62,453 nt of DNA, from positions 1-62,453 of the forward strand of contig JAFTID010000007.1 of the NCBI GenBank assembly GCA_017457085.1, given 5' to 3'. The DNA is from Phascolarctobacterium sp. GTDB lineage: Bacteria > Bacillota > Negativicutes > Acidaminococcales > Acidaminococcaceae. Position numbers and translations under genes: made by a program. Positions 1 through 62,453 of this stretch are shown piece by piece. The notes under the pieces were generated by a model. The model ran no database searches, was not told the origin of the DNA, and worked only from the letters and a program-made list of their open reading frames with translations. Positions within the stretch are counted from its first letter, which is position 1, and every line of letters starts with the position of its first letter.

Positions 1-154
1 AAAACGCCCCTGACAGGGGCTGCAAAAGAGTAAAATGCAGTGTGGCTTGAACAAAGAGAAAGCCAGCGTCTTGAGGCGCTGGCTAGTATAAAGGGCTTAT
101 AGCCCGTCGTCAAACCACCCGTTTGACGGGTGGTCATGATTGGGAAGTAGTTTA
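1..154 (+). mobile_element. Possible right-end remnant of an IS200/IS605-like element (omega-RNA-like hairpins)
   Basis: The left edge carries a run of compact hairpins and no convincing ORF: GCCCCTGACAGGGGC near position 5, GCCAGCG..CGCTGGC at about 62-83, GGGCTTATAGCCC at about 93-105, and ACCACCCG..CGGGTGGT at about 116-136. Serial GC-rich hairpins ending in an ACCACCC/GGGTGGT stem resemble the subterminal ends of IS200/IS605 elements, whose TnpB-coupled guide RNA ends at the element boundary. No transposase is visible because the window starts here. It could equally be the 3' end of another structured RNA or a terminator cluster. Confidence 0.35.
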
Positions 155-180
155 TATGGAAGGCTAGTAATGTTATAATG
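151..180 (+). promoter_or_regulatory. Extended -10 promoter, copy 1
   Basis: TGTTATAAT at 171-179 is an extended -10 (TGn-TATAAT). The 30 bp from 151 recur with about 75% identity exactly 220 bp downstream at 371-400, where they serve the nucleotidyltransferase gene. It would drive a short transcript ending at the terminator at 336-370. Confidence 0.4.
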
Positions 181-370
181 AATAAATTCGAATGAGCATA
201 TTAAAAAATATGTGGAGATGCCGAATTAGTTCAAGAGCAACTATTCGGAAATTCCGAATAGTTCAATTTAGAAAATTGGCTGGATAAATAGCTTATAGTT
301 TTTTTAACTAATTTGATTTCAAAATTTAATTAAATTGCACTTTCTAAAAAGTTAGAGAGTGCAGTTTTTG
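181..370 (+). ncRNA. Candidate small RNA or tiny transcript between promoter copy and terminator
   Basis: This stretch follows the extended -10 at 171-179. It contains a perfect 12-bp inverted repeat with a 1-nt centre (AACTATTCGGAA at 239-250, TTCCGAATAGTT at 252-263) and ends in a hairpin (336-345 with 354-363) followed by GTTTTTG. A 31-codon ORF from about 192 has no ribosome binding site. Promoter, internal hairpin and terminator suggest an independent short RNA; there is no family match I can name. Confidence 0.3.
336..370 (+). terminator. Intrinsic terminator
   Basis: TGCACTTTCT pairs with AGAGAGTGCA (one G-U) around an 8-nt loop and is followed by GTTTTTG. It lies just before the promoter of the nucleotidyltransferase gene. 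Confidence 0.6.
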
Positions 371-400
371 TTTATATAAAAGACTTGTAATGTTATAATA
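371..400 (+). promoter_or_regulatory. Extended -10 promoter, copy 2
   Basis: TGTTATAAT at 391-399 is an extended -10, about 73 bp before the start at 472. It is the downstream partner of the duplicated promoter at 151-180. Confidence 0.5.
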
Positions 401-471
401 AAAAAGTAATTTACTAAAATTTTAAGAGGTTAATTTCGTAATAATATCGATGAATGTTTGGAGGTGATTTC

Positions 472-1134
472 ATGATAGAGATTTCTAGTTGGATGGATAA
501 GTTTGTTGGCGTATTGGAAGAACGCTTCGAAGACAGAGTATGGTTCGTTGGTTTGCAAGGAAGCTACGGAAGAGGAGAAGCAAAAGAAACAAGTGACATT
601 GATGTTGTAGTTATTCTTGATGAACTTACTGCGCAAGATATTCAAACTTACAATGCAATGTTAGATACTTTGCCTAATAGAGAGCTTATTTGTGGCTTTG
701 TTTCTGGCAAAAAAGAACTTTTGAACTGGGAACCATCAGATTTATTTCAATTTTATCACGATACAACACCGATAAAAGGCACTCTTGATGAACTGCTTGT
801 TCTTATTGATGAGGCTGCAATCTCTAGAGCAATAAAGATTGGCGCTTGCAATATCTATCATGGTTGCGTGCATAATATGCTTCATGAGAAGAGCGATGAG
901 ATTTTAAAAGGTTTGTACAAAGCTGCTTCCTTCGTAGTGCAAGCAATTTGCTTTCAAAAAACTGGTTGTTACGTTAAAAGCCAAAAAGCTTTGCTGGAAA
1001 AAGTTTCTGGTATTGAAAGAAGCATAGTTGAAAATTTCCTGAGCTTGAAAAATAGTGACAAGGTTTATTTTGAAGAAATGTCCAACACGTTATTTGCGTG
1101 GTCTAAAAAATGGATTGTAAATACAGGTGATTAA
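472..1134 (+). CDS. Nucleotidyltransferase-domain protein with helical C-terminal domain
   Basis: 220 residues. The N-terminal half holds the Pol beta-type nucleotidyltransferase signature GSYGRGEAKETSDIDVVV (GS..RG..SDID, about residues 30-48), the family of aminoglycoside nucleotidyltransferases and MNT antitoxins. The C-terminal half is all-helical with a FVVQAICFQKTGCYVKS-like segment, similar to the HEPN-like domains fused to such enzymes. The start at 472 is chosen because GGAGGTG sits 7 bases upstream; the in-frame ATG at 454 overlaps that site. It ends 1 bp before polA. Transfer of a nucleotide to a small molecule, protein or tRNA is inferred from the family; the substrate is unknown. 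Confidence 0.8.
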   Translation: MIEISSWMDKFVGVLEERFEDRVWFVGLQGSYGRGEAKETSDIDVVVILDELTAQDIQTYNAMLDTLPNRELICGFVSGKKELLNWEPSDLFQFYHDTTPIKGTLDELLVLIDEAAISRAIKIGACNIYHGCVHNMLHEKSDEILKGLYKAASFVVQAICFQKTGCYVKSQKALLEKVSGIERSIVENFLSLKNSDKVYFEEMSNTLFAWSKKWIVNTGD

Positions 1135-1135
1135 C

Positions 1136-3745
1136 ATGGCAGATAAATTTTTAGTTATAGATGGTAGCAGTTTAATTCATAGAGCCTTCTTCGCACTGCC
1201 TCCTTTGATGAACAGACAAGGCTTGCACACTGGCGCAGTGTATGGCTTCTGCAATATGCTTTTGAAATTGCTAGAGGATGTGCAACCTAAATATGTTGCC
1301 GTTGCTTTCGACAAATCGCGCAAAACTTTTAGAACAGAAATGTACGCAGATTACAAAGGTCAGCGCAAGCCGACACCCAGCGAGCTTTCCGAACAGTTCC
1401 CTCTGGCAACGAAGGTTTTGCAGGCGCTGAGCATTGCTGTTTTGGAACTGGATAATTACGAAGCAGACGATATCATTGGTACTTTTGCAGTGCATGCTCC
1501 CCAAGATTTGGAGGTTATCATCGTTACCGGTGACCGCGACGAACTGCAGCTTTTGGACAAACGCACTAAGGTTTATTTTACCAAGCGTGGCATTAGTGAT
1601 ATGCAAATTTTTGACGAGGCAGAGTTCGCTGCAAATTACGAAGGCTTGGAGCCTAAAAAACTTATTGAACTGAAAGGCTTGATGGGCGATAGCTCCGATA
1701 ATATTCCCGGTGTGCCTGGTGTTGGTCCCAAAACTGCCATGAAGCTAATTTTAGATTATGGCGACGTGGAAAATGTTTTGGAAAACATTGCCAATATTAA
1801 AGGCAAATCTTTGCAGGCGAAGCTGGAAGCCAATAAAGAATCTGCGTTGCTTAGTAAAAAGCTGGCAACTATTTTTACAGACGTGCCTGTTTCTTTGGAA
1901 ATGCAGGACTACGAGCTGAAAGAGGTGAAGGACGAAGCACGTTCTTTGCTTTTGGACTTAGAGTTTAGAAATATGTACGAGCGTTTCGCAATGGTACTTG
2001 GTGGTGAAATTCAAGAAGAATCTGCCGATTTCGGACTCTTTGGTGAATTTGTGGAAGAAGCTGTGGAAACTGAAAAGCTTTTGGCTACAGATGCAGAAGC
2101 TAAGGTTTTCTTTGACAAGCTTTCCAAAGGCGATACTGTTACTGCTTTTGCCGTAAAAATTTCTGGAACTATACCTGATTTGAAATTTACTAAAGCAGAA
2201 ATTTTTGCAGATAACACCACCTACATTTTGAACGAAGCTAGCGATGGGTGGAAACGTTTTTATGATTGGCTTGCCAATGAAAAAGCTTTGAAGGCAACCT
2301 GCGAAAGCAAGGAAGTTTATAAAGTTTGCCTGTGTCAGAACGTAGATGCAAAGGGTATCGTGGAAGACGTTGCTTTGGCTGCCTACATTGAAGATCCCGG
2401 TCATAGCTCCTATGCTTTAGAAGACGTAACTGCTAGATATATTTTTGGCAAGAAGGTTGAGGGCGCAGAAGCTGTTGACGCTTTGGTAAAAATCTTCCAA
2501 GAATATTTGCGTGTTAAAGAGCAAGATGTTTTATATAAAAATTTAGAGCTGCCAGTGGCGAAAGTGCTGGCGCAAATGGAATTCAACGGCATTAAGCCCG
2601 ACATGGAACTTTTAGCGCAACTTTCCGAAGATATGAGCTTCCGTATCAAGAAACTGGAGCGAACTGCCATTGAGCAGGCTGGCGAAGATTTTAATTTGAA
2701 ATCTCCCAAGCAGTTGGGCGTAGTACTTTTCGAGCATTTAGGCTTGCCCGTGATTAAAAAGACTAAGACTGGTTACTCCACCGACGTTAAAGTTTTGGAA
2801 GAACTGGAAGGCAAGCATCCCTTGATTGCTACAGTTTTGGCGCATCGCAAACTGGCGAAGCTGCAATCTACCTATATTGATGGTTTGAAGCCTTTGCAAA
2901 ATACTAGAACTGGTCGCATTCATACTCGCTTCCAGCAAACGGTAACGGTAACAGGTCGCCTTTCCAGTGCTGACCCCAATATGCAAAACATTCCCACCCG
3001 CACCGAAGAAGGTAAGCAAATTCGCAAGGTGTTCGTGCCCGGCGAAGGCTACGACTATTTAATGAGCTGCGACTATTCGCAAGTGGAACTGCGCATTTTG
3101 GCTTGCATTGCTCAAGACGAAGTAATGCTGGAAGGCTTTAAGAATGACCAAGACGTACACGCACGTACTGCGGCAGAAGTTTTTGGCGTGCCTTTGGAAG
3201 AAGTTACTGCCCAAATGCGTAGCAGGGCGAAGGCTGTAAACTTTGGCATCGTGTATGGCATCAGTGATTATGGCTTGTCCCAACAAATTAAAGTTAGCAT
3301 GAGTGAAGCGGCAGGCTATATTGAAAACTACTTTGCCCGTTACACTGGGGTAAAAAAATATATGGACGACATTGTAGAGTTGGCGCGCAAGCAAGGCTTC
3401 GTTACTACCTTGCTTGGTCGTAGAAGGTATTTGCCAGAAATTATGCACAGCAATTTTAATTTGCGCAGCTTTGCAGAACGCACTGCCATTAACACTCCCA
3501 TTCAAGGTACTGCTGCTGATATTATGAAGAATGCCATGGTGAAAGTTTCTGCTGCCCTGAAGGAAGCAGGCTTGAAAACACGCATTTTACTGCAAGTACA
3601 CGACGAACTTGTTTTGGAAGTGCCTGAAGCCGAAAAAGAAATTGCTGCCAAATTGGTGAAGGAAGCTATGGAAAGTGCCGCAACTTTAGACATTCCTTTG
3701 CTTGCTGACGTAAAATTTGGTAAGAACTGGGCAGAAACCAAATAG
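1136..3745 (+). CDS. polA: DNA polymerase I
   Basis: 869 residues. Residues 1 to about 290 are the 5'-3' exonuclease (flap) domain, with Asp-rich motifs such as VAFDKSRKTFR and GLMGDSSDNIPGVPGVG. The middle is a degenerate 3'-5' exonuclease fold: the DxE catalytic motif of E. coli Pol I is absent (the equivalent region reads VTAFAVKISG), so proofreading is probably lost as in Bacillus Pol I. The polymerase domain has motif A DYSQVELRIL (about 644), motif B RSRAKAVNFGIVYG (about 694) and motif C QVHDELVLEV (about 819). It fills gaps in Okazaki-fragment maturation and excision repair. ATG 1136 is preceded by AGGTGA; GTG 1127 is possible but poorly placed. It leads a repair operon with mutM and coaE. 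Confidence 0.97.
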   Translation: MADKFLVIDGSSLIHRAFFALPPLMNRQGLHTGAVYGFCNMLLKLLEDVQPKYVAVAFDKSRKTFRTEMYADYKGQRKPTPSELSEQFPLATKVLQALSIAVLELDNYEADDIIGTFAVHAPQDLEVIIVTGDRDELQLLDKRTKVYFTKRGISDMQIFDEAEFAANYEGLEPKKLIELKGLMGDSSDNIPGVPGVGPKTAMKLILDYGDVENVLENIANIKGKSLQAKLEANKESALLSKKLATIFTDVPVSLEMQDYELKEVKDEARSLLLDLEFRNMYERFAMVLGGEIQEESADFGLFGEFVEEAVETEKLLATDAEAKVFFDKLSKGDTVTAFAVKISGTIPDLKFTKAEIFADNTTYILNEASDGWKRFYDWLANEKALKATCESKEVYKVCLCQNVDAKGIVEDVALAAYIEDPGHSSYALEDVTARYIFGKKVEGAEAVDALVKIFQEYLRVKEQDVLYKNLELPVAKVLAQMEFNGIKPDMELLAQLSEDMSFRIKKLERTAIEQAGEDFNLKSPKQLGVVLFEHLGLPVIKKTKTGYSTDVKVLEELEGKHPLIATVLAHRKLAKLQSTYIDGLKPLQNTRTGRIHTRFQQTVTVTGRLSSADPNMQNIPTRTEEGKQIRKVFVPGEGYDYLMSCDYSQVELRILACIAQDEVMLEGFKNDQDVHARTAAEVFGVPLEEVTAQMRSRAKAVNFGIVYGISDYGLSQQIKVSMSEAAGYIENYFARYTGVKKYMDDIVELARKQGFVTTLLGRRRYLPEIMHSNFNLRSFAERTAINTPIQGTAADIMKNAMVKVSAALKEAGLKTRILLQVHDELVLEVPEAEKEIAAKLVKEAMESAATLDIPLLADVKFGKNWAETK

Positions 3746-3754
3746 GAGGTAACC

Positions 3755-4576
3755 ATGCCGGAAATGCCAGAAGTGGAGCAGGTGAGAAAAACTCTTGCAC
3801 CACGTATTACAAATAAAAAAATCACTTCCGTAGAAGTGTATCTGGATAGATTGGTTAAGCACCCCACCGTGGAAAAGTTCATTGAGGGCTTAACAGGTAA
3901 AACAATTTTAGAAGTTGGTCGCAAGGGAAAGTACCTTGTACTGCATACTGCGCCTAACCAAAAATTAATCGTGCATTTGCGTATGACTGGTGCGCTTATT
4001 GCTCAAGACAGTGAGCAGGAAGCACCACCCTACGCTAAAATAAAATTTACTTTGACCGATGGGGTGACCATGTGGTTTACGGATATCCGTACCTTTGGCA
4101 CCTTGTACCTCGTAACTGATGATGATGCTTACATAGATGGTTACGAAACCTTGGGACCAGAGCCTTTGAGCGCAGGTTTTACTGCGGAATATTTGGTTCC
4201 ACTGGCGAAAAAGGCACGTAAGCCCATTAAGACTTTTATCTTAGACCAAAAGGTAATTGCTGGATTGGGGAATATTTACGCTGATGAATGCTTGGCACTT
4301 AGTGGCATTAACCCTTTACGCCACGCTAACACTTTGAGTGATGAGGAGATTAAGGCTTTGCACGAAGCAGCTAACGCTGTAATCGCCCAAGGCATTAAAA
4401 ATCGTGGCACTACCTTCCGTGATTATAAGGATGGCGAAGGTAAAAGTGGTGAGAACCAAAAATATTTGCTGGTATATGGACGTGGGGGCAAGCCTTGCAC
4501 CAAATGTGGCGAGCCTTTGGCTACTGCCAAGGTTGGCGGCAGAGGAACCGTTTATTGCCAGCATTGTCAAAAATAG
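3755..4576 (+). CDS. mutM: Formamidopyrimidine-DNA glycosylase (Fpg/MutM)
   Basis: 273 residues, the usual family length. It starts MPEMPEVEQVRKTL: after Met removal the catalytic Pro and Glu (normally PELPEVE) lie at the N-terminus, with Met replacing the common Leu. The conserved helix-two-turn-helix region and the C-terminal zinc finger are complete (CTKCGEP at about 247, CQHC at about 268). The enzyme excises 8-oxoguanine and formamidopyrimidines and nicks the abasic site. A strong AGGAGGT site precedes the ATG, 9 bp after polA; this polA-mutM-coaE order is common in Firmicutes. Confidence 0.96.
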   Translation: MPEMPEVEQVRKTLAPRITNKKITSVEVYLDRLVKHPTVEKFIEGLTGKTILEVGRKGKYLVLHTAPNQKLIVHLRMTGALIAQDSEQEAPPYAKIKFTLTDGVTMWFTDIRTFGTLYLVTDDDAYIDGYETLGPEPLSAGFTAEYLVPLAKKARKPIKTFILDQKVIAGLGNIYADECLALSGINPLRHANTLSDEEIKALHEAANAVIAQGIKNRGTTFRDYKDGEGKSGENQKYLLVYGRGGKPCTKCGEPLATAKVGGRGTVYCQHCQK

Positions 4577-4585
4577 GAGAAGCTT

Positions 4586-5179
4586 ATGAAAATTATTGGT
4601 TTAACAGGTGGCATTGCTTCCGGCAAAAGTACTGTAGCAAGCGAACTGCGCAAGAAAAATGTTCCTGTCTTTGATGCGGACGAAGTGAGCCGTAACGCAG
4701 TAGCGAAGGGCAGCAAGGGACTTGCTCTTGTGGCAGAAGCCTTTGGCACAGAATACTTGACTGCTGATGGCGAAATGGATAGAGCAAAAATTTCTCAGCT
4801 GGTTTTTAGCGACAAGGAAGCTTTGAAAACCTTGGAAGGCATTTTGCACAAGATTGTGTGGGACGAAGCAGAAGCTTTTTTGGCAGCAGCTATAGAGAAA
4901 AACGAGAAGCTTGCAGTTTTAGACGTACCTCTTTTGATTGAATGCAAATGGCACGAACGTGTGGACTGCGTTTGGCTTGTTGCCGTGAGCAAGGAACAGC
5001 AGATTAAGCGTGCTATGATTCGCAGTGGTATGACGGAAGAAGAAGTGAAGGCGCGTATCGCAGCGCAAATGTCTTTGGAAGATAAAAAGAAATTTGCAGA
5101 CGTGGTGCTGGATAACAGCGGTGCCTTAGAAGAAACTTTGCTGCAAGTACAGGAAGAATTGGCGAAAGTTTTGGCATAA
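4586..5179 (+). CDS. coaE: Dephospho-CoA kinase
   Basis: 197 residues. The N-terminal P-loop GLTGGIASGKST is followed by VPVFDADEVSR, the CoaE substrate-binding Asp region; LLIECKWHERVDCVW is also typical. It phosphorylates the ribose 3'-OH of dephospho-CoA, the last step of coenzyme A synthesis, in the cytosol. It begins 9 bp after mutM behind AGGAGA and ends the polA-mutM-coaE operon. A new promoter for the tRNA genes follows. Confidence 0.96.
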   Translation: MKIIGLTGGIASGKSTVASELRKKNVPVFDADEVSRNAVAKGSKGLALVAEAFGTEYLTADGEMDRAKISQLVFSDKEALKTLEGILHKIVWDEAEAFLAAAIEKNEKLAVLDVPLLIECKWHERVDCVWLVAVSKEQQIKRAMIRSGMTEEEVKARIAAQMSLEDKKKFADVVLDNSGALEETLLQVQEELAKVLA

Positions 5180-5214
5180 CAGGAATTTGTGAGAAGAATT
5201 TTCTTAAAAAGTTA

Positions 5215-5243
5215 TTGACACAAAATAACTGATGTGCTATTAT
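5215..5243 (+). promoter_or_regulatory. Promoter of the tRNA-Leu pair
   Basis: TTGACA (5215-5220), 17-bp spacer, TATTAT (5238-5243), about 36 bp before the first tRNA. Confidence 0.75.
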
Positions 5244-5278
5244 AACTATGTTGCTTGTAAAGCAATATAATTGAATAT

Positions 5279-5364
5279 GCGGTAGTGGCGGAACGGCAGA
5301 CGCGCTAGCCTCAGGAGCTAGTGGGGGCAACCCCGTGGAGGTTCAAGTCCTCTCTACCGCACCA
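5279..5364 (+). tRNA. tRNA-Leu(CAG)
   Basis: 86 nt with encoded CCA. Acceptor arms GCGGTAG and CTACCGC pair; the anticodon stem CTAGC/GCTAG encloses loop CTCAGGA with anticodon CAG; a long class II variable arm (GTGGGGGCAACCCCGT) is present and the T-arm reads GGTTCAAGTCC. Confidence 0.95.
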
Positions 5365-5379
5365 ATTAAACCAAAGTAC

Positions 5380-5465
5380 GCGGTTGTGGTGGAACGGCAG
5401 ACACGCTGCTTTGAGGGGGCAGTGGGAGAAATCCCGTGTGGGTTCAAATCCCACCAACCGCACCA
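5380..5465 (+). tRNA. tRNA-Leu(GAG)
   Basis: 86 nt with encoded CCA. Acceptor GCGGTTG/CAACCGC, anticodon stem CTGCT/GGCAG around loop TTGAGGG (anticodon GAG), class II variable arm, T-arm GGTTCAAATCC. Co-transcribed with the preceding tRNA-Leu, 15 bp away. Confidence 0.94.
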
Positions 5466-5483
5466 AATCCTCTCGAAACTAAA

Positions 5484-5516
5484 GGCTTAGGACATTGTCC
5501 TAGGTCTTTTTTGTTT
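5484..5516 (+). terminator. Terminator of the tRNA-Leu operon
   Basis: TAGGAC/GTCCTA stem extended by wobble pairs, followed by TCTTTTTTG. Confidence 0.7.
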
Positions 5517-5525
5517 TTAAATAAT

Positions 5526-5554
5526 TTGACACTCTATTAGAAACACGTTACAAT
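5526..5554 (+). promoter_or_regulatory. Promoter of candidate antisense (antitoxin) RNA
   Basis: TTGACA (5526-5531), 17-bp spacer, TACAAT (5549-5554). It points into the 3' end of the small hydrophobic ORF on the opposite strand, and no protein gene lies downstream on this strand. Confidence 0.7.
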
Positions 5555-5560
5555 ATAAGT

Positions 5561-5653
5561 ACAAAGAGGTGCCACCGTAGACGGTTGCCCTTATAGCTTA
5601 GTTTTCAAAAAAATGATTGCCAAGTTTCTCGGGCCCGGCGATCATTTTTTTGC
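5561..5653 (+). ncRNA. Candidate antisense RNA antitoxin
   Basis: A transcript of about 90 nt is predicted between the promoter at 5526-5554 and a hairpin (AATGATTGCC with GGCGATCATT) ending in TTTTTTT at about 5653. It overlaps the stop codon and 3' region of the small toxin-like ORF on the minus strand, and its terminator would also serve that convergent transcript. Its 5' part (AGGTGCCACC..CGGTTGCCC) resembles the 5' leader of the opposite transcript. Convergent RNAs sharing a terminator resemble the Fst/par and TxpA/RatA layouts. Confidence 0.5.
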
Positions 5654-5731
5654 ATTTATACCAATCCAAAAACCATACATTAACACTGTAAAGGCTAAGC
5701 TTATTACAGCGACAACTTCAAGAATTGTCAT
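5642..5731 (-). CDS. Small hydrophobic peptide, holin-like type I toxin candidate
   Basis: 29 residues from the ATG at 5731 (31 from 5737). It begins MTILEVVAVISLAFTVLMYG and ends WIGINAKK: one transmembrane helix with a Lys-rich tail, the layout of the short 'putative holin-like toxin' family of Firmicutes. AAAGGAGG stands 9 bases before the inner ATG, the better-spaced start. The stop codon lies inside the shared terminator hairpin. A long structured leader, a promoter at 5846-5874 and an opposing small RNA fit a type I toxin-antitoxin locus. Such toxins act at the membrane; toxicity here is inferred only. Confidence 0.6.
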   Translation of the reverse strand: MTILEVVAVISLAFTVLMYGFWIGINAKK

Positions 5732-5744
5732 GGACATCACCCTC

Positions 5745-5845
5745 CTTTACGAATAATTCTTTGTAAAACAAAAAGCTATTTGTTTGGAGGGCTGCAAACC
5801 CTCCGAAGAGGGCAACCGCCTACCCGTTTGGTAGCACCTAAAAAT
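5745..5845 (-). promoter_or_regulatory. Structured 5' leader of the toxin-like mRNA
   Basis: Read on the minus strand the leader starts AGGTGCTACC, forms CTACC/GGTAG and GGAGGG/CCCTCC hairpins, and contains GGCGGTTGCCCTC. The AGGTGCYACC..CGGTTGCCC pattern is shared with the start of the opposing RNA at 5565-5590, so the two lie as inverted repeats about the ORF. The toxin mRNA 5' leader could therefore pair with its own 3' extension (GGGCAACC). Confidence 0.45.
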
Positions 5846-5874
5846 ATTTTAGCATATTGTTTACAAAATAACAA
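5846..5874 (-). promoter_or_regulatory. Promoter of the toxin-like ORF
   Basis: On the minus strand TTGTTA, 17-bp spacer, TAAAAT, giving a 5' leader of about 110 nt before the ribosome binding site. Confidence 0.5.
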
Positions 5875-5885
5875 ATAAAAACGAA

Positions 5886-5925
5886 AAGAAGTTCTCTTTT
5901 GCGAGAGCTTCTTTTTATTTTATGA
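5886..5925. terminator. Intrinsic terminator hairpin
   Basis: GAAG-t-TCTC and GAGA-g-CTTC arms with flanking A- and T-rich runs; it could stop transcription in either direction between the toxin locus and the MNT gene. Confidence 0.55.
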
Positions 5926-5980
5926 TAGAATATTTTGTTTTTGGGTGGGAATTTTAGAAATTAGCAAAATGAAAAGTAAA

Positions 5981-6030
5981 AGACAACCAGAAGAGTTAAA
6001 AGAATTTTCTCTAATGGTTGTCTTATTTTA
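5981..6030 (-). repeat. Duplicated terminator hairpin, copy 1
   Basis: AGACAACCA..TGGTTGTCT hairpin with an inner AGAG/CTCT stem, downstream of the minus-strand nucleotidyltransferase gene. 47 of 50 bases recur in direct orientation at 6415-6464, so the gene 6042-6353 lies between two nearly identical copies. Confidence 0.8.
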
Positions 6031-6041
6031 CTATTTCTAAA

Positions 6042-6353
6042 TCATGCTGGTTTTGCATAAACTAAAATACCGTCCTTTTGAATAGCATTCGTAATGTAAT
6101 CGTCCAGTTTTTTATAGCCTTCAGGGTCAACGACAATATCAACTTCCTTGTTTAAAGCCTTTTTGAAATCAAGGAACAACCCGCTTAATTGGAACATACC
6201 ACGTAGGCTTCCACGTTTTATATAAAAATCATAGTCGCTATTTTCAGTAGCTTCATCTCTTGCCTGTGAGCCAAAAAGATATACAGCTTCTAATCCATAT
6301 TTTTCAGCAACAGGTACAATTTTTTCTTTTATTTCATTTAATTTTCTGCACAT
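6042..6353 (-). CDS. MNT-type minimal nucleotidyltransferase
   Basis: 103 residues, the length of stand-alone MNT/MntA domains. The active-site signature YLFGSQARDEATENSDYDF (GS.AR..SD.D, about residues 25-43) and a later DIVVD acidic strand are intact. Such proteins are usually the antitoxin half of HEPN/MNT systems and AMPylate the HEPN partner; here no HEPN gene is adjacent. The ATG at 6353 follows a weak AAGGCGGTGA site. The gene is bracketed by two nearly identical terminator hairpins, which suggests it was gained as a cassette or lost its partner. Confidence 0.85.
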   Translation of the reverse strand: MCRKLNEIKEKIVPVAEKYGLEAVYLFGSQARDEATENSDYDFYIKRGSLRGMFQLSGLFLDFKKALNKEVDIVVDPEGYKKLDDYITNAIQKDGILVYAKPA

Positions 6354-6414
6354 CTAGCTCACCGCCTTTCTTTTTTATATTATAACATTCAAAAATCAAT
6401 GCTTGCAAATAAAA

Positions 6415-6464
6415 AGACAACCAGAAGAGTTAAAAGATTTTTCTCTAATGGTTGCCTTATTTTT
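6415..6464 (-). repeat. Duplicated terminator hairpin, copy 2
   Basis: Same hairpin as at 5981-6030 (AGACAACCA with TGGTTGCCT). It terminates the minus-strand XRE gene and its right side overlaps that gene's last codons and stop. Confidence 0.8.
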
Positions 6465-6657
6465 TGTTTGTTCTACCGAGAATATAATCTGTTGTAGTTT
6501 CGTGAAAATCTGCTAGGGCAATTAAAACACTTGTGGGTAAATCACGAGTGCCTCGCTCGTAATGACTATAAGCTTGTTGAGTACAATAGAGTATCTTTGC
6601 CATTTCAGATTGCGTTAAATCTTTATCTTCTCGTAAATCTTTTATACGGGTAAACAT
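6457..6657 (-). CDS. XRE-family helix-turn-helix regulator
   Basis: 66 residues, almost only the HTH_3 fold: FTRIKDLREDKDLTQSEMAK, YCTQQAYSHYERGTRDLP, then ALADFHETTTDYILGR. This matches the Cro/CI-type fold that binds operators as a dimer. The start at 6657 is chosen because AGGTG sits 6 bases upstream; two earlier in-frame starts overlap that site. It is divergent from the IRG-like GTPase operon and the 112-bp gap contains that operon's promoter, so it probably controls the GTPases and itself. Confidence 0.85.
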   Translation of the reverse strand: MFTRIKDLREDKDLTQSEMAKILYCTQQAYSHYERGTRDLPTSVLIALADFHETTTDYILGRTNKK

Positions 6658-6700
6658 TAGCATCACCTGCTTGAATTATACGAGAAGCCTGTGACACAAA

Positions 6701-6729
6701 TTGAAATTTACTACAAATTGTGGTACAAT
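6701..6729 (+). promoter_or_regulatory. Promoter of the tandem GTPase operon
   Basis: TTGAAA (6701-6706), 17-bp spacer, TACAAT (6724-6729), 40 bp before the start. It lies in the divergent gap shared with the XRE regulator. Confidence 0.65.
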
Positions 6730-6769
6730 TATATTTGTTGGGAAAGTTAATTTTAGGGGATGTGTATTT

Positions 6770-7825
6770 ATGGCTCTAAAGGATTCATTTTTACAAGTTT
6801 TGAAAAATGTTCGTAACAATACCAAAGCTTATACATGTATTGCTGTTGTCGGGCAACCAGGAGCGGGAAAGTCTAGTCTTATAAATAATTTGATTGGGGA
6901 AAAAGTTGCAGAAACCGGACCTCAAACTGATGTGACTAAGCTTATAAGTGCCTATGAATATAATTTCATGAGATTATTAGATGTACCAGGGTATGGAACC
7001 AAATTATTTCCGTTTGAAAAATGGATACAAGATTATCCATTAGAAGACTATGATGCAATAATATATGTGTACGCTAGCAAGTTGATAGAGGAAGATAGTA
7101 AATTATTCGAACATATAAGAATTTGGAATCAATATAGAAGAAAACCACTTTTTCTAGTTAGAAATCATTGTAACGACTTAGAGAATGAAAATGAAAGACT
7201 TGATGTAGAAAAAGATTTGAAAAAATCCCTGTCTTATTCTGGAGTTGTTAGTAATGATGTGATTTTTGTGGATTGTAGCAGAGAAAAAGTTGGAATAACT
7301 GAATTGAAATTAAAAATTGAGCAAGCAAATATAGTTAATATCTGGAAACAAAGGATTAGTGATAGTTTCGAAAAAGCACGCGATGTATATTTAGAAGAGA
7401 AAAGCCTTTTAGCAATGGGAGAAATTGATACATATAAAAAATTAGCTGGTGCAAATGGATTAAATCCTATTTTAGTAGCTGATATGGCTATTGATGTGGG
7501 TATATATTTAAAAATGTTTGCCGATATTAGAAAATGTTATGGAATTGAGCAGAATGACTTCAATTTATATGTAGTATTTCCTGTTGCGAAGAAACTTGCA
7601 GAGCTTCTTACGAAACAAGGTGTTATATTATTAATAAAAAATTTTGGGACACGATTTATGGTAAAAAATACATCTAAATATATTCCAGTTATAGGACAAG
7701 CTGTTGCAGCAACAATAAGTTGGAACTTAGCAAAATATGCTGGGGAACAGTACAATAACGATTGTATAGAATTAGCTAAAGATGTTATGAATGATTTAAT
7801 TCATAAAGAAATAATGAAAATATAA
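6770..7825 (+). CDS. IRG-like (immunity-related) GTPase A
   Basis: 351 residues. G1 is VVGQPGAGKSSLINNL (about residues 24-39), G3 is LLDVPGYGTKLFPFE, and the G4 area reads FLVRNHCND, departing from canonical NKxD. After the GTPase domain, GLNPILVADMAIDVGIYLKM and a C-terminal PVIGQAVAA segment match the helical domain of interferon-inducible IRG proteins. It is paralogous to the next gene, 16 bp downstream, which has a canonical RNKSD. By family it should bind GTP and oligomerise, perhaps on membranes; any defence role is inference. ATG 6770 has AGGGGATG upstream. The DNA is distinctly AT-rich next to polA or metH, suggesting transfer. Confidence 0.8.
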   Translation: MALKDSFLQVLKNVRNNTKAYTCIAVVGQPGAGKSSLINNLIGEKVAETGPQTDVTKLISAYEYNFMRLLDVPGYGTKLFPFEKWIQDYPLEDYDAIIYVYASKLIEEDSKLFEHIRIWNQYRRKPLFLVRNHCNDLENENERLDVEKDLKKSLSYSGVVSNDVIFVDCSREKVGITELKLKIEQANIVNIWKQRISDSFEKARDVYLEEKSLLAMGEIDTYKKLAGANGLNPILVADMAIDVGIYLKMFADIRKCYGIEQNDFNLYVVFPVAKKLAELLTKQGVILLIKNFGTRFMVKNTSKYIPVIGQAVAATISWNLAKYAGEQYNNDCIELAKDVMNDLIHKEIMKI

Positions 7826-7841
7826 AAGGGAGGCTTTTATC

Positions 7842-8915
7842 ATGACGAAAGAGGAACAATTAGCACAAGAATTACAGCAGAAATTTAATGAAATGGAGAA
7901 TGTTAAAGTCAAAATTGCACTACTTGGTCAGCCTGGAGCAGGAAAATCAAGCCTGATAAATTCTTTGCTTGGCAGAAAACTTTTTGAAGTTGGTGTTCAT
8001 ACTGATACTACAACTGAAAAGCAAGAAGCTAGATTTGAAGAAATTGATATTGTTGATTTGCCTGGATACGGTACTAAAGCATTCCCTTTTGAACTTTGGA
8101 AAGAAAGATTTGCGCCTGAGCAATACGACTTATATCTTTTTGTTTTTGAAGGCAAATTGCATGATACTGATGCACAGCTTTTTGAGAGTCTTAAAGAATG
8201 GAAACAAGAAAGAAATCATCCTTACTTTATTGTCCGTAATAAAAGTGATCAAATCTGGGATGATGAAAAATCTTTGTCTGAATTGAAAGATGCAATTAGG
8301 ACAGATGTTTATTCAAAAATGGGTGATAGAACTGCTGATGTGTTTTTTACTAGTTGTAGAGATAAATCTGGATTGGCTGAATTAAAAGAAGCCATTTTTG
8401 GAGCGAACATCCCAGAGGTAAAAAAATCTAAATTAGTGGCTGCATTTAAAGCAGAGACCACGGAAGATTTGAATAGGAAAAAAAGAGTCTGCTTGGATAA
8501 AGTGGATTCGTATGCGTATATGTGTGCTTTGAATGGTATCAATCCAATTCCTGGAGTTGACGTTGGAATAGATATAGGAATTCTTAATAAGTTGATGGAT
8601 GAGATAAGAATTGTTTTTGGGTTGGATGATGAAGAGAAGCTTGAAAAATATAAATTTATGTTACCTGCTGCTAAGGGGTTGGTTGAAAAAGTTCTTCAAT
8701 ATACAACTGTGTATGGAACAACCAATGTAATCAAAAAAATGGCATTGCAGTTTATCGGGAAGAAACCTCTTAAAGTAGTTCCGTTTGTTGGACAGGCTAT
8801 ATCTGCTATTTCTGGTTATATGATGACCCAGTACTTAGGAAAAGAATATATAGATACTTGTTATGAGTTAACTAAGCTTGTTTTAGAAGATGTCATAAAA
8901 AAGCAAAATAAATAG
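7842..8915 (+). CDS. IRG-like (immunity-related) GTPase B
   Basis: 357 residues. All G motifs are good: G1 LLGQPGAGKSSLINSLLG (about 28-45), G2 Thr in HTDTTTEK, G3 DIVDLPGYGTKAFPFELW, G4 FIVRNKSDQ, and TSCRDKSGL as the G5-like region. The pattern DLPGYGT..YDLYLFVF..D..L.....YFIVRNKSD is that of IRG GTPases, and the C-terminal NPIPGVDVGIDIGIL matches their helical domain. With the preceding paralogue it forms a two-gene operon (AGGGAGG before the ATG, 16-bp gap) closed by the terminator at 8941. Two GTPases with unequal G4 motifs could form a heteromer. Dynamin-like or other GTPase roles remain possible. Confidence 0.85.
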   Translation: MTKEEQLAQELQQKFNEMENVKVKIALLGQPGAGKSSLINSLLGRKLFEVGVHTDTTTEKQEARFEEIDIVDLPGYGTKAFPFELWKERFAPEQYDLYLFVFEGKLHDTDAQLFESLKEWKQERNHPYFIVRNKSDQIWDDEKSLSELKDAIRTDVYSKMGDRTADVFFTSCRDKSGLAELKEAIFGANIPEVKKSKLVAAFKAETTEDLNRKKRVCLDKVDSYAYMCALNGINPIPGVDVGIDIGILNKLMDEIRIVFGLDDEEKLEKYKFMLPAAKGLVEKVLQYTTVYGTTNVIKKMALQFIGKKPLKVVPFVGQAISAISGYMMTQYLGKEYIDTCYELTKLVLEDVIKKQNK

Positions 8916-8940
8916 AATAAATTGTTCTTTTAGGTTTATC

Positions 8941-8970
8941 GAGAGTGGAATTTTCCACTCTCTTTCTTTT
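8941..8970 (+). terminator. Terminator of the GTPase operon
   Basis: GAGAGTGGAA/TTCCACTCTC hairpin (8941-8962) followed by TTTCTTTT. Confidence 0.9.
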
Positions 8971-9029
8971 CAGAAGGACAATAACTGGCACACCTATATT
9001 CTAAAATTAGGTAAAGGAGTGTGGTTATA

Positions 9030-9686
9030 GTGTCTCAAAAATTAGATTTTCAAGAATTATTATTTAAGGCTAAATGTGGTGATGCACAAGCTCAATGCGA
9101 ATTGGGAAAATGCTATGCTGATGGGGAAATTGTCGAACAAGATTACAAGAAATCACTTTATTGGTTTAATGAAGCTGTAAAAAATGGAAGTGTTATGGCA
9201 ATTGCTTGCCTAGGTGTGATGTATGAGCTTGGACATGGTGTGGAAGCAGATGTTAATAAAGCGATAGAATATTATCAGCGTGCTGCGTATGAAAATGAAC
9301 CAACAGGAACATATAATATGGGCTTGTGTTATTTTTATGGTAAAGGTATTGTGAAAGAAAACAAACGCCGCGCCATAAACTATATTACAGAAGTTGCGAA
9401 AGCTGGATTTGTTAAAGCTATGAAGTTTTTGATTACTTATTATTGCGAACGCAGTGATTTTGAAAAGAGTTTTTATTGGCTAGAGCAAGTTGCATTGACA
9501 GGTGATGATGATTGTCAACTGCGTGTTGGTAGGTGTTATGAAAAAGGGACTTCCTTTGTAGAACAGGATAAAGAAAAAGCTTTTGAATGGTACTTAAAAG
9601 CAGCGGAGCAAGGAAACGAGCAAGCGATGGAAAGAGTTAACGTCTATTATGCGAGCAAGCTGTATGATTTTAAAATGCCAAAATAA
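9030..9686 (+). CDS. Sel1-repeat (TPR-like) protein
   Basis: 218 residues made of about five Sel1-like repeats with the A..LG..Y..G.gv..d..KA..wy..AA pattern, for example AQCELGKCYADGEIVEQDYK and QLRVGRCYEKGTSFVEQDKE. There is no signal peptide or membrane segment, so a cytosolic scaffold is likely. The start is taken as GTG 9030 because AAAGGAG lies about 10 bases upstream; GTG 9021 overlaps it. It follows the GTPase operon after a terminator and has similar AT-rich codon use, so it may belong to the same island. Partner unknown. Confidence 0.85.
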   Translation: MSQKLDFQELLFKAKCGDAQAQCELGKCYADGEIVEQDYKKSLYWFNEAVKNGSVMAIACLGVMYELGHGVEADVNKAIEYYQRAAYENEPTGTYNMGLCYFYGKGIVKENKRRAINYITEVAKAGFVKAMKFLITYYCERSDFEKSFYWLEQVALTGDDDCQLRVGRCYEKGTSFVEQDKEKAFEWYLKAAEQGNEQAMERVNVYYASKLYDFKMPK

Positions 9687-9800
9687 AAAATACAACAGCC
9701 TTCACATATTTTTCCTCAAGAGTTGTATAATAGAAACAGGATTGGAATGTTTAAAGAATTGAAGGATAAAAATTTGTGTAATTAACGTAGGAGGTTCATC

Positions 9801-10340
9801 ATGGCTAAGAAAGTTTTGATTTTATCTGGAAGTCCCCGTAAAAACGGAAACTCTGATTTGTTATGCAATGAATTTATGCGCGGTGCGTTGGAAAGTGGTA
9901 ACGAAGTTACTAAAATTCGTGTTGTTGAAAAGAAGATTGCTCCTTGTATGGGCTGTTACTACTGCACAAAAAATAATGGCGCTTGTGCCATCAAAGATGA
10001 TATGGCAGATGTGCTTCAACAAGTTATCGATGCGGACGTTATCGTTTTGGCAAGTCCGGTGTACTTCTACTCAATTTCTGCTCAATTGAAAGCAACTATC
10101 GACAGAACCGTTGCTCGTTGGCTGGAAGTTAAAAACAAAGAATTTTACTACATTGCTACCTGTGCTGAAGCAGAACCTCAAGCTGTGGAAACTACCTTTG
10201 CCTGCTTCCGTGGTTATGCTGATTGTGTAGAAGGAGCAGTAGAAAAAGGCATACTTGCCGGAATTGGCGTCTATGAAGCTGGTGCGGTAAAAGCTACTGA
10301 ATATATGAAGCTTGCCTACGAAATGGGCAAGAATGTTTGA
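9801..10340 (+). CDS. NADPH-dependent FMN reductase / iron-sulfur flavoprotein family
   Basis: 179 residues. The flavodoxin-like N-terminus LILSGSPRKNGNSDLL binds FMN phosphate; a Cys cluster CMGCYYCTKNNGAC (about residues 50-63) and IVLASPVYFYSISAQLKATID complete the family pattern. It probably moves electrons from NAD(P)H or ferredoxin to small acceptors via FMN. Start ATG follows AGGAGG by 7 bases. It is 36 bp from the DUF1638 gene and probably co-transcribed with it. Confidence 0.9.
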   Translation: MAKKVLILSGSPRKNGNSDLLCNEFMRGALESGNEVTKIRVVEKKIAPCMGCYYCTKNNGACAIKDDMADVLQQVIDADVIVLASPVYFYSISAQLKATIDRTVARWLEVKNKEFYYIATCAEAEPQAVETTFACFRGYADCVEGAVEKGILAGIGVYEAGAVKATEYMKLAYEMGKNV

Positions 10341-10376
10341 TTTTATTAAGAAGCTTTGAGAATCAGGAGGCTGTTT

Positions 10377-11039
10377 ATGAAATCCGTAATTCTATCCTGT
10401 CCGACACTTAGGGGGGAACTGCTCGCTGCGCTCGCTTCCCACAACGCAGATATCCCTGTGCATTTTATGCCCTACAAATTACATAATGACGTGAAGTTTT
10501 TGCATGAGTATGTGCAAAATATGATAGATAGCTTTGCAAATGTAGATAGAATTTATATTTGTACTACTGGCTGTGGTGGTGGAACCATTGGTTTGAAAGC
10601 GACAACTGCGGAATTAGTACTGCCCCGCACTCGCGATTGCTTGGATATTTTACTTTCCGGTGACGATTTAAAGCGTGATGATAGACGTAACCTGCGTGGC
10701 ATTTACTACACTGCTAGCTGGATGGATTTTGGCAAGAACAGTGAGATTGATCCAGAAAAGCTTATTGCCAAACGTGGTCAAGAGGAAGCAGAAGAATTTT
10801 TGCGTAAGCTGTACAAGGGCTTTAAGGATTTTTATATTATCGACACTGGTTGCTATGATGTTGAAGAAGTCCGTGCTTATGCTAATACTTTGATGAAAAT
10901 TTTGGGTACGGAAGTGCAAGTTATTAAAGGCGAATACAAGATTCTTCACAAAATGGTTACCCACCAAATTGATGAGGACTTTGTGATTGTACCCAAGGGT
11001 GAAGCTGTGCAAGCAGGTTCCTTTATGCCTAACAAGTAG
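10377..11039 (+). CDS. DUF1638 family protein
   Basis: 220 residues. It begins MKSVILSCPTLRGELLAAL and has the motifs YICTTGCGGGTIGLKATTAE, LVLPRTRDCLDILLS and FYIIDTGCYDVEEV, the Cys/Gly-rich pattern of DUF1638 proteins, which occur near corrinoid and one-carbon genes in anaerobes. Biochemical function is not established. ATG 10377 follows AGGAGG. It sits just after the flavoprotein gene, so a joint redox or cofactor role is possible but unproven. Confidence 0.75.
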   Translation: MKSVILSCPTLRGELLAALASHNADIPVHFMPYKLHNDVKFLHEYVQNMIDSFANVDRIYICTTGCGGGTIGLKATTAELVLPRTRDCLDILLSGDDLKRDDRRNLRGIYYTASWMDFGKNSEIDPEKLIAKRGQEEAEEFLRKLYKGFKDFYIIDTGCYDVEEVRAYANTLMKILGTEVQVIKGEYKILHKMVTHQIDEDFVIVPKGEAVQAGSFMPNK

Positions 11040-11100
11040 CAGGAAAATTCACTGCTTTTATAGAATATAAGCGCAAGATTAATTTTTGGAGGTAAGTATT

Positions 11101-11421
11101 ATGTTAATGACAACTACCCAAATTTTACAAGGCAAAGAAATTGTTGAATACAAAGGTATGGTTTTTGGTGAAGTAGTCTCCGGTGTAAATATTTTTAAAG
11201 ATATGTTCTCCGGAATTAGAGACGTAATCGGTGGTCGCAGTGGTGCCTACGAAGGTGAAATTGGTGATGCTCGCGACGAAGCTATTGAAGAAATGATGAA
11301 GCGCGCTGAAAAGATGGGCGCTAATGCAATCATCGGTATTGACGTTGATTATGAAGTGTTGGGTGAAAAGAATGGGATGTTAATGGTATCTGTGTCTGGT
11401 ACTGCTGTCGTAGTAAAATAG
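11101..11421 (+). CDS. YbjQ/UPF0145 family protein
   Basis: 106 residues. The pattern [23 protein letters not shown], then [20 protein letters not shown] and [11 protein letters not shown], is that of the pentameric YbjQ (UPF0145/DUF74) family, once proposed to bind heavy metals; no role is certain. Start ATG 11101 has GGAGG 9 bases upstream. Its last codons (AAA TAG) form part of one arm of the dispersed repeat at 11414-11536. Confidence 0.9.
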
Positions 11422-11536
11422 TTATAAGCACCGTTATGCTTTGTCGCAGTTCATTCGCTTGCTCGACGTACGCTTAGTACGCCTTCGCTTCACGAATTTC
11501 ACTGCTTCGCGCCTTCCGGCACTTCTAACTATTTTA
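11414..11536 (-). repeat. Dispersed 121-bp hairpin element, copy A
   Basis: Outer arms TAAAATAGTTA (11414-11424) and TAACTATTTTA (11526-11536) are perfectly complementary over 11 bp and unlike the arms of other copies. The core has the family marks: TTATAAGCACCG at the gene end, GCTTGCTCGACGTACGC centre and CGGCACTTCTAA at the other end. The left arm includes the stop codon of the YbjQ gene. Confidence 0.9.
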
Positions 11537-11553
11537 TAGTTACATTAATGAAA

Positions 11554-11584
11554 AAAGCCTGCTCTATATGAGCAGGCTTTGTGC
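11554..11584. terminator. Bidirectional terminator
   Basis: AAAGCCTGCTC and GAGCAGGCTTT around TATAT, with A-run before and T-rich run after; lies between convergent YbjQ and DUF401 genes. Confidence 0.85.
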
Positions 11585-11595
11585 GTTTTTGGAGG

Positions 11596-12813
11596 TTACC
11601 ACGTAAAGTAGGTATATACACTAAAGATTGTAAGAATAATAACTTCGATGATGGCAATGGGCTTCAAGGATTGGAAAAAGTTGGATTTAAAGTAATCGAT
11701 TGTTACTACAAGGCACATATGGGTTGGGGTAAGCATTTGCCCTGCCACACCAAAAGCCATAGCAACACCAGCAAGGTTCAAGCTGCCAGTTTGCATTGCT
11801 GCAACAATGGGCATTACGATAGCAACGTGACCTTGACTCATACCGGTTAAGATGCCAATGATTAAAGATACGCAGGCGATGATAACAGGTACGGGCAACG
11901 GAGAACTTTGGAAAGCAACAACGATTTCGTTAAGCACGTTGGTAACGGTCAAGATTTGGATGAAGTACAAAATGCAGAGTACGTTCAAGAACATTTTGTA
12001 ATCGCAAGCACCAAGGATAATTTCCTTCAAGTTTACGTAGCGATTGCTAAAGCGCAGAACGAAATACATACCAACGGTAACCACGCCCATGGAGATGGAC
12101 GCGTTAAAATTGAAGAGCACTACCAAAAGGAAAGTGATGATTACCGGTGCAAGAGAGAGAATCAAATCAAACTTGTTCTTACGAGCTTCGTCGTCATCAG
12201 CTGAGGTGGTCTTAGTTACGTCAATTTTGATGGGGCGAATGAGCACGAACCAACCAACAGAGAAAGCTACAATTGTCAGCCAGAATAAGTGCTTGATAAA
12301 TTCGCTGAAGGGTACGCCTGCAATACTGCAAGCCATAATCATACCGGGAATGATGGGGCTGGAAAATTCAAAGATGTGACGGAACCAGAAGTTAATGGCT
12401 GCTTTATGCTCTTGGGTAATGTCAATATCTTTGCTGGCTTCTTCAACAATGGGAGCGGAAAAGCGCGCTCCACCTAAAGAGGGAAGCAAGCCTAAGAAAG
12501 CAGGCATTACGGCAAGGGTGAACTTGGCACTGGAAAAAATACGTTGCAAGGCTTTAACCATTCCTTCTAAGGCACCACTGGTACGCAACTGAATTTCCAA
12601 GCACATTACAAAATACAAGGCGAGGATAATATCATAAGTGCGACTCAAGGAAAGAGTTTCTGTAAAGGCGCGGACTAAATAGGAAAGCTCCGGAGTTTTT
12701 ACAACCCAGATGAGCAAACCGCCTGCCAGCATACAGGGACCAATGGGAATATGGCGGCGCAGAAGAAAAATTATCAGCGCCATGGTTATTGTCAAAAGCA
12801 AGAATATATTCAT
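11596..12813 (-). CDS. DUF401 family membrane transport protein
   Basis: 405 residues with about ten hydrophobic segments (for example FLLLTITMALIIFLLRR at the start and ILTIFSVYTYFTW at the end). The pattern MPAFLGLLPSLGGARFSAPI and FWFRHIFEFSSPIIPGMI is diagnostic of the DUF401 integral membrane family, which resembles anion and gluconate permeases. It is probably a carboxylate transporter of the inner membrane; substrate unknown. The start at 12813 follows a GAGGTAAAC site on the minus strand. It stands alone and is convergent with the YbjQ gene. Confidence 0.85.
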   Translation of the reverse strand: MNIFLLLTITMALIIFLLRRHIPIGPCMLAGGLLIWVVKTPELSYLVRAFTETLSLSRTYDIILALYFVMCLEIQLRTSGALEGMVKALQRIFSSAKFTLAVMPAFLGLLPSLGGARFSAPIVEEASKDIDITQEHKAAINFWFRHIFEFSSPIIPGMIMACSIAGVPFSEFIKHLFWLTIVAFSVGWFVLIRPIKIDVTKTTSADDDEARKNKFDLILSLAPVIITFLLVVLFNFNASISMGVVTVGMYFVLRFSNRYVNLKEIILGACDYKMFLNVLCILYFIQILTVTNVLNEIVVAFQSSPLPVPVIIACVSLIIGILTGMSQGHVAIVMPIVAAMQTGSLNLAGVAMAFGVAGQMLTPTHMCLVVTIDYFKSNFFQSLKPIAIIEVIILTIFSVYTYFTW

Positions 12814-12957
12814 AAAAAGTTTACCTCGTCGTAAAGAAATGATTTCTAATTATACAACATTGTGTGATGTTTGCATAATCTTTTGTATAAAATACTTATC
12901 TATTTTTTGTAATAGGGGTATAATGTAAAGAGATAAACACAATTGGAGGTTTTCGGT

Positions 12958-14304
12958 ATGCGTATCGACAAGTTATATTTGCAGAACTTTCGTTGTTATG
13001 ATGATATGGAACTTAATTTTGATAAAAATATGACCGTTATCGTTGGTGAAAATGGTAAAGGTAAGACTGCTATTTTAGATGCTTTGGCAATTTCTTTGGA
13101 GCCGTATTTGCGTGCCTTTGGCTGTAAAGGACGTAATATGAGCGAGCGTGATGTGCGCCGTATTAAAGATGCTGGTGATGAAAAGGCTTCCCGTATTTTG
13201 CGTATGAAGAGCAAGTATCCTGTTAGCATTAAGGTTGAGGGCGAGCGTGATGGCGTAGCTTTTACTTGGAGTCGTGAGCTGAAGTCCGAGCGTGGCAGGA
13301 CGACCTCCAATAATGCGAAGGAATTAGCTGATTATGGCAAGGAACTTTACGCTGGTATTAACAGTGTTAATGATGAAAAAATTATTTTGCCTGTTTTGGC
13401 TTACTACGGAACTTCCCGTATGTGGAATGATAGCAAGCTTTTACATAGAAGCAAGAAGGTAGATTTGCCTCGCAGTGTTGGTTACGAAGAATGTATTGAG
13501 CCGTCTTCTTCCTACAATACTTTCGGACAATGGTTTAAATACGCAATGCTTAGTGCTGCGGAGTTTGACCGTGCGGCGAAAGAGATTGGTGACGAGAAAG
13601 AAAATCCTTACGCAACGGTATTGCGTGCAGTTCGCCAAGCAGTTACCGCCTGCCTGAAAAGTATGGGCTGGACGGATATTAGCTTTAGCTTTGCCATGCA
13701 GGATATTGTGTTGAGCCATCCTGATATGGGCGAGCTGACCATTGACGTTTTAAGTGATGGCGCGCGTAGCGTAATTAGTATGGCGGCGGATTTAGCTTAT
13801 CGCATGGTACGTTTGAATCCTGATTTAGGAAGTCGTGCTGCGCTGGACACTCCCGGTGTGGTTTTAATAGATGAAGTTGATATGCATTTGCATCCTTCTT
13901 GGCAACAAACTGTTTTGTATGATTTGCAGGAAGCTTTTCCGAAGGTGCAGTTCATTGTGACTACTCATAGTCCGCAGGTTCTGACCTCTGTAAATCCGGA
14001 ATGCATCCGTATTTTACAATGGGGAGCTTGCTTTGAAGGTGTGCGCACGCCGGAATTTTCTTTGGGTGCAGAAAGCTATCAGCTGTTGAAAGACATTCAA
14101 AATGTAGAAACTCGTCCCCAAGCTTTGCCAATTGTTAAGGATTTGGCGCATTATTTAGAGCTTGTAGGTGAAGATAAGTGGGATAGCAAGGAAGCTTTGG
14201 AATTGCGTGCTCGTCTTGATGAATGGGCGAAAGGTCGTGAGCCTGCCCTCTTGCGTGCGGATATGGATATTCGCATGCGCCTCTTTAGGAGGAATCGCAA
14301 ATGA
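12958..14304 (+). CDS. ptuA: AAA/ABC-like ATPase of a Septu-type defence system (PtuA-like)
   Basis: 448 residues. Walker A is VVGENGKGKTAILDAL (about residues 30-45) after the RecF/SMC-like start IDKLYLQNFRCYDDM; later come YYGTSRMW, a signature-like LSDGARSVISM, Walker B GVVLIDEVDMHLHPSWQQ and the switch THSPQVLTS. This is the layout of OLD/SMC-like ATPases paired with HNH nucleases in Septu. ATG 12958 has TTGGAGG upstream. The stop overlaps the next start as ATGA, so the two proteins are translationally coupled. In known Septu the ATPase oligomer holds and controls the nuclease. Confidence 0.8.
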   Translation: MRIDKLYLQNFRCYDDMELNFDKNMTVIVGENGKGKTAILDALAISLEPYLRAFGCKGRNMSERDVRRIKDAGDEKASRILRMKSKYPVSIKVEGERDGVAFTWSRELKSERGRTTSNNAKELADYGKELYAGINSVNDEKIILPVLAYYGTSRMWNDSKLLHRSKKVDLPRSVGYEECIEPSSSYNTFGQWFKYAMLSAAEFDRAAKEIGDEKENPYATVLRAVRQAVTACLKSMGWTDISFSFAMQDIVLSHPDMGELTIDVLSDGARSVISMAADLAYRMVRLNPDLGSRAALDTPGVVLIDEVDMHLHPSWQQTVLYDLQEAFPKVQFIVTTHSPQVLTSVNPECIRILQWGACFEGVRTPEFSLGAESYQLLKDIQNVETRPQALPIVKDLAHYLELVGEDKWDSKEALELRARLDEWAKGREPALLRADMDIRMRLFRRNRK

Positions 14305-15080
14305 AACGGGTTTATAAACGTCAGCAGGAGCCTGAACTGCTGAAAAGTTATCGCGTTCGCCATCCAGATGCTACTTGGGATAAGTTTCGCAGACGTTTTA
14401 CTAGAGGGTACCGCCAAGTAAAGCAGGCGATTATTGAAGACCAACGTGGTTTGTGTGCTTACTGCGAAATTAGCATTAAGATGGCTGAGGATTACACTGA
14501 GGTTGACGATTTCCGTGTGGAACATTTCTTTCCGAAAGGATCAACCCAAAAGGGAGGACACAACTACCATTTGGATTGGCGGAATCTTTTAGGGGTGTGT
14601 CATGGTGGAAGTCAGCGTGATGTTCCCGATGCGGATTGGCGTTTTTCCGAAGAACGTCGTGATCGTAGCTGTGACGTGCCTAAAGGTGGCAAGGAAATTA
14701 CAGACCGCATTTTAAATCCTCTTAAATTGCCCGGTAACAAAAGATTATTTCGTTACACGGAGCATAACGGGCGCATGTATGTTGATGAAGAAACTTGCCC
14801 CAAAGAACTGCAAAAGAAGGCGAAAAACACTATTAAGGAACTGAATTTGAATGCTCCTCGCTTGATGAGAATGCGCAAGGCTGTCATCGACAAGCTTACT
14901 GACGAAGTAATGCAGGCATTGGCGGAGGGGCAGGAGCTGGACGAAATCTTGAGCTGGCTGGCAGAAAGCTTCTTACTCCCGGACCACAAGAATAGGAGCG
15001 TACCGTTTTTTACGGTTATTAGGTGGTATTTGGGGGAGGCGGCGGAAAAACTTATCGCTGCTAGTGGAGATAAAATATGA
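14301..15080 (+). CDS. ptuB: HNH nuclease of a Septu-type defence system (PtuB-like)
   Basis: 259 residues. The N-terminus MKRVYKRQQEPELLKSYR and the segment IIEDQRGLCAYCEI..DFRVEHFFPKG match the PtuB/TIGR02646 family: a CxxC zinc-binding turn followed by the catalytic His of an HNH domain (VEHFFPK), with a later NLLGVCHGG. By family it cleaves DNA or RNA when unleashed by the ATPase during phage infection. It overlaps ptuA by 4 bp and is followed by a terminator at 15115. No reverse transcriptase or msr-msd candidate lies nearby, so this is a stand-alone Septu rather than a retron effector. Confidence 0.8.
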   Translation: MKRVYKRQQEPELLKSYRVRHPDATWDKFRRRFTRGYRQVKQAIIEDQRGLCAYCEISIKMAEDYTEVDDFRVEHFFPKGSTQKGGHNYHLDWRNLLGVCHGGSQRDVPDADWRFSEERRDRSCDVPKGGKEITDRILNPLKLPGNKRLFRYTEHNGRMYVDEETCPKELQKKAKNTIKELNLNAPRLMRMRKAVIDKLTDEVMQALAEGQELDEILSWLAESFLLPDHKNRSVPFFTVIRWYLGEAAEKLIAASGDKI

Positions 15081-15114
15081 AAACGCGGTTTGTCGTAATT
15101 TTTATTTAAAGTAA

Positions 15115-15146
15115 CAATCCTGTCGCAAGGCAGGATTTTTCTTTTT
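15115..15146 (+). terminator. Terminator of the ptuAB operon
   Basis: ATCCTG and CAGGAT around TCGCAAGG, followed by TTTTTCTTTTTT. Confidence 0.85.
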
Positions 15147-15200
15147 TAAGTAGAATATCAACAGTTAACGACTGAATAAAATTTATTAATAGATAAGTAA

Positions 15201-15321
15201 GAAAACGTTAGAAATACCGGATAACAAGGCGGAGCAAAATTGTGCAGCGACGGCGTACTGAGCGTACGTCGAGCAAGCAATTTTAGCGACAACGCAGGAA
15301 GACGGTGTTTATAGCGTTTTC
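15201..15321 (+). repeat. Dispersed 121-bp hairpin element, copy B
   Basis: Arms GAAAACG (15201-15207) and CGTTTTC (15315-15321). Inner TTAGAAATACCG and CGGTGTTTATAG continue the stem, so 19 nt on each side pair with one mismatch. The core carries ATAACAAGGCGGAGCAAAA and GGCGTACTGAGCGTACGTCG. It ends 5 bp before the ribosome binding site of the phosphohexomutase gene. Confidence 0.9.
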
Positions 15322-15337
15322 GCAAAGGAGAATAGTG

Positions 15338-16705
15338 ATGGAAGTAACAAATAAGGGCTTCAAAGCCTATGACGTCCGCGGCGTATATCCAACTGAAGTA
15401 AACGAAGAACTTGCTTATCGAGTTGGTCGTATTTTTTCTGCAATGTTTGCAGCTGAAACTGTAGTTGTTGGTCACGACATTCGTTTGAGTGGTCGTGCGA
15501 TAGTAGATGCCTTGACTGAAGGTCTTCGTCACGGCGGCACTAAGGTTATCGATATTGGTCAATGCGGTACTGAAATGATTTACTTTGCTACTGCTCACCT
15601 CGAAGCTGACGGTGGCATTATGGTTACTGCAAGCCATAACCCTAAAGAATACAATGGTATGAAACTTGTTCGCAAAGGCGCTCGTCCCATTTCCGGTGAC
15701 ACTGGCTTGAAAGAAATTGGTGAGATGGCTGTTGCTTCAAATTTTGTGCACGCACAAGTTGCTGGCAAAACTTTGGGCGAATTAGAAAAAGTTGATATCA
15801 TGCCTGCTTACATTGAGCATTTGCTGACTTACGTTGATAAAGAAGCATTGAAACCCATGAAAATTGTTGCTAACCCCGGTAATGGTGGCGCTGGTCCCAT
15901 TATGAAAGAGTTGGCAAAACATTTGCCCTTTGAATTTATTTCTATTTTTGACGAACCGGACGGAAGTTTCCCAAATGGCGTACCCAATCCTATCTTGATG
16001 CCCAACCGCGAAGCTACTGCTAAAGTAGTGCGTGAAACTGGCGCAGATTTAGGTATTGCTTGGGACGGTGACTTTGATCGTTGCTTCCTCTTTGATGAAA
16101 ACGCAGAATTTATTGAAGGCTACTACATCGTTGGTCTCTTGGCAGAAGTGTTCCTGCTGAAAGAACCGGGTGCTAAAATTATGTACGACCCGCGTTTGAC
16201 TTGGAATACCGAAGCAATTTTGGAACGTGACGGCGGTGTGCCTGTACGTTGCAAATCTGGTCACGCCTTTATGAAAGAATGCATGCGCCAAAACGAAGTG
16301 CTTTATGGTGGTGAAATGAGTGCGCACCATTACTTCCGTGATTTCTCCTATTGTGATAGTGGTATGATTCCTTGGCTCTTAGTTGCAGAACTTATGTGCC
16401 GTAGTGGCAAAAAACTTTCTGAATTGGTTGGCACTCGTGTGGATATGTTCCCCTGCAGTGGTGAGATTAATCGCAAAGTTGACGACTCACCTGCAATTTT
16501 GAAAGCATTGGAAGAAAAATATGCTGACGGCGAACAGGATAAAATGGACGGCTTGAGCGTTGCTTATGCTGACTGGCGCTTTAACGTGCGCACCTCCAAC
16601 ACTGAACCTGTTATGCGTTTGAATGTAGAAACTAAAGGCGATAAAGAACTCTTGGCGGCGAAAACCGCAGAAATTTTAGAAATTATTGGTGGGGAGGAAG
16701 CGTAA
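15338..16705 (+). CDS. Phosphomannomutase / phosphoglucomutase
   Basis: 455 residues. The alpha-D-phosphohexomutase pattern is complete: [10 protein letters not shown] near the N-terminus, the phosphoserine loop [18 protein letters not shown], the Mg-binding [14 protein letters not shown], the sugar loop [10 protein letters not shown] and the C-terminal phosphate loop [12 protein letters not shown]. It interconverts hexose 1- and 6-phosphates. ATG 15338 follows AAAGGAG. It overlaps galU by 1 bp (TAATG), so together they would supply UDP-glucose for envelope polysaccharide. Confidence 0.95.
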
Positions 16706-17589
16706 TGTTTAAAAAAGTTCGTAAGGCAGTTATTCCTGCAGCTGGTTTAGGCACCCGCTTTTTGCCGGCAACCAAGGCTATTCCCAAAGAAATGATTCCC
16801 ATCGTGGATAAACCCACCCTGCAATATATTATTGACGAAGCTCTTGCTTCCGGCATCGAAGACATTTTGATTATTACTGGTCGCACCAAACGTGCCATTG
16901 AAGATCATTTCGACAGAAGCATCGAATTGGAATTGAACCTTGAAAAAGGTGGCAAGACTAAAGATTTGGAAATGGTTCGCGAAATCGCAGGCATCCGTGT
17001 CCATTATGTTCGCCAAAAAGAACCGCGTGGACTTGGCCACGCAATTTTGTGCGCTAAACAATTTGTTGGCGACGAACCTTTTGCTGTGCTTTTAGGTGAT
17101 GACGTTGTTGATGGTGAAGTTCCTGCATTGAAACAACTTATTGACGTTTATGATAAAACTGGCAGCAGTGTTCTTGGCGTGCAAGAAGTTCCTCTGGAAA
17201 AAGTTTCCAGCTACGGCATTGTTGCTTCCGAACCTACGGAAGATGCTCGTACCTTTACTGTAACTGATATGGTAGAGAAGCCTCCTGTTGCAGAAGCTCC
17301 CTCCCGTTTGGCAGTGTTGGGTCGTTACGTTATCAATCCGGAAATTTTCCCCATTCTGGAAGTTACCCAACCTGGTCGTGGCAATGAAATACAATTGACC
17401 GATGCTCTCCAAGTTTTGGCTAAGCAAGAAAATATGTATGCTTACAATTTCGAAGGCCGTCGCTACGATGTTGGCGATAAACAAGGCTTCCTGGAAGCAA
17501 CTGTAGAAATGGCATTGAAACGTGAAGACTTGCGTGATAAGTTCTTAACCTATTTACAAGACATCGTTGCAAAAGAAACTGCGAAATAA
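16705..17589 (+). CDS. galU: UTP-glucose-1-phosphate uridylyltransferase
   Basis: 294 residues. [23 protein letters not shown] is the nucleotide-binding loop; later [29 protein letters not shown] and [13 protein letters not shown] (binding glucose-1-phosphate and UTP) are all present. It makes UDP-glucose from UTP and glucose 1-phosphate. Coupled to the upstream phosphohexomutase by a TAATG overlap with GGGGAGG as ribosome binding site; closed by the terminator at 17596. Confidence 0.97.
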
Positions 17590-17595
17590 AAATTG

Positions 17596-17628
17596 GACCA
17601 CTCGTTTTAAAAACGGGTGGTCTTTTTG
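17596..17628 (+). terminator. Terminator after galU
   Basis: GACCACTCGTTTT and AAAACGGGTGGTC pair, followed by TTTTTGCTTTT. Confidence 0.9.
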
Positions 17629-17671
17629 CTTTTGTGGTAAGTTTTTGATAAAATATATAATCAATATGTAC

Positions 17672-17792
17672 AAAATCATTAGAAGTACTGGAAGGCAAGG
17701 AGCAGCGAAGCTTATGAAGAGAAGGCGTACTGGTGGTACGTTGAGCAAGTAAGCTAGCTGTGACACAGCATAACAGTGCTTATGATGATTTT
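17672..17792 (+). repeat. Dispersed 121-bp hairpin element, copy C
   Basis: Arms AAAATCAT (17672-17679) and ATGATTTT (17785-17792). Core TAGAAGTACTGGAAGGC, GGCGTACTGGTGGTACG and GCATAACAGTGCTTAT. The right arm directly precedes GAGG, the ribosome binding site of the ABC-F gene at 17804. Confidence 0.9.
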
Positions 17793-17803
17793 ATGAGGTT
17801 TAA

Positions 17804-19741
17804 ATGCAATTAGTAGTGGATAAAGTGGCGAAAGCCTTTGGTATAAACGAAATATTTAAAAACGTCAGCTTCATGGTTGAACAGGGCGAACATCTTGGTT
17901 TGGTAGGCGTGAATGGTAGTGGCAAGACTACCTTGCTTCGCTGTCTCTTAAATCCTGAATATGTAGATAGCGGTGCTATAAAATTTGAACCGGGCACCAG
18001 TGTTGGCTACGTACAACAAGGCTTTACAGATATTGAAGGAACCATCTGGCAGTTTATGCTGAAAAGCTGCCCAGAGATTTTAGGCTTGCGTGCTAAATTA
18101 CAGCAGATTGAAGAAGCTGCTGCTGAACTGGACGGAGCAGAATTAGACGAAGTGTTGGAAGAATATGCTCGCGTGACTAAACGCTACGAGCATGTTGATG
18201 GTTACAATCTGGAAGCTAGAATTAAGCGTGTGCTGATTGGCTTGGGCTACAAGGAAGACTGGTGGGAAAAGGATGCGGCTACATTAAGTGGCGGGCAAAA
18301 AACTCGCTTGATGTTGGCGGCTGCCCTCGTTCGTAACCCTGACTTTATGATTTTGGACGAACCGACTAACCATTTGGATATTTTGATGACTCAATGGTTG
18401 GAAGGCTATTTGAAAGAATTTCGTGGCGGTCTGATTGTTGTCAGCCATGACCGTGCCTTTTTGGATAATGTTGCTACCCGCATTCTGGAAATGGAAGGTG
18501 GCAAACTACAAAGCTTTAAAGGCAATTACACTAAATATTTAGAGCAAAAGGCAATCCAAACTCAAACCTTGGAAGCTGCCTACAATGCTCAACAAGATTA
18601 CATCGCCCGTACAGAAGCCTACATCCGTCGCTTCAAGGCTGGCATTAAAAGTAAAATGGCGCGTGGTCGTCAGTCACAGCTTGATAGATTGGAACGCATT
18701 GACGCGCCTGTATATAATGAAGAATTTGAACTGAGACTTCCTTCTGCGGCAGAATGTGCTGACAGGGTACTTATAATGGAAGATTTGACTATTGGCTATG
18801 GTGACAACGTACTTGCCAAAGGAATTAACCTTACCCTGCGCCGTGGGGAGAAGGCTGCCCTTTTAGGTGCCAACGGTACGGGCAAGACTACGCTTTTGAA
18901 AACTATCTTGGGTGAAGTTGAACCGCTCAAGGGCAGGGCGAAGATTGGTAACCGGGTGCAGATTGGTTACTTCTCTCAAACTTACGAGAGACTGAATCCC
19001 AAGCAAACTTTGCTGGAAAACTTCGTCATAGAATATGGCTTTACGGAAGAACATACTCGCTCTATGTTGGGTGGAATGCTCTTTCACGGTGATGACGTGT
19101 TCAAGGAATTTGGTATGTTGAGTGGTGGGCAGAAGGCTCGCTTAGTTTTGCTGAAGCTAGTTCTTGATGGTGCCAACTGCTTGGTGCTTGACGAACCTAC
19201 TAACCATTTAGATATAATGGCTCGCGAAACTGTGGAAGCTGCGCTGACTGCTTTCGATGGTACAGTTTTAGTTGTTAGTCATGACCGTTACTTTGTCAAT
19301 GAAATTGCCAATAGAATTTGGGAAATTGAAGATTGCCAAGTAAAAGATTACAAAGGCACCTACGAATTTTACAATGAAGAACGTGCCAAAGAAGCTGCCC
19401 TGCTTGCTGAACGGGAAGCTGAATTAGAAAGGCAACGTGCTTATGCGGAACAGCAAGCTAAGAAAAATGCATCGCAGGCTGCTTCCGTAAAGGTTGAAGC
19501 TAAAAATAAACAACGTCGTTATAGTCCTGACGAAGCGAGAAAGCTTTTGCCGAAGGTTGAGCTGAGCATTCGTGAGCAAGAAGCGATGATGAAAATTTTG
19601 GAAATGAAAATGGCAGACCCTGCCAACCACGCTGACCCTGCCCAAAGTGCGGCGATGGCGGCGGAACACGACGAGTACGAAAATAAAATTATGGAATTGA
19701 TGGAAAAGTGGGAGCAACTTATGGAGGCGAGCGAAGAATGA
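17804..19741 (+). CDS. ABC-F family ATPase with C-terminal coiled coil
   Basis: 645 residues, two ABC domains without membrane segments: Walker A GVNGSGKTTLLR (about 35) and GANGTGKTTLLK (about 360); signatures LSGGQKTRL and LSGGQKARL; Walker B FMILDEPTNHLD and CLVLDEPTNHLD. A charged linker (QARTEAYIRRF..SKMARGRQSQLDR) joins them and a coiled-coil tail (about 535-645) follows, as in Uup/YdiF-type members that act on ribosomes or DNA. It is not an exporter. Start follows TGAGGTTT. It overlaps tadA by 4 bp (ATGA), which suggests a shared translation role. Confidence 0.93.
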   Translation: MQLVVDKVAKAFGINEIFKNVSFMVEQGEHLGLVGVNGSGKTTLLRCLLNPEYVDSGAIKFEPGTSVGYVQQGFTDIEGTIWQFMLKSCPEILGLRAKLQQIEEAAAELDGAELDEVLEEYARVTKRYEHVDGYNLEARIKRVLIGLGYKEDWWEKDAATLSGGQKTRLMLAAALVRNPDFMILDEPTNHLDILMTQWLEGYLKEFRGGLIVVSHDRAFLDNVATRILEMEGGKLQSFKGNYTKYLEQKAIQTQTLEAAYNAQQDYIARTEAYIRRFKAGIKSKMARGRQSQLDRLERIDAPVYNEEFELRLPSAAECADRVLIMEDLTIGYGDNVLAKGINLTLRRGEKAALLGANGTGKTTLLKTILGEVEPLKGRAKIGNRVQIGYFSQTYERLNPKQTLLENFVIEYGFTEEHTRSMLGGMLFHGDDVFKEFGMLSGGQKARLVLLKLVLDGANCLVLDEPTNHLDIMARETVEAALTAFDGTVLVVSHDRYFVNEIANRIWEIEDCQVKDYKGTYEFYNEERAKEAALLAEREAELERQRAYAEQQAKKNASQAASVKVEAKNKQRRYSPDEARKLLPKVELSIREQEAMMKILEMKMADPANHADPAQSAAMAAEHDEYENKIMELMEKWEQLMEASEE

Positions 19742-20241
19742 TGGATGACCGTTATTATATGCAGCTTGCCCTCGAAGAAGCTGGTAAGGCTGCAGAATTA
19801 GGAGAGATTCCCATTGGCGCAGTGCTTGTTCATAATGGCGAAGTAGTTTGCCGTGCCCATAATATGCGCGAAACTTGGCAGAGTGCTACTGCTCATGCAG
19901 AGGTTATCGTCATTGAAGAAGCTTGCAAAAAATTAGCGCGCTGGCGTTTAAGTGGTTGCACCTTGTACGTTACAGTAGAGCCTTGCCCCATGTGCAGTGG
20001 TGCTATTGTGAATAGTAGAATTGACAGGGTGGTGTATGGTTGTCCTGATGTGAAGGCTGGCGGCGCAGAATCTATCTTCAATATCATTACTAATCCTAAC
20101 TTGAACCATTGTGCGGAAGTTGTCAGTGGTGTGTGCGAAGAAGAATGTGCTGGCGTAATGAAGGCGTTCTTTAAACGCAGACGCAAGGAGAACAAGGCGA
20201 AGAAGCAGGAGCAGAAATGTGACTGCGGTTGTAAAGCGTAA
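19738..20241 (+). CDS. tadA: tRNA-specific adenosine deaminase
   Basis: 167 residues. The zinc-deaminase motifs are intact: TAHAEVIVIEEA (His plus catalytic Glu) and EPCPMCSGAIVNSRI (two Cys ligands); IPIGAVLVHNGEVV and DVKAGGAES are typical of TadA. It converts A34 to inosine in tRNA-Arg(ACG). A Lys- and Cys-rich tail (KCDCGCKA) after the catalytic core is unusual and could bind metal or RNA. GGAGGCGA precedes the overlapping start; ATG 19741 is an equally possible start. Confidence 0.93.
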   Translation: MMDDRYYMQLALEEAGKAAELGEIPIGAVLVHNGEVVCRAHNMRETWQSATAHAEVIVIEEACKKLARWRLSGCTLYVTVEPCPMCSGAIVNSRIDRVVYGCPDVKAGGAESIFNIITNPNLNHCAEVVSGVCEEECAGVMKAFFKRRRKENKAKKQEQKCDCGCKA

Positions 20242-20330
20242 AATTTTCGGTTATACTAAAAGAAGTGTTCTCCTAAAATTAAGAATTATGCACTAATATA
20301 AATACAGGACACATAAAAGCAGAAAAGTAA

Positions 20331-20451
20331 GAATGGGTCAGAAGTGCCAGATAACAAGGCGGAACAAAATTGTGAAGCGAAGGCGTACTTGACGTACGTC
20401 GAGCGAGCAATTGCAGTTCCAACGCAGGAAGATGGCGCTTATCACCCATTC
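20331..20451 (+). repeat. Dispersed 121-bp hairpin element, copy D
   Basis: Arms GAATGGGT (20331-20338) and ACCCATTC (20444-20451). Core AGAAGTGCCAGATAACAAGG, GGCGTACTTGACGTACGTCG, CAACGCAGGAAGATGGCGC. It ends 7 bp before the first base of tRNA-Ser, so it would be part of that tRNA precursor if transcribed from upstream. Confidence 0.9.
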
Positions 20452-20458
20452 GTAATAG

Positions 20459-20547
20459 GGAGATGTAGCGAAGTGGTCATAACGCGCCTGACTCGAAATC
20501 AGTTGTACCGCAAGGTACCGTGGGTTCGAATCCCACCATCTCCGCCA
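20459..20547 (+). tRNA. tRNA-Ser(CGA)
   Basis: 89 nt with encoded CCA. Acceptor GGAGATG/CATCTCC, anticodon loop CTCGAAA (anticodon CGA), a long class II variable arm (TGTACCGCAAGGTACC) and T-arm GGGTTCGAATCCC. Confidence 0.95.
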
Positions 20548-20555
20548 AAGTAAAT

Positions 20556-20594
20556 TTTCCCGTAGGCTGAACGGCTTGCGGGATTTTTATTTTT
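20556..20594 (+). terminator. Terminator after tRNA-Ser
   Basis: TCCCGTAGGC and GCTTGCGGGA form a stem with flanking A- and T-rich runs (TTTTTATTTTT). Confidence 0.85.
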
Positions 20595-20724
20595 CTGTAA
20601 CATTCGTATCACAGTAACCTATAAGTTTTTCGTTATGCCAACTAAATTTGCACAAGGCAAGCGTTCTTTGATAAAATAATTGAAATGTTGATATAGAGTT
20701 TGTATGTTTAAGGGGGCATTATTG

Positions 20725-21579
20725 ATGAAGATTATAGACGTGTTAAATCAAGATAAAGTAAATATTTCCTGCGAGCTGTTCCCACCCAAGCAAGGTTCGG
20801 AATTGCAGAACGCATTGGATATTGTTAACAAGATTGCGTTGGTGAAGCCTTCTTATATGAGCGTTACCTACGGCGCGGGGGGAACTTCCGTCGGACACAC
20901 CGTTGCTATTGCTAAAGGTGTACAGGATAACGGTATCCCTGCTTTGGCGCATTTGACTTGTGTGAAATCTGACGAAGCAAATATTTTGGCAGTGCTCCAA
21001 CAATTAAAAGACAATGGTATTCATAACGTGCTTGCATTGCGTGGCGATTTGCCCGACGCAGTACACGATGGCTATTTTGCTCATGCCAGCGATTTGGCGA
21101 AGTTTGTCAAGGCAAATGGTGACTTCTGCGTAGGCGGTGCTGCTTATCCCGAAGGACATCCTGAGGCAGGCACTCTTGATAAGGATATTGAAAATACTAA
21201 ATATAAAATCGATGCAGGCGTTGATTTTTTAGTGACCCAAATGTTTTTTGACAACACGGTTCTCTACAATTATATGTTCCGCCTGCTTTCCGCAGGTATT
21301 CATGTGCCTGTAGTTCCTGGTATTATGCCTGTGACCAACGCTGGACAGATTAATCGTATTTGTCAACTGAGTGGCACCAAGCTTCCGCCTCAGTTCCGTG
21401 CCATCGTAGAAAAATTTGCGGATAAACCGGAAGCTTTGAAGCAAGCTGGTATTGCATACGCTACGGGACAAATCATAGATCTTATTGCCAACGGTTTCAA
21501 AAATATTCACGTTTACACTATGAACCGTCCGGAAATCATCGGTGGTATTATGAGAAACTTGTCGGAGATTGTAAAATGA
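20725..21579 (+). CDS. metF: 5,10-methylenetetrahydrofolate reductase
   Basis: 284 residues. The TIM-barrel FAD enzyme pattern is clear: ISCELFPPKQGSELQ, YMSVTYGAGGTSVGHT, ALAHLTCVKSD, NVLALRGDLP, FLVTQMFFDNTVLYNY and VPGIMPVTNAGQI. It reduces methylene-THF to methyl-THF for methionine synthesis. ATG 20725 follows AAGGGGG by 8 bases; the ATG at 20704 overlaps nothing useful. It overlaps the reactivation-domain gene by 4 bp and is the first gene of a methionine-cycle operon. Confidence 0.95.
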   Translation: MKIIDVLNQDKVNISCELFPPKQGSELQNALDIVNKIALVKPSYMSVTYGAGGTSVGHTVAIAKGVQDNGIPALAHLTCVKSDEANILAVLQQLKDNGIHNVLALRGDLPDAVHDGYFAHASDLAKFVKANGDFCVGGAAYPEGHPEAGTLDKDIENTKYKIDAGVDFLVTQMFFDNTVLYNYMFRLLSAGIHVPVVPGIMPVTNAGQINRICQLSGTKLPPQFRAIVEKFADKPEALKQAGIAYATGQIIDLIANGFKNIHVYTMNRPEIIGGIMRNLSEIVK

Positions 21580-22199
21580 GATACTCTAGAGCCGAAGCGT
21601 TGCGTTATTTGAGAGCGCAGGCTAATGACGAAGCGGCAGGCATTTTAGTTGATACAGTTTTTCTGAAATTGCGTAACGAGGTGCAGGCTCGTCACCTTTT
21701 GCAAAAGCACACTTGCGAAATTTTAGAAGACGGAGTGCTTTTGGACTGTAGTGTGAAATTTACGTCTAAGGATTTGGCGAAGCACCTATCTGGTTGCAAG
21801 GAAGTGTTGCTTTTGGCGGCGACATTAGGTAGCAAAGTAGATGTTGCCATTCGCAGGTTTTCTCTTGAAAGTGTAGCAGAAGGTGCGGCGGCACAGGCAG
21901 TGGCGGCTTGTATTATTGAAGGCTACTGTGATGAAATGCAGGAGCGTTTTGAGACAGACTTAAAACAAAGACCACGCTTCTCTCCCGGTTACGGCGACTG
22001 GGACTTGTCAGAGCAACGTAAGCTATTTGCAATCTTAGAGTGTGAGAAAAAGTTAGGACTAACTTTGACAGACGGCTTGATGATGGCACCGTCTAAATCT
22101 GTGACGGCGGTGATTGGGTTGTCGGAAGAAGCCGCATGCCTTTGGAACAAATGTGAACAATGCAATAATATAAATTGTCCCTACAGGGAGGTTGAATAA
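21576..22199 (+). CDS. Stand-alone cobalamin-dependent methionine synthase reactivation domain
   Basis: 207 residues. The C-terminal part RPRFSPGYGDWDLSEQ..LGLTLTDGLMMAPSKSVTAVIGLS is the AdoMet-binding activation fold of MetH (RxSPGYG and MxPxKSVT). In E. coli this is the MetH C-terminus; here it is a separate gene just before a metH that ends after the B12 domain, so the two should work in trans. The start overlaps metF (ATGA) and the stop overlaps metH (TAATG). The tail CEQCNNINCPY is Cys-rich, consistent with the 'level of specificity' end of related proteins. Confidence 0.9.
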   Translation: MRYSRAEALRYLRAQANDEAAGILVDTVFLKLRNEVQARHLLQKHTCEILEDGVLLDCSVKFTSKDLAKHLSGCKEVLLLAATLGSKVDVAIRRFSLESVAEGAAAQAVAACIIEGYCDEMQERFETDLKQRPRFSPGYGDWDLSEQRKLFAILECEKKLGLTLTDGLMMAPSKSVTAVIGLSEEAACLWNKCEQCNNINCPYREVE

Positions 22200-24565
22200 T
22201 GAGTTTTAAAGATTTATTGGGTAAAGAACTCCTGTTTTTTGACGGAGCAATGGGTACCATGCTGCAAGCTCGTGGCTTGAAACCCGGTGAGCTGCCAGAA
22301 CTTTGGAACTTTACCCACGCTGATGTAATTAAAGAAGTACACACTGCTTACCTCAAAGCAGGTGTTAATATTATAAAGACCAATACCTTTGGCGCTAACC
22401 ATTTAAAATTTGCTGGTACTGGTATCAGAACTGCGGAAGTTGTTGCCGCAGGTGTACGCAATGCCAAAGAAGCTTGCGCACCTTTTGAAAAAACTTTTGT
22501 AGCTTTGGACCTAGGTCCCACTGGTAAACTGCTTGCTCCCTACGGGGACCTGCCCTTTGAAGAAGCAGTAGACATTTACGCAGAAATTGTTCGTGCCGGC
22601 AGTGAAGCAGGTGCAGATTTAGTACTCATCGAAACTATGAGCGATACCTATGAAACTAAAGCAGCAATTTTGGCGACGAAGGAAAACTGCGACTTGCCCG
22701 TTGTAGTTACTATGACTTTTGATATTGACGGCAAACTTTTGACTGGTGGCGACGTTGCCGCTGCTGCCTTAATGGTAGAAGGCTTGGGCGCAGATGCCAT
22801 TGGCTTTAACTGTGGACTTGGTCCTGCCCAAATGCAAAAGCTGTTGCCTCAATTGTTAAGCTTTACCAGCTTGCCAATAGTTTTGAATCCAAACGCAGGC
22901 TTACCTGTAGAACGTGAGGGGAAAACCTGCTTTGACGTTGGACCCGAAGAATTTGCAGATTTAATGTACGATTTAATTGGCGAAGGCGTGAGCATTGCAG
23001 GTGGCTGCTGTGGTACAACTCCGGAGCATATCGGCGCGATGATTGCCAAATGTAAGGAACTTCCTGCTGGCGGCAGACGTGCTTGTAATGTTACTGCTGT
23101 TTCCAGTTATGGTAAGGCAGTTGTTTTTGGCAAAGAGTCCATCATTATCGGTGAACGCATTAATCCCACAGGTAAACCTCGCCTGAAAGAAGCGTTACAA
23201 AATGCGGACTACGATTATATTTGTCGCTTAGGCTTGGAGCAAATTAGTGCTGGCAGTCACGTGCTGGATGTAAATGTGGGTATGCCCGGTATTGACGAAG
23301 CAGATGCTTTGGGCAAAGCTGTTCTGGCACTCCAAGGCATTACGGATACTCCACTAGAAATTGATACTTCCAATTACGAAGCGATGGAGCGTGCTTTACG
23401 TTTATATAACGGCAAGCCTATGTTGAACTCCGTTAACGGTAAGGTAGAAAGCTTGGAGAAAGTACTGCCCTTAGTTAAAAAATATGGTGCAGTGGTTGTT
23501 GCCCTGTGCCTTGACGATAACGGTATACCTTTAGATACTGCAGGTCGCATTGCCATTGCAGAAAATATTATTGCCAAAGCCGCAGAATATGGCATTAGCT
23601 CTCGTGATATTGCCGTTGATCCTTTGGCTTTGACCATTAGTACTGGCAGTGAAAATGCTAAGGTTGCCTGTGAAGTTATTACTGCCATGTGCGAGCGTGG
23701 CATCAATACGGTGATGGGCGTTTCCAATATTTCCTTTGGCTTGCCCGGTCGCGAGCTGATTAACAGCGTGTTCTATACTCTTGCTTTGCAGGCTGGATTG
23801 ACCAGTGCTATTATCAACCCCCAAAGCAAAATGATGATGGATGCTTATTACAGCTTCCTTGCTTTGAACGGCTTGGACGATGGCTGTAAAGAATACGTTG
23901 CTCGCTATGCTAATGCTCCGAAAGCAGGCGCTACCATCGTTAGCGAGATGAGCCTTTTTGATGCAATCGTGAAAGGTTTGATTGGCGAAAGTAAAAAAGC
24001 AACTGCGGTGGCGTTGCAAAGTGAAGCTCCGTTAGATGTTATCAATAAATATATGATTCCTGCCCTTGATTTTGTGGGCGAGGGTTTTGAAAAGAAAACT
24101 TTGTTCCTGCCCCAACTATTGATGAGTGCTGATGCGGCGAAGGCTGCTTTCGATGTTATTCGTGATTCCGTAGGAGGAAGTGGCGAAGCTAACGGCGAAA
24201 AAGTAATTATCGCAACTGTTCACGGCGATATTCACGACATTGGTAAGAACATTGTAAAAGTTTTAATGGAAAACTACGGCTACAGAGTTATTGATTTGGG
24301 CAAGGACGTGCCTGTGGAAACTGTAGTTGCCGCTGCTAAAGAACATGGCGCAAAAGTTGTAGGACTTTCTGCCTTGATGACTACCACTGTTGCGGCTATG
24401 GAAGAAACCATTAAAGCATTGCGCAAGGAAGTGGACTGCAAGGTTGTAGTTGGCGGCGCAGTGCTGACGGAAGAATATGCCCAAACGATTGGCGCAGACC
24501 ATTTTGCTTCCTCAGCTGTTAGCGCAGTTAACTATGTAAACGAAATCTTAGGTAAATCGTTATAA
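22199..24565 (+). CDS. metH: Cobalamin-dependent methionine synthase lacking its reactivation domain
   Basis: 788 residues. Domains in order: homocysteine S-methyltransferase with zinc ligands FNCGLG and GGCCGTTPEH (residues 1 to about 300); pterin-binding methyl-THF domain from IIIGERINPTGKPRLKEAL to about 570; B12 module cap and B12-binding domain with base-off histidine motif GDIHDIGKNIV (about 680) and GLSALMTTTV. E. coli MetH (over 1,200 residues) also has a reactivation domain, here encoded by the preceding gene. Its last codons (AAA TCG TTA) are one arm of repeat copy E. Confidence 0.96.
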   Translation: MSFKDLLGKELLFFDGAMGTMLQARGLKPGELPELWNFTHADVIKEVHTAYLKAGVNIIKTNTFGANHLKFAGTGIRTAEVVAAGVRNAKEACAPFEKTFVALDLGPTGKLLAPYGDLPFEEAVDIYAEIVRAGSEAGADLVLIETMSDTYETKAAILATKENCDLPVVVTMTFDIDGKLLTGGDVAAAALMVEGLGADAIGFNCGLGPAQMQKLLPQLLSFTSLPIVLNPNAGLPVEREGKTCFDVGPEEFADLMYDLIGEGVSIAGGCCGTTPEHIGAMIAKCKELPAGGRRACNVTAVSSYGKAVVFGKESIIIGERINPTGKPRLKEALQNADYDYICRLGLEQISAGSHVLDVNVGMPGIDEADALGKAVLALQGITDTPLEIDTSNYEAMERALRLYNGKPMLNSVNGKVESLEKVLPLVKKYGAVVVALCLDDNGIPLDTAGRIAIAENIIAKAAEYGISSRDIAVDPLALTISTGSENAKVACEVITAMCERGINTVMGVSNISFGLPGRELINSVFYTLALQAGLTSAIINPQSKMMMDAYYSFLALNGLDDGCKEYVARYANAPKAGATIVSEMSLFDAIVKGLIGESKKATAVALQSEAPLDVINKYMIPALDFVGEGFEKKTLFLPQLLMSADAAKAAFDVIRDSVGGSGEANGEKVIIATVHGDIHDIGKNIVKVLMENYGYRVIDLGKDVPVETVVAAAKEHGAKVVGLSALMTTTVAAMEETIKALRKEVDCKVVVGGAVLTEEYAQTIGADHFASSAVSAVNYVNEILGKSL

Positions 24566-24672
24566 GCACTGTTATGCTTTGTCGCAGTTCATTCGCTTGC
24601 TCGACGCACGCCTAGTACGCCGTCGCTTCATGAATTTCACTGCTTCGCGCCTTCCAGCACTTCTAACGATTT
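24554..24672 (-). repeat. Dispersed 121-bp hairpin element, copy E
   Basis: Arms AAATCGTTA (24554-24562) and TAACGATTT (24664-24672). The left arm is coding sequence, the Lys-Ser-Leu codons ending metH. The core is nearly the same as copy A (TTATGCTTTGTCGCAGTTCA, TTCACTGCTTCGCGCCTTCC). Confidence 0.9.
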
Positions 24673-24710
24673 TGACGAAGCTGTTAGTAAAAAATGGAGG
24701 TGTTCAACAA

Positions 24711-24971
24711 ATGAATATCTATGTTTGGCGTCACAATAAAACTTACCATTCCCACAGTATGATTGAAGAACCCTGTCTTAACAGTGAGTTCTACTTAGAT
24801 GCCATTGCCATTGTAGTTGCTTCCAGTTTGGAGGAAGCTCTTGAAAAATTAGTGGAGCAAAAGCAAGGCTGGCGCGTTGAAGACCTGAAAGCGCATCCTT
24901 GTACAGTTATTCCCATTGATAAGGCTGGGGTAGTGTTTACGGAACTGCGTGGCGCAATTCATCATTTATAA
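24711..24971 (+). CDS. Small conserved-looking protein of unknown function
   Basis: 86 residues beginning MNIYVWRHNKTYHSHSMIEE with a later SSLEEALEKLVEQKQGWRVE. No signal peptide, membrane helix or motif I can assign. A strong GGAGGTG site lies 9 bases upstream, so it is probably expressed. It sits between two same-orientation copies (E and F) of the dispersed hairpin element, with copy F's arm overlapping its stop codon. Confidence 0.7.
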   Translation: MNIYVWRHNKTYHSHSMIEEPCLNSEFYLDAIAIVVASSLEEALEKLVEQKQGWRVEDLKAHPCTVIPIDKAGVVFTELRGAIHHL

Positions 24972-25092
24972 AATTATTATAAGCACCATTATGCTTTGTC
25001 ACAGCTCGTTTACTTGCTCTGCGTACGCTAAGTACGCCATCGCTGCATAAACTTCGCTGTTCCGCACCTTCTGGCGCTTCTAAAAATTTTAT
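24968..25092 (-). repeat. Dispersed 121-bp hairpin element, copy F
   Basis: Arms ATAAAATT (24968-24975) and AATTTTAT (25085-25092). The left arm overlaps the TAA stop of the small protein gene. The core is more diverged (TTATAAGCACCATTATGC, CTGCGTACGCTAAGTACG, GGCGCTTCTAA). Confidence 0.88.
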
Positions 25093-25106
25093 TAATAGAA
25101 AAATAA

Positions 25107-25150
25107 AAAGCACAAGCTTCTACTATAATGTAGGAACTTGTGCTTTAACT
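25107..25150. terminator. Terminator after lrgB
   Basis: AAAGCACAAG and CTTGTGCTTT with an inner TTCTAC/GTAGGAA stem; on the minus strand followed by TTTTTATTTTT. Confidence 0.85.
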
Positions 25151-25152
25151 TT

Positions 25153-25860
25153 TTATAAACTTTTCAAAATTGGTAAGAGCAGGGGAATACAAATGGAAGT
25201 CGCCACGCCTGTAAGGGCAATGGACACTCCGCCTGTTGCCAGTTGAACTGCGCTAACGTGGGCGCAAACGCTGGTGCCAATTCCGTGGCTGGAAGCTCCA
25301 ATGGCAATGCCTGCGGCAATATCATTTTTAATTCCTAAAATTTTTAGAAGCTTGTGGTTAATGGTAGCGCCAAACATTCCCGTACATATTACCACCGCTG
25401 CGGTTAACGGTTGAATGCCGCCGAGGGATTTGGTGATTTCCAAAGCAATTGGGTTGGTGACGGATTTAGGCAGCATGGAAAGCAGTACTGCTTCGCTGGC
25501 ACCAAGAGTTTTACCCAAAAGGTACACGCTAAAAATTGCAGAAAGGGTTGCCACCAAAATACCAACGATAATACCAAAGGCGTTCTCTTTGATTACGTGA
25601 CGGTTGCGGTACAAGGGTAAGGCGAGGGCGATTGTCGCAGGGCCTAGTAAAAAGTTGATGAAGTCTGCACCAATTTTATATTGGTGGTAGCTGACGTTGG
25701 GAACGTAAAGTAAAAATAAAATAATTGCAGGGCAGGCAAAGACGATGGGCGGAATGATGTTCAGTTCCAAACGGCGCACTAGTAATTCGCAGGCACAGTA
25801 GATGATAATCGTCAAGCCCATGCCAAATAAAGGAGAGTTAAGCAAAACTTCAGGTAACAT
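25153..25860 (-). CDS. lrgB: LrgB family membrane protein
   Basis: 235 residues with about seven membrane helices. The family patterns LLGPATIALALPLYRNR, LSMLPKSVTNPIALEI and IGASSHGIGTSVCAHVS are present. LrgB/CidB proteins work with LrgA/CidA in murein hydrolase control and in pyruvate or glycolate transport. It overlaps lrgA, which lies directly upstream on the same strand, and is followed by the terminator at 25107. Confidence 0.93.
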   Translation of the reverse strand: MLPEVLLNSPLFGMGLTIIIYCACELLVRRLELNIIPPIVFACPAIILFLLYVPNVSYHQYKIGADFINFLLGPATIALALPLYRNRHVIKENAFGIIVGILVATLSAIFSVYLLGKTLGASEAVLLSMLPKSVTNPIALEITKSLGGIQPLTAAVVICTGMFGATINHKLLKILGIKNDIAAGIAIGASSHGIGTSVCAHVSAVQLATGGVSIALTGVATSICIPLLLPILKSL

Positions 25861-26231
25861 TATTGCTGACCTCCTTTTTCTTTTTTGCGGAGGAGCATTT
25901 CCAGAACCAAAGCAGTGCTACACAAAATAACTAAGCTGCTGATGACGAGCGTTAGGGAAATTGGCAGTAACTCTGCTTTGATAATGTCAAGGTACAAAAT
26001 CATGCTTACGCCCGCAGGCAAAAAGAGCAAAGCCATTTTGTCAATCAACGCTCCGCAAATATCTTCAATATATTTTTCCTTGACTACTCCTGTGCAAAGA
26101 AGCGCTGTCAAAATCAACATGCCCAGTAGCGGAGCAGGAAAGGGGATGCCTAAAAAGGATATTATCTCCGTACTCACCCATTGAAGCAGTAAAAGTATGG
26201 AGAAGCCTTGCAATAATTTTGTTGGAGTCAT
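25860..26231 (-). CDS. lrgA: LrgA/CidA family holin-like protein
   Basis: 123 residues, four membrane helices: LLQGFSILLLLQWVSTEI, FPAPLLGMLILTALLC, KMALLFLPAGVSMILYL and a last helix, then a KKEKGG tail. The pattern I..PAPLLGM...LL and LFLPAGV is the LrgA/CidA signature. It forms a two-gene operon with lrgB. A truncated copy (G) of the dispersed element lies 19 bp upstream of its start. Confidence 0.93.
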   Translation of the reverse strand: MTPTKLLQGFSILLLLQWVSTEIISFLGIPFPAPLLGMLILTALLCTGVVKEKYIEDICGALIDKMALLFLPAGVSMILYLDIIKAELLPISLTLVISSLVILCSTALVLEMLLRKKEKGGQQ

Positions 26232-26249
26232 AAAAATACCTCTTAAAAT

Positions 26250-26290
26250 ATTTTATAAACATTGTTATGCTTTGGCGCAGTTCATTCGTT
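26250..26290 (-). repeat. Dispersed hairpin element, truncated copy G
   Basis: Only the gene-proximal third is recognisable (TTATAAACATTGTTATGCT, then GCGCAGTTCATTCG); the rest is lost. It lies upstream of lrgA with the TTATAA end nearest the gene, as in full copies. Confidence 0.75.
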
Positions 26291-26389
26291 TTAATGATAC
26301 TACATAATTTAATTAATGTCAGCAAAGATAAAAGGCAAAAAGTCAAAATAAACTATTTGACATTTCGACATTTGTTGTTATAATAAAAA

Positions 26390-26416
26390 TTGCAGGAAGG
26401 ATTTACCCTCCTGCAA
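26390..26416 (-). terminator. Terminator after the 353-residue gene
   Basis: TTGCAGGA and TCCTGCAA pair; on the minus strand followed by TTTTTATT. Confidence 0.8.
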
Positions 26417-26452
26417 TAAAAATACAAAAACTTTTAAATTGATTGTCACCAC

Positions 26453-27514
26453 TTATTTAAGGAACAACCCTACAATGGAAACGAGCAAGATACCTGCAAG
26501 GATTGCTGTGGAAGTAATGCTCATGCGTTCCAAACGATAGCTTTCTACTTCTTCGTTCATTAAGGTATAGGTACGTTGGATGGTGTTCAATTTGTAATCG
26601 ATGTTGTCCTTCCAAACAGTTGCCTTCAAAAGTTCAAGGTAACGGGTGTAGATGCGAGCGTAGAAAATATCTTCGGTAACTTGCAATGCATTGTTGATGT
26701 TACCCATAATGTTACTGATATCCGCCATGATTTCCATCAAACGGCTACGGATACGACGGTAAACTTCTACACGATTTGCTTTGTTGGCAACGTTAGCTTC
26801 TTCCAGTTCGTCATAACTGCGGTCAATGGCATCTGCAAGAGCGTTGTCGTAGTAGCGCAGTTCCAAGAATTGAGCGTTAGCAAATTCCAGAAGGTCAGGC
26901 ACGTCAAGGCTGCCGGTCTTGTCATAAACAAGAGCGCTGTCCCAAGCAAGATAGGTAATATCGTCGCTGTAGGAGAAGCAGTTAGCTAAAGTGCTTTGGC
27001 GAGTTTGCTCGCTAACAGGAGTTTTATCCTTCAAGAGCAGGGGCACAATGTCCCATTTAGGCATTTCGTCTTTGAAGTAGTAAACAACAAAGTCTTCTTC
27101 AAAGTCAGAAACACGTTTCTTGGTGCAAGCTTGCTCGATGGTTTCCAAAACGGAATCCAAAAATTCGTGAATCTTGTCTTCGGGCATATTTTCGCTGGCG
27201 ATTGCCATGTCGATATATTCAGCTTCGGTAACGTCTTCTTCAAATTCAATGCGAATGATAAGACTGATTACGCCGATGTCGAAGATGCGAGCCTTAACTT
27301 CGGTAAAATAAGTTTTACCATTGATTTCCAAATCGTGGTTGCCAAGTTCCACCAGTACAGGGGGGTTTTTAAAGGTAATGGATTTGGTGGAAATTCTATC
27401 CAAGCGCAGACGGGAAGCAATTTTATTGCGACTGGTCCACAGGGCTTGTACTAAATCAAGATTTATTTCATCAGCAACGTCAAAGAGACGATAAACAATC
27501 ATGGATGTGTTCAT
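26453..27514 (-). CDS. RMD1/DUF155-like protein with C-terminal membrane anchor
   Basis: 353 residues. The body is soluble and acidic (MNTSMIVYRLFDVADEINLD.., EFEEDVTEAEYIDMAIASEN). Near the C-terminus a helical stretch (TVWKDNIDYKLNTIQRTYTL, MNEEVESYRLERMSI) precedes one hydrophobic helix, STAILAGILLVSIVGLFLK. That end and the all-alpha/beta body resemble RMD1/YagE (DUF155) proteins, but I assign this weakly. Start ATG has AAGGAGG upstream on the minus strand. A tail-anchored inner-membrane protein facing the cytosol is likely; function unknown. Confidence 0.6.
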   Translation of the reverse strand: MNTSMIVYRLFDVADEINLDLVQALWTSRNKIASRLRLDRISTKSITFKNPPVLVELGNHDLEINGKTYFTEVKARIFDIGVISLIIRIEFEEDVTEAEYIDMAIASENMPEDKIHEFLDSVLETIEQACTKKRVSDFEEDFVVYYFKDEMPKWDIVPLLLKDKTPVSEQTRQSTLANCFSYSDDITYLAWDSALVYDKTGSLDVPDLLEFANAQFLELRYYDNALADAIDRSYDELEEANVANKANRVEVYRRIRSRLMEIMADISNIMGNINNALQVTEDIFYARIYTRYLELLKATVWKDNIDYKLNTIQRTYTLMNEEVESYRLERMSITSTAILAGILLVSIVGLFLK

Positions 27515-27612
27515 AGCAAATACCTCCTTATAAAAGTACTGTACCTACGTTAATTCTCCGCAAGAACAAAATTTCCTGCGATAAAAGATAAAAATTAAAA
27601 TATTATTTTGTC

Positions 27613-27733
27613 AAAACTGTTAGAAGTGCCAGATGACAAGGCGGAGCAAAGTTGTGAAGCGATGGCGTACTAAGCGTACGTCGAGCAAGCAACTGTAGCG
27701 ACAACGCAGTAAGATGGTGCTTATAGCAGTTTT
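27613..27733 (+). repeat. Dispersed 121-bp hairpin element, copy H
   Basis: Arms AAAACTG (27613-27619) and CAGTTTT (27727-27733). Core TTAGAAGTGCCAGATGACAA, GGCGTACTAAGCGTACGTCG, GATGGTGCTTATAG. Located directly upstream of the clpB ribosome binding site. Confidence 0.9.
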
Positions 27734-27757
27734 TGAAAAGAAAGAGGTAATACATAA

Positions 27758-30301
27758 ATGAATGAAAACTTTTCTGAATCTGTAAAAAGTATTCTCGAAG
27801 CAGCTCAACAACAAGCTGTAATGAATTATCATCAAGAATTAACCACTGCCCACGTAGTAGCAGCCTTGTGCGGCAGCGAAGGCTTCTTTAAATTTTTACT
27901 GCAAACCTTGCACGTAAACGCAGATGCTTTCACCGCAGATGCCAAAGCTTTGGTGCAAAAAATCCCTGGAGTGAAAGGTCAAGACCGTCAGCTGATGATG
28001 GGTACTGCCTTCGCTCGCGTAATGGCAATGCTAGCGCAAAGCGGTAAAAGTGAAATCACCATTGGCGATTTGGTAGCAACCATTGTCAGCGATGGTGACA
28101 GCGACGTAGTTTCTCTGTTTAAAAAATATGGCATTGATAAAAAGAAAGTTGAGGCAGCCTACATGCAATATCAAAACAGCGCAGGCGACGAAGAAAACAA
28201 AAAGACTCTGGAAAAATTTGGTCAAGATTTGACTGCTAAAGCTCGCGAAGGCAAGCTGGACCCGGTTATTGGTCGTGATGAAGAAATCCGTCGCGTTATC
28301 GAAATCTTGAGTCGCCGTAAAAAGAATAATCCTGTACTCATCGGTGAACCGGGCGTAGGTAAAACTGCCATTGCTGAAGGCTTGGCTAGACGTATCGTAG
28401 CAGGTGATGTTCCTGAAAATTTGAAGAACAAAACCTTGTATGCTTTGGATTTGGCTTCACTTGTTGCCGGTGCTAAGTTCCGCGGTGAGTTTGAAGAACG
28501 CCTGAAAAAAGTTCTCAAGGCAATTACCGACAGTGCTGGTCAAATCATTATGTTCATTGACGAATTGCACACTGTTGTTGGTGCTGGCGCTGCCGAAGGC
28601 TCTATGGATGCAGGCAATATTTTGAAACCTATGCTTGCCCGTGGCGAGCTCCGTTGTATTGGCGCAACTACCTTGAACGAATACCGTAAATATATTGAAA
28701 AAGATAGTGCTCTTGAACGTCGCTTCCAACCTGTTATGGTAAAACAACCTGGCGTTGAAGATACCATTTCTATTTTGCGTGGCTTGCGTGAACGCTACGA
28801 AGTACATCATGGCGTACGCATTAAGGATGCGGCTTTGGTAGCAGCGGCTGTGCTTTCCAATCGCTACATTAATGACCGCTTCTTACCTGACAAAGCCATC
28901 GACCTGGTGGACGAAGCTGCAGCAAGACTCCGTACTGAAATTGACAGCTTACCTGCAGAGCTTGACGAAAGCAAACGCAGAATTTTGCAACTGGAAATTG
29001 AAGCACAAGCTTTGAGTAAGGAAGAAGACGAACAATCTAAAGCACGCCTTGCGAAAATTGAAGAAGAGCTTGCTAAATTGCGTAAGGCTAATGACGAACT
29101 GGTAGCACGTTGGGACGGAGAGAAGGCTTCCATCGCCCGTGTGCGTGAAGTGAAAAAAGAAATTGATGCTGTTAAGCAAGAAATGGAGCAAGCTGAACGC
29201 GATTACAATTTGAACAAGCTTGCAGAATTGAAATACGGACGCTTGCCTGAACTGCAAAAAGAATTGGCAGACCTTTCCGTTAAAGACGAAAAAGGTAACG
29301 ACCACGTTCTGCTGAAAGAAGAAGTTGACGAAGAAGACATTGCCAAAGTTGTTAGCACTTGGACTGGTATTCCTGTAGCACGACTTGGCAGTGGCGAACG
29401 TGAAAAACTGGTACACTTGGAAGAAATCCTCCATCAACGGGTTGTTGGTCAAGACGAAGCAGTGAAAGCGGTAAGCGAAGCAGTTGTTCGTGCCCGCGCT
29501 GGTATTAAAGACCCCAATCGTCCTATTGGCAGCTTCATCTTCCTTGGACCTACCGGTGTAGGTAAAACTGAATTGGCAAAAACCTTGGCAGAAGTACTCT
29601 TTGACGATGAACGCAACATGGTGCGCATCGACATGAGCGAATACATGGAGAAACATACTGTGTCCCGTTTGATTGGCGCGCCTCCGGGTTACGTTGGTTA
29701 TGATGAAGGCGGTCAACTGACGGAAGCAGTACGCCGCCATCCTTACAGTGTAATTCTTTTGGACGAAATCGAAAAAGCACACGCAGATGTGTTCAACGTG
29801 TTGCTCCAAGTGCTTGACGACGGTCGCTTAACTGACGGTCAAGGTAGAAGTGTTGACTTCAAAAACACTCTTATCATTATGACCAGTAACCTTGGCAGTG
29901 CAGAGATTATGCGTAAACAAGGCAAGATTGACCGCGACGACGTACAACAAATGTTGATGAACTTCTTCCGTCCGGAATTCCTTAACCGTGTGGACGATAT
30001 TGTTGTTTTCAAACCCTTGCAAGCAGAACAAATCAAAGACATTGTTAAACTTGTTCTCAAAGAATTGGCAGAACGTCTTGCAAAACAACTGGAGATTAAA
30101 CTGGAAGCAAGCGACGAAGCAATCGCTCACCTTGCAAGCGCAGGTTTTGACCCCGCTTTTGGTGCACGTCCCTTGAAACGATTGATTGTGCATACTGTAG
30201 AAAACTTGCTGGCTCGTAAAATTGTGGCTGGCGAAATTAAAAATGGCGACACCGCAGAAGTAATCATGAATGGTGAAAATGTAGACGTAGTCGTAAAATA
30301 A
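27758..30301 (+). CDS. clpB: ATP-dependent disaggregase ClpB
   Basis: 847 residues: N domain (1 to about 145), AAA-1 with Walker [16 protein letters not shown] and pore loop [14 protein letters not shown], a coiled-coil M domain (about 400-530), AAA-2 with [18 protein letters not shown] and [20 protein letters not shown], then a D2 small domain. It has a ClpB-type long M domain and no ClpP-binding IGF loop that I can see. It rescues aggregated proteins with DnaK. ATG 27758 follows AAAGAGGT. No CIRCE or CtsR box is visible upstream; repeat copy H occupies the gap instead. Confidence 0.96.
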
Positions 30302-30319
30302 AAACTTAAAAATAGCATT

Positions 30320-30358
30320 AAATCCCGAAATCGGATAAGTCCGGTTTCGGGATTTTTC
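30320..30358 (+). terminator. Terminator after clpB
   Basis: AAATCCCGAAATCGG and CCGGTTTCGGGATTT around ATAAGT, then TTCATTTT. Confidence 0.92.
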
Positions 30359-30365
30359 ATTTTAG

Positions 30366-30778
<413 letters not shown>

Positions 30779-30794
30779 AGAAAAGTGTACCTTT

Positions 30795-30823
30795 TTGTAC
30801 AATAACTTTAGCTGAAGTATAAC
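30795..30823 (+). promoter_or_regulatory. Promoter of the autotransporter gene
   Basis: TTGTAC (30795-30800), 17-bp spacer, TATAAC (30818-30823), about 180 bp before the start; implies a long AT-rich leader. Confidence 0.45.
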
Positions 30824-31005
30824 ACAGATTTATCATAATTTGTTACATTTCCAATAAATAAATTAAATATAAGTGTAATGAGAAAATTAGTGTTCAAAAT
30901 GGTACAAATTATTGTAAAAGGTTTATAAACGAGCTTCCTTTTCTTTTAAAAACAGAAAGGTTTTAAAAAGCTTTGCTCTTAAAATTTTAGAAAGAGGTGT
31001 TATGT

Positions 31006-33261
31006 ATGAGCAAAAAGATTCTGAAAAGAAGTTTGGCACTTGGTGCGTTGATGGCGTTCGTGATTACTGGGAATGCTTGGGCGGAAGAGAATTATAGTTA
31101 TGGCATTGAAAGTGAGAAGAAAGATTGTTTAGCGTTAGGTGCGGTTGCTAACAATAGTTCGGAGTATAATAATTTTAAATCTGGTTATGCGTACGATAAT
31201 ATTTCCATCGCTGTAAAACAAGGTGGTGAGGATTATGGTGTGAGCATGTATAATGATAAAGAGTATGTTTTAAAGGCTACTAAAAGTATAACTATTAGTT
31301 CGTATGATAGTGGTATTTCAGCACAAAACATTTCTTATGCAGTAAATAGTAGGCTTGATGTAAGCGCACCTGTAATAGCTATTCAAGATGTTAGTCAGGA
31401 TAATAGGTCTGGTATTCATTTAGATGCTATCGGTTCTAAAGTTTATGTTAAAGATTTTAATAGTTTTTCTATAAATACCAATGGTAAAAATTCTTACGGA
31501 ATAAGGGTTAACCAAGATGGTGCACTGGTTCATGCTATTGCTAATCCTGAAATTTCAAATAGTACTATTTCAATAAATTCAGGTTCAAGTGGCGTTGTTA
31601 CGACAGCTGATGGGGGAATCGAACTTACTGCTGATTATATCAATATAACTAGTGATGGAGGCAATAATAATGACTCTTATAAAGGGCAGGCTGTTGCTAG
31701 TAAAAAAGGTAGAATAGATATTTTGGCTACCAAGAAAATAATTATTACAAACACTAATAAAGGAAATGACACTGAGTATATAGGTCACGCAGTACATTCT
31801 GAAAATGGGACAATAAATATTGGTACTGCTAAAGATGATAGTGGAAAAGATTCGAAGGGAAAAGCTGATGTGATCATTAATGGTGATGTTAAGGCAAAAA
31901 ATACTGGTGTAATTAATTTGAATTTGGAAACAGCAGCATCTTCTTTGAATGGTTTGATTTTGGATAGTAATTTGTCTAAAGATAAAGATTATGGAACTAG
32001 TCTTTTATTGAGTAGTGGAGCTAAGTGGAATAACTCTGGTGTAAGTAGTGTTACCGCACTTACTTTAGATGGTGGTATTGTTAAACAAACTGATAGTAAT
32101 GGAACTGTTAATGTTGGTACTCTATCTGGTAAAGGTACTTTTGAAGTTGCAGATGGTGCTTCTGGTCAAATGATTATTAAAACTAAAGATGATGAGTCTG
32201 AACTTAGAGTTTCAACCACTAATAAAAATATAAGTTTGGCAGATTTAACTGATGTTGCGGTGATGTCTACATCTACAAATGATAAATTGGTTGTAGCTGC
32301 TGATTTTGTTGAAAAAACTGGCGGCAGTGTTTATGAAAAAGAAAGTGCAGCATTAAATACTGATGGTTCTCTTGGAAAAGTTGATAAAGTTGTTGATGCT
32401 GGCAATATTTCTGCAAATAATATGGCTGCTGTAGGCTTGATGAGCTGGCGTGCAGAAATGAATGATATGAATAAACGTATGGGTGAACTCCGTAATGCTA
32501 ACGGTGAACACGGTGTATGGGTTCGTATGGTTCGTGGCGAAAGTGAATACAACAGCGTTAAAAACCAATATAACCAATATCAATTAGGTTATGATGAAAA
32601 ACTCAGCGTTGATAAACGTTGGACTGTAGGTGCTGCAATTAGTTACACTGATGCAGAAAACAATTTTGCACAAGGTAATGGCGAAAGCACTAACAAAGCA
32701 TTGTCCATCTATGGTAGCAAATTGAATGCTGACGGAACTTTTGTTGACTTGATTGCTAAATATGCTCGTCTTGAAAACGAATTTGATATCGTTAGCGGTA
32801 TGGGCGATGCTGAATATGATGTAAACGGTTATAGCTTCAGTGCAGAATTTGGCAAACGTATCCAACAAGGTAATGGTTTGTGGATTGAACCGCAAGTAGA
32901 ATTGACCTACGGTAAAGTTGGCAACGCTGATTATGTAACTGCAAAAGGTGTTAAAGTAGCACAAGATAGCATGGAATCCTTGGTTGGTCGTGTAGGTTTC
33001 TCCTTGGGCAAAGACATTAAAGACGGCAACGTATATGCACGTGCTTCTTATCTCTATGACTTCGAAGGTGAAACTCAAGCAACCTTGAACAATGATGCTG
33101 TTCTGAAACAAGACCTTGGTGGCGGCTGGTGGGAAGTTGGCGTTGGCGCTAACATTAACTTGTCCAAAGCAACCTATGTTTATGCTGATGTTGAAAAGAC
33201 TTTTGGTGGCGAAGTAGACACTAATTGGCAATGGAACCTGGGCGTAAGATACAGCTTCTAA
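31006..33261 (+). CDS. Autotransporter (type V secretion) with outer-membrane beta-barrel
   Basis: 751 residues. Signal peptide KKILKRSLALGALMAFVITG then NAWA cleavage; passenger from about 27 to 480, rich in Asn/Ser/Asp/Val beta-helix strands; then a linker and a C-terminal barrel (about 490-751) starting near GVWVRMVRGESEY and ending WNLGVRYSF, with the terminal Phe recognised by the BAM complex. The passenger would be exposed on the outer membrane surface, as adhesin or similar. This gene is the best evidence that the cell is diderm. ATG 31006 follows AAGAGGTG. Passenger codons are much more AT-rich than the barrel's. Confidence 0.93.
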   Translation: MSKKILKRSLALGALMAFVITGNAWAEENYSYGIESEKKDCLALGAVANNSSEYNNFKSGYAYDNISIAVKQGGEDYGVSMYNDKEYVLKATKSITISSYDSGISAQNISYAVNSRLDVSAPVIAIQDVSQDNRSGIHLDAIGSKVYVKDFNSFSINTNGKNSYGIRVNQDGALVHAIANPEISNSTISINSGSSGVVTTADGGIELTADYINITSDGGNNNDSYKGQAVASKKGRIDILATKKIIITNTNKGNDTEYIGHAVHSENGTINIGTAKDDSGKDSKGKADVIINGDVKAKNTGVINLNLETAASSLNGLILDSNLSKDKDYGTSLLLSSGAKWNNSGVSSVTALTLDGGIVKQTDSNGTVNVGTLSGKGTFEVADGASGQMIIKTKDDESELRVSTTNKNISLADLTDVAVMSTSTNDKLVVAADFVEKTGGSVYEKESAALNTDGSLGKVDKVVDAGNISANNMAAVGLMSWRAEMNDMNKRMGELRNANGEHGVWVRMVRGESEYNSVKNQYNQYQLGYDEKLSVDKRWTVGAAISYTDAENNFAQGNGESTNKALSIYGSKLNADGTFVDLIAKYARLENEFDIVSGMGDAEYDVNGYSFSAEFGKRIQQGNGLWIEPQVELTYGKVGNADYVTAKGVKVAQDSMESLVGRVGFSLGKDIKDGNVYARASYLYDFEGETQATLNNDAVLKQDLGGGWWEVGVGANINLSKATYVYADVEKTFGGEVDTNWQWNLGVRYSF

Positions 33262-33306
33262 TAATTTAGCTTGCCTTTCCTCTTAGGAGGAATGCTTCTT
33301 TTCAAC

Positions 33307-33339
33307 TGTTGCCTCCTATCACGCCTTCGGGGGGCAACA
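33307..33339 (+). terminator. Hairpin after the autotransporter gene
   Basis: TGTTGCCTCC and GGGGGGCAACA pair around a loop; no U-run follows directly, so it may stabilise the mRNA 3' end rather than terminate. The hairpin at 33351 is the better terminator. Confidence 0.5.
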
Positions 33340-33350
33340 ACTTAAAAAAC

Positions 33351-33395
33351 AAACAGGATTTAACTTACCTTAACGGTTCGTTAAATCCTGTTTTG
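33351..33395 (+). repeat. Duplicated terminator hairpin around the RelA/SpoT cassette, copy 1
   Basis: AACAGGATTTAAC and GTTAAATCCTGTT with TTTTGTGTTTT after. Apart from one base in the loop the same hairpin recurs in direct orientation at 34316-34360, enclosing the two genes between. Confidence 0.9.
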
Positions 33396-33473
33396 TGTTT
33401 TATTTACTTCCTTTTCGTTGACGTAGAAATATAAAAATAATAAAATGTAATTGCAAAGGGAGGAGGCGTTCTT

Positions 33474-34064
33474 ATGGATTTGTTTTTACCTGAGGATGTA
33501 TTAGCAAAAATTTCATATACATCTAGATTTACACAGAGTTTGAAGACAATCTCTTTACGTAAAACTCCTCTTGAAGATATTTTAAAAGATATTGAGAGTT
33601 ATCGTGCTTTGTATTCGTCGGAGATAGTACGACAAGAAAATGTCATTGGCTCTAGATTTAAAAGTGTTGACTCTATTTTAAGGAAGTATGAAAAGACTTT
33701 AAAGACTGGCGGCGGATTTAAGCAATGTTTTAATGATGTGCTCGGTTTTCGCTTACACTTTGCAGAATATCCGACGGAGTTTCCTGATTATTTTCGTGTG
33801 GTTGACTTGAGAAATGGTAAGCAAATTGACGATGGGTATAGAGCTATACATTTGTATTATCAACGTGATAATCATTCTTATCCTATAGAAGTACAGCTTT
33901 GGTGCGGTGAAGATTATAAGTTTAATATTTGGAGCCATAAATTGGTTTATAAATATTTAGAACCACAATTAGGGAATTCGTTGTATCAAGAGTATAGACA
34001 AGGTAAAATTTTGACTGAAGAAGATTTCAAGAATAAACTGCTTGAATTAAAAGGAAGTGAGTAA
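33474..34064 (+). CDS. RelA/SpoT-domain small alarmone synthetase-like protein (toxSAS candidate)
   Basis: 196 residues, a single synthetase domain. FKQCFNDVLGFRLHF is the conserved core strand with Arg; QIDDGYRAIHLYYQRD is the GYR.IHL loop; YPIEVQLWCGEDYKFNIWSH is the catalytic Glu strand (E.Q) and W..H helix. No hydrolase, TGS or ACT domain is present. By family it transfers pyrophosphate from ATP to a nucleotide or, in toxSAS enzymes, to tRNA CCA ends. A strong GGGAGGAGG precedes the ATG. It is followed at once by a small gene, the layout of toxSAS toxin-antitoxin pairs. A housekeeping SAS of RelP/RelQ type is the alternative. Confidence 0.8.
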   Translation: MDLFLPEDVLAKISYTSRFTQSLKTISLRKTPLEDILKDIESYRALYSSEIVRQENVIGSRFKSVDSILRKYEKTLKTGGGFKQCFNDVLGFRLHFAEYPTEFPDYFRVVDLRNGKQIDDGYRAIHLYYQRDNHSYPIEVQLWCGEDYKFNIWSHKLVYKYLEPQLGNSLYQEYRQGKILTEEDFKNKLLELKGSE

Positions 34065-34065
34065 T

Positions 34066-34311
34066 ATGGGTAACAAGAAAATTTACATCGTAGCAAAGGT
34101 TTTTGATAAGCAAGGTTGTTATGCTTACCAATGTAAGGAGCCTAAAGAATTGCAGTACGTTCCTGAAACCTTGGAGCTTTTGCGGAATAAAGATGTTCAG
34201 ATAGTTATTTTAGATGACCCGGAAATTTATTCTGAATACGCTCCGTATAATTTTATTCCGAAGTTACAAGACTTCGTAGAAAAAGTTATAGCTTTAAATA
34301 AAGTAGCATAA
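34066..34311 (+). CDS. Small partner protein of the RelA/SpoT-like enzyme (antitoxin candidate)
   Basis: 81 residues, MGNKKIYIVAKVFDKQGCYA.., with KDVQIVILDDPEIYSEYAPY. No membrane helix; an alpha/beta fold is likely. It starts 1 bp after the synthetase stop, with GGAAGTGAG as ribosome binding site inside the end of that gene; the in-frame GTG 34057 overlaps it. Position, size and pairing suggest an antitoxin or regulator of the alarmone synthetase. I cannot name the family with certainty. Confidence 0.6.
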   Translation: MGNKKIYIVAKVFDKQGCYAYQCKEPKELQYVPETLELLRNKDVQIVILDDPEIYSEYAPYNFIPKLQDFVEKVIALNKVA

Positions 34312-34315
34312 CCAA

Positions 34316-34362
34316 AAACAGGATTTAACTTACCTCAACGGTTCGTTAAATCCTGTTTTGTT
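34316..34362 (+). repeat. Duplicated terminator hairpin around the RelA/SpoT cassette, copy 2
   Basis: Same hairpin as 33351-33395 (one loop base differs), directly after the second gene and followed by TTTTGTTGTTT. Confidence 0.9.
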
Positions 34363-34620
34363 GTTTATTCTAGAAAAATTCCGAAATGGGAAACTTTTTC
34401 TGAAAATGGGCAAGAAGTTTCCGAAATGGGAAACTCTTTTTCAAATTAGGAGAGAGCTTTTAAAAATGAAATGCTTTGTTAGAATTTGGGAAGAAGCTGC
34501 CAAATTTTTATGCAAAAGATTTTTGAAATAAATCGCCCGAAAATTTTTAGAAGCTGTCGATTTCGTTAGCACCCTTGCGAACAATAAAATTTTGAAAAGA
34601 TTTCAAAGTTCACAATCAAT
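34363..34620 (+). other. Intergenic region with repeated hairpin and no convincing gene
   Basis: CCGAAATGGGAAACT occurs twice (about 34390 and 34423); the second forms AGTTTCC/GGGAAACT and is followed by CTTTTTC, a weak terminator. A 21-codon cationic ORF (34466-34531) has AGGAG too far upstream to be convincing. Nothing else recognised. Confidence 0.5.
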
Positions 34621-34649
34621 TTGACACGTTGATGTGTGCTTGGTAAAAT
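34621..34649 (+). promoter_or_regulatory. Promoter of the purine operon
   Basis: TTGACA (34621-34626), 17-bp spacer, TAAAAT (34644-34649), about 115 bp before purE. Confidence 0.75.
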
Positions 34650-34657
34650 TATAATGT

Positions 34658-34768
34658 ATGAGATTACACCGAAGCCCGAGAAAGATTTTAGGTACTGCAT
34701 TTAAGTCAATAAATTTTACTTGGGTTTTGTTTTTTACTTGGACAAAATATTCGGGAGGTTATTTATGA
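34658..34768 (+). promoter_or_regulatory. purE leader: possible attenuator hairpin and leader ORF
   Basis: AAGCCCGAG (34672-34680) can pair with CTTGGGTTT (34719-34727, two G-U) and is followed by TGTTTTTT, like an intrinsic terminator within the leader. A 36-codon ORF starting at 34658, a few bases from the expected transcript start, ends with TGA overlapping the purE ATG, which would couple translation. No guanine, PRPP or ZTP riboswitch consensus is recognisable. Confidence 0.35.
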
Positions 34769-35259
34769 AAGTTGCTATCATTATGGGCAGTAATTCTGAT
34801 TGGCCCATCTTAGAACCTGCGGAAAAAACCTTGCTTGGTTTTGGCGTGGAAGTAGAAGTTGTTGTTGCTTCTGCTCATCGCACTCCGGACATTGTACATG
34901 AATTTGCGGCAACTGCTCGTGAACGTGGCGTTGAAGTTATTATTGCTGCGGCTGGTGCAGCTGCTCACTTAGGTGGCGTTATTGCTGCTTATACTACTGT
35001 ACCTGTAATTGGTATTCCCATTAATGCAACTCCGCTTAATGGTATGGATGCACTTTTGAGCTTCGTGCAAATGCCGGCAGGTATTCCTGTGGCAACCATG
35101 GCAATTAACGGTGCGAAGAACGCAGCACTTTTTGCTGTACAAATTTTGGCAACTAAATATCCTGAATTAGTTGATAGATTAGCGGCTGACCGTATTAAAA
35201 TGCAGGAAGAAGTTAAAGCTAAAGGCGAAAAACTTGCTGCAATGCGCCAAGGTCAATAA
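34765..35259 (+). CDS. purE: N5-carboxyaminoimidazole ribonucleotide mutase
   Basis: 164 residues. [31 protein letters not shown] and [17 protein letters not shown] are the PurE substrate-binding loops; [20 protein letters not shown] is typical of class I. It converts N5-CAIR to CAIR. ATG 34765 has GGGAGG upstream. No purK lies beside it, so N5-CAIR synthesis or a class II-like CO2 reaction is encoded elsewhere. First gene of the purine cluster. Confidence 0.95.
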
Positions 35260-35288
35260 CCACACATATTAGAAAGAGGGGAATTGTT

Positions 35289-36725
35289 GTGGAGAAATTT
35301 TTTGAAGATGACAAACTGCACGAGGAGTGCGGCGTGTTCGGTATTTACAGCCATAATGATGACGTAGCGTTGAATACTTACTGGGGACTTTTTGCTTTGC
35401 AGCATCGCGGTCAAGAAAGCTGCGGTATTGCTGTTGCAGATGGTCAACATATGAAAATTAAAAAAGGCATGGGCCTTCTGACTGACGTATTTAAAGATGG
35501 CGTTGGTGAAATGCCTGGTCATGTTGCAATTGGTCACGTGCGTTATTCTACTACCGGTTTTAACATGGCTTTCAATACCCAGCCTTTAAAAGTATTTTTT
35601 GACGGCGGTCATTTGGCATTGAGCCACAACGGCAGCATTACCAATGCGGGCGCACTGCGTAAGGAACTTGCTGCTGAAGGTGCAATTTTCCAAACCACCG
35701 TTGATACTGAAGTAGTTTTGAGCATGCTGGCTCGTAGCCGTAAGGATGCAGTTGAAGATCGTTTTGCTGAAGCATTGAACAGACTTAAAGGTGCTTTTGC
35801 AATCCTCATTATGACTAAAGATAAAATTATTGCTGCTCGTGACCGTTTTGGCTTCCGTCCCTTGTGTCTTGGCAAATTGGAAAACGGTGGCTGGTGCGTT
35901 GCTTCTGAATCCTGCGCTTTCGACCTTGTAGGTGCGGAGTTAGTGCGCGACGTTAAGCCTGGTGAAATGATTATCATCGACAGTGATGCTACTGAACCTC
36001 GTAGCATGATGTGGGCCGATACCATTCCTGAACATAGAGCCCATTGCATTTTTGAATACGTATATTTTGCACGTAATGATAGCAAAATTGATAATCAAGA
36101 TGTTTACGAAGCACGTCTCCAATTAGGTCGTGAGCTGGCAAAAGAAACTAGAGACTTGAAGCCTGACGTAATCATTTCTGCTCCGGACAGTGGTACTCCG
36201 GCGGCAATTGGTTATTCCTTAGAATCCGGCGTTCCTTTTATGGAAGGCTTGACTAAAAATCGTTATGTTGGTCGTACCTTTATCCAACCTACCCAAAAGC
36301 AACGTTTGGATGCGGTACGCTTGAAATTAAATCCGGTGCGTAGCGTTGTTGCTGGCAAATCCGTTGTCATTGTAGACGATTCTATCGTTCGTGGCACTAC
36401 CAGTGGTAAGGTAATCAAACTGCTGAAGGATGCAGGTGCACGTGAAGTTCACGTTTGCATTTCTTCTCCTCCGGTAACTGATTCCTGCTACTATGGCATT
36501 GATACTGCAGAACGCAAGGATTTGATTGCAACCCGTTGCACCATTGAAGAAATCTGCCGCTTTATCGGTGCAGATAGTCTTCACTACGTTTCCATGGAAG
36601 GCATGAAACGTGCCATCAGTTCCATTAATCCTGATGATTTGTGCTGCGCTTGCTTTAGCGCAGGTTATCCTGATAATGCTGACGAAGTAGTTAAAGTAGA
36701 ACCTAAATCTCTCGCAAGAAAATAG
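35289..36725 (+). CDS. purF: Amidophosphoribosyltransferase
   Basis: 478 residues. After a short propeptide, EECGVFGIYSHNDD gives the N-terminal nucleophile Cys of the glutaminase domain once processed, followed by LQHRGQESCG and HVRYSTTG. The PRPP-binding loop SVVIVDDSIVRGTTSGK lies in the C-terminal domain. It makes phosphoribosylamine, the first committed purine step. The start is GTG 35289 with AGAGGGG upstream. Cys residues in the tail (CYYGID, LCCACFSAGYP) suggest a Bacillus-type Fe-S form. Confidence 0.96.
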   Translation: MEKFFEDDKLHEECGVFGIYSHNDDVALNTYWGLFALQHRGQESCGIAVADGQHMKIKKGMGLLTDVFKDGVGEMPGHVAIGHVRYSTTGFNMAFNTQPLKVFFDGGHLALSHNGSITNAGALRKELAAEGAIFQTTVDTEVVLSMLARSRKDAVEDRFAEALNRLKGAFAILIMTKDKIIAARDRFGFRPLCLGKLENGGWCVASESCAFDLVGAELVRDVKPGEMIIIDSDATEPRSMMWADTIPEHRAHCIFEYVYFARNDSKIDNQDVYEARLQLGRELAKETRDLKPDVIISAPDSGTPAAIGYSLESGVPFMEGLTKNRYVGRTFIQPTQKQRLDAVRLKLNPVRSVVAGKSVVIVDDSIVRGTTSGKVIKLLKDAGAREVHVCISSPPVTDSCYYGIDTAERKDLIATRCTIEEICRFIGADSLHYVSMEGMKRAISSINPDDLCCACFSAGYPDNADEVVKVEPKSLARK

Positions 36726-36734
36726 GAGGAAGAC

Positions 36735-37796
36735 ATGAGCGAAGAAAAGAAACAACTTACCTACGCTGATGCTGGCGTTGACATTGACGCTGGCAATAAA
36801 GCGGTAGAATTGATGAAGGATAGCGTACGTGCTACCTACCGTCCGGAAGTTATTGGCGATTTGGGCGGCTTTGGCGGTTTGTTTGCTTTGAACATTGCCA
36901 AATACAAAGAACCTATTTTGGTTTCCGGTACTGACGGTGTTGGTACCAAACTGAAATTGGCTTTTATGGCTGACAAACACAACACCATTGGTCAAGATGC
37001 TGTTGCAATGTGCGTTAACGACATTTTGGTACAAGGCGCTGAACCCCTGTTCTTCCTTGACTATATTGCAGTTGATAAAGTAGATTCCCAAAAAGTTGCT
37101 AACATCGTTAAAGGTGTTGCTGATGCCTGCAAAGAAAGTGGCTGTGCTTTGATTGGCGGCGAAACTGCTGAAATGGCAGGCTTCTATTCCAAAGGTGAAT
37201 ATGACATCGCTGGCTTCTGCGTTGGCGTAGTAGATAAAAGCAAAATGATTACCGGCGAAAAAGTTAAACCCGGCGACGTACTCTTGGGCTTGCCTTCCAG
37301 TGGTGTGCATTCCAATGGTTTCTCCTTGGTTCGCAAAATCTGCTTCGAAGCAATGGGGTATGACATGAATACTGAAATTCCTGAATTTGGCTGCACCTTG
37401 GGCGAAAAACTTTTGACTCCCACCCGTCTGTATCCCAAATCCTGTTTGCCCTTGATTGAAAAATTTGATATCCACGGTATGGTTCACATTACCGGTGGCG
37501 GCTTCTACGAAAATGTTCCCCGTATTTTGCCGGAAGATTGCGACGCAGAAGTTGACGCTGAAAGCTGGGAAGTTCCCGTTGTCTTCAAAAAATTGCAAGA
37601 ATGGGGCAATGTTCCTTGGAAAGAAATGTACCGCACCTTTAACATGGGCGTAGGTATGGTTTTGGTTGTTGATGCTGCTGAAGCTGATGCAGTTCGTGAA
37701 CACCTGCGTGCTGCAGGCGAAGAATTCTTCGAACTGGGCAAAGTTGTAGCTGGTAGCAAAAAGACCGTCATGAAAGGCGGAGTGTTCAGTGAATAA
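36735..37796 (+). CDS. purM: Phosphoribosylformylglycinamidine cyclo-ligase (AIR synthetase)
   Basis: 353 residues. [20 protein letters not shown] at the start and [16 protein letters not shown], then [11 protein letters not shown] and [15 protein letters not shown] are PurM landmarks. It closes the imidazole ring of AIR using ATP. AGGAGG precedes the ATG, 9 bp after purF; its 3' end overlaps purN by 8 bp. Confidence 0.97.
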
Positions 37797-38397
37797 TCGT
37801 AAAGCTGGCGTATTAGTTAGTGGTCGTGGCAGTAATCTCCAAGCTGTGCTGGATAGAATTGCTGACGGCTACCTGCCTTTGGAAATTATCGTGGTAATTA
37901 GTGACAAGGCTGATGCTTACGCATTGGAACGCGCAGCAAATGCTGGCATCAAGGCTGTTGCTGTAGCTCGCAAGGACTGCGCTTCCAAAGAAGAATTTGA
38001 AGAAAAAATCCACGCTGCTCTTGTGGAAGCAGGCTGTGAGCTTGTAGTTTTGGCAGGCTTCATGCGTATTTTAAGCGGAGACTTCGTAAGCAAGTGGCAA
38101 CATAAAATTATTAACATTCACCCTGTACTTTTGCCTAGCTTCCCCGGTCTTGACGGTCAAGGTCAAGCTTTGGACTACGGCGTAAAGGTTGCAGGCTGCA
38201 CCGTACATTTTGTAGATGAAGGCACCGATACTGGTCCCATCATTTTGCAAAAGGTTGTACCTGTTTTAGATGATGATACCCACGATACCTTGGCGGCTCG
38301 CATTTTGGAGCAAGAGCATATTGCTATGCCGGAAGCTCTCAAATTGTGGGCAGAAGGTAAATTAGAAATTATTGGTAGGAAGGTTGTTAGAAAATGA
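37789..38397 (+). CDS. purN: Phosphoribosylglycinamide formyltransferase
   Basis: 202 residues. [17 protein letters not shown] is the phosphate-binding start, and [26 protein letters not shown] (catalytic Asn-His) and [12 protein letters not shown] complete the active site. It adds the formyl group from 10-formyl-THF to GAR. Starts at GTG 37789 inside the end of purM behind GGCGGAG; overlaps purH by 4 bp (ATGA). Confidence 0.96.
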
Positions 38398-38987
38398 AGA
38401 TTAAAAGAGCTTTATTAAGTGTTTCTGATAAAACTGGCATTGTAGAATTAGCTCGCTTCCTGAGCGAAAACGGCGTAGAAATTATTTCTACTGGTGGCAC
38501 CATGAACGCAATTAAAGAAGCAGGCATTCCTGTAACCTACGTTAGTGATGTAACTGGCTTCCCTGAAATTATGGACGGTCGCGTAAAAACTTTGAACCCG
38601 AAAATTCACGGCGCAATCCTCGCTGTACGTAGCAATCCTGAACATATGGCTGCTTTGGAAAAACATGACATCACTCCCATCGATTTAGTTGTAGTAAACC
38701 TCTATCCCTTCCGTGAAACCGTAGCAAAACCGGGCGTAACCGAAGCTGAAGCAATTGAAAATATTGATATTGGCGGTCCTGCAATGGTTCGTGCATCTGC
38801 GAAAAACTTTAAAGACGTAGTTATCGTAACTTATCCTTCTCGTTACGAAGGCTTGATGGCAATGCTCAAAGAAACCGGCGACGTTGATGCTCGCACCCGT
38901 AAAGAATTGGCATTGGAAGCTTTCACCCATACTGCTGAATATGATACTATGATTAGTGATTACCTCAAGAAAGTTCTTGCTGAATAA
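38394..38987 (+). CDS. purH: IMP cyclohydrolase (PurH N-terminal domain only)
   Basis: 197 residues matching only the first domain of Pur[66 protein letters not shown] and [14 protein letters not shown]. Typical bifunctional PurH is over 500 residues with an AICAR formyltransferase C-terminal domain. Here a clean stop follows after [15 protein letters not shown] and purD begins 13 bp later, so this is a natural single-domain form, not a frameshift. The formyltransferase must be elsewhere (stand-alone AICARFT or PurP-like). Confidence 0.92.
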
Positions 38988-39000
38988 GAGAGGTTCTAAT

Positions 39001-40278
39001 ATGAAGATTTTATTGATTGGTGGCGGCGGTAGAGAACACGCTTTGGCGTGGAAGCTGGCGCAAAGTCCTAGTGTTGAAAGTATTTTGGCTGCTCCTGGCA
39101 ATCCGGGCATTGCGGAACTCCCCAAGTGCGAATGTATTTCTTTAAGCTTAGATGATTTGGAAAAAGTTGCTGACTACGCAGAAGACAATGGCGTTGATTT
39201 GACTGTTGTTGGCCCTGAAGCTACTTTAGTTGCAGGTATTGCTGACGTTTTCAAACGCCGTGGCTTGCCTGTGTTTGGCCCTTCTAAAGCTGCTGCTCAA
39301 TTGGAAGGCTCCAAAGCTTTCTCTAAAGAATTGATGGCTAAGTATGATATTCCCACTGCTTTCTTCAAAGTTTGCGAAGATATCGAAACTGCCAAAGCTT
39401 ATGTTGAAGAAAAGGGCGCTCCCATCGTAGTTAAAGCTGACGGCTTGGCGGCAGGCAAAGGCGTAGTAGTTGCCATGACTAAAGAAGAAGCCTTGGATGC
39501 TATTGACGACATGATGGCTGACCAAAAATTTGGCAACGCAGGTGCTCGTGTGGTATTGGAAGAATTTATGGAAGGTGAAGAAGCATCCCTCTTGGCATTC
39601 ACAGACGGCAAAACCGTTGTTCCCATGATTGCTGCACAAGACCACAAACGCATCTTTGATAATGACGAAGGCCCCAACACGGGTGGTATGGGTACTTACG
39701 CTCCTGCTCCTGTTATGACTGACGTGCTTCGCCTGAAAGCAACTGAAAGAGTTTTGAAACCTGTAGTTGCTGCCATGGCGCAAGAAGGCACTCCGTACCA
39801 AGGCTGCCTGTACGCTGGCCTTATGATTAACGGCGACAGCGTTAAGGTTGTAGAATTTAACTGCCGTTTTGGTGACCCTGAAACTCAAGTAATTCTTCCG
39901 CTGCTTGAAGGTGACTTGGCAGAAATTATGCTGGCTTGCGCAACTGGAACCTTGGATGAAGTTGAAGTTGCTTGGTCTGACAAAGCTACTGTATGCGTAG
40001 TAATGGCTTCCGGCGGTTATCCCGGTAGCTATGAAAACGGCAAAGAAATCACCGGCTTGGCAGAAGCTAATGCTGATGAAGCTACTGTTGTGTTCCACGC
40101 AGGTACTAAATTAGTAGATGATAAGATTGTAACTGCAGGTGGTCGCGTACTTGGCGTTACCTCTGTAGATAAAAATATTCGTGATGCTCGTGACCGCGCT
40201 TATGCTGCTGTAGAAAAAATCAAATTTGATGAAGTTTTTTATAGAAAAGATATTGCGTGGAGAGCCTTAAAGAGATAG
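39001..40278 (+). CDS. purD: Phosphoribosylamine-glycine ligase
   Basis: 425 residues. ILLIGGGGREHALAWKLAQS at the N-terminus, FGPSKAAAQLEGSKAFSKE, the ATP-grasp lid VVKADGLAAGKGVVVA, and NTGGMGTYAPAP and VEFNCRFGDPETQ are diagnostic. It joins phosphoribosylamine and glycine to GAR. ATG 39001 follows AAGAGAGG. Last of the purEFMNHD series before the IMP dehydrogenase gene. Confidence 0.97.
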   Translation: MKILLIGGGGREHALAWKLAQSPSVESILAAPGNPGIAELPKCECISLSLDDLEKVADYAEDNGVDLTVVGPEATLVAGIADVFKRRGLPVFGPSKAAAQLEGSKAFSKELMAKYDIPTAFFKVCEDIETAKAYVEEKGAPIVVKADGLAAGKGVVVAMTKEEALDAIDDMMADQKFGNAGARVVLEEFMEGEEASLLAFTDGKTVVPMIAAQDHKRIFDNDEGPNTGGMGTYAPAPVMTDVLRLKATERVLKPVVAAMAQEGTPYQGCLYAGLMINGDSVKVVEFNCRFGDPETQVILPLLEGDLAEIMLACATGTLDEVEVAWSDKATVCVVMASGGYPGSYENGKEITGLAEANADEATVVFHAGTKLVDDKIVTAGGRVLGVTSVDKNIRDARDRAYAAVEKIKFDEVFYRKDIAWRALKR

Positions 40279-40320
40279 AATATATAAAATATAAAAAATT
40301 AAGTAAAGGATGATGAGACG

Positions 40321-41832
40321 ATGGCTTTTTATTATGATGAGCCGGCACATACTTTTAGCGAGTATCTTTTAGTGCCTGGTTATTCCTCTGAAAAATGCAT
40401 TCCCACTAATGTTGATTTACGCACTCCGTTGGTAAAATTCAAAAAAGGTGAACAATCTGCCATTACTATGAACATTCCTATGGTATCTGCAATCATGCAA
40501 TCTGTTTCCGGTGAGAAACTTGCTGTTGCTCTTTCCAAAGAAGGTGGCATTTCTTTCATCTACGGTTCTCAAACCATCGAAGACGAAGCTGCAATGGTTG
40601 CTCGTGTTAAAGGCCATCGCGCAGGTTTCGTAAGTAGCGATTCCAATATCCGTCCTGATAGCACTTTGGCTGATATCATTGCTTTGAAAGAACGCACCGG
40701 TCACTCCACCGTTGCTGTTACTTCTGATGGCACTGTTAACGGCAAATTGGAAGGTATTGTTACTAGCCGTGACTACCGTCCTAGCCGTATGGATCACAAC
40801 ACCAAAGTTAGAGAATTTATGACTCCCGTTGAAAAAATGATTGTTGCTGGCAAAGACACTTCTTTGCAAGAAGCTAACGATATTATTTGGGAACATAAAT
40901 TGAACACACTGCCCATCGTTGACGACGAAGGTCGCCTGATGTACATGGTATTCCGCAAAGACTACCTGACCCACAAAGAATATCCGTTGGAATTGCTTGA
41001 TGACCAAAAACGTCACATTGTTGGCGCTGGTATCAACACCCGCGACTATGCTGAACGTGTACCTGCTTTGATTGAAGCTGGTTGCGACGTACTGTGCATT
41101 GACTCCTCTGAAGGCTTCAGCGCATGGCAAAAAATTACTCTTGACTGGATTCGCGAACACTACGGCGACACTGTTAAAGTTGGCGCTGGTAACGTAGTTG
41201 ACCGTGAAGGCTTCCGTTTCTTGGCAGATGCTGGTGCTGACTTCATTAAAGTTGGTATTGGCGGCGGTTCTATCTGCATTACCCGTGAACAAAAAGGTAT
41301 TGGTCGTGGCCAAGCTACTGCTTTGATTGAAGTTGCTAAAGCTCGTGACGAATACTTTGAAGAAACTGGTGTATACGTACCTATCTGCTCTGACGGCGGT
41401 ATCGTATATGACTACCATATGACTTTGGCTTTGGCTATGGGTGCTGACTTCTTGATGCTTGGCCGTTACTTCGCTCGCTTCGACGAAAGCCCGACCAAAA
41501 AAGTTAACATCAACGGCAACTACATGAAAGAATACTGGGGCGAAGGTTCCAGCCGTGCTCGTAACTGGCAACGTTATGACATGGGTGGCGCTTCCAAACT
41601 GTCCTTCGAAGAAGGCGTTGACTCCTATGTTCCTTATGCAGGTAGCTTGAAAGACAACGTTAACCTGACCTTGAGCAAAGTTCGTTCCACCATGTGCAAC
41701 TGTGGCGCTCTGAGCATTCCTGAACTCCAAGAAAAAGCTAAAATCACTTTGATTTCTGCAACTTCCTTGGTAGAAGGCGGCGCACACGACGTTGTAGTAA
41801 AAGACAATCTGAACAACGATTTCCCCCGTTGA
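40321..41832 (+). CDS. guaB: IMP dehydrogenase
   Basis: 503 residues. A TIM barrel split by a CBS pair (about 95-215, with [20 protein letters not shown] and [15 protein letters not shown]). The catalytic loop reads [20 protein letters not shown]: the nucleophilic Cys is kept but the usual SICTTR is SICITR and the flap ([17 protein letters not shown]) differs from the common AsMGS form, so it is a divergent subfamily. It oxidises IMP to XMP, the guanine branch. AAGGATGATGAGACG precedes the ATG; 42 bp after purD, likely co-transcribed; terminator at 41854. Confidence 0.88.
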
Positions 41833-41853
41833 TTAAAGGCTTTTTAAAAAATA

Positions 41854-41887
41854 AATCCCCGTTACAGAAATGTAGCGGGGATTTTCA
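41854..41887 (+). terminator. Terminator of the purine cluster
   Basis: AATCCCCGTTACA and TGTAGCGGGGATT around GAAA, followed by TTTC. Confidence 0.9.
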
Positions 41888-41948
41888 ACTATGATTACAA
41901 TAATTGATTTATAAGTTTTTCAAAATGCGTTTATGTAAATTTTTTAGG

Positions 41949-41960
41949 TATGTATACATA
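41949..41960. promoter_or_regulatory. Perfect 12-bp palindrome upstream of the amino-acid ABC operon
   Basis: TATGTATACATA about 95 bp before the binding-protein gene; a plausible dimeric regulator operator, identity unknown. Confidence 0.35.
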
Positions 41961-42053
41961 ATAAATTCCTGTACAATATTGATTTTTTGCGTTCATTATA
42001 GTAAAGTATTAAGTAATTTATAAGATATTTGCACAAGGAAAGGTGTGTTATTT

Positions 42054-42896
42054 ATGAACTTGAAAAAAATGTTGAAATTTGCTGCTTGTGGCGCTATGAT
42101 TGCAGCTGTTGCTCTGTCCGCTGGTTGCGGTGGTGGCGAAAAGAAAGCTGACCAAAAAGTTTTGAAAGTTGGTATGGAATGTGCATACGCTCCTTACAAC
42201 TGGTCCCAAACTTCTGCTGATGGCGGTGCTGTACAAATCGCTGGCTCCAAAGAATTCGCTTATGGCTATGACGTAATCATCGCTAAAAAATTGGCTGACT
42301 CCATGGGCGCTAAACTTGAAGTACACAAAATCGAATGGGATGGTCTTCCTCCTGCAGTAGTGTCCGGCAAAATCGATGCTGCTATCGCTGGTATGTCCAT
42401 TACCTCCAAACGTAAAGAAACCGTTGACTTCACTCTGCCGTACTACTATGCAGACGTAGTTGCTCTCGTTAAAAAAGGCACTCCGCAAGCTGAAGCTAAA
42501 TCTGTTGCTGATTTGAAAGGTGCTGTTGCAACTTCTCAAATCAACACCATCTGGTACGACCAAATCGACCAAGTTCCCGAAGTTAAAAAATTGCCTGCTA
42601 TCGACAACGTTCCTGGTATGATCGTTGCTTTGAAATCTGGCAAAGCTAACCTCATCGTTACCGATATCCCGACTGCAAGAGCAGCTGAATTCGCTAACCC
42701 CGAATTGACTATGCTGACCTTCGCTGAAGGCAAAGGCTTCCAAACTTCTCCGGAAGATGTTGAAATCGGTATCGCAGTTAAAAAAGGCAACAAACAATTG
42801 GTTGACGCTATGAACAAAGTTCTGGGCGGTATGACCAAAGCTGACCATGACAAAATCATGGCTGAAGCTATCAAAAAACAACCTTTGGCTCAATAA
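42054..42896 (+). CDS. Amino-acid ABC transporter substrate-binding lipoprotein (family 3)
   Basis: 280 residues. Lipoprotein signal peptide with lipobox LSAGC (Cys about 27), then a GGGEKKAD tether. The body has the family 3 pattern KVGMECAYAPYNW, FAYGYDVIIAKKLADSMG, WDGLPPAVVSGKIDAAIAGM and TSKRKETVDFTLPYY. It delivers a polar amino acid to the permease encoded downstream. ATG 42054 follows AAGGAAAGGTG. Codon use is like highly expressed genes. A terminator (42918) plus repeat copy I separate it from the permease, allowing higher binding-protein expression. Confidence 0.95.
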   Translation: MNLKKMLKFAACGAMIAAVALSAGCGGGEKKADQKVLKVGMECAYAPYNWSQTSADGGAVQIAGSKEFAYGYDVIIAKKLADSMGAKLEVHKIEWDGLPPAVVSGKIDAAIAGMSITSKRKETVDFTLPYYYADVVALVKKGTPQAEAKSVADLKGAVATSQINTIWYDQIDQVPEVKKLPAIDNVPGMIVALKSGKANLIVTDIPTARAAEFANPELTMLTFAEGKGFQTSPEDVEIGIAVKKGNKQLVDAMNKVLGGMTKADHDKIMAEAIKKQPLAQ

Positions 42897-42917
42897 TCTG
42901 ATACAGATTTAATTATA

Positions 42918-42944
42918 GGGCGGCGAAAGCGTCGCCCTTTTTTC
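42918..42944 (+). terminator. Terminator between binding protein and permease
   Basis: GGGCGGCG/GCGTCGCCC 8-bp stem with a short loop, followed by TTTTTT; probably partial. Confidence 0.85.
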
Positions 42945-42966
42945 CTATTGTTATAATGTAACTAAA

Positions 42967-43087
42967 GAAATTGTTAGAAGTATCGGAAGGCGCGAAGCAA
43001 TGAAATTCGTGAAGCGATGGCGTACTAGTGGTACGTTGAGCAAGCGAATGAATTGCGACAAAGCATAACGATGCTTATAGCAATTTC
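42967..43087 (+). repeat. Dispersed 121-bp hairpin element, copy I
   Basis: Arms GAAATTG (42967-42973) and CAATTTC (43081-43087). Core TTAGAAGTATCGGAAGGCGC, GGCGTACTAGTGGTACG, GCATAACGATGCTTATAG. It ends directly before the AAAGAGG site of the permease gene. Confidence 0.9.
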
Positions 43088-43106
43088 GAGAAAGAGGTAA
43101 TTAAAA

Positions 43107-43904
43107 ATGCCAACAACTTTCTTCGGCTGGGTCTTCTTCCTGATGGAAGAATACGGTTCAGTTTTGCTGACCGGTGCCGGCGTAACCTTACTTCTTGCCG
43201 TAGTAGGTACCTTTATTGGTTGCTTAATTGGTTTGGTAGTAGGTATCATTCAAACTATTCCCATGGAAGATAACGACAGTGCTTTCAAAAAGACTGCAAT
43301 CAAATGCTTGCAACGTCTTTTGGATGCCTATGTTGAAGTGTTCCGTGGTACTCCGATGATTGTACAAGCCATGGTTGTGTACTATGGTGCAATGAGCGTA
43401 TTTAATATTGATATGTCTCCCATGTTTGCAGGTTTCTTTGTTGTTTCCATCAACACTGGTGCGTATATGGCAGAAACTGTTCGTGGTGGTATCGAATCTG
43501 TTGACCCTGGTCAAAAAGAAGCTGCTATCGCTATCGGTATGGATCACTTCCAAATTATGTACAACGTAATTCTTCCCCAAGCGTTGCGTAACGTAATGCC
43601 CCAACTTGGTAATAACTTGATTATCAATATTAAGGATACTTCCGTATTGAACGTAATATCTGTAACTGAATTGTACTTTGCGTCCAAGTCTGCTGCAGGT
43701 GTTTACTATAAATACTTTGAAATTTTCTTCTTAACCTGCGTAATCTATTTCATTATGACCTTTACTGCTTCCCGCCTGCTCCGTTGGGTAGAAAGCAAAA
43801 TGGATGGTCCCAAAGATTATCAATTGGTTAACTATGACCCTATGGCTGACCCCTGTGGTCACGTTCCTCTGCCTACTAAAAAACAGAAAGGACGGTTTGA
43901 TTGA
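43107..43904 (+). CDS. Amino-acid ABC transporter permease (HisM/GlnP type)
   Basis: 265 residues with about five membrane helices; [19 protein letters not shown] is the first and [20 protein letters not shown] the conserved periplasmic-side turn. The EAA loop is [20 protein letters not shown] followed by [15 protein letters not shown]. It forms the inner-membrane channel for the binding protein upstream. AAAGAGG precedes the ATG. The stop overlaps the ATPase start by 4 bp (ATGA). Confidence 0.95.
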
Positions 43905-44650
43905 TGGCACAAGATAGAGAGCTTTTAGTTTCCGTTCATGATTTGAAAAAGGCATTTGGTGAACGTGAAATCTTAAAAGGCATTAGCTTTGATATTTATC
44001 GTGGCGACGTAGTTTGCGTTATCGGTCCTTCCGGTAGCGGCAAATCTACTCTTATTCGTTGCGTAAACTATTTGGAACATCCCACTGGTGGCGATATCTG
44101 CTATCGTGGTGAATCTGTAATGAAGCGTTTTAAAAAGCTGACTCAATTCCGTACCAAGGTTGGTATGGTATTCCAATCCTTTAACCTGTTCAACAACATG
44201 ACCGTTTTGGAAAACTGCACCGTTGGACAAATTAAAGTTTTGGGTAAATCTAAAGAGGAAGCAAGAGAAACTGCGCTTAGATATTTGAAACACGTTGGTA
44301 TGGACAGCTACGTTAATGCTAAACCCCATCAGCTTTCTGGTGGTCAAAAGCAACGTGTTGCCATTGCTCGTGCTTTGGCTTTGGAACCGGAAGTTCTTTT
44401 GATGGACGAACCTACTTCCGCACTTGACCCGGAAATGGTTGGCGAAGTACTGCGCGTTATCCGCGACTTGGCAGAATCCGGCTTTACCATGGTTATCGTA
44501 ACTCACGAAATGGCTTTTGCCCGTGACGTTTCTAACCGCGTAATTTTTATCGACCAAGGCGTTATCGCAGAAGACGATGCTCCGGAAGTACTGTTCAAAA
44601 ATCCGAAGAACCCCAGAACTAAGGAATTTTTGGGACGTTTTCAACAATAA
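43901..44650 (+). CDS. Amino-acid ABC transporter ATP-binding protein (HisP/GlnQ type)
   Basis: 249 residues. Walker [14 protein letters not shown] (about 40), Q-loop [16 protein letters not shown], signature [19 protein letters not shown], Walker [21 protein letters not shown] and switch [14 protein letters not shown]; the last two are typical of polar amino-acid importers. It overlaps the permease gene and ends with the terminator at 44671. Confidence 0.96.
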
Positions 44651-44670
44651 GTGAACATTGCAGGATTACA

Positions 44671-44712
44671 AGCCCTAATTGTAGAACTCTACAGTTAGGG
44701 CTGTTCTTGTAT
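44671..44712 (+). terminator. Terminator of the amino-acid ABC operon
   Basis: AGCCCTAA..TGTAGA and CTACAGTTAGGGCT, then GTTCTTGTATTTT. Confidence 0.8.
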
Positions 44713-44752
44713 TTTGCGCAGTGATGCGTCATATAGAAAAGAGTTGATTTTT

Positions 44753-46345
44753 ATGAAAAGCTTGCGAGCAGTTTTGTTTATACTGATGCTCCTAACTTGC
44801 CAAATAGTTTTGGCTGCGCCTGCCTTTAAGGGAACTTTGCTATATGTTCCCTTGGATAACAGACCGGTGTGTTTGGCGTATGCAGTAGAGACCATGGAAG
44901 CTGCTGGTTGGGACGTGAAGACTCCACCACTAGAATACATTGCCAATGCAGATAGGGGAGGGAACCCTGAGGCGCTGTACAATTGGCTGGTGGATAATGC
45001 TGATGAATCTTTAGGAATGGTAGTTTCTTCTGATGCTTTGATTTACGGTAGCTTAGTTGATTCCCGCACTCACAATATTCCTTTAGAAATCTTGAAGCAA
45101 CGTGCTGATAGGCTTGTGGAATTGAAGAAAGAGTTTCGCAATCAGCTGGTCTATGTTTTTGCTACAATTATGCGTTCACCTAAACGTAGTGCTGCTCCCG
45201 TAGAGCCTGCTTATTATGAGGAATGGGGAACAAAAATTTTTCGCTTAGGAGAATTAGAAGACAAGCTGGAAGCAAAAGAGATTGGTCATCGTGAAAAGCG
45301 AGAACTGAAAAAATTGCGCCAAAATATTCCCCAGGAAATATTGGCAGATATGTACACCCGTCGCGAAAATAACATTAAGGCTACAGAACTTCTTCTGCAC
45401 GGCGTAGAAAGTGGCGATTTTGATTACCTGCTTATCGGGCGCGACGACACTGCAGAATTTAGTCAGGCTCACCGCGAAGCAAGGAATATGGAAATTTTGG
45501 TCAATGAGCTTCCGAAAGAACGCATTCGTTTCTTCGCAGGAGCAGATCAGCTTGGCTTACTGCTTTTGAATCGAGCTGCTACCAAATTGCAATACGATAT
45601 TCCTCTGGTGCAAATTGTTTACGCTCCCGGTAAGGGAGGTGCAACTGTGCCTACTTATGAAGACGATACCATCGCTACTAGTGCAAGGCAACATGTTTAC
45701 GTGGCAGGCGGTGTGCCAATTTTAAATCATAAGCGAGCAGATTTGGTGCTTGCCGTCAATACTCCCAAGAATGGCGTGACCTTGGAAGCAAGCAGTCCTG
45801 TAAACGATTATCTTGTTACGGGCGAAGTAGAAAAATTTACCAAGCTTGTGAATGTAATGGCTGATAACGGCAAGGCAGTTGCTATTGCTGACGTGAAGTA
45901 CGGCAACGGAGCAGACAATGCTTTGATTAGCAATCTTTTTGCCAATAGGTTGGAATATAAACTTGCTGCTTATGCTGGCTGGAATACAGCAGGTAATTCT
46001 TTAGGCTATGCTTTGGCGCAGGGTTTATTGGGGAAGCAGTACGCTGATGGTAAAAAGGAAGAACTTTTACAAATACGTTATTTAGATGATTGGGCGTATC
46101 AAGCTAACGTGCGTATGGATGTGTACCGTAATTTGATTTGGCCTAACCATTGGAAGAACAGTGGCTTTAATGCTGAACAGATTGCGTTGGTAGAAGATGA
46201 TGTTAGTAATTTGATGACGTGCGTTGCTGAGCCTATGCTGGGTGAAGTGGTTAAGGAGTATCGCTTCACCTTGCCTTGGAACAGAATGTTTGAGGTTTAC
46301 GTAGAGAAAGCTTCTGCGAAGGAAAATGTTTTGGAAAATAAGTGA
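44753..46345 (+). CDS. DUF4127 family exported protein
   Basis: 530 residues. A signal peptide (LRAVLFILMLLTCQIVLAA) precedes FKGTLLYVPLDNRPVCLAYA, the diagnostic start of DUF4127; later VSSDALIYGSLVDSRTH, LIGRDDTAEFSQAHREA and YADVKYGNGADNAL-like motifs follow. Members are large exported or periplasmic proteins of unknown activity in Firmicutes; the conserved Asp/Arg/His residues suggest an enzyme. ATG 44753 chosen for the signal peptide and AAAGAG upstream. A single gene with its own promoter region. Confidence 0.85.
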   Translation: MKSLRAVLFILMLLTCQIVLAAPAFKGTLLYVPLDNRPVCLAYAVETMEAAGWDVKTPPLEYIANADRGGNPEALYNWLVDNADESLGMVVSSDALIYGSLVDSRTHNIPLEILKQRADRLVELKKEFRNQLVYVFATIMRSPKRSAAPVEPAYYEEWGTKIFRLGELEDKLEAKEIGHREKRELKKLRQNIPQEILADMYTRRENNIKATELLLHGVESGDFDYLLIGRDDTAEFSQAHREARNMEILVNELPKERIRFFAGADQLGLLLLNRAATKLQYDIPLVQIVYAPGKGGATVPTYEDDTIATSARQHVYVAGGVPILNHKRADLVLAVNTPKNGVTLEASSPVNDYLVTGEVEKFTKLVNVMADNGKAVAIADVKYGNGADNALISNLFANRLEYKLAAYAGWNTAGNSLGYALAQGLLGKQYADGKKEELLQIRYLDDWAYQANVRMDVYRNLIWPNHWKNSGFNAEQIALVEDDVSNLMTCVAEPMLGEVVKEYRFTLPWNRMFEVYVEKASAKENVLENK

Positions 46346-46452
46346 GCATTTAATTTTTACGGTAAGCTGAGTTTATAAAGGTAGTCTTTAAACTTCAGGG
46401 CGAGCTGAATGTATAGGGTAGTTTTTAATTTTAGATTGGTGAGGAAATTTTG
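46346..46452 (+). other. Short tandem degenerate duplication before the GNAT gene
   Basis: Two imperfect 37-bp units follow each other (GGTAAGCTGAGTTTATAAAG.. and GGCGAGCTGAATGTATAGGG..). Each contains a TATAAA/TATAGG-like hexamer and may be a duplicated promoter. Confidence 0.35.
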
Positions 46453-47052
46453 ATGAGTTATAAAATTAGACAAGTACAGTTATCTGATGCGGAACAAATT
46501 TTAAAGGTGTACACTCCTTTTATAACTGATACCTGCATCTCTTTTGAGTATACTGTGCCGACCTTAGAAGAGTTTACCAAGCGCATTGAAACAATTTCTA
46601 GTGAGTACCCGTATCTTGTTTTGGAAGAAGCAGGAGAAATTGTAGGCTATGCTTATGCACACCGTTACTTGGAGCGTGCTGCCTACAATTGGGACGTGGA
46701 GGTAACAATTTATTTGGCACCACAAGCGCAGGGAAAAGGCTTGGGCGTAATTTTATATGGTGCCTTGGAAAAATTGATGGTTCTGCAAAATATTAAGAAC
46801 CTTTACTCTTGCATTACAGGTGATAATGTGCACAGTATTGAAATGCACCGTGCCATTGGCTACGAATTTATCGGAACTTTTCCAAAAGCAGGCTTTAAGC
46901 ACGATAGATGGCTTGACGTGGTGTGGATGGCAAAAGAAATTGGTGCCAAAGAGGATGCACCGCAAGAATTTGTAAAGTTCCCGGAAGTGGAAGCAAGCGC
47001 TGTGGAAAAGGTGCTGGCAGAAGTCAACTTGTACATTGATAATAAAAAATGA
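46453..47052 (+). CDS. GNAT-family N-acetyltransferase (PAT-like)
   Basis: 199 residues. YKIRQVQLSDAEQILKVYTP, FEYTVPTLEEFTKRIETIS and the acetyl-CoA loop LAPQAQGKGLGVILYGALE, then MHRAIGYEFIGTFPKAGFKH, match phosphinothricin N-acetyltransferase-like GNATs. It would acetylate a small amine or amino-acid analogue. ATG 46453 has GGTGAGG upstream. A tail of about 35 residues after WMAKEIG is not part of the usual fold. The 3' end lies 14 bp from a long palindrome. Confidence 0.88.
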   Translation: MSYKIRQVQLSDAEQILKVYTPFITDTCISFEYTVPTLEEFTKRIETISSEYPYLVLEEAGEIVGYAYAHRYLERAAYNWDVEVTIYLAPQAQGKGLGVILYGALEKLMVLQNIKNLYSCITGDNVHSIEMHRAIGYEFIGTFPKAGFKHDRWLDVVWMAKEIGAKEDAPQEFVKFPEVEASAVEKVLAEVNLYIDNKK

Positions 47053-47065
47053 GTTATTAAACAAA

Positions 47066-47250
47066 AAATACCTGCTTATCGCAACACTCAAACGCGACGC
47101 TCCTTTTAGTATGACAATATCGCTGTCCACATATGCGCTTCGTAGTTTATCCAATATTTTATAAACTACAGCTTAGGATGTGGTCTTAGCGATATTGTCT
47201 TTAATTTGTGTCGCTGCTTATTTCGAATCGTTGCTCATAAGCAGGTATTT
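47066..47250. repeat. 185-bp nested palindrome between convergent genes
   Basis: Outer arms AAATACCTGCTTAT (47066-47079) and ATAAGCAGGTATTT (47237-47250) are perfect over 14 bp; the right arm codes for the last residues of the asparaginase. Inner pairs in the same order: GACAATATCGCT with AGCGATATTGTC, CCACAT with ATGTGG, and a closing GTAGTTTAT/ATAAACTAC stem around about 47156. The whole can form one long hairpin. It may be a bidirectional terminator, a structured RNA or a MITE-like element. Confidence 0.8.
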
Positions 47251-48185
47251 CTTTGTTTTGCTAATTCTATCATCAATTTTACAAGGGTTGCTTCAATCGT
47301 AAGGTTTCCTGCGGATTCAGCACCGAGCTTTTTGGCGAGGGTGCCGATGGGATAAACTGAAAGGTTTACTCCGTCGTAGATGCATTGAGTTGCACATACA
47401 ACACGCACTCCCTTTTGAATAAGCCTTTCTAAATTTGGCAGCCAGTTATTTTCGTCATTGGGCACTCCCCCCGCGCCGAAGCTTTCTAAAATTACACCTT
47501 TGTACCCGCGGTCAAGGTAGTAGTCTAAAATGTCAGGCGACAAACCGGGAGTGAGCTTGATAACGGTAACTTTTTCTTCCAGGTTGGTGTTAACAGAGAA
47601 AGCTTCGCCCCCAACACCCGCACCTTCGTAAGAATTCCAGTTCAGCGTATGCTCGGAAATTGTTGCCATTGGCTCGCAGTTAATGCTGTAGAAACCGTCA
47701 AAGCTTTCACTACACATTTTTTTCGCGCGCAAACCATTGATGACAAATTTACCGAAGACCAGGCAGATGCCTTGAACTTCGCTGGTAGCAACCTTAAAAG
47801 CGTTGTAAACATTGTCTTTGGCATCGGTACCTTCTGCGGTGATGGGAAGCTGTGCTCCTGTAAAGACAATTGGCTTTTTGCAACCTTGCACCATCCAGCT
47901 TAAAGCCGCAGCTGAATACGCCATGGTATCCGTGCCATGGGTAATGACGAAGGCGTCGTAGGCAGTATAGTTTTCTGCAAGGGCATTAGCGATAATTTGC
48001 CAATGTTTGGGAGAAATATTACTGCTGTCTAAATTTAAAATTTGTTTATACTCAATATGGCACAAGCCGTCAAGGGCAGGTACCATTTTCACCAATGTCT
48101 TGCCGTCAAGGGCAGGTACAAGTCCGTTTTCAGAAGCAACGCAGGCGATGGTTCCTCCTGTGCCGAGCATAAGAATCTTTTTCAT
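47235..48185 (-). CDS. ansA: Type I L-asparaginase
   Basis: 316 residues. KKILMLGTGGTIACVASENG holds the first catalytic Thr (TGGTIA) and DAFVITHGTDTMAYSAAALS the second (HGTDT); LESFGAGGVPND also fits. No signal peptide, so a cytosolic type I enzyme hydrolysing asparagine to aspartate and ammonia. ATG 48185 has TTGGAGG upstream on the minus strand. Its last five codons and stop form one arm of the long palindrome at 47066-47250. Confidence 0.94.
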   Translation of the reverse strand: MKKILMLGTGGTIACVASENGLVPALDGKTLVKMVPALDGLCHIEYKQILNLDSSNISPKHWQIIANALAENYTAYDAFVITHGTDTMAYSAAALSWMVQGCKKPIVFTGAQLPITAEGTDAKDNVYNAFKVATSEVQGICLVFGKFVINGLRAKKMCSESFDGFYSINCEPMATISEHTLNWNSYEGAGVGGEAFSVNTNLEEKVTVIKLTPGLSPDILDYYLDRGYKGVILESFGAGGVPNDENNWLPNLERLIQKGVRVVCATQCIYDGVNLSVYPIGTLAKKLGAESAGNLTIEATLVKLMIELAKQRNTCL

Positions 48186-48457
48186 AAGGGAAGCCTCCAA
48201 TTTTAAAAGCGTGCTTTCATTTTAAAACATTATAACATTTTCAGGGAAATCCTGTTAAAAATTCTTTTGGGGCAAATTTAGTCCCTCTGTGGCTTTACAA
48301 GTCCCTAGGATTTTACGCAATTTTAACCACAAATTGTCACAAAATTATCATTTTTCCTTGACAAGTTTCTTGTTGTCCCTTTAAAATGGAGGTAGCTCTT
48401 CTTTTGGAGAGATTAAAATTGTTTATAATTTGTTTTTAAAATAAGGAGGAATAACTC
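48186..48457 (+). promoter_or_regulatory. Divergent promoter region ansA / sugar ABC operon
   Basis: The operon promoter is TTGACA (48358-48363), 18-bp spacer, TAAAAT (48382-48387). Three GTCCCT hexamers lie around it (about 48281, 48301 and 48375), a possible operator series. An AGGGAAATCCT palindrome-like stretch lies near 48243. Confidence 0.5.
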
Positions 48458-49753
48458 ATGAACTTGAAAAAAGTTTTAGCTGCTGCTATGATTTCCCTGT
48501 TTGCAACTGGCGCAATCGTAGGCTGCGGTGGCGGCGACAAAAAGAAAGCTGACGCTGGCAAAAAAGTACAAATTGAATATTGGCACGTTGCTGCTGAAAG
48601 CTTCGGCGGTGCTACCGTTAAAGAATTGGTAAAAGACTTCAACGCTAAAAACCCTGGCATCGAAGTTGTTGAAAAATACAACCCCGATATGTACAAAGGC
48701 TTGACCCAAAACTTGCAAGCAGCTATCGCTTCTGGCAAAAACCCGGACGTAGTTCAAATGGGTTACTCTTTCCTGAACTATGCTGCTGAAAACTTCCAAT
48801 CCGTAAACTTGAACGACGCTTTCGCTAAAGCTGGCGATCCGAAATTCTTGCAAGACAACTTTCTGCCCAACGTATTGGAATTGGCTCAAACTGAAGATGG
48901 CAAACAAGTTGGCTTGCCGTACTCCCTCTCCGTTCCCGTACTCTACTACAACCCGGAAATTTTCAAAGCTGCTGGCTTGACCGAAGCTCCGAAAACTTGG
49001 GCTGATGTTAAAACTTACGCAAAAACCATTAAAGACAAAACCGGCAACATGGGCTTCTTCATGCAAGAATATGCTGATAACTGGGCACAACAAGCTATCA
49101 TCGAATCCAACGGTGGCGTAATGCTGAAAAAAGTTGATGGCAAAGTTAAAGCTGGTTTCGATACTCCGGAAGCTGCTGAAGCATTCCAATTGATGGCTGA
49201 CATGGTTAAAGACGGCAGCGGCTTGCACGCTACCAACGAAGAAGGCTTCCAAGCTTACCTGTCCGGCAAACTGGGTATGGTTTGCACTACCATTGGTAAA
49301 CGCGCTAACTTCGAAAAAACTGCTAAATTCCCCGTAAAAGTTGCGTCCTTCCCTGAATTCGAAGGCAAACCGGTTCGTGTTGCTGCTGGCGGTAACTTCT
49401 TGATGGTATTCTCCAAAGATGCTGCTAAAGAAAAAGCTGCTTGTGAATTCATTAAATATCTGCAATCCCCCGAAGCTCTCGTAAAATGGTCTACCGGTAC
49501 CGGCTACCTGCCGCCCCGTAAAGGCATTGCTGAAGATCCCAAAGGCTTCAAAAAAATGGCTGAAGAAAATCAAAACATTCAAGTTGCATTGTCCTTGATG
49601 CCGAAAGTTGTTAAATGGGCTTCTTTCCCTGGCGCTAACGGTTTGCAAGCAGAACAAATGCTTATCGACGTTCGCGACGTTATCTTGAGTGGTGAAAAAC
49701 CGGCTGCTGAAGCTTTGAAAGAAACCGCTAAAAAGGTTAACGAATTGTTGTAA
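48458..49753 (+). CDS. Carbohydrate-type ABC transporter substrate-binding lipoprotein (family 1)
   Basis: 431 residues. Lipoprotein signal with lipobox-like AIVGC (Cys about 23) and a GGGDKKKAD tether. IEYWHVAAESFGGATVKELV, NPDVVQMGYSFLNYAAENF and the conserved LPYSLSVPVLYYNPEIFKAA mark the UgpB/MalE-type family 1 fold. It would bind a sugar, polyol or glycerol-3-phosphate outside the inner membrane. AAGGAGGAA precedes the ATG. The gene resembles the amino-acid binding protein only in its signal region. Confidence 0.93.
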   Translation: MNLKKVLAAAMISLFATGAIVGCGGGDKKKADAGKKVQIEYWHVAAESFGGATVKELVKDFNAKNPGIEVVEKYNPDMYKGLTQNLQAAIASGKNPDVVQMGYSFLNYAAENFQSVNLNDAFAKAGDPKFLQDNFLPNVLELAQTEDGKQVGLPYSLSVPVLYYNPEIFKAAGLTEAPKTWADVKTYAKTIKDKTGNMGFFMQEYADNWAQQAIIESNGGVMLKKVDGKVKAGFDTPEAAEAFQLMADMVKDGSGLHATNEEGFQAYLSGKLGMVCTTIGKRANFEKTAKFPVKVASFPEFEGKPVRVAAGGNFLMVFSKDAAKEKAACEFIKYLQSPEALVKWSTGTGYLPPRKGIAEDPKGFKKMAEENQNIQVALSLMPKVVKWASFPGANGLQAEQMLIDVRDVILSGEKPAAEALKETAKKVNELL

Positions 49754-49763
49754 TTGCATGCTG

Positions 49764-49793
49764 AGGGCTGTCTCTTTTGAGGCAGCCCTTCTA
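49764..49793 (+). terminator. Partial terminator after the binding protein
   Basis: AGGGCTGTCTC and GAGGCAGCCCT around TTTT; the T-run is weak (TCTATGTGTTTTTT), suiting read-through to the permease genes. Confidence 0.65.
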
Positions 49794-49850
49794 TGTGTTT
49801 TTTGAGAACCCTTGCAAAATACCTGTATTTGCTTGTTTTAAGGAGTAATT

Positions 49851-50729
49851 ATGAGTAAAAATGTCAAGGAAGCTTTTTGGTATTTGATTCCGTCCGTAGT
49901 ACTTTTCTTAGTATTCTTCTATTGGCCGTTGATTCAAAATATTTATTTAAGCTTCTTTTCTTGGAATATGGTAAGCCCTACCATGAAATATGTGGGCTTC
50001 AAAAATTTTGCTGATATCTTGTCTAGCCCTGAGCTGATTAAGATTATGATTAACACAGTGTTCTATGTTGGTTTCATGTTGATTTTGATCTTTGTACTGC
50101 CCTACTTCTATTCTTATATTCTGGGTCATCTCATTACAAGATGGAACAACTTCTACCGTAGTGCATTGTTCTTGCCTGCAACCCTGTCCTTGGCTGTAGC
50201 AAGTATCTTGTTCTTGTGGATTTATAATCCATTGGCTGGTCCTATTAATATCATTCTCAGTATGTTTGATATTACTTCTCCCAGATGGTTTAAAGAAAAC
50301 TATTTGGTAATCTTCGCAATCTGTTCCATCGTTGGTTGGAAGTTCTTTGGCTACAATCTGATTGTTATGTTGGCAGCAATGGTTGCTGTTCCTAAAGAAA
50401 TGATTGAAGCTGCTAAATTGGAAAATGCTTCCAACTGGGTAATCTTCAAAAAAATCATTTTGCCGATGACATCTTCCACTGCTATCTACGTATTTACCAT
50501 TACTGTAGTATTCAGCTTGCAACACATTTTGGTACCTGTAAACATGCTCACCTATGGTGGTCCTGACCAAGGTTCTTCTAACTTGGTTTACATCGTTTAC
50601 CAATATGCATTTACCTTCTTCCAAACTGGTAAAGCTGCTGCATACGCTGTAATCACTATGTTCGTTTACATGGCATTCCTTTATGTGAAGAATAAATATC
50701 TGGAGAAGAAAGTATATTATGAAAACTGA
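49851..50729 (+). CDS. Carbohydrate ABC transporter permease 1 (UgpA/MalF type)
   Basis: 292 residues, six membrane helices starting FWYLIPSVVLFLVFFYWPLI. The EAA loop AAMVAVPKEMIEAAKLENASNWVIFKK fits family 1 importers (split here: MIEAAKLENASNW). It pairs with the next gene to form the channel. AAGGAG precedes the ATG. The 3' end overlaps permease 2 by 11 bp. Confidence 0.93.
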   Translation: MSKNVKEAFWYLIPSVVLFLVFFYWPLIQNIYLSFFSWNMVSPTMKYVGFKNFADILSSPELIKIMINTVFYVGFMLILIFVLPYFYSYILGHLITRWNNFYRSALFLPATLSLAVASILFLWIYNPLAGPINIILSMFDITSPRWFKENYLVIFAICSIVGWKFFGYNLIVMLAAMVAVPKEMIEAAKLENASNWVIFKKIILPMTSSTAIYVFTITVVFSLQHILVPVNMLTYGGPDQGSSNLVYIVYQYAFTFFQTGKAAAYAVITMFVYMAFLYVKNKYLEKKVYYEN

Positions 50730-51546
50730 GACAAGAAACGAATTAATTTGGCATGGTTTCCTGCTGGTAGCTATCTTCTTGACCTTGTGGCCCATCGTGT
50801 TCATGATTTCTACTTCCTTCAAAGACTTGAGCCAAGTATTTGAATCTACCTTGAACCCGCTGCCCTGGCCTATCACTTTTGATAACTATACCACCGTATT
50901 AGGAAACTTCCCCTTATTTACTTATATCTGGAACACTTTCCTGATTGCAGCAATTGTTACTGTTTCCAAAACCTTGACCAGTATTTTGTCTGCATTTGCT
51001 TTTGTATATTATGATTTTAAATATAAAGAAAGCCTCTTCAACGGTATGTTGTTGACCTTCTTTATCCCTATCACCGTATTGGTTATGCCCAACTATTTGA
51101 TGATGTCCAAATTAGGTCTTTTGAATACTCCATGGGGCGTTGCACTGCCTTGCTTGGTAGACGGCATGGGCGTATTCCTGATGCGTCAAACCATGCGCTG
51201 TGTACCTAAAGCGCTTCTCGAAGCTGCTATTTTGGACGGTGCTAAACCTCGTCAAGTTTTGACCAAAGTTATTCTGCCTTTGATCAAACCTGCTTTGTTG
51301 GCTAACTCCATCCTGTTCTTTATTAACTCTTGGAACGAATATTTCTGGCCCTTGCTGATTTTGCAAGATAAAGATTCCTACACTTTGCCCTTGGCGTTAC
51401 AAATGTTTATCAGTGCCGAAGGTGGCAGTGAATGGGGTATTGCAATGGCAGTAGCAACTTTGACAAGTTTGCCGCCGCTGATTCTGTATGGCTTCTGCCA
51501 AAAATTCATTATCAATACATTTATGAGCTCGGGGGTTAAAGGCTAA
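50719..51546 (+). CDS. Carbohydrate ABC transporter permease 2 (UgpE/MalG type)
   Basis: 275 residues, six helices (WHGFLLVAIFLTLWPIVFMI at the start). The EAA loop is PKALLEAAILDGAKPRQVLT followed by KVILPLIKPALLANSILFF, as in MalG/UgpE. It overlaps permease 1 by 11 bp and abuts the ATPase (TAATG), so all are co-translated. GGAGAAG lies about 9 bases before the start. Confidence 0.93.
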   Translation: MKTETRNELIWHGFLLVAIFLTLWPIVFMISTSFKDLSQVFESTLNPLPWPITFDNYTTVLGNFPLFTYIWNTFLIAAIVTVSKTLTSILSAFAFVYYDFKYKESLFNGMLLTFFIPITVLVMPNYLMMSKLGLLNTPWGVALPCLVDGMGVFLMRQTMRCVPKALLEAAILDGAKPRQVLTKVILPLIKPALLANSILFFINSWNEYFWPLLILQDKDSYTLPLALQMFISAEGGSEWGIAMAVATLTSLPPLILYGFCQKFIINTFMSSGVKG

Positions 51547-52625
51547 TGGAACATAGTATTGTATTTTCTCACGTAGATAAAGCATACGGTAAAACCGTTG
51601 TTATTAAAGACTTAAACTTAGAAATTCGCAGAGGCGAACGCTTAATTCTCTTGGGACCTTCTGGTTGCGGTAAAACTACTACCCTGCGTATGATGGCAGG
51701 CTTTGAAGATATCTCCGCTGGTGAACTTTACATGGATGGTAAAGTTGTTAATGATGTTCCTCCCGGAGAACGCAATATCGCAATGGTATTCCAAAGCTAT
51801 GCATTGTTCCCGCACCTTAGCGTTTGGGACAACATTACTTTTGGTCTGGTATTACAAAAACTTCCTAAAGAAGAAATCGAAAAACGCACTTACCAAGCGT
51901 TGGACATCCTCCATTTGCGTGGTCAAGAACATAAAAAAACTCACGAACTTTCCGGCGGTCAAAAACAACGTGTTGCTTTGTGCCGCGCCCTTGTTAAACA
52001 ATCTCCTTTCTTCTTCTTGGACGAACCTCTTTCCAACCTTGACGCTCAACTGCGCCAAAAAGCTCGTACTGAATTGGTAAAAATTCATGAAATGTTCCGT
52101 CCTACCATGGTTTATGTAACCCATGACCAAATCGAAGCAATGACCGTTGCTGACCGTATTGCGGTTATGAACAAAGGCAAAGTTCAACAAATTGATACTC
52201 CGGATACCATTTATCATCATCCGGCAAACGTATTCGTTGCAACCTTCATCGGTTCTCCTGCAATGAATGTTGTTAAAGCTCGCATTGAAGGCACTAACAT
52301 CGTAATTGGCGAATGCAGTGTTGCAATTCCTGCTGAATGGTTGAAGATTGTTGGTACTCGTAAAGAAGTTATTTTTGGCTTGCGTCCTGAAGCAGCTACT
52401 CCGAAATTTGACCAAGCAATGGTTAAAGGCACCGTGGACTTCATGGAAAACACCGGTAACCTTAAAACTGCTAGCTTGACCTTGGCTGACGGTCAAACCT
52501 TCTTCATCCAAGACTCCAACCAAAACATTGACCTGCGTGATGTAGTTGGCTTTGACTTCGATTGGAACAATGTAAACTTGTTTGATGTGGAAACCGAAAT
52601 GAACATCGGTTATGTGGAGGCGTAA
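51546..52625 (+). CDS. Sugar ABC transporter ATP-binding protein (MsmX/UgpC type)
   Basis: 359 residues. Walker A GPSGCGKTTTLRMMAGFE, Q-loop AMVFQSYALFPHLSVWDN, signature [17 protein letters not shown], Walker B FFFLDEPLSNLDAQLRQ, switch VTHDQIEAMT, then a C-terminal TOBE domain (about 235-359, IGSPAMNVVKARIEG and FGLRPEAATP). It energises the preceding permeases and overlaps the upstream stop (TAATG). Confidence 0.95.
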   Translation: MEHSIVFSHVDKAYGKTVVIKDLNLEIRRGERLILLGPSGCGKTTTLRMMAGFEDISAGELYMDGKVVNDVPPGERNIAMVFQSYALFPHLSVWDNITFGLVLQKLPKEEIEKRTYQALDILHLRGQEHKKTHELSGGQKQRVALCRALVKQSPFFFLDEPLSNLDAQLRQKARTELVKIHEMFRPTMVYVTHDQIEAMTVADRIAVMNKGKVQQIDTPDTIYHHPANVFVATFIGSPAMNVVKARIEGTNIVIGECSVAIPAEWLKIVGTRKEVIFGLRPEAATPKFDQAMVKGTVDFMENTGNLKTASLTLADGQTFFIQDSNQNIDLRDVVGFDFDWNNVNLFDVETEMNIGYVEA

Positions 52626-52628
52626 GAA

Positions 52629-53384
52629 ATGAAAATTGCAGTAAGCGATTTACTTTTCCCTGGTTTCAGAAAGTTTGGCGTTCGTCCGTTGAACACTGAA
52701 TACGGCATTGAATTTTTCTACGAATTTGGTCACGACTACTATTGGGATGAAGAAACCGCTGCTTGGGGAGACCGCGAATTTAGCATTCATGGTCCTTGCG
52801 TAGCAGTTGACTTGGCAGATGAAGCTAACTTGAACTATCTGCCTGCTTTTGAAGCAACCTTTAAATATGCTCAAAAGGTTAAGGCTCAATTTGTAGTTGT
52901 GCATACTAACGAATGCTTGCCCGCTGACATCAAAGCTGGTCAAGAACTGGTAATCTCCCGTTTGGCAGAACTTTTGGAAATGGCGCAAAAGTATGGCGTA
53001 ACCTTGGTGATTGAAAACGTAGGCCTGCGTACTAAAGGCAACGTGCTCTTCACCTTGGAAGAATACTACGCACTCTTTGAACGCTTCCCCCAAGCAATGT
53101 CCTTGATTGATACTGGTCATGCTCACGTTAATGGTTGGGATATTCCTGCTGTCGTAGAAAAGCTTGGCGATAAATTATTTGCCTTCCATATTCACGACAA
53201 CGATGGCAATGGCGACGACCACTTGCCCGTATGGCAAGGTACTATTCCTTGGGACAAACTGTTCCCTGCAATTAAGGAGCACGCTTCCAATGCAATCCTC
53301 GTAATGGAATACTGCTGTGGCTTTGAAAACACCACTGAACTAGAAGCACACCTTGCAGAACTGAAAGCTAAATACGAAATCTAA
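52629..53384 (+). CDS. Sugar phosphate isomerase/epimerase-like TIM-barrel protein
   Basis: 251 residues of the AP endonuclease family 2 / xylose isomerase-like fold: FVVVHTNECLP, GVTLVIENVGLRTKGN, MSLIDTGHAHVNGWDI (metal ligands Asp, His) and FAFHIHDNDGNGDDHLPVWQ then WDKLFPAIKE. Metal-binding Glu/Asp/His residues are all present. Its place as last gene of the transporter operon, 3 bp after the ATPase, suggests that it isomerises or epimerises the imported compound. Substrate unknown. Confidence 0.88.
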   Translation: MKIAVSDLLFPGFRKFGVRPLNTEYGIEFFYEFGHDYYWDEETAAWGDREFSIHGPCVAVDLADEANLNYLPAFEATFKYAQKVKAQFVVVHTNECLPADIKAGQELVISRLAELLEMAQKYGVTLVIENVGLRTKGNVLFTLEEYYALFERFPQAMSLIDTGHAHVNGWDIPAVVEKLGDKLFAFHIHDNDGNGDDHLPVWQGTIPWDKLFPAIKEHASNAILVMEYCCGFENTTELEAHLAELKAKYEI

Positions 53385-53388
53385 AATC

Positions 53389-53422
53389 AATTCCACCTTG
53401 CGAAATCAGGGTGGAATTTTTT
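53389..53422 (+). terminator. Terminator of the sugar ABC operon
   Basis: AATTCCACCT and AGGGTGGAATT, then TTTT. Confidence 0.85.
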
Positions 53423-53454
53423 GTGGTTAATATATTGGCTGAAACTTGCTAAAT

Positions 53455-53772
53455 ATGGCAATTTTAGATAAAATATTAACTATGGAAGACTTTGTTTTTA
53501 ATTTTATGGAAGTTACTCCACAGGAGATAAATTTGAAGATTGCGGAGAGGGCTCGTGCTATCCGTAAACGCAGAAAAATGTCACAGGAAAGACTAAGTGA
53601 GAAATCTGGAGTAAGCTTAGGTTCTGTGAAGCGTTTTGAAAGAAGTGGCGAGATTTCTCTAATGTCTTTAACAAAGCTTGCTATTGCTTTAGAAATTGAG
53701 CAAGATATGAAAAGCTTATTTTCAGATGTTCCGTATCGTTCACTTGAGGAGATAGACGATGAAGACCGTTAA
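53455..53772 (+). CDS. HipB-like XRE antitoxin
   Basis: 105 residues with one HTH (about 35-90): IAERARAIRKRRKMSQERLS, KSGVSLGSVKRFERSGEISL, LTKLAIALEIEQDM. This fits HipB-type repressors next to a HipA-family gene, which follows with a 14-bp overlap. No ribosome binding site is evident before any of the possible starts (53455, 53482, 53506), so the start is uncertain. It would bind the operon operator and the partner. Confidence 0.8.
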   Translation: MAILDKILTMEDFVFNFMEVTPQEINLKIAERARAIRKRRKMSQERLSEKSGVSLGSVKRFERSGEISLMSLTKLAIALEIEQDMKSLFSDVPYRSLEEIDDEDR

Positions 53773-54088
53773 TGAATTAAATGTTTTATTTCACAATAGA
53801 AGAGTTGGGCGAATAAAGCGTTATAAAAACTATCTGACAGCTTTTGAATATGATAAGGATTGGCTGTTGGATGGCTTTTCTATTAGTCCATTTACTCTGC
53901 CATTAAAACAACAAGTGTTTATTTCTAAACAAGAACCTTTTGACGGAGTATTTGGTGCTTTTTCAGATAGTTTGCCCGATGGTTGGGGCAGGCTTCTGAA
54001 AGAAGTTTCGGAACGTGCTTTGGAAATGGTAGGGGAAAAGAAAAAATATAATTTAATTTTTGATAACTGCCATTGCTTTACTACTTAA
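53759..54088 (+). CDS. HipA N-terminal subdomain protein, truncated HipA or HipS-like
   Basis: 109 residues. NVLFHNRRVGRIKRYKNYLT through PFDGVFGAFSDSLPDGWGRLL is the HipA N-terminal subdomain. After GRLL it departs into KEVSERALEMVGEKKKYNLI and stops without a kinase domain. The length equals HipS of three-gene HipBST systems, but no HipT kinase follows; instead about 100 bp continue in frame after the stop (KYPIGSFALVEEILRSKF). Either an orphan HipS or a hipA shortened by deletion. Confidence 0.65.
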   Translation: MKTVNELNVLFHNRRVGRIKRYKNYLTAFEYDKDWLLDGFSISPFTLPLKQQVFISKQEPFDGVFGAFSDSLPDGWGRLLKEVSERALEMVGEKKKYNLIFDNCHCFTT

Positions 54089-54222
54089 TGTCTTACTGGT
54101 GCTAAATATCCTATTGGTAGTTTTGCACTGGTAGAAGAAATTTTACGTTCTAAATTTGGGTTCGCAAGATGGAGAGCAATAGATATCTAAAGATTTCTGA
54201 AACTATTTTGATTCAAGACAAT

Positions 54223-54267
54223 AATAGGGAACTTTTCTAGTAGTAGAACGCAGGAAAGTTCCCTATT
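54223..54267 (+). repeat. Hairpin 1 of a duplicated pair upstream of fic
   Basis: AATAGGGAACTTT (54223-54235) and AAAGTTCCCTATT (54255-54267), then TTATTCTT; works as a terminator for the hip remnant. Confidence 0.85.
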
Positions 54268-54280
54268 TTATTCTTGAAAA

Positions 54281-54323
54281 ATAGGGAACTTTTTAATAAA
54301 ATATCTTTAAGAAAGTTCCCTAT
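54281..54323 (+). repeat. Hairpin 2 of a duplicated pair, abutting the fic ribosome binding site
   Basis: ATAGGGAACTTT (54281-54292) and AAAGTTCCCTAT (54312-54323); GGAGG of the fic gene starts at the next base. It repeats hairpin 1 with a different loop and may act as operator or as translational control. Confidence 0.85.
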
Positions 54324-54333
54324 GGAGGTCGAC

Positions 54334-55272
54334 ATGGTTAGTCGTATTCAAGATATACAAGAGTTGTTGCAAAAGAAAGCGGATATTCAAGCTCGTTTAA
54401 ATTTGTTACCTTATGATGGTACTCCTGAAGTGAAAGGAAGTAATGGTAAAAAGTATCTGTATGTTAGGAAAAGAATTGCCAGTAGATTGACTTCAACTTA
54501 TGTTGATGTGTATTCCGAAGAATTACATCAGTTACTGTTGAAAAATGCAAAAGATGCCAAAGATTTTAGGAAACAGATTCGTACTATTGATAAAGAATTA
54601 AATAAATTAGGATATGTTGCTACTGAAATACCTTTGCGTGTATTGCAGAATTTGGATTTTGCAAAGGCTAATATGAAAGCGAATATCTACGACCAAGCAA
54701 TTCTTGAAGGTGTAGCAACTTCTTTCCCACAAACAGAAGACATTATCGACAATGGCAAAGTATCTGGAATGACGGCTACTGATGTGCAAAAGATTTTAAA
54801 TCTTAAACACGCATGGGAGTTTATATTAGATAAAGATGTGGTTCAGAGTCCAAGCAACTATCATTTGCTGTGCCACATTGCAAAGTTGATAAATGAAGGT
54901 TTCTTTTTTGATGGGGGAAGAATTAGAGCCGTGCCTGTGACTATTGGTGGTTCTTCTTATGTTCCACCTATACCTGTTGAAGTGGATGTAAGGGATAAAA
55001 TTGATGATATAGTGAGTAGTGATGGTGATGATATAGATAAGGCCATAGAACTGTGCCTATATTGTATGAAGACACAAGTTTATACTGATGGTAATAAACG
55101 TGCTTCTGTAATTTTTGCTAATCACTATTTAATTGCTCATGGTGGTGGTTTTTTAGTTATTCCGGAAAAAGAAGTACCTACATTTAAAAAGCTTTTGGTT
55201 TCTTATTACGAAGGTAAGGGGGAACCCGTAATAAAAAAATTCCTTAAAGAAAAATGTTGGAGAACGTTTTGA
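54334..55272 (+). CDS. Fic-domain protein with non-canonical motif
   Basis: 312 residues. An N-terminal helical part (about 1-130) precedes a Fic fold. The Fic motif reads QVYTDGNKRAS where active AMP transferases have HxFxDGNxR: the catalytic His is replaced by Gln, while DGNKR for phosphate binding is kept. GGSSYVPPIPV is the flap. A subfamily with Gln at this place is known in Firmicutes, often of unclear activity. GGAGG 5 bases upstream fixes the start at 54334. Twin hairpins precede it and a terminator follows at 55310. Confidence 0.85.
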   Translation: MVSRIQDIQELLQKKADIQARLNLLPYDGTPEVKGSNGKKYLYVRKRIASRLTSTYVDVYSEELHQLLLKNAKDAKDFRKQIRTIDKELNKLGYVATEIPLRVLQNLDFAKANMKANIYDQAILEGVATSFPQTEDIIDNGKVSGMTATDVQKILNLKHAWEFILDKDVVQSPSNYHLLCHIAKLINEGFFFDGGRIRAVPVTIGGSSYVPPIPVEVDVRDKIDDIVSSDGDDIDKAIELCLYCMKTQVYTDGNKRASVIFANHYLIAHGGGFLVIPEKEVPTFKKLLVSYYEGKGEPVIKKFLKEKCWRTF

Positions 55273-55309
55273 GATTAAGTTTCAAGGATTTTAGATTAAG
55301 TGAATTCCC

Positions 55310-55352
55310 AAGCGAAGAGGTTGTGAGGAGCAGCTTCTTCGCTTTACTTTTT
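55310..55352 (+). terminator. Terminator after fic
   Basis: AAGCGAAGA and TCTTCGCTT, then TACTTTTT. Confidence 0.75.
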
Positions 55353-55477
55353 AAGGAGTTAGCAAATCTGACAAAATATTGTTCGCTTTAAACAAACATC
55401 TTGCAAAATTTTGAAAATTATGATAGGGTTAGGGTGTTCTTGGTAGTAAAATAAATTACAGAAAGAAGGTTATCATT

Positions 55478-56068
55478 ATAGCTAAGAAAACAAATAGTTG
55501 TTTTAAGTTAGCAGTACCAAGTTTTACCAAAATCAAAGCAGAAAAAATGCAAGATTTAGTCTGCAGGGCACAAAATGATGAGCAAGCTGCCATTGATGAA
55601 CTGTGCCAGATTTTTAAGCCTCTCATTTACAGTGAGGCAAAACGCCAAACAGTTTATAATGTGTTGGGCGAAGATGCAGTTAATACTGCGTGGATTATTT
55701 TCCTAAACTTCATAAAGCGCTACAAGGGGAATAATTATGCAAGTCTACCTGGTATGCTTCAGTGCGTTTTATATTATGAGCTGCTTCATGCCATGAAAAA
55801 AGAGATTTGTGTTTATGACAATGAGTTCAATTCCGAAGAGGTATTGGAAAATCAGTCTTGTGATGTCATTGAAGAAAACTTTAACAATATGGTGATTAAG
55901 GAAAGTTTAAGAGCTTTACCGCCAAAGCAATGGCAATTACTGGAAATGTATTACGTGCAGGACAAGAACCATAGACAGATTGCCAAGGTTTTGGGTTGCA
56001 GTGAAAGACACGTTAAACGTTTGAAGCGTTTGGCAATAGATAATCTTAGAAGTAAGCTACAAGCTTAG
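55478..56068 (+). CDS. Orphan sigma-70-like factor, possibly with an ATA start
   Basis: 173 residues from the first ATG (55547). Region 2-like AAIDELCQIFKPLIYSEAKR and a clear region 4 HTH, LPPKQWQLLEMYYVQDKNHR..IAKVLGCSERHVKRLKRLA, make it an ECF-size sigma factor as found in conjugative and phage islands. The ATG has no ribosome binding site; 23 in-frame codons upstream (AKKTNSCFKLAVPSFTKIKA) lead to ATA at 55478 with AGAAGG 7-8 bases before it. The true start may be ATA (or ATT 55475), or a mutated ATG. Confidence 0.7.
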   Translation: MAKKTNSCFKLAVPSFTKIKAEKMQDLVCRAQNDEQAAIDELCQIFKPLIYSEAKRQTVYNVLGEDAVNTAWIIFLNFIKRYKGNNYASLPGMLQCVLYYELLHAMKKEICVYDNEFNSEEVLENQSCDVIEENFNNMVIKESLRALPPKQWQLLEMYYVQDKNHRQIAKVLGCSERHVKRLKRLAIDNLRSKLQA

Positions 56069-56076
56069 TTGTTTAC

Positions 56077-56109
56077 AAGCTCCGTTCTTTGGGACGGGGC
56101 TTTGTTTTA
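56077..56109 (+). terminator. Terminator after the sigma-like gene
   Basis: AAGCTCCGT and ACGGGGCTT around a loop, then TGTTTTATTTT. Confidence 0.75.
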
Positions 56110-56123
56110 TTTTGGGGTGTGAT

Positions 56124-56139
56124 TGTTTCACGTGAAACA
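56124..56139. promoter_or_regulatory. parS site (ParB/Spo0J binding)
   Basis: TGTTTCACGTGAAACA is a perfect 16-bp palindrome identical to the Bacillus consensus parS. It lies in an intergenic gap, as expected. ParB-CTP clamps load here to segregate the chromosome origin, so this region is probably origin-proximal. No parAB genes are in the window. Confidence 0.9.
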
Positions 56140-56522
56140 TTTGTTGGAGAGGGACATAGGTTTAGAAAAAATTTAATATTTATTTTTAAGGGAACAGGGT
56201 AACTAACGCTTACGCATTAGTTTATATTAAGACTATACTTAGGAAATAGGAAGCAAAGCTGCGCTTTGCTTGATTAGGGCAAGAAAATAAGGAAGAGGAA
56301 GAAAATTTATAAAAGAAGGAGAAGGAAAAAAGAATCTCACTCTTATAATGGGCAATTTTTTAGTAAAAAGGGACATGGGCTTGCAAAATTTTTTAGAATT
56401 CAAGAAAAAGTGGATTTTAAAATTTTTTAGCAGGTTATGTCCCTTTTCGTCATTTTTAGCCCCATTATAAGAGTGAGGGGGAAGTGTGTTAAGGTATGTG
56501 CTTGGAGAAAAGTTTAATAAAT
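56140..56522. other. Gene-free gap with a 142-bp nested palindrome (56336-56477)
   Basis: Arms CTCACTCTTATAATGGG (56336-56352) and CCCATTATAAGAGTGAG (56461-56477) are perfect over 17 bp; inside, AAAAGGGACAT (56366-56376) pairs with ATGTCCCTTTT (56437-56447). Two direct AAAATTTTTTAG stretches lie in the loop. An AGCAAAGC/GCTTTGCT hairpin occurs near 56252. No convincing gene is present in this gap. Confidence 0.75.
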
Positions 56523-56551
56523 TTGACAATATCGCTCGTTATGTTTAATAT
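56523..56551 (+). promoter_or_regulatory. Promoter of the HipB-like gene
   Basis: TTGACA (56523-56528), 17-bp spacer, TAATAT (56546-56551). Confidence 0.75.
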
Positions 56552-56572
56552 TATAGACATAGGAGTGATTTT

Positions 56573-56878
56573 ATGGCTAAGAAAACAGTTGTGATAATGC
56601 CTAAGACTTTAGCGGTACTGGAGCAAATGGGTGAACAAATTAAATTGGCAAGGCTTCGTAGAAAGTTGCCTGCCGAACTTATTGCAGAGCGAGCTGGAAT
56701 AAGTAGGGCAACATTATGGTCTATTGAGAAAGGGGCTCCCACGGTAGCTATTGGTATGTATGCTGCAGTACTGCATGCACTTAACAATATGGATAGAGAT
56801 TTGCTTCTAATCGCCAAAGATGATGAGTTCGGGCGTAAGTTACAAGATATAGAACTTTTGTCTAAAAAGGGTACATAG
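56573..56878 (+). CDS. HipB-like XRE regulator of an erased hipBA locus
   Basis: 101 residues. KTLAVLEQMGEQIKLARLRR, LIAERAGISRATLWSIEKGA and YAAVLHALNNMDRDLLLIAK are the typical sequence of the XRE antitoxins placed before HipA-like kinases. AGGAGTGA precedes the ATG. The expected hipA follows 15 bp downstream but only its two ends remain (see 56894). It may still repress its own promoter, as an antitoxin without toxin. Confidence 0.88.
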   Translation: MAKKTVVIMPKTLAVLEQMGEQIKLARLRRKLPAELIAERAGISRATLWSIEKGAPTVAIGMYAAVLHALNNMDRDLLLIAKDDEFGRKLQDIELLSKKGT

Positions 56879-56893
56879 TTAAGAGGTACAAAA

Positions 56894-57000
56894 ATGGCAG
56901 AGAAAATTATTTATGCTTATGAAAATTGGAGGTACTTGCTCAAAGATATGGCATTTCTCGTTCGTCATATGAATAAATGCAATTAGCCTTTGTAGTTACT
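56894..57000 (+). pseudogene. hipA remnant: start and end of gene fused by internal deletion
   Basis: ATG 56894, behind AAGAGGT, encodes MAEKIIYAYENW, a HipA-type N-terminus, but stops at 56984. From 56926 another frame encodes LEVLAQRYGISRSSYE, a stop, then MQLAF, matching the C-terminal end of HipA kinases (LA.KYGISR.E...M..AF). About 400 codons between are missing and the join is out of frame. The kinase domain is gone, so no toxin can be made. Confidence 0.75.
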
Positions 57001-57004
57001 TTTC

Positions 57005-57031
57005 GGCAGGCTTAGACCTGCCTTTTCTTTT
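57005..57031 (+). terminator. Terminator of the decayed hip locus
   Basis: GGCAGG/CCTGCC with CTTAGA loop, then TTTTCTTTTT. Confidence 0.85.
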
Positions 57032-57105
57032 TACCTTCGTTTGTCATTTCTGCAAATCTATTTTATAATTACAGTAGAATTTCTTTTTGAACGGAGGATT
57101 ACCTT

Positions 57106-58479
57106 ATGAAAAAGTTTCTGCTGACGTTTTTAAGCTTTTGCTTTTGTTGTACTACTGCCTTCGCCGCAGAAAAGTCTTTAAAAGAACAGTTGCGTGATAC
57201 GTACTTTACAGCTATTTCTGCTGCCTCTTGTTTGGGTGTGTATTTGCCGGAACATTCCAGTGAGTTCAGTTTTATGCGTAGTCATGGTTGGGAGATTGCA
57301 CCCTATGTTTTTGAAGACGAAGCTGTTAAAACTAACTTTTCCATTGCCAGCAATACTTGCACTGATTGCGGCAAGGAATTATATGTAGTTACCTTTAAAG
57401 GCTCCACTAGCAAAAAAGATTGGGGAATCAATCTAAAGACTTCCCATACAGCCTATGGTGGTACTACTTTGGAAGAAATGGCAGCTATTGCTAAACAAGA
57501 CTCAAAAGAAAAGAAGCCTGCTGTTCACGAAGGCTTCAATACGTATGTAGATTCTGTTCTGCGTTCTTCCGTAGTGAATGCCCAAAGTAAATTCAAAGGC
57601 GTTTTCAAAAAGGTTTACGAAACGGACAACGCTCATTTAATTTTGACAGGCCATAGCCTTGGAGGTGCTACTGCTACTCTTTTAGGTGAAAGACTTGTAA
57701 GCTTGGGTATGCCTAAAGAAAAATTTACCGTCATTACTTTTGGCGCTCCTGCTATTAGTAATGATGAATTTGCCATGGAGTACGGCGATAAGATTAATTT
57801 GTTGCGCGTTACCAATACTTCTGACCCAATTCCGGGGAGCTTGCAAACCTTCTTCGGTGGCTACAAACAATTTGGCGAGCACGTGAAGTATCACATCTCT
57901 CCGAAGATTAGCAGTAATAACCACGACGTTGCTTTGTACTTAGACCATAGTGTCAGTGAATACTACAAAGTTTATGATAAGGCGGTAGCTATGAATTTGG
58001 CGAAGCCTGCGCCCTATAATAAACTTGCTTCTGGCAAACCTTTAGTTGCTTTGTGGCTTCATGGAGCGCCTGGTTTGGCGAAACGTGAGTACGTTCCGGA
58101 CATTAAGCGTTTTATCACAGAAGAATATATGGGTATGCTTCCTTCTTATGTAGTTATGGATGATGCTTTGGACCCCAATAATTTCTACCGCCACGAGGAC
58201 ATTTTGCGTTTAAGTAGAGAAGTTGGCGCAGATTATGTTCTTGTTTGTGGTATTGACGGCAACCAATCTAAAGATAAAGATTATTGGTATATTGTTTTGA
58301 ACCAAGGCTTGTTTAAAGCAGATGGCTCTTTGCTGAGCATTGTAACCCTTGCGAAAAAAGTTGGCGGGACAGGTACAATTCAAGCTACTGGCGAAAATCT
58401 GTTGAGTGCCAAGGCAGAGCTGGAACAGCACTTGCCTTTTGTGACTACGGGACACAGAGAACTTTTGTGCCATTTTTAA
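57106..58479 (+). CDS. Exported class 3 lipase-like alpha/beta hydrolase
   Basis: 457 residues. Signal peptide KKFLLTFLSFCFCCTTAFAA; then the lipase class 3 core with nucleophile elbow HLILTGHSLGGATATLLGE (Ser about 188), an acid in NTSDPIPGSLQTFF, and His in YLDHSVSEYY. ELYVVTFKGSTSKKDW is the oxyanion region. The last 150 residues form a second alpha/beta domain (LVALWLHGAPGLAKREYVP) of unknown role. It likely hydrolyses lipid esters outside the inner membrane. CGGAGG precedes the ATG. The 3' end is 21 bp from the UDG start. Confidence 0.9.
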   Translation: MKKFLLTFLSFCFCCTTAFAAEKSLKEQLRDTYFTAISAASCLGVYLPEHSSEFSFMRSHGWEIAPYVFEDEAVKTNFSIASNTCTDCGKELYVVTFKGSTSKKDWGINLKTSHTAYGGTTLEEMAAIAKQDSKEKKPAVHEGFNTYVDSVLRSSVVNAQSKFKGVFKKVYETDNAHLILTGHSLGGATATLLGERLVSLGMPKEKFTVITFGAPAISNDEFAMEYGDKINLLRVTNTSDPIPGSLQTFFGGYKQFGEHVKYHISPKISSNNHDVALYLDHSVSEYYKVYDKAVAMNLAKPAPYNKLASGKPLVALWLHGAPGLAKREYVPDIKRFITEEYMGMLPSYVVMDDALDPNNFYRHEDILRLSREVGADYVLVCGIDGNQSKDKDYWYIVLNQGLFKADGSLLSIVTLAKKVGGTGTIQATGENLLSAKAELEQHLPFVTTGHRELLCHF

Positions 58480-58499
58480 TCTTAATGGAGGAAGGCACA

Positions 58500-59138
58500 G
58501 TGGATTTGAAAGAATTGGAAATAGAATTAGATAATTGTAGCCAATGTAGCTTTCGACAAGGCTGCATTAGTCCCGTTGGCTGGTATGGCAATCCGGAAAG
58601 CCCCATTGTTTTTGTTGGTGAGGGACCTGGCGGTGTGGAAGATGATTACGGCTGTCCTTTGATTGGCCCTTCTGGACAGCTACTGGATAAAGCATTATGG
58701 GCGGCGAAGATGACTCGCGACAGAGTGCTTACTACTAATGTAATTAAGTGCCGTCCTAAAAATAATCGTACTCCTGATGTTGCAGAAGCAGATTTTTGCG
58801 GGAAGCAATGGCTTGATAGGGAACTGGATATTATCAAACCTAAAGTTATTGTGGCTTTGGGTGGCGTTGCTATGCACTATTTAGGAAATCCAGATATGCG
58901 CATTACCCGTGATAGGGGGCAGTGGTTCAAGACAAAACAAGGCTTTGACTGTATTGCCACTTATCATCCTGCGTTTTTACTGCGTTTGTATGGCAAGCAG
59001 CTTGTTGCTGCCAAATGGGATGTGTTCCACGATTTAGAGACAGCCCGTGACCGTGCGGCAGAGCTTGCGCCGGGGTATCAGTTTATGTCTGAAGAAAAGG
59101 TGGATTTGTTCAAACTTTTTCCAAAACGCATGAGATAA
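58500..59138 (+). CDS. Family 4-like uracil-DNA glycosylase (iron-sulfur)
   Basis: 212 residues. VFVGEGPGGVEDDYGCPLIG (water-activating motif), TNVIKCRPKNNRTPD and TYHPAFLLR are the UDG family 4/5 motifs. Four Cys (in CSQCSFRQGC, KCRP and ADFCG) can hold a 4Fe-4S cluster. It removes uracil from DNA. GTG 58500 is taken as start because GGAGGAAGG lies 7 bases before it; no other start fits. It lies close to the lipase gene and may be read with it. Confidence 0.9.
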   Translation: MDLKELEIELDNCSQCSFRQGCISPVGWYGNPESPIVFVGEGPGGVEDDYGCPLIGPSGQLLDKALWAAKMTRDRVLTTNVIKCRPKNNRTPDVAEADFCGKQWLDRELDIIKPKVIVALGGVAMHYLGNPDMRITRDRGQWFKTKQGFDCIATYHPAFLLRLYGKQLVAAKWDVFHDLETARDRAAELAPGYQFMSEEKVDLFKLFPKRMR

Positions 59139-59261
59139 TTTTGGCAAAGTCTTCGCCTAGGTGAAATGATTGTGAAGTCATTGTCTTGTGGTATGTTTAA
59201 GGTTATAATGATGGCAGAAAAGGGTAGAACTTTAAAAAATATTATTTAAGGAGTGATAACT

Positions 59262-59639
59262 ATGAAAAAATTCTTCGTATGCAAACATTGTGGTAATATG
59301 ATTGGCTTGCTGCATGACGCAGGTGTTCCGATGATGTGCTGTGGTGAAAAAATGGTAGAGCTTGTTCCCAACACTACTGATGGCGCTCATGAAAAACATG
59401 TTCCCGTAGCTACCGTTGAAGGCAACAAGGTAATTGTTAATGTTGGTAGCGTAGATCATCCCATGGTTCCTGAACATTGGATTCAATGGGTATATCTTGA
59501 AACTGACAAAGGCGGTCATCGCAAAGTGCTGAACCCCGGCGAAAAACCCCATCTGGTATTTGCGCTGACTGAAGATGAGAAGCCCGTCGCAGTGTATGAA
59601 TACTGTAATTTGCACGGCCTCTGGGTTATGAAAATGTGA
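59262..59639 (+). CDS. Desulfoferrodoxin (superoxide reductase)
   Basis: 125 residues. The N-terminal desulforedoxin domain has CKHCG and MMCCGEKM (four Cys for Fe). The neelaredoxin domain has EKHVPV, VDHPMVPEHWIQWV and YCNLHGLW, supplying the His4-Cys centre that reduces superoxide. Electron donor probably rubredoxin. AAGGAGTGA precedes the ATG. It fits an anaerobe needing oxygen defence. Terminator at 59656. Confidence 0.96.
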   Translation: MKKFFVCKHCGNMIGLLHDAGVPMMCCGEKMVELVPNTTDGAHEKHVPVATVEGNKVIVNVGSVDHPMVPEHWIQWVYLETDKGGHRKVLNPGEKPHLVFALTEDEKPVAVYEYCNLHGLWVMKM

Positions 59640-59655
59640 TAAGTCATAAAAAATA

Positions 59656-59680
59656 AGGCATCGCTTTTGCGATGCCTTTG
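59656..59680. terminator. Terminator between desulfoferrodoxin and ABC-F genes
   Basis: AGGCATCGC and GCGATGCCT around TTTT; serves the + gene and may serve the convergent ABC-F gene. Confidence 0.8.
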
Positions 59681-59702
59681 TTCGTTAATGCATAAAATTT
59701 TA

Positions 59703-61259
59703 TTAAATAATCTTTGTTGTCCAGTCCTCAATATTCCACACCTTATCAATCCAACCTTCGTAGAATTCAGGTTCGTGGGATACCAGCAGTACGCTGCCTT
59801 TGAAGGCTTTAATTGCACGTTGTAGTTCTTCTTTAGCGTCCACGTCCAAGTGGTTGGTAGGTTCGTCCAGTACCAGCCAGTTGATGTCTTTTAACATCAG
59901 CTTGCACAGACGCACTTTAGCAGCTTCACCGCCACTAAGTACGAAGACTTTACTGGTGATATGTTCATTGGTCAAGCCGCAGCCTGCGAGAGCAGCACGC
60001 ACTTCATAGTTGGTAAGACCAGGATATTCGTCCCAAACATCTTCCAAAGCAGTCTTGTCGTTCTTTTCACGCTCTTCTTGTTCAAAGTAACCAGGTTCAA
60101 GGAATTCGCCCAGTTCAACTTTACCGCTAACAGGAGGAATAAGACCAAGGATGGTTTTCAGCAGAGTGGTTTTACCCAAACCGTTTACGCCACGGATGGC
60201 AATTTTTTGACCACGTTCCAAATTAAAGGTAACGGGACGGGTAAGGGGAGAATCGTAACCTAATACTAAGTCCTTAGCTTCAACGATGAAGCGGCTAGGG
60301 GTACGAGCTTCGCGGAATTTAAAGGTGGGTTTAATTTTTTCGCGAGGTTTTTCAATCATTTCCATTTTGTCCAGCTTACGTTGACGGCTCTTTGCCATAT
60401 TGGTAGTTGCAACGCGAGCTTTATTGCGGGCAATGAAGTCTTCCAATTTAGCAACCTCTTGTTGTTGGCGTTCGTAAGCAGCTTCTTGTTGAGATTTGTA
60501 GATTGCATACATTTCTTGGAATCTGTTATAGTCGCCAGTGTAACGGGTAAGATTGCTGTTTTCCAAATGGTAGATTACGTTTACTACACTATTAAGGAAG
60601 GTAATATCGTGAGAAATCAAGATGAATGCGTGCTCATAGTTTTGCAGGAACTTGGTGAGCCATTCGATATGTTCAACGTCAAGATAGTTGGTAGGTTCGT
60701 CTAACAGCAGAATGTTAGCGTTTTGCAGTAACAATTTGGTCAGCAAAACTTTGCTGCGTTGACCGCCGGAAAGGTCAGAAACGTCCTTGTCGAGACCAAC
60801 GCTGCCCAAGCCCAAACCATTTGCAACTTCTTCAATTTTAGCATCAAGGGAGTAGAAACCGCTGTGTTCCAGTTCAGATTGGATTTCGCCAACGGTGTTC
60901 ATCATTTTATCCAGTTCTTCGGGAGTAGCATCGCCCATTTTGTCGTACAGGTCCAACATTTGTTGTTCCATTTCGTACATACCTTGGAAAGCGGTGCGCA
61001 ATACTTCGCGAATGGTCATGCCTTTTTCCAAAGTGCTTTGTTGGTCAAGATAACCAACGCTAACTTTGCCAGGCCATTCTACTTTGCCTTCGTCCGGTTG
61101 CAAGTGACCGGTAACGATGTTTAAGAAGGTGGATTTACCTTCGCCGTTAGCACCAACAAGTCCAACGTGTTCACCACGCAATAATTTAAAAGAAACATCT
61201 TCCAGAATTTGGCGACCGCCAAAGGAGTGGGAAACATTAGTAACGTTTAAGTAGCTCAT
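59703..61259 (-). CDS. ABC-F family ATPase (YbiT/YkpA type)
   Basis: 518 residues, two ABC domains: Walker A GANGEGKSTFLN and GVNGLGKTTLLK; signatures DLSGGQRSKVLL and VLSGGEAAKVRL; Walker B ILLLDEPTNYLD and WLVLDEPTNHLD. The linker (EDFIARNKARVATTNMAKSR) is the P-site tRNA-interacting arm of translation factors. No C-terminal coiled coil, in contrast to the ABC-F at 17804. Start ATG 61259 with AGAGGT upstream on the minus strand. A ribosome-associated rather than export role. Confidence 0.93.
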   Translation of the reverse strand: MSYLNVTNVSHSFGGRQILEDVSFKLLRGEHVGLVGANGEGKSTFLNIVTGHLQPDEGKVEWPGKVSVGYLDQQSTLEKGMTIREVLRTAFQGMYEMEQQMLDLYDKMGDATPEELDKMMNTVGEIQSELEHSGFYSLDAKIEEVANGLGLGSVGLDKDVSDLSGGQRSKVLLTKLLLQNANILLLDEPTNYLDVEHIEWLTKFLQNYEHAFILISHDITFLNSVVNVIYHLENSNLTRYTGDYNRFQEMYAIYKSQQEAAYERQQQEVAKLEDFIARNKARVATTNMAKSRQRKLDKMEMIEKPREKIKPTFKFREARTPSRFIVEAKDLVLGYDSPLTRPVTFNLERGQKIAIRGVNGLGKTTLLKTILGLIPPVSGKVELGEFLEPGYFEQEEREKNDKTALEDVWDEYPGLTNYEVRAALAGCGLTNEHITSKVFVLSGGEAAKVRLCKLMLKDINWLVLDEPTNHLDVDAKEELQRAIKAFKGSVLLVSHEPEFYEGWIDKVWNIEDWTTKII

Positions 61260-61610
61260 TTTATACCTCTTACAAAATATTTTTGCTTAGTTCTAACCAT
61301 AGATATAAGCATTTTATTATGTATAGAGTCTTTTGTAAAGTATTACAAGGGAATTATAACAAACAAATTTATTGCTTACGTTCAACGGCAAAATTTACGC
61401 AACATTTTAGAAGAAAATACCGTCGGTCGTTATTCGTATCCATGGAATTTGCAAGCTTTTACAGATTACAGCTCAGAACTCTCTACCGATATTTTCTACA
61501 TTATAAGTTGACTAATTTTGCAATGTTTCACTTAAAGCAAATAAATTTGTTATTATTAGTTACGTTGTGATAAAATGGTTATATAAAATTTTAAATAGAA
61601 GGTGATTTAC
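61260..61610. other. Divergent intergenic region, no gene seen
   Basis: AT-rich gap between divergent genes. A promoter for the + gene can be placed at 61547-61576 (TTGTTA, 18-bp spacer, TAAAAT). No ORF with a ribosome binding site, RNA gene or repeat was recognised. Confidence 0.5.
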
Positions 61611-62078
61611 ATGATTACTGGTAATAAAAGCGATATCGCAAAAGTGCTTCCGTATGTAAGTGAAGGCTTGCAAAAAGCATTGGCATACATTGCTGCAACT
61701 GATTTTGCCCACATTGCAAACGGTGAATACGAAATTGACGGTCGCAATGTATTTGCTCGCGTAAATACTTACGCAACCGAACCGAAAGCAGAACGTCGTA
61801 GCGAAAAGCATAACGATTATATTGACGTACAATTCATTGCTCGTGGCGAAGAAGAAATTTGGTTCGCACCGTTGGAAGAAAAATACGTAGTGACTGAAGA
61901 TTTGAGTAAAGAAAATGACGTGCTCTTTTACGAAGACCCTGCTGAACCGAACTGCGTAAAATTGACCGCAGGCGATTTTGCAGTTTTCTTCCCTTGGGAA
62001 TTGCATCGTCCCAATTGCCAACGTGACGGCAAATTAAGCGATGTTCAAAAGATTGTTGTGAAGGTAAAAGCACTCTAA
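61611..62078 (+). CDS. YhcH/YjgK/YiaL family protein (DUF386)
   Basis: 155 residues, cupin-like beta-barrel. EKHNDYIDVQFIARGEEEIW, DLSKENDVLFYEDPAEPNCV and GDFAVFFPWELHRPNC are the family marks with metal-binding His/Glu. Relatives are linked to sialic acid and other sugar catabolism, possibly as anomer mutarotases. AGAAGGTG precedes ATG 61611. Single gene followed by the tRNA cluster. Confidence 0.92.
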   Translation: MITGNKSDIAKVLPYVSEGLQKALAYIAATDFAHIANGEYEIDGRNVFARVNTYATEPKAERRSEKHNDYIDVQFIARGEEEIWFAPLEEKYVVTEDLSKENDVLFYEDPAEPNCVKLTAGDFAVFFPWELHRPNCQRDGKLSDVQKIVVKVKAL

Positions 62079-62130
62079 AACATCTCAAAAAATTCATCAA
62101 AAATTTTTTAAAAAAGTTTTAGAAAAAGTG

Positions 62131-62159
62131 TTGACAAAGTTTTAATTTGCCTATATAAT
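62131..62159 (+). promoter_or_regulatory. Consensus promoter of the tRNA cluster
   Basis: TTGACA (62131-62136), 17-bp spacer, TATAAT (62154-62159), a full sigma-A consensus, 41 bp before tRNA-Asn. Confidence 0.92.
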
Positions 62160-62199
62160 AACATTCGTGATGTTGAGCAACGCAAAACATCAGAAACAT

Positions 62200-62275
62200 T
62201 CCCCGATAGTTCAGTCGGTAGAACGGCGGACTGTTAATCCGTATGTCGTAGGTTCGAGTCCTACTCGGGGAGCCA
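62200..62275 (+). tRNA. tRNA-Asn(GTT)
   Basis: 76 nt with encoded CCA. Acceptor TCCCCGA/TCGGGGA, anticodon GTT in CTGTTAA, T-arm GGTTCGAGTCC. Confidence 0.95.
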
Positions 62276-62278
62276 CCT

Positions 62279-62353
62279 GGCCGGTTGGTCAAGCGGTTAA
62301 GACACCGCCCTTTCACGGCGGTATCAGGGGTTCGATTCCCCTACCGGTCACCA
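62279..62353 (+). tRNA. tRNA-Glu(TTC)
   Basis: 75 nt with encoded CCA. Acceptor GGCCGGT/ACCGGTC, anticodon stem CCGCC/GGCGG with loop CTTTCAC (anticodon TTC), T-arm GGGTTCGATTCCC. Confidence 0.95.
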
Positions 62354-62355
62354 AT

Positions 62356-62431
62356 GGTCGCTTAGCTCAGCTGGGAGAGCGTCTGCCTTACAAGCAGAAT
62401 GTCGGCGGTTCGATCCCGTCAGCGACCACCA
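62356..62431 (+). tRNA. tRNA-Val(TAC)
   Basis: 76 nt with encoded CCA. Acceptor GGTCGCT/AGCGACC, anticodon stem TCTGC/GCAGA with loop CTTACAA (anticodon TAC), T-arm GGCGGTTCGATCCC. Last feature before the window ends. Confidence 0.95.
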
Positions 62432-62453
62432 CTGAAACTTAGCACTTCAACTT

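Follow-up and report, generated by a model that had tools for sequence, protein, structure and literature searches.

The closest described relatives of the GTPase pair reported here are the vertebrate IRG/p47 proteins (Irga6, Irgb10, Irgb6), among which regulatory members keep the effectors inactive, the split between both groups being marked by a GMS versus a GKS P-loop (PMC4837601). Putative bacterial and cyanobacterial relatives were reported by Bekpen et al. 2005; in the passages of that paper dealing with them, the relationship, which sequence alone could not establish at the time, is left open and structural evidence is asked for (PMC1297648). Bacterial pairs of large GTPases are also known from the dynamins, of which published pairs tether membranes as hetero-oligomers (PMC6104087), and the bacterial dynamin DynA delays phage lysis (PMC8844932). 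The open-access literature, to which the search was confined (subscription papers and preprints were outside its scope), yielded no study in which the function of IRG pairs from bacteria was addressed.

The stretch of DNA analysed (the window; 62,453 nucleotides) represents contig C16 from the 1.93-Mb genome of a gut-type bacterium, which named Acidaminococcus loci place in the Acidaminococcaceae. Following coaE and two tRNA-Leu genes, an AT-rich stretch harbours two intact, tandemly arranged ORFs for GTPases, here designated IRG-A and IRG-B (Table 1), which are separated by 16 bases and are paralogues (36 % identity over 332 amino acids, E 2e-71). An earlier note on this DNA had described two such adjacent proteins from their motifs, and the description holds: the P-loop GQPGAGKSS is common to both, switch II of A reads DVPGYGT and that of B DLPGYGT, and G4 is canonical in B (RNKSD) and diverged in A. 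The C-terminal helix sequence NPIPGVDVGIDIGIL of B has its counterpart in A in NPILVADMAIDVGIY. The GC content of the pair is 32.4 % versus 42–44 % for the flanks. Since both proteins exceed the Pfam cut-off for IIGP and many genera have tandem relatives, the pair is not a chance finding.

The ATG start was chosen for A because the predicted promoter overlaps a longer TTG frame. Promoter-like matches in the region (13 versus 14.5 in shuffled sequences) are not above chance. Overlapping the −35 box, an imperfect inverted repeat, which is partly kept beside XRE homologues, is a candidate operator for the XRE protein. The IRG operon proper extends from promoter to terminator (approximately 6701–8962). 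The divergent orientation of the XRE gene was correctly recognized by the earlier note. The MNT gene, which it had placed beside the operon, adjoins but lies outside.

Table 1 Features of the IRG locus (coordinates refer to the window)
Feature	Position	Strand	Size	Remarks
MNT nucleotidyltransferase (PDC-S09/MntA-like)	6042..6353	-		beyond XRE gene; leftover of HEPN-MNT pair
XRE regulator (HTH_3, RstR-like)	6457..6666	-	69 aa	divergent from IRG pair
Imperfect inverted repeat	6695..6722	.		CACAAATTG-N10-CAAATTGTG; overlaps -35 box; from sequence; putative XRE operator
Predicted sigma-70 promoter of IRG operon	6701..6729	+		TTGAAA-17-TACAAT, 10/12 matches, TG before second hexamer; aligns with sister species
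Swapped cargo segment	6749..8976	.		homology to sister species G025 ends at 6748, resumes at 8977
IRG-A	6770..7825	+	351 aa	P-loop of GTPase domain intact, G4 altered (RNHCND); followed by helical domain
IRG-B	7842..8915	+	357 aa	canonical IRG-like GTPase and C-terminal helical domain
Intrinsic terminator after B	8941..8962	+		one found; shuffles average 1.4

Further small elements were observed on the left side of the locus. A hydrophobic ORF of 29 amino acids (MTILEVVAVISLAFTVLMYGFWIGINAKK; 5642–5731, minus strand) is located inside an intergenic element (5524–5927), of which more copies occur in the same genome and a partial copy in a sister species; the element is a candidate type I toxin-antitoxin system. 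Two terminator-like direct repeats of 60 bp (5970–6029 and 6404–6463, 92 % identical) are situated behind the MNT and XRE genes, and only one copy was seen in the sister species.

The IRG-likeness proposed from the motifs is borne out at the level of profiles and predicted folds. Among Pfam families, the best match of B is IIGP (PF05049; 68.4 bits, 7.7e-19, profile positions 21–318 of 375) and not an Era/EngA or dynamin family. For A, IIGP ranks a close second (45.5 bits, 7.3e-12), slightly behind MMR_HSR1 (1.5e-12), and both proteins exceed the curated IIGP cut-off of 24 bits. The family is rare in Bacillota, occurring in 2 of 299 genomes with the window genome counted. Searched against PDB as sole query, B retrieved mouse Irgb10 at the top over residues 15–348. 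A profile of 24 family sequences likewise placed mouse Irgb10 first with both domains aligned (3.2e-29), whereas EngA followed at 2e-18 over the G domain only. The helical domain by itself matches IRGs weakly by sequence (E ~0.005), in the colinear place; within the family it also resembles DUF697 and EcsC, with DUF697 matched in 16 of 25 members. TALE-repeat matches of the helical-domain profile were discarded as repeat artefacts.

For the structural model of B, computed from a 59-sequence alignment (pLDDT 90, pTM 0.88), the 38 top-ranking Foldseek matches in PDB are all IRG chains. A finer structural alignment with mouse Irga6 gave a Z of 26.0 over 329 residues, compared to 16.9 over 163 residues, confined to the G domain, for the best non-IRG protein (EngB/YsxC). 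BDLP and mitofusin attained lower Z in the fold lists of the A and B models, and matches to LeoA/LeoBC and Dynamin_N are limited to the G domain. The model of A is less sure (pLDDT 85.6, pTM 0.76) and extended, with a long straight helix (residues 176–229); its top Foldseek matches are also IRGs, the superposition is poor (rmsd ~16), and its conformation was not used as a basis for conclusions. Judged from sequence and predicted fold, the entire B protein resembles IRGs, with intact G1, G3 and G4 (GQPGAGKS, DLPG, NKSD), the last being the motif at which A fails. The part preceding the G domain comprises about 20 residues versus about 65 in Irga6, where the alignment starts at residue 48; the protein is therefore termed IRG-like and not a full p47 IRG.

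Beyond the PF05049 match, features shared with the vertebrate IRG/p47 proteins are the P-loop GX4GKS, the colinear G and helical domains and the switch II DLPGxGTxxF, in which the glycine is followed by a large hydrophobic residue. In contrast to them, the bacterial proteins have the short N-terminal helical part, RNKxD at G4 and the bacterial motifs NPIPGxD and PxxGQA, and occur without an interferon system. The relatives listed in 2005 are likewise bacterial GTPases with IRG features, but neither pairs nor G4-degenerate partners are among what the relevant passages describe (PMC1297648). GTPases carrying a DUF697/EcsC-like helical domain are similar in their C-terminal part; the full-length match of B, however, is to IIGP, its DUF697 match falling below the curated cut-off. 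With bacterial dynamin pairs (Cj-DLP1/2; LeoABC) and DynA the locus shares tandem large GTPases and probable membrane action, and LeoA/LeoBC are the best PADLOC matches of the window pair, over the G domain only. Unlike these proteins, A and B are about half the size, leave the stalk unmatched and are closer in fold to IRGs.

The inequality of the two G4 motifs is conserved. The last residue of NKxD is Asp in all 90 canonical relatives, whereas in the gap-free loop alignment none of the 11 A-type proteins has Asp there, the residue being N in the window protein and T, H or E in the others. Lys of NKxD is changed to His in 10 of the 11 under either loop alignment; alternatively, G4 of A may represent NHCxD, lengthened by an insertion of one residue. 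The P-loop lysine is replaced in no partner of the alignment. The comparison drawn in the earlier note with the regulator/effector split of vertebrates is not supported: both A and B carry GKS, the pair differing at G4 and not in the P-loop, and in the absence of the GMS mark the resemblance is one of logic, not of membership in that split. Given the altered guanine-specificity loop, nucleotide binding by A would probably be weak, constitutive or of a different specificity.

A different type of G4-degenerate partner characterizes a second architecture, detected at 26 loci in Bacillales and Proteobacteria, where a canonical IRG of about 347 amino acids is directly followed by a partner of 171–248 amino acids consisting of a GTPase domain without helical domain. 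These have their own degenerate G4 (RSFAESL, RGYAEDL etc.), with Asn lost in 25 of 26, and six of the 26 have a clearly hydrophobic start (e.g., MWWLAIPVIGLVGKAIYDAV). A third kind, found in Acidaminococcaceae, comprises two full-length paralogues with canonical G4 in both. In a tree of G domains built with the G4 columns removed, G-domain-only partners (support 100/99) and A-type proteins (100/96) form separate groups, as do the Acidaminococcaceae paralogues (99/90 and 100/99; joined at 99/81). A-type and G-domain-only partners may or may not share an origin; they join in the best tree, with a support of 40/0.

Several close relatives, i.e. Schwartzia-like and Anaerovibrio genomes, possess B-type genes but no A, which shows that B can do without this partner in some cases. 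Together with the long branch of the window A (1.16 versus 0.47 for B), these solo genes would suit a B protein acting alone as homo-oligomer, with A being a decaying or redundant duplicate. We regard this as rather improbable: an intact A that has kept its altered G4 occurs in 11 genomes, and dN/dS values of 0.045–0.065 for A-type genes of close species pairs, similar to those for B, indicate strong purifying selection and hence no decay in those relatives; the G-domain-only partners found elsewhere speak against it as well. Other Selenomonadaceae (L076, L077, L078, L079, L080, L081) encode only stand-alone proteins of about 160 amino acids that correspond to the C-terminal helical domain of B (38–49 % identity; DUF697-like). 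At a further locus, a chimeric remnant between A and B (L086:3420-3624) has the start of B fused to the end of A, as would result from the collapse of an A-B-A-B array.

In the tree, window A and B each cluster with the A and B types of Selenomonadaceae (nearest those on contig L083) rather than with the pairs found in their own family, which argues for a probable horizontal acquisition of the pair. IRGs are absent from the three other species of the window genus. The site can be recognized in the sister species G025 by tRNA-Leu and flanks of 84–88 % identity; the XRE protein is 94 % identical and the promoter region also matches. Between the breakpoints, G025 contains 6.2 kb with genes for radical SAM/SPASM, PqqD, amidohydrolase-GNAT and other proteins in place of the IRG pair. 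This cargo (L174:5591-11226), which further includes a class II tRNA-synthetase-like, a prenyltransferase-like and a second radical-SAM-like protein, has the appearance of a gene cluster for a peptide natural product. XRE homologues in the window's own genome and in G035 precede GtrII/GT2 glucosyltransferase genes; in the former, a paralogous XRE gene is followed by GtrII, GT2 and GtrA-like genes (L186:5000-7823). A gene for an NADPH-FMN reductase-like protein occupies different places in the two species, being located right of the Sel1 gene in the window (9801–10340) and beside tRNA-Leu in G025 (L174:12472-13011).

With the same XRE gene and promoter preceding other cargo in relatives, both are parts of the site, for which the IRG pair is one of several interchangeable cargoes. 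The XRE protein was therefore rejected as an IRG-specific regulator, its homologues preceding radical-SAM/PqqD and GtrII/GT2 clusters. The adjoining MNT gene recalls HEPN-MNT (type VII) toxin-antitoxin systems; however, the HEPN gene is missing in the window, whereas the G025 site holds a complete HEPN-MNT pair without IRG genes, which dismisses MNT as functional partner of the IRG proteins. The supposition that XRE and MNT are parts of an IRG defence island is consequently not upheld, all the more as many relatives reside in metabolic operons.

Cargo exchange behind one XRE promoter could also mean that the pair belongs to a mobile element and protects or serves this element rather than the host, in the manner of a moron. 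An ERF recombination gene near the pair of Anaerovibrio locus L101 fits this, as do two IRG-like genes in viral contigs (L161:1284-2288 and L162:4962-6026), which adjoin tail/tape-measure genes. Nevertheless, no integrase or phage gene was identified adjoining the pair in the window, and there was no match among 50,697 phage records; with many relatives in conserved chromosomal operons, such a role appears improbable. Plasmids gave two distant matches.

Tandem relatives were found in many genera, contrary to what would have refuted the earlier note, and their settings differ. In one genus of Acidaminococcaceae (Acidaminococcus by named loci), each of the nine species has a pair, in most of them located after the L-asparaginase gene (ansA) and before an M20 peptidase gene. 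In another genus the pair follows panBCD, in g73 Selenomonadaceae it lies between pyrD and pyrF, and in Cohnella an AdoMet decarboxylase gene is located upstream. In favour of the earlier note, the sister pair on L083 and the pair on L101 are each preceded by an HTH gene, albeit an unrelated one, and followed by a NERD gene. One rhodocyclacean locus is flanked by TIR and GmrSD genes. Tallies of neighbours, taken without a background rate, comprise one type I restriction set, one CARF and the single locus with GmrSD and TIR, versus many metabolic genes; in the window, neighbours are not known defence genes, the leftover MNT excepted.

The settings in metabolic operons are the main reason for doubt over a role at the membrane or in defence. 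They would be accounted for by a metabolic or housekeeping GTPase pair tied to aspartate, nucleotide or cofactor metabolism (ansA, panBCD and pyr operons), the window copy being an accessory duplicate. We consider this unlikely. The partner genes vary by clade, and insertion into expressed operons would explain them equally well; moreover, the window lacks a neighbour of this type, the three other species of the genus do not have the pair, and the IRG-like fold with its helical domain indicates membranes.

To judge from predicted fold and family, the GTPases would belong to the dynamin superfamily and act on membranes. The reading preferred here, to which we assign about an even chance, is that of an XRE-controlled, membrane-acting IRG-like hetero-oligomer encoded by a horizontally acquired two-gene operon, with B as active GTPase and A as partner with altered nucleotide handling. 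B, with canonical G1–G4 and an IRG-like helical domain, would be the working GTPase. A, which keeps GX4GKS, would probably serve as scaffold or brake for B and set the threshold or place of its action. Both may assemble at the inner face of the cytoplasmic membrane, contact being made via two segments of the helical domain that are conserved, hydrophobic and rich in Gly and Pro, and GTP turnover by B may lead to membrane tethering, stabilisation or disruption in envelope or phage stress. As the operon has inserted downstream of an XRE gene and promoter that were already in place, it is probably subject to repression and stress-induced. Gene anatomy, homology and predicted fold, the keeping and loss of the G4 residues, recurrent pairing and the exchange of cargo are shown here, whereas the hetero-oligomer, its place at the membrane, the nucleotide behaviour of A, repression by XRE and a role in defence or stress are inferred.

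A bolder generalization, offered tentatively and in our estimate doubtful, is that unequal IRG pairs constitute a module of membrane immunity that is widespread in bacteria. The canonical IRG would be licensed by its G4-degenerate partner, be this a full-length protein or one reduced to the G domain and in some cases anchored in the membrane. If true, the effector/regulator logic of vertebrate IRGs would have a bacterial counterpart of separate origin and with another motif change. The predicted fold of B provides, as a prediction, structural evidence of the kind called for in the 2005 passages on bacterial relatives (PMC1297648). The recurrent combination of a normal GTPase with a guanine-loop-altered partner makes the bacterial root of IRG-type immunity GTPases, and their regulation by unequal partners, a question testable in laboratory strains.

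Follow-up and report, generated by a model that had tools for sequence, protein, structure and literature searches.

The stretch of DNA analysed here (the window) is contig JAFTID010000007.1 of Phascolarctobacterium sp. (assembly GCA_017457085.1), 62,453 nt in length. It holds nine copies (A–I) of one imperfect hairpin, all nine of which were verified. Three copies have arms overlapping coding sequence, as the initial annotation had stated. In copy A (11415–11535, + strand) the left arm, AAA TAG, forms the final Lys codon and the TAG stop of the YbjQ gene, which ends at 11421; in copy E (24553–24673, + strand) the left arm, AAA TCG TTA TAA, encodes the Lys-Ser-Leu-stop end of metH (stop codon at 24563–24565); in copy F (24970–25090, + strand) the left-arm AAA completes a TAA stop ending at 24971. 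Copies B, C, H and I, described earlier as ending a few bases before a ribosome binding site, and truncated copy G lie just upstream of a start codon. Copy B (15201–15321, − strand) has its left end ahead of the next gene's start, at a site occupied by a different subfamily in the congeneric genome G003; in copy C (17672–17792, − strand) ∼11 nt separate the left end from the gene start at 17804, and the left end is 24 nt before the start of clpB in copy H (27613–27733, − strand) and 19 nt before the gene at 43107 in copy I (42967–43087, − strand). Copy G (26246–26291, + strand), truncated to the left end only, lies upstream of the gene starting at 26231. Finally, copy D (20331–20451, − strand) has its left end 7 bp before the tRNA-Ser gene (20459–20547).

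Copies of this hairpin make up a family of elements of ∼120 nt. The window's genome carries at least 40 copies, and three congeneric genomes carry at least 21 each. Four congeneric genomes (G000–G003) were read in part, as stretches around loci; these parts contained 169 full-length copies (43, 18, 59 and 49 in G000, G001, G002 and G003, respectively). One other genus of the same family has a few copies, which are weaker relatives, and a search of the remaining genera of the family produced none. In a genome of this other genus (G019) a full-length copy with paired arms AAAAGCG/CGCTTTT has a right-half fragment nearby (locus L042). Among partial copies in G002 and G003 (e.g. L239:6524, L156:16225 and L200:44) left-half or left-end remnants outnumber right-end remnants. 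No match to the element was found in the phages, plasmids and viral contigs searched, and Rfam covariance models applied to window positions 11000–28000 matched tRNA only, with no family for the element.

In all nine window copies the GCTTATA end is on the gene side. This orientation, pointed out in the initial annotation, turned out to be a stronger rule than had been claimed: in the parts read of the four genomes the left end, TTATAAGC, is the one closer to a gene in 140 copies versus 16. With orthologous loci collapsed, the left end is nearer the gene at 88 of 99 independent loci (88 versus 11, P = 5e-16). The left end overlaps the stop codon or is at most 3 nt away from it in 102 of the 121 stop-facing copies, with 10.7 expected under uniform sliding in the gap; a right end overlapping a stop codon or within 3 nt of it was seen in one case. 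Start-facing copies (with starts called by a simple rule, and tRNA genes outside the gene scan) are mostly 10–24 nt upstream of the start codon, and a nearly all-pyrimidine flank, the complement of a ribosome binding site, adjoins the arm AAA. Placement at gene borders is far beyond chance. As the stop, start-side and tRNA placements all involve the left end, the left-end rule is common to all three; such one-sided and near-perfect placement poses the question of how an inserting element could be guided to stop codons or to ribosome binding sites.

One explanation would be selection that keeps the hairpins as mRNA-end structures, for stability or translation coupling, with pairing retained for that function. 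Placement at stop codons agrees with this idea, and so does the covariation through the whole stem described below, but at the ribosome binding sites and the tRNA 5′ end that the left end faces as well, it is the opposite strand that is transcribed. Moreover, the element is missing from many orthologous sites, and its arms decay one side at a time in place; we consider this explanation unlikely. One-sided erosion of 3′ UTRs up to the stop codon was rejected, as the intergenic length of occupied sites minus the element equals the length of empty sites (net difference near 0).

Relative to the element, stop codons end at only a small set of offsets: 0 to 3 (in or just before the arm AAA), 7 (TAG), 10 (TGA) and 13 (TAA of TATAAG). 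In 32 copies from 21 independent loci the stop is inside the arm and in frame, yielding protein tails such as Lys-Ser-Leu, Lys-Val-Leu and Leu-Asn-Ala-Leu. In G000 and most outgroup genera KorC ends with (V/I)-Lys-stop, but in G002 and G003 with VKL-stop; the LNAL tail of PepT is absent from outgroups. Among the four genomes MetH has the KSL-stop end in G000 only; it ends with Lys-stop in G002 and G003 (AAA TAG) and in G001 (AAA TAA, with no element there). Since MetH of these relatives ends with Lys-stop, the host can account for no more of the gene-side arm than about AAA-T-A. Judging from these alignments, the extra codons KSL, VKL and LNAL are element sequence and not ancestral. The repeat, positioned to the base at gene ends, thus rewrites how several housekeeping proteins (MetH, Ddl, KorC, PepT and RuvB) end at the C-terminus, and short genus-specific protein tails, as well as seemingly ‘pre-existing’ arms, should be treated with caution as they can be relics of repeats.

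The initial annotation had proposed that the coding arm, if original, served as the template from which the distal arm was made as a reverse complement. The C-termini in relatives and outgroups, such as the Lys-stop end of metH, speak against the first part of this proposal for most copies. Of the other flanks compared, ybjQ of G001 carries what appears to be a scar and clpB of G001–G003 has no element. Where an orthologous site lacks the element, host similarity to the left arm mostly stops with the A-run, sometimes extending a few bases further. The second part fared better: sites read as empty did not contain the distal arm, apart from one alternative alignment path at pepT. The proposal nevertheless needs an original coding arm, and in most cases that arm is not original. 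Palindromic target sites were rejected as well, given that the arms are absent from sites read as empty.

Three of the ‘empty’ sites are, as far as the alignments tell, scars and not pristine sites. In G001 ybjQ retains AAAATAGTTATAAG with the rest of the element gone; korC in G002 and pepT in G001 similarly keep the gene-side arm alone. The gene-side arm would be left behind because it carries the stop codon, so that lost elements leave stop-codon scars. A host origin of the gene-side arm at the korC and pepT sites was considered and dropped, as the outgroup C-termini indicate that the tails were made by the element. No clean recent insertion matched by a near-identical empty site was seen in the genome parts read; therefore, the order of events at the birth of a copy was not directly observed.

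These observations bear on hairpin-primed copying, by which host DNA provides the gene-side arm and serves at insertion as template for a reverse-complementary distal arm. The lack of distal arms in sites read as empty is what such copying predicts, but the coding tails are missing in outgroups and the ‘pre-existing’ gene-side arms at korC and pepT look like scars. The structure of the element adds two further objections. The consensus folds as a single long, imperfect stem with 35 pairs. Pair-keeping changes on both sides were seen in 19 of these pairs, distributed along its full length, and a T-C mismatch close to the ends is conserved in 160 of 169 copies. The terminal inverted repeats form an outer stem of 10 bp, with a sharp fixed length, where pairing is copy-specific (profile positions 5–15). 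Positions 9–12 are paired in 89–92% of copies versus 44–66% with shuffled partners; position 5 is paired in 45% versus 28%, and the excess is gone from position 4 outward. As covariation spans the whole hairpin, the arms need no special copying step. Furthermore, the variable arm bases are biased (G at position 12 in 80%, C at position 11 in 56%; most commonly ATCG, ATTG, CGCG or AGCG) and have no detectable resemblance to the nearby flank, a result that also led us to reject the arms as copies of that flank. The variable bases are not host-like; together, their bias and dissimilarity to the flank point to arms belonging to the element.

Comparison of copies suggests that arms go with the locus and not with the core. 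When cores at least 0.96 identical are found at different loci, the copies share only 0.63 of arm sites, hardly more than other copies do. Copies at the same locus with core identity of 0.60–0.78 keep 0.69–0.75 of arm sites, and those at different loci 0.47–0.51. One G000 locus has a core 98% like that of another locus and 82% like that of its own orthologue, while keeping the arms of the orthologue together with their mismatch; this case suggests core exchange without the arms. Renewal of the arms at every transposition, a candidate based on near-identical cores with different arms, was abandoned when exchange of cores between copies that retain their arms was seen to account for these pairs, at least partly. 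In chimaeric copies, with halves from different subfamilies, the arms are fully paired in 1 of 14 versus 73–87% in pure types, so that the arm of each half stays with that half. Several loci are occupied, to within 1 nt of the same position, by wholly different subfamilies in different species, each with its own matched arms; core conversion alone does not account for such repeated occupation of one spot.

Some of the arm changes favor hairpin-primed copying. Core swaps were accompanied by 34 paired versus 16 one-sided arm changes, and in-place drift by 9 paired versus 37 one-sided; re-matched arms, in other words, go with core swaps and not with drift. Arm pairing is near-perfect in copies with recently shared cores (96% versus 85%). 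Set against the outgroup tails, the scars, the arm bases and the stem-wide covariation, this evidence leaves copying of host DNA at insertion quite improbable. We give similarly little credence to a version in which the element is directed to stops and gene borders, the gene-side arm comes from the locus and the distal arm is produced by self-primed hairpin extension of fixed length at each arrival of a core. Arm-to-arm copying may still have produced three right arms that read CTA opposite a TAG stop, one at ybjQ in G000 and two in G003, at ddl and ruvB.

The same three arms, facing in-frame TAG stops, could have been matched after insertion by template switching from either arm to the other during replication (quasi-palindrome correction). 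Such switching within inverted repeats has been described and can homogenize arms and alter codons (PMC8794818, PMC8604942). The metH arms, TCG/TCG in G000 versus TAG/TCG in G002 and G003, fit such correction, and in-place paired changes are slightly above chance. However, true orthologues show 70 one-sided arm changes versus 11 paired (∼2 paired expected by chance); constant arm-to-arm correction is therefore weak. Steady correction should also erase the stem mismatch, which persists in the element, and a chimaera accounts for the mismatch at ruvB in G002. Thus, a few arms, at most, may owe their match to TAG stops to template switching; it is not required for the family, and as a general explanation it seems rather doubtful.

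We somewhat favor a different reading, the most economical one, in which the hairpins are a small non-coding mobile family of the general bacterial small-palindrome kind, the arms being the element's own outer stem and the left end being placed at gene borders. The left end is set on or beside a stop codon, shortly ahead of a ribosome binding site, or, in one case, at the 5′ side of a tRNA gene. On landing at a stop, the A-run would complete TAA, or an in-frame TAG, TGA or TATAA would become the new stop; the element landing there thereby supplies the protein's final residues, hence the arm's ‘overlap’ with coding sequence. Maintenance of the hairpin as a whole keeps its stem paired. Cores would be exchanged between loci by recombination, probably conversion, with arms tending to remain with the locus; exchange of half-elements would give chimaeras with mismatched arms, and loss of an element could leave the gene-side arm as a scar. 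Placement, arm pairing, the lack of the tails in outgroups, the chimaeras and the stem-wide covariation were all observed; beyond these, we infer that the family was mobile in the past, possibly as a folded single strand moved by an enzyme acting in trans.

Integron attC sites are imperfect hairpins beside stop codons, with fixed orientation, a conserved mismatch and arms that vary in sequence but remain paired. The element shares all of these features. Unlike attC sites, it is scattered at single housekeeping genes and occurs before start codons as well, with no cassette arrays seen. An integron origin was rejected since no integrase match above the TIGR02249 cut-off was found in five genomes.

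REPINs, doublets of REP sequences mobilized by RAYT transposases, are also intergenic hairpins of ∼100 nt, non-coding, with many copies per genome and decaying partial copies (PMC3116915). The element is likewise an inverted hairpin doublet, intergenic and multicopy; it differs in having no noted GTAG foot and in ends tied to stop codons. The Y1/RAYT transposase family PF01797 was absent from the genome parts read of G000, G001, G003 and G019; G002 has two PF01797 Y1 (IS200-type) genes, at loci L222 and L223, with no element in either locus. Mobilization by RAYT was rejected, the Y1 gene being present in one of four congeneric genomes only and with no copy adjacent. Among MITE-like palindromic repeats of bacteria are ERIC, RUP, YPAL and the Rickettsia palindromic elements, which resemble the element in size (∼100–170 nt), long imperfect stem and occasional fusion to reading frames (PMC2229807). 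In contrast to these repeats, the element has one fixed end at gene borders and locus-specific self-complementary outer arms, is restricted to one genus plus a relative, and produced no target duplication: no direct repeat was found at any tested length beyond a small composition-level excess. A longer autonomous version, i.e. a split element with an internal gene, was not present in the sequence read, which covers the genomes in part.

A few other repeats were noted. The sequence TTTTGACGAAGCT occurs just beyond the right arm at three unrelated loci (window 24666–24685; L005 near 275; L200 near 2490) and perhaps represents an extended version of the element. Two terminator-like hairpins in the window (33351–33404 and 34316–34369), separate from the element family, are 94% identical and ∼965 nt apart. 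In addition, a pair of 60-nt repeats (5970–6029 and 6404–6463), 92% identical and with internal inverted symmetry, flanks a short region of the window.

What the first reader, a model, noticed from the sequence alone, without database searches (positions are those of the whole stretch)
33351..34362. RelA/SpoT-like toxSAS candidate plus small partner, enclosed by near-identical hairpins
A single-domain alarmone synthetase (GYRAIHL, EVQLW) is followed after 1 bp by an 81-residue gene, as in toxSAS-antitoxin pairs. The pair lies exactly between two direct copies of a 44-bp hairpin that differ by one base. The near identity implies recent duplication with the insertion, or gene conversion between the copies. 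The partner family is not one I can name, so this may be a new toxSAS class.
Basis: partly seen in the sequence, partly recalled or inferred. Interest (0 to 1): 0.78.

Follow-up and report, generated by a model that had tools for sequence, protein, structure and literature searches.

The report
FaRel2 toxin–antitoxin in hairpin-bounded slot
The two genes are a known kind of bacterial poison and antidote pair (FaRel2 and ATfaRel2); they sit between two almost identical DNA hairpins in a chromosomal slot where a related species carries a different poison–antidote pair, so the genes are ordinary but the hairpin-bounded slot for swapping defence genes may not be.

Summary
In detail: a synthetase at 33474–34064, an 81-residue partner one base later (34066–34311), and two direct 44-nt hairpins (33351–33394, 34316–34359) differing by one base. 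The 'new toxSAS class' reading fails. The synthetase matches crystallised FaRel2 (E 5e-29) with nearly all listed active-site residues; the partner matches ATfaRel2 (E 9e-11) and keeps its YXXY motif. Clostridioides plasmids carry the same pair. The novelty lies in the hairpins. In a congener the same clpB–purE site holds an unrelated RelB/YafQ pair between the same hairpins and behind a homologous leader. The same hairpin arms recur at one other site per genome (aroQ–amidohydrolase), next to TA, Schlafen-AlbA and type I restriction modules. A 1.26-Mb sample not chosen for cargo held one further near-identical hairpin pair, of different sequence; it flanks AbiEi/AbiEii. Outgroup genera have these sites empty, with unrelated terminators. 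Best reading: terminator-like hairpins bound swappable TA/defence modules, most like Neisseria minimal mobile elements. No integron integrase was found. Insulation by the hairpins is likely; how the hairpin comes to be duplicated is unproven.

The parts
33351..33394 (+). left hairpin copy, 44 nt, terminator-like
   Evidence: same hairpin at the same site in G001
33418..33446 (+). promoter-like site TTGACG-17-TAAAAT of the TA operon
   Evidence: 10 of 12 consensus bases; leader homologous to that of the unrelated TA in G001 (z 6.7)
33474..34064 (+). FaRel2-family toxSAS toxin, 196 aa, stop included
   Evidence: phmmer to 8pu4 E 5.2e-29; active-site residues kept; Pfam RelA_SpoT just below cut-off
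34066..34311 (+). ATfaRel2-family antitoxin (DUF6718), 81 aa, stop included
   Evidence: Pfam PF20476 88.3 bits; 8pu1 E 8.8e-11 with YXXY kept
34316..34359 (+). right hairpin copy, 44 nt, one base different from the left
   Evidence: right arm kept in G002 and decayed in G003
27758..30301 (+). clpB, conserved left neighbour of the variable slot
   Evidence: sequence; direct neighbour of purE in G003 and in outgroup genomes
34765..35259 (+). purE, conserved right neighbour of the slot
   Evidence: 95-97% identical in congeners

Best explanation
A FaRel2-ATfaRel2 type II toxin-antitoxin module occupies an exchangeable chromosomal slot (clpB...purE) in a Phascolarctobacterium-like genome. Inferred from family: the toxin moves pyrophosphate from ATP to the 3'-CCA end of tRNA and stops translation; the antitoxin's YXXY helix plugs the ATP site. 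Shown by comparison: two near-identical hairpins bound the module; a congener carries an unrelated TA at the same spot between the same hairpins and behind a homologous leader; the same hairpin arms adjoin TA and defence modules at one second site in all four congeners. Inferred: the hairpins are bidirectional terminators that insulate each module, and modules enter or are swapped by recombination at or near the hairpins, which leaves or homogenises a copy at each end. The TA may be held in the slot by addiction, because deletion between the direct repeats would remove both genes and leave toxin without fresh antitoxin.
For: FaRel2 and ATfaRel2 matches. Same gene pair on Clostridioides plasmids. 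RelB/YafQ pair in the same hairpins in G001 with homologous leader. Second site with the same arms in all four congeners and defence/TA cargo. Arms at two loci only in this genus, unrelated terminators in outgroups, so the arms were copied between loci. A pair of another sequence found in sampled stretches flanks AbiEi/AbiEii. Only the hairpin repeats; left flanks are unrelated in six of seven pairs. Strong folding.
Against: No complete single-hairpin empty site of this sequence. Within-genome loop similarity is only marginally above permuted labels (5%). Similar pairs in other genera flank non-defence genes (G014, G058). The hairpins did not pass the simple terminator scan. No recombinase acting on hairpins was identified. 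Toxicity and tRNA activity untested. One genome per species, all drafts.
Confidence: 0.62

Rival explanations
1. Plain minimal-mobile-element exchange: modules are swapped by homologous recombination in the conserved flanking genes, and the hairpins are only terminators kept alike by gene conversion or selection.
For: Conserved flanking genes with different cassettes per species. Hairpin-leader homology between G000 and G001 suggests the edges stayed while genes changed. AAACAGG...CCTGTTT terminators are common in the family.
Against: The full arms are shared between two unlinked loci but not with outgroups, which exchange in the flanks alone does not explain; only the hairpin repeats.
Confidence: 0.25
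2. Non-autonomous IS200/IS605-like element whose subterminal palindromes are the two hairpins, carrying the TA as cargo and moved by a transposase elsewhere.
For: Two near-identical imperfect palindromes in the same orientation at both ends; a pair exactly bounding an insert in other loci.
Against: In G003 two modules share one middle hairpin; hairpin sequence differs by locus; half hairpins remain at sites without a TA.
Confidence: 0.07
3. Integron-like cassette array, with hairpins as short attC sites.
For: ATTTAAC...GTTAAAT fits the RYYYAAC/GTTRRRY box pattern; G003 has modules in a row separated by hairpins.
Against: No integrase over the TIGR02249 cut-off in four genomes; modules in mixed orientation and of several genes; a promoter-like site inside the module; pairing runs beyond the boxes.
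Confidence: 0.03
4. Chance: an ordinary TA that happens to lie between two generic terminators.
For: Terminators of this general form are common in the family.
Against: The full-arm hairpin is confined to two sites; another TA lies between the same hairpins in G001; near-identical pairs are about one per megabase sampled.
Confidence: 0.03

Closest known systems
faRel2-aTfaRel2 of Coprobacillus sp. D7 (PMC11782079, PMC11559606; PDB 8pu1-8pu4)
   Same: Two-gene module; full-length similarity of both proteins; ATP-site residues, acceptor-site tyrosine and antitoxin YXXY motif kept
   Different: About 39% identity; R77 to K, R29 to T, antitoxin R47 to D; tRNA choice unknown; host in Negativicutes; module bounded by hairpins
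CapRel SJ46 (fused toxSAS with pseudo-zinc-finger antitoxin domain; described in PMC11782079)
   Same: toxSYNTH toxin blocked through a YXXY motif
   Different: Here toxin and antitoxin are separate proteins
Minimal mobile element of Neisseria (Saunders and Snyder 2002, as described in PMC3898611)
   Same: Different whole-gene cassettes between the same conserved genes in different lineages; often restriction-modification genes; no mobility gene needed
   Different: Each module is bounded by near-identical hairpins, and the hairpin arms are shared between two loci
Inverted DNA uptake sequences acting as terminators in Neisseria (PMC2397512)
   Same: Terminator-like palindromes tied to gene exchange
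   Different: Uptake sequences are abundant genome-wide; this hairpin is at two sites per genome
Integron cassette arrays
   Same: Modules in a row separated by palindromic sites (G003); R-box-like sequence
   Different: No integron integrase, mixed orientation, multi-gene modules

Membership tests
FaRel2 toxSAS | Full-length sequence relationship to FaRel2, single toxSYNTH domain | tested here: met
   phmmer to 8pu4, residues 7-189, E 5.2e-29; RelA_SpoT as only Pfam match
FaRel2 toxSAS | ATP-site residues R64, K66, S70, K74, R77, D90, R95, E145, Q147 and acceptor-site Y128 | tested here: met
   All kept except the conservative R77 to K (residues from PMC11782079)
FaRel2 toxSAS | tRNA-binding K28 and R29 | tested here: inconclusive
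   K28 kept, R29 aligns with T next to a gap
FaRel2 toxSAS | Toxic; pyrophosphorylates tRNA 3'-CCA | not testable with these tools
   needs expression and assay
ATfaRel2 antitoxin | Sequence family of ATfaRel2 (DUF6718) | tested here: met
   PF20476 88.3 bits, cut-off 27; 8pu1 E 8.8e-11
ATfaRel2 antitoxin | YXXY neutralising motif; Y57 and F59 of the secondary interface | tested here: met
   YSEYAPYNF aligns with YGEYEPYKF; R47 is D here
ATfaRel2 antitoxin | Encoded next to its toxin | tested here: met
   One-base gap here; overlapping genes in the same order on Clostridioides plasmids
Minimal mobile element | Different whole-gene cassettes between the same conserved genes in different lineages | tested here: met
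   purE site G000 against G001; aroQ site in four congeners
Minimal mobile element | Incorporated solely by homologous recombination | not testable with these tools
   needs strain series or experiment; a resolvase remnant lies upstream
Integron | Integron integrase gene | tested here: not met
   TIGR02249 over cut-off in 0 of 4 genomes (drafts)
Integron | attC sites with R and L boxes | tested here: inconclusive
   R-box-like ATTTAAC/GTTAAAT only, by reading the sequence; no L boxes recognised
IS200/IS605-type element with palindromic ends | Y1 transposase in the genome; each element with its own pair of ends | not tested
   Transposase not searched; one middle hairpin shared by two modules in G003 argues against

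The most novel reading that the evidence does not exclude
Near-identical terminator hairpins are the working recombination sites of a general system by which these bacteria load, stack and swap toxin-antitoxin and anti-phage modules between core genes, with hairpin sequences that differ by locus and lineage and no mobility gene inside the module.
Probability: 0.15. Interest if true: 0.8.

Novelty: new variant of a known kind. Interest (0 to 1): 0.5.

Why it matters
How defence modules without mobility genes of their own come to sit at fixed chromosomal spots is an open question. If near-identical hairpin pairs mark such modules, they give a cheap sequence signature for finding new defence and TA genes in Negativicutes, and a testable idea of how the modules move. 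The toxin–antitoxin pair by itself only widens the range of FaRel2.

Tried and rejected
New toxSAS class: rejected. Dispersed repeat or REP element: rejected, the whole hairpin is present twice in the genome and the arms at two sites per genome. Phage origin: no relative confirmed in viral contigs; phage hits cover at most 76% of the query at 28–37% identity in the rows shown. Known RNA family in 30000–36000: none. Integron: integrase not found. Loop-core pattern in the viral and genome collections: only the congener JAFTMR010000050.1. purE site in other genera: no pairs like these; unrelated pairs in G009 and a weak one in G050. Empty waaL/hydrogenase site for the AbiE pair: not found in the stretches held. 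The hairpin-pair finder is incomplete: it missed the G002 pair, so pair counts are lower bounds. Structure prediction was not run, since the match to a solved complex was decisive.

Full report
Check of the observation. Coordinates and features are right. The toxin ORF is 33474–34064, the partner 34066–34311, one base apart. The two 44-nt hairpins at 33351–33394 and 34316–34359 are direct copies with one T/C difference in the loop, both very stable. They are the only near-identical hairpin pair in the window and the only full copies in the genome.

The genes. The synthetase aligns over residues 7–189 with FaRel2 of PDB 8pu4 (E 5.2e-29), 70 of 181 aligned residues identical. The ATP-site residues listed in PMC11782079 (R64, K66, S70, K74, D90, R95, E145, Q147) and the acceptor-site Y128 are kept; R77 is K. 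The partner matches ATfaRel2 of 8pu1 (E 8.8e-11) and Pfam DUF6718 (88.3 bits, cut-off 27). It keeps the YXXY motif and the two aromatic residues of the secondary interface. Two Clostridioides plasmids carry a RelA/SpoT-like gene overlapping a DUF6718 gene in the same order. So the partner family has a name, a structure and a published mechanism: it blocks ATP entry to a toxin that pyrophosphorylates the tRNA 3'-CCA end (PMC11782079, PMC11559606). Toxicity was not tested here. FaRel2 is absent from the three congeners and, apart from one weak hit, from the other 55 family genomes searched, so it is an accessory gene.

The slot. In congener G001 (JAFTMR010000050.1, Phascolarctobacterium sp., roe deer caecum) the same position upstream of purE holds RelB and YafQ genes between two copies of the same hairpin. 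The genes are unrelated to FaRel2/ATfaRel2, but the leader between left hairpin and start codon is homologous (z 6.7, 0 of 2000 shuffles), with the same −35/−10-like region. G002 has a serine resolvase gene that ends in the right half of the hairpin; G003 has clpB next to purE with only a decayed right half. In several outgroup genomes clpB and purE are neighbours without insert or this hairpin.

A second site. The same hairpin arms occur at one further place in each congener, between aroQ and a convergent amidohydrolase gene. The cargo differs: a RelB/ParE-type TA in G000; a Schlafen-AlbA gene and type I restriction genes in G001 (split over two contigs); a Schlafen-AlbA gene between two hairpins in G002; in G003 a type I restriction system with a PDC-S56 gene, then a two-gene module without Pfam match (GNAT-like toxin with antitoxin by inference only), each set off by hairpins. 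Two outgroup genomes have a single, unrelated hairpin there. As the outgroup terminators at both sites are unrelated to this one, the arms shared by the two loci in this genus must have been copied rather than inherited in place. A second hairpin type, AAACAGGCTC…GAGCCTGTTT, bounds the right end in G000 and the left end in G001.

Background and generality. Terminators with outer arms AAACAGG…CCTGTTT are common in the family, so that part is shared style. Near-identical pairs are rare: 1,264,814 sampled bases with 514 hairpins gave one. That pair, found without regard to cargo, flanks AbiEi, AbiEii and an uncharacterised gene in G003 between convergent core genes, with a third hairpin sequence. 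In another genus (G014) an exact 34-nt pair, present only twice in that genome, flanks a LysR/DUF819/amidohydrolase insert at the aroQ site; G058 has a similar pair around a P-type ATPase. So in this genus every pair seen holds TA or defence genes, but elsewhere the cargo can be other accessory genes.

Mechanism. What repeats is the hairpin itself; left flanks are unrelated in six of seven pairs. Arms are invariant among the copies while the purE-side flank is 75–85% identical between congeners. This fits use of the hairpin as the joining point, or strong conversion between copies. Loop similarity within genomes is only marginally above permuted labels (5%), so recent duplication is not shown. 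Integron membership fails on the integrase and on mixed gene orientation, although ATTTAAC…GTTAAAT resembles the R boxes of attC. The closest known kind is the minimal mobile element of Neisseria (PMC3898611); the hairpin boundaries are the difference.

Limits. All congeners are draft assemblies, one per species; no strain series was available; the hairpin finder is not exhaustive; terminator function and recombination at hairpins are inferred.

Noticed in passing
window 30372-30766; L036 1727-1952; L037 (reverse strand); L194, L195, L197: Remnants of a small serine resolvase gene follow clpB in G000 and G001; intact relatives sit after proBA in G000 and G003. In G002 the proA-resolvase end is joined to the hairpin's right half next to purE, so a rearrangement breakpoint lies in the hairpin.
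   Followed up: partly
window 30997-33261 versus L036 2169-6900: The gene between clpB and the left hairpin is an autotransporter in G000 and a two-partner secretion pair in G001: the surface-protein part of the slot varies too.
   Followed up: partly
L247 9154-11902 (G003): Near-identical 32-nt hairpins flank AbiEi, AbiEii and an uncharacterised gene between convergent core genes.
   Followed up: partly
L187 431-4529 (G014): Identical 34-nt hairpins, only two in that genome, flank a LysR/DUF819/amidohydrolase insert next to aroQ.
   Followed up: partly
L078 5347-8112 (G003): A PDC-S56 candidate defence gene and an unknown gene lie inside the type I restriction operon.
   Followed up: no
window 34379-34458: Two tandem imperfect 40-nt repeats (TTCCGAAATGGGAAACT...) follow the right hairpin and are also seen in G001 and G002.
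   Followed up: no
L075 6283-6486 (minus strand) and L077 about 4094-4135: A small basic protein gene faces aroQ across the hairpin in G000; only its last codons seem to remain in G002.
   Followed up: no
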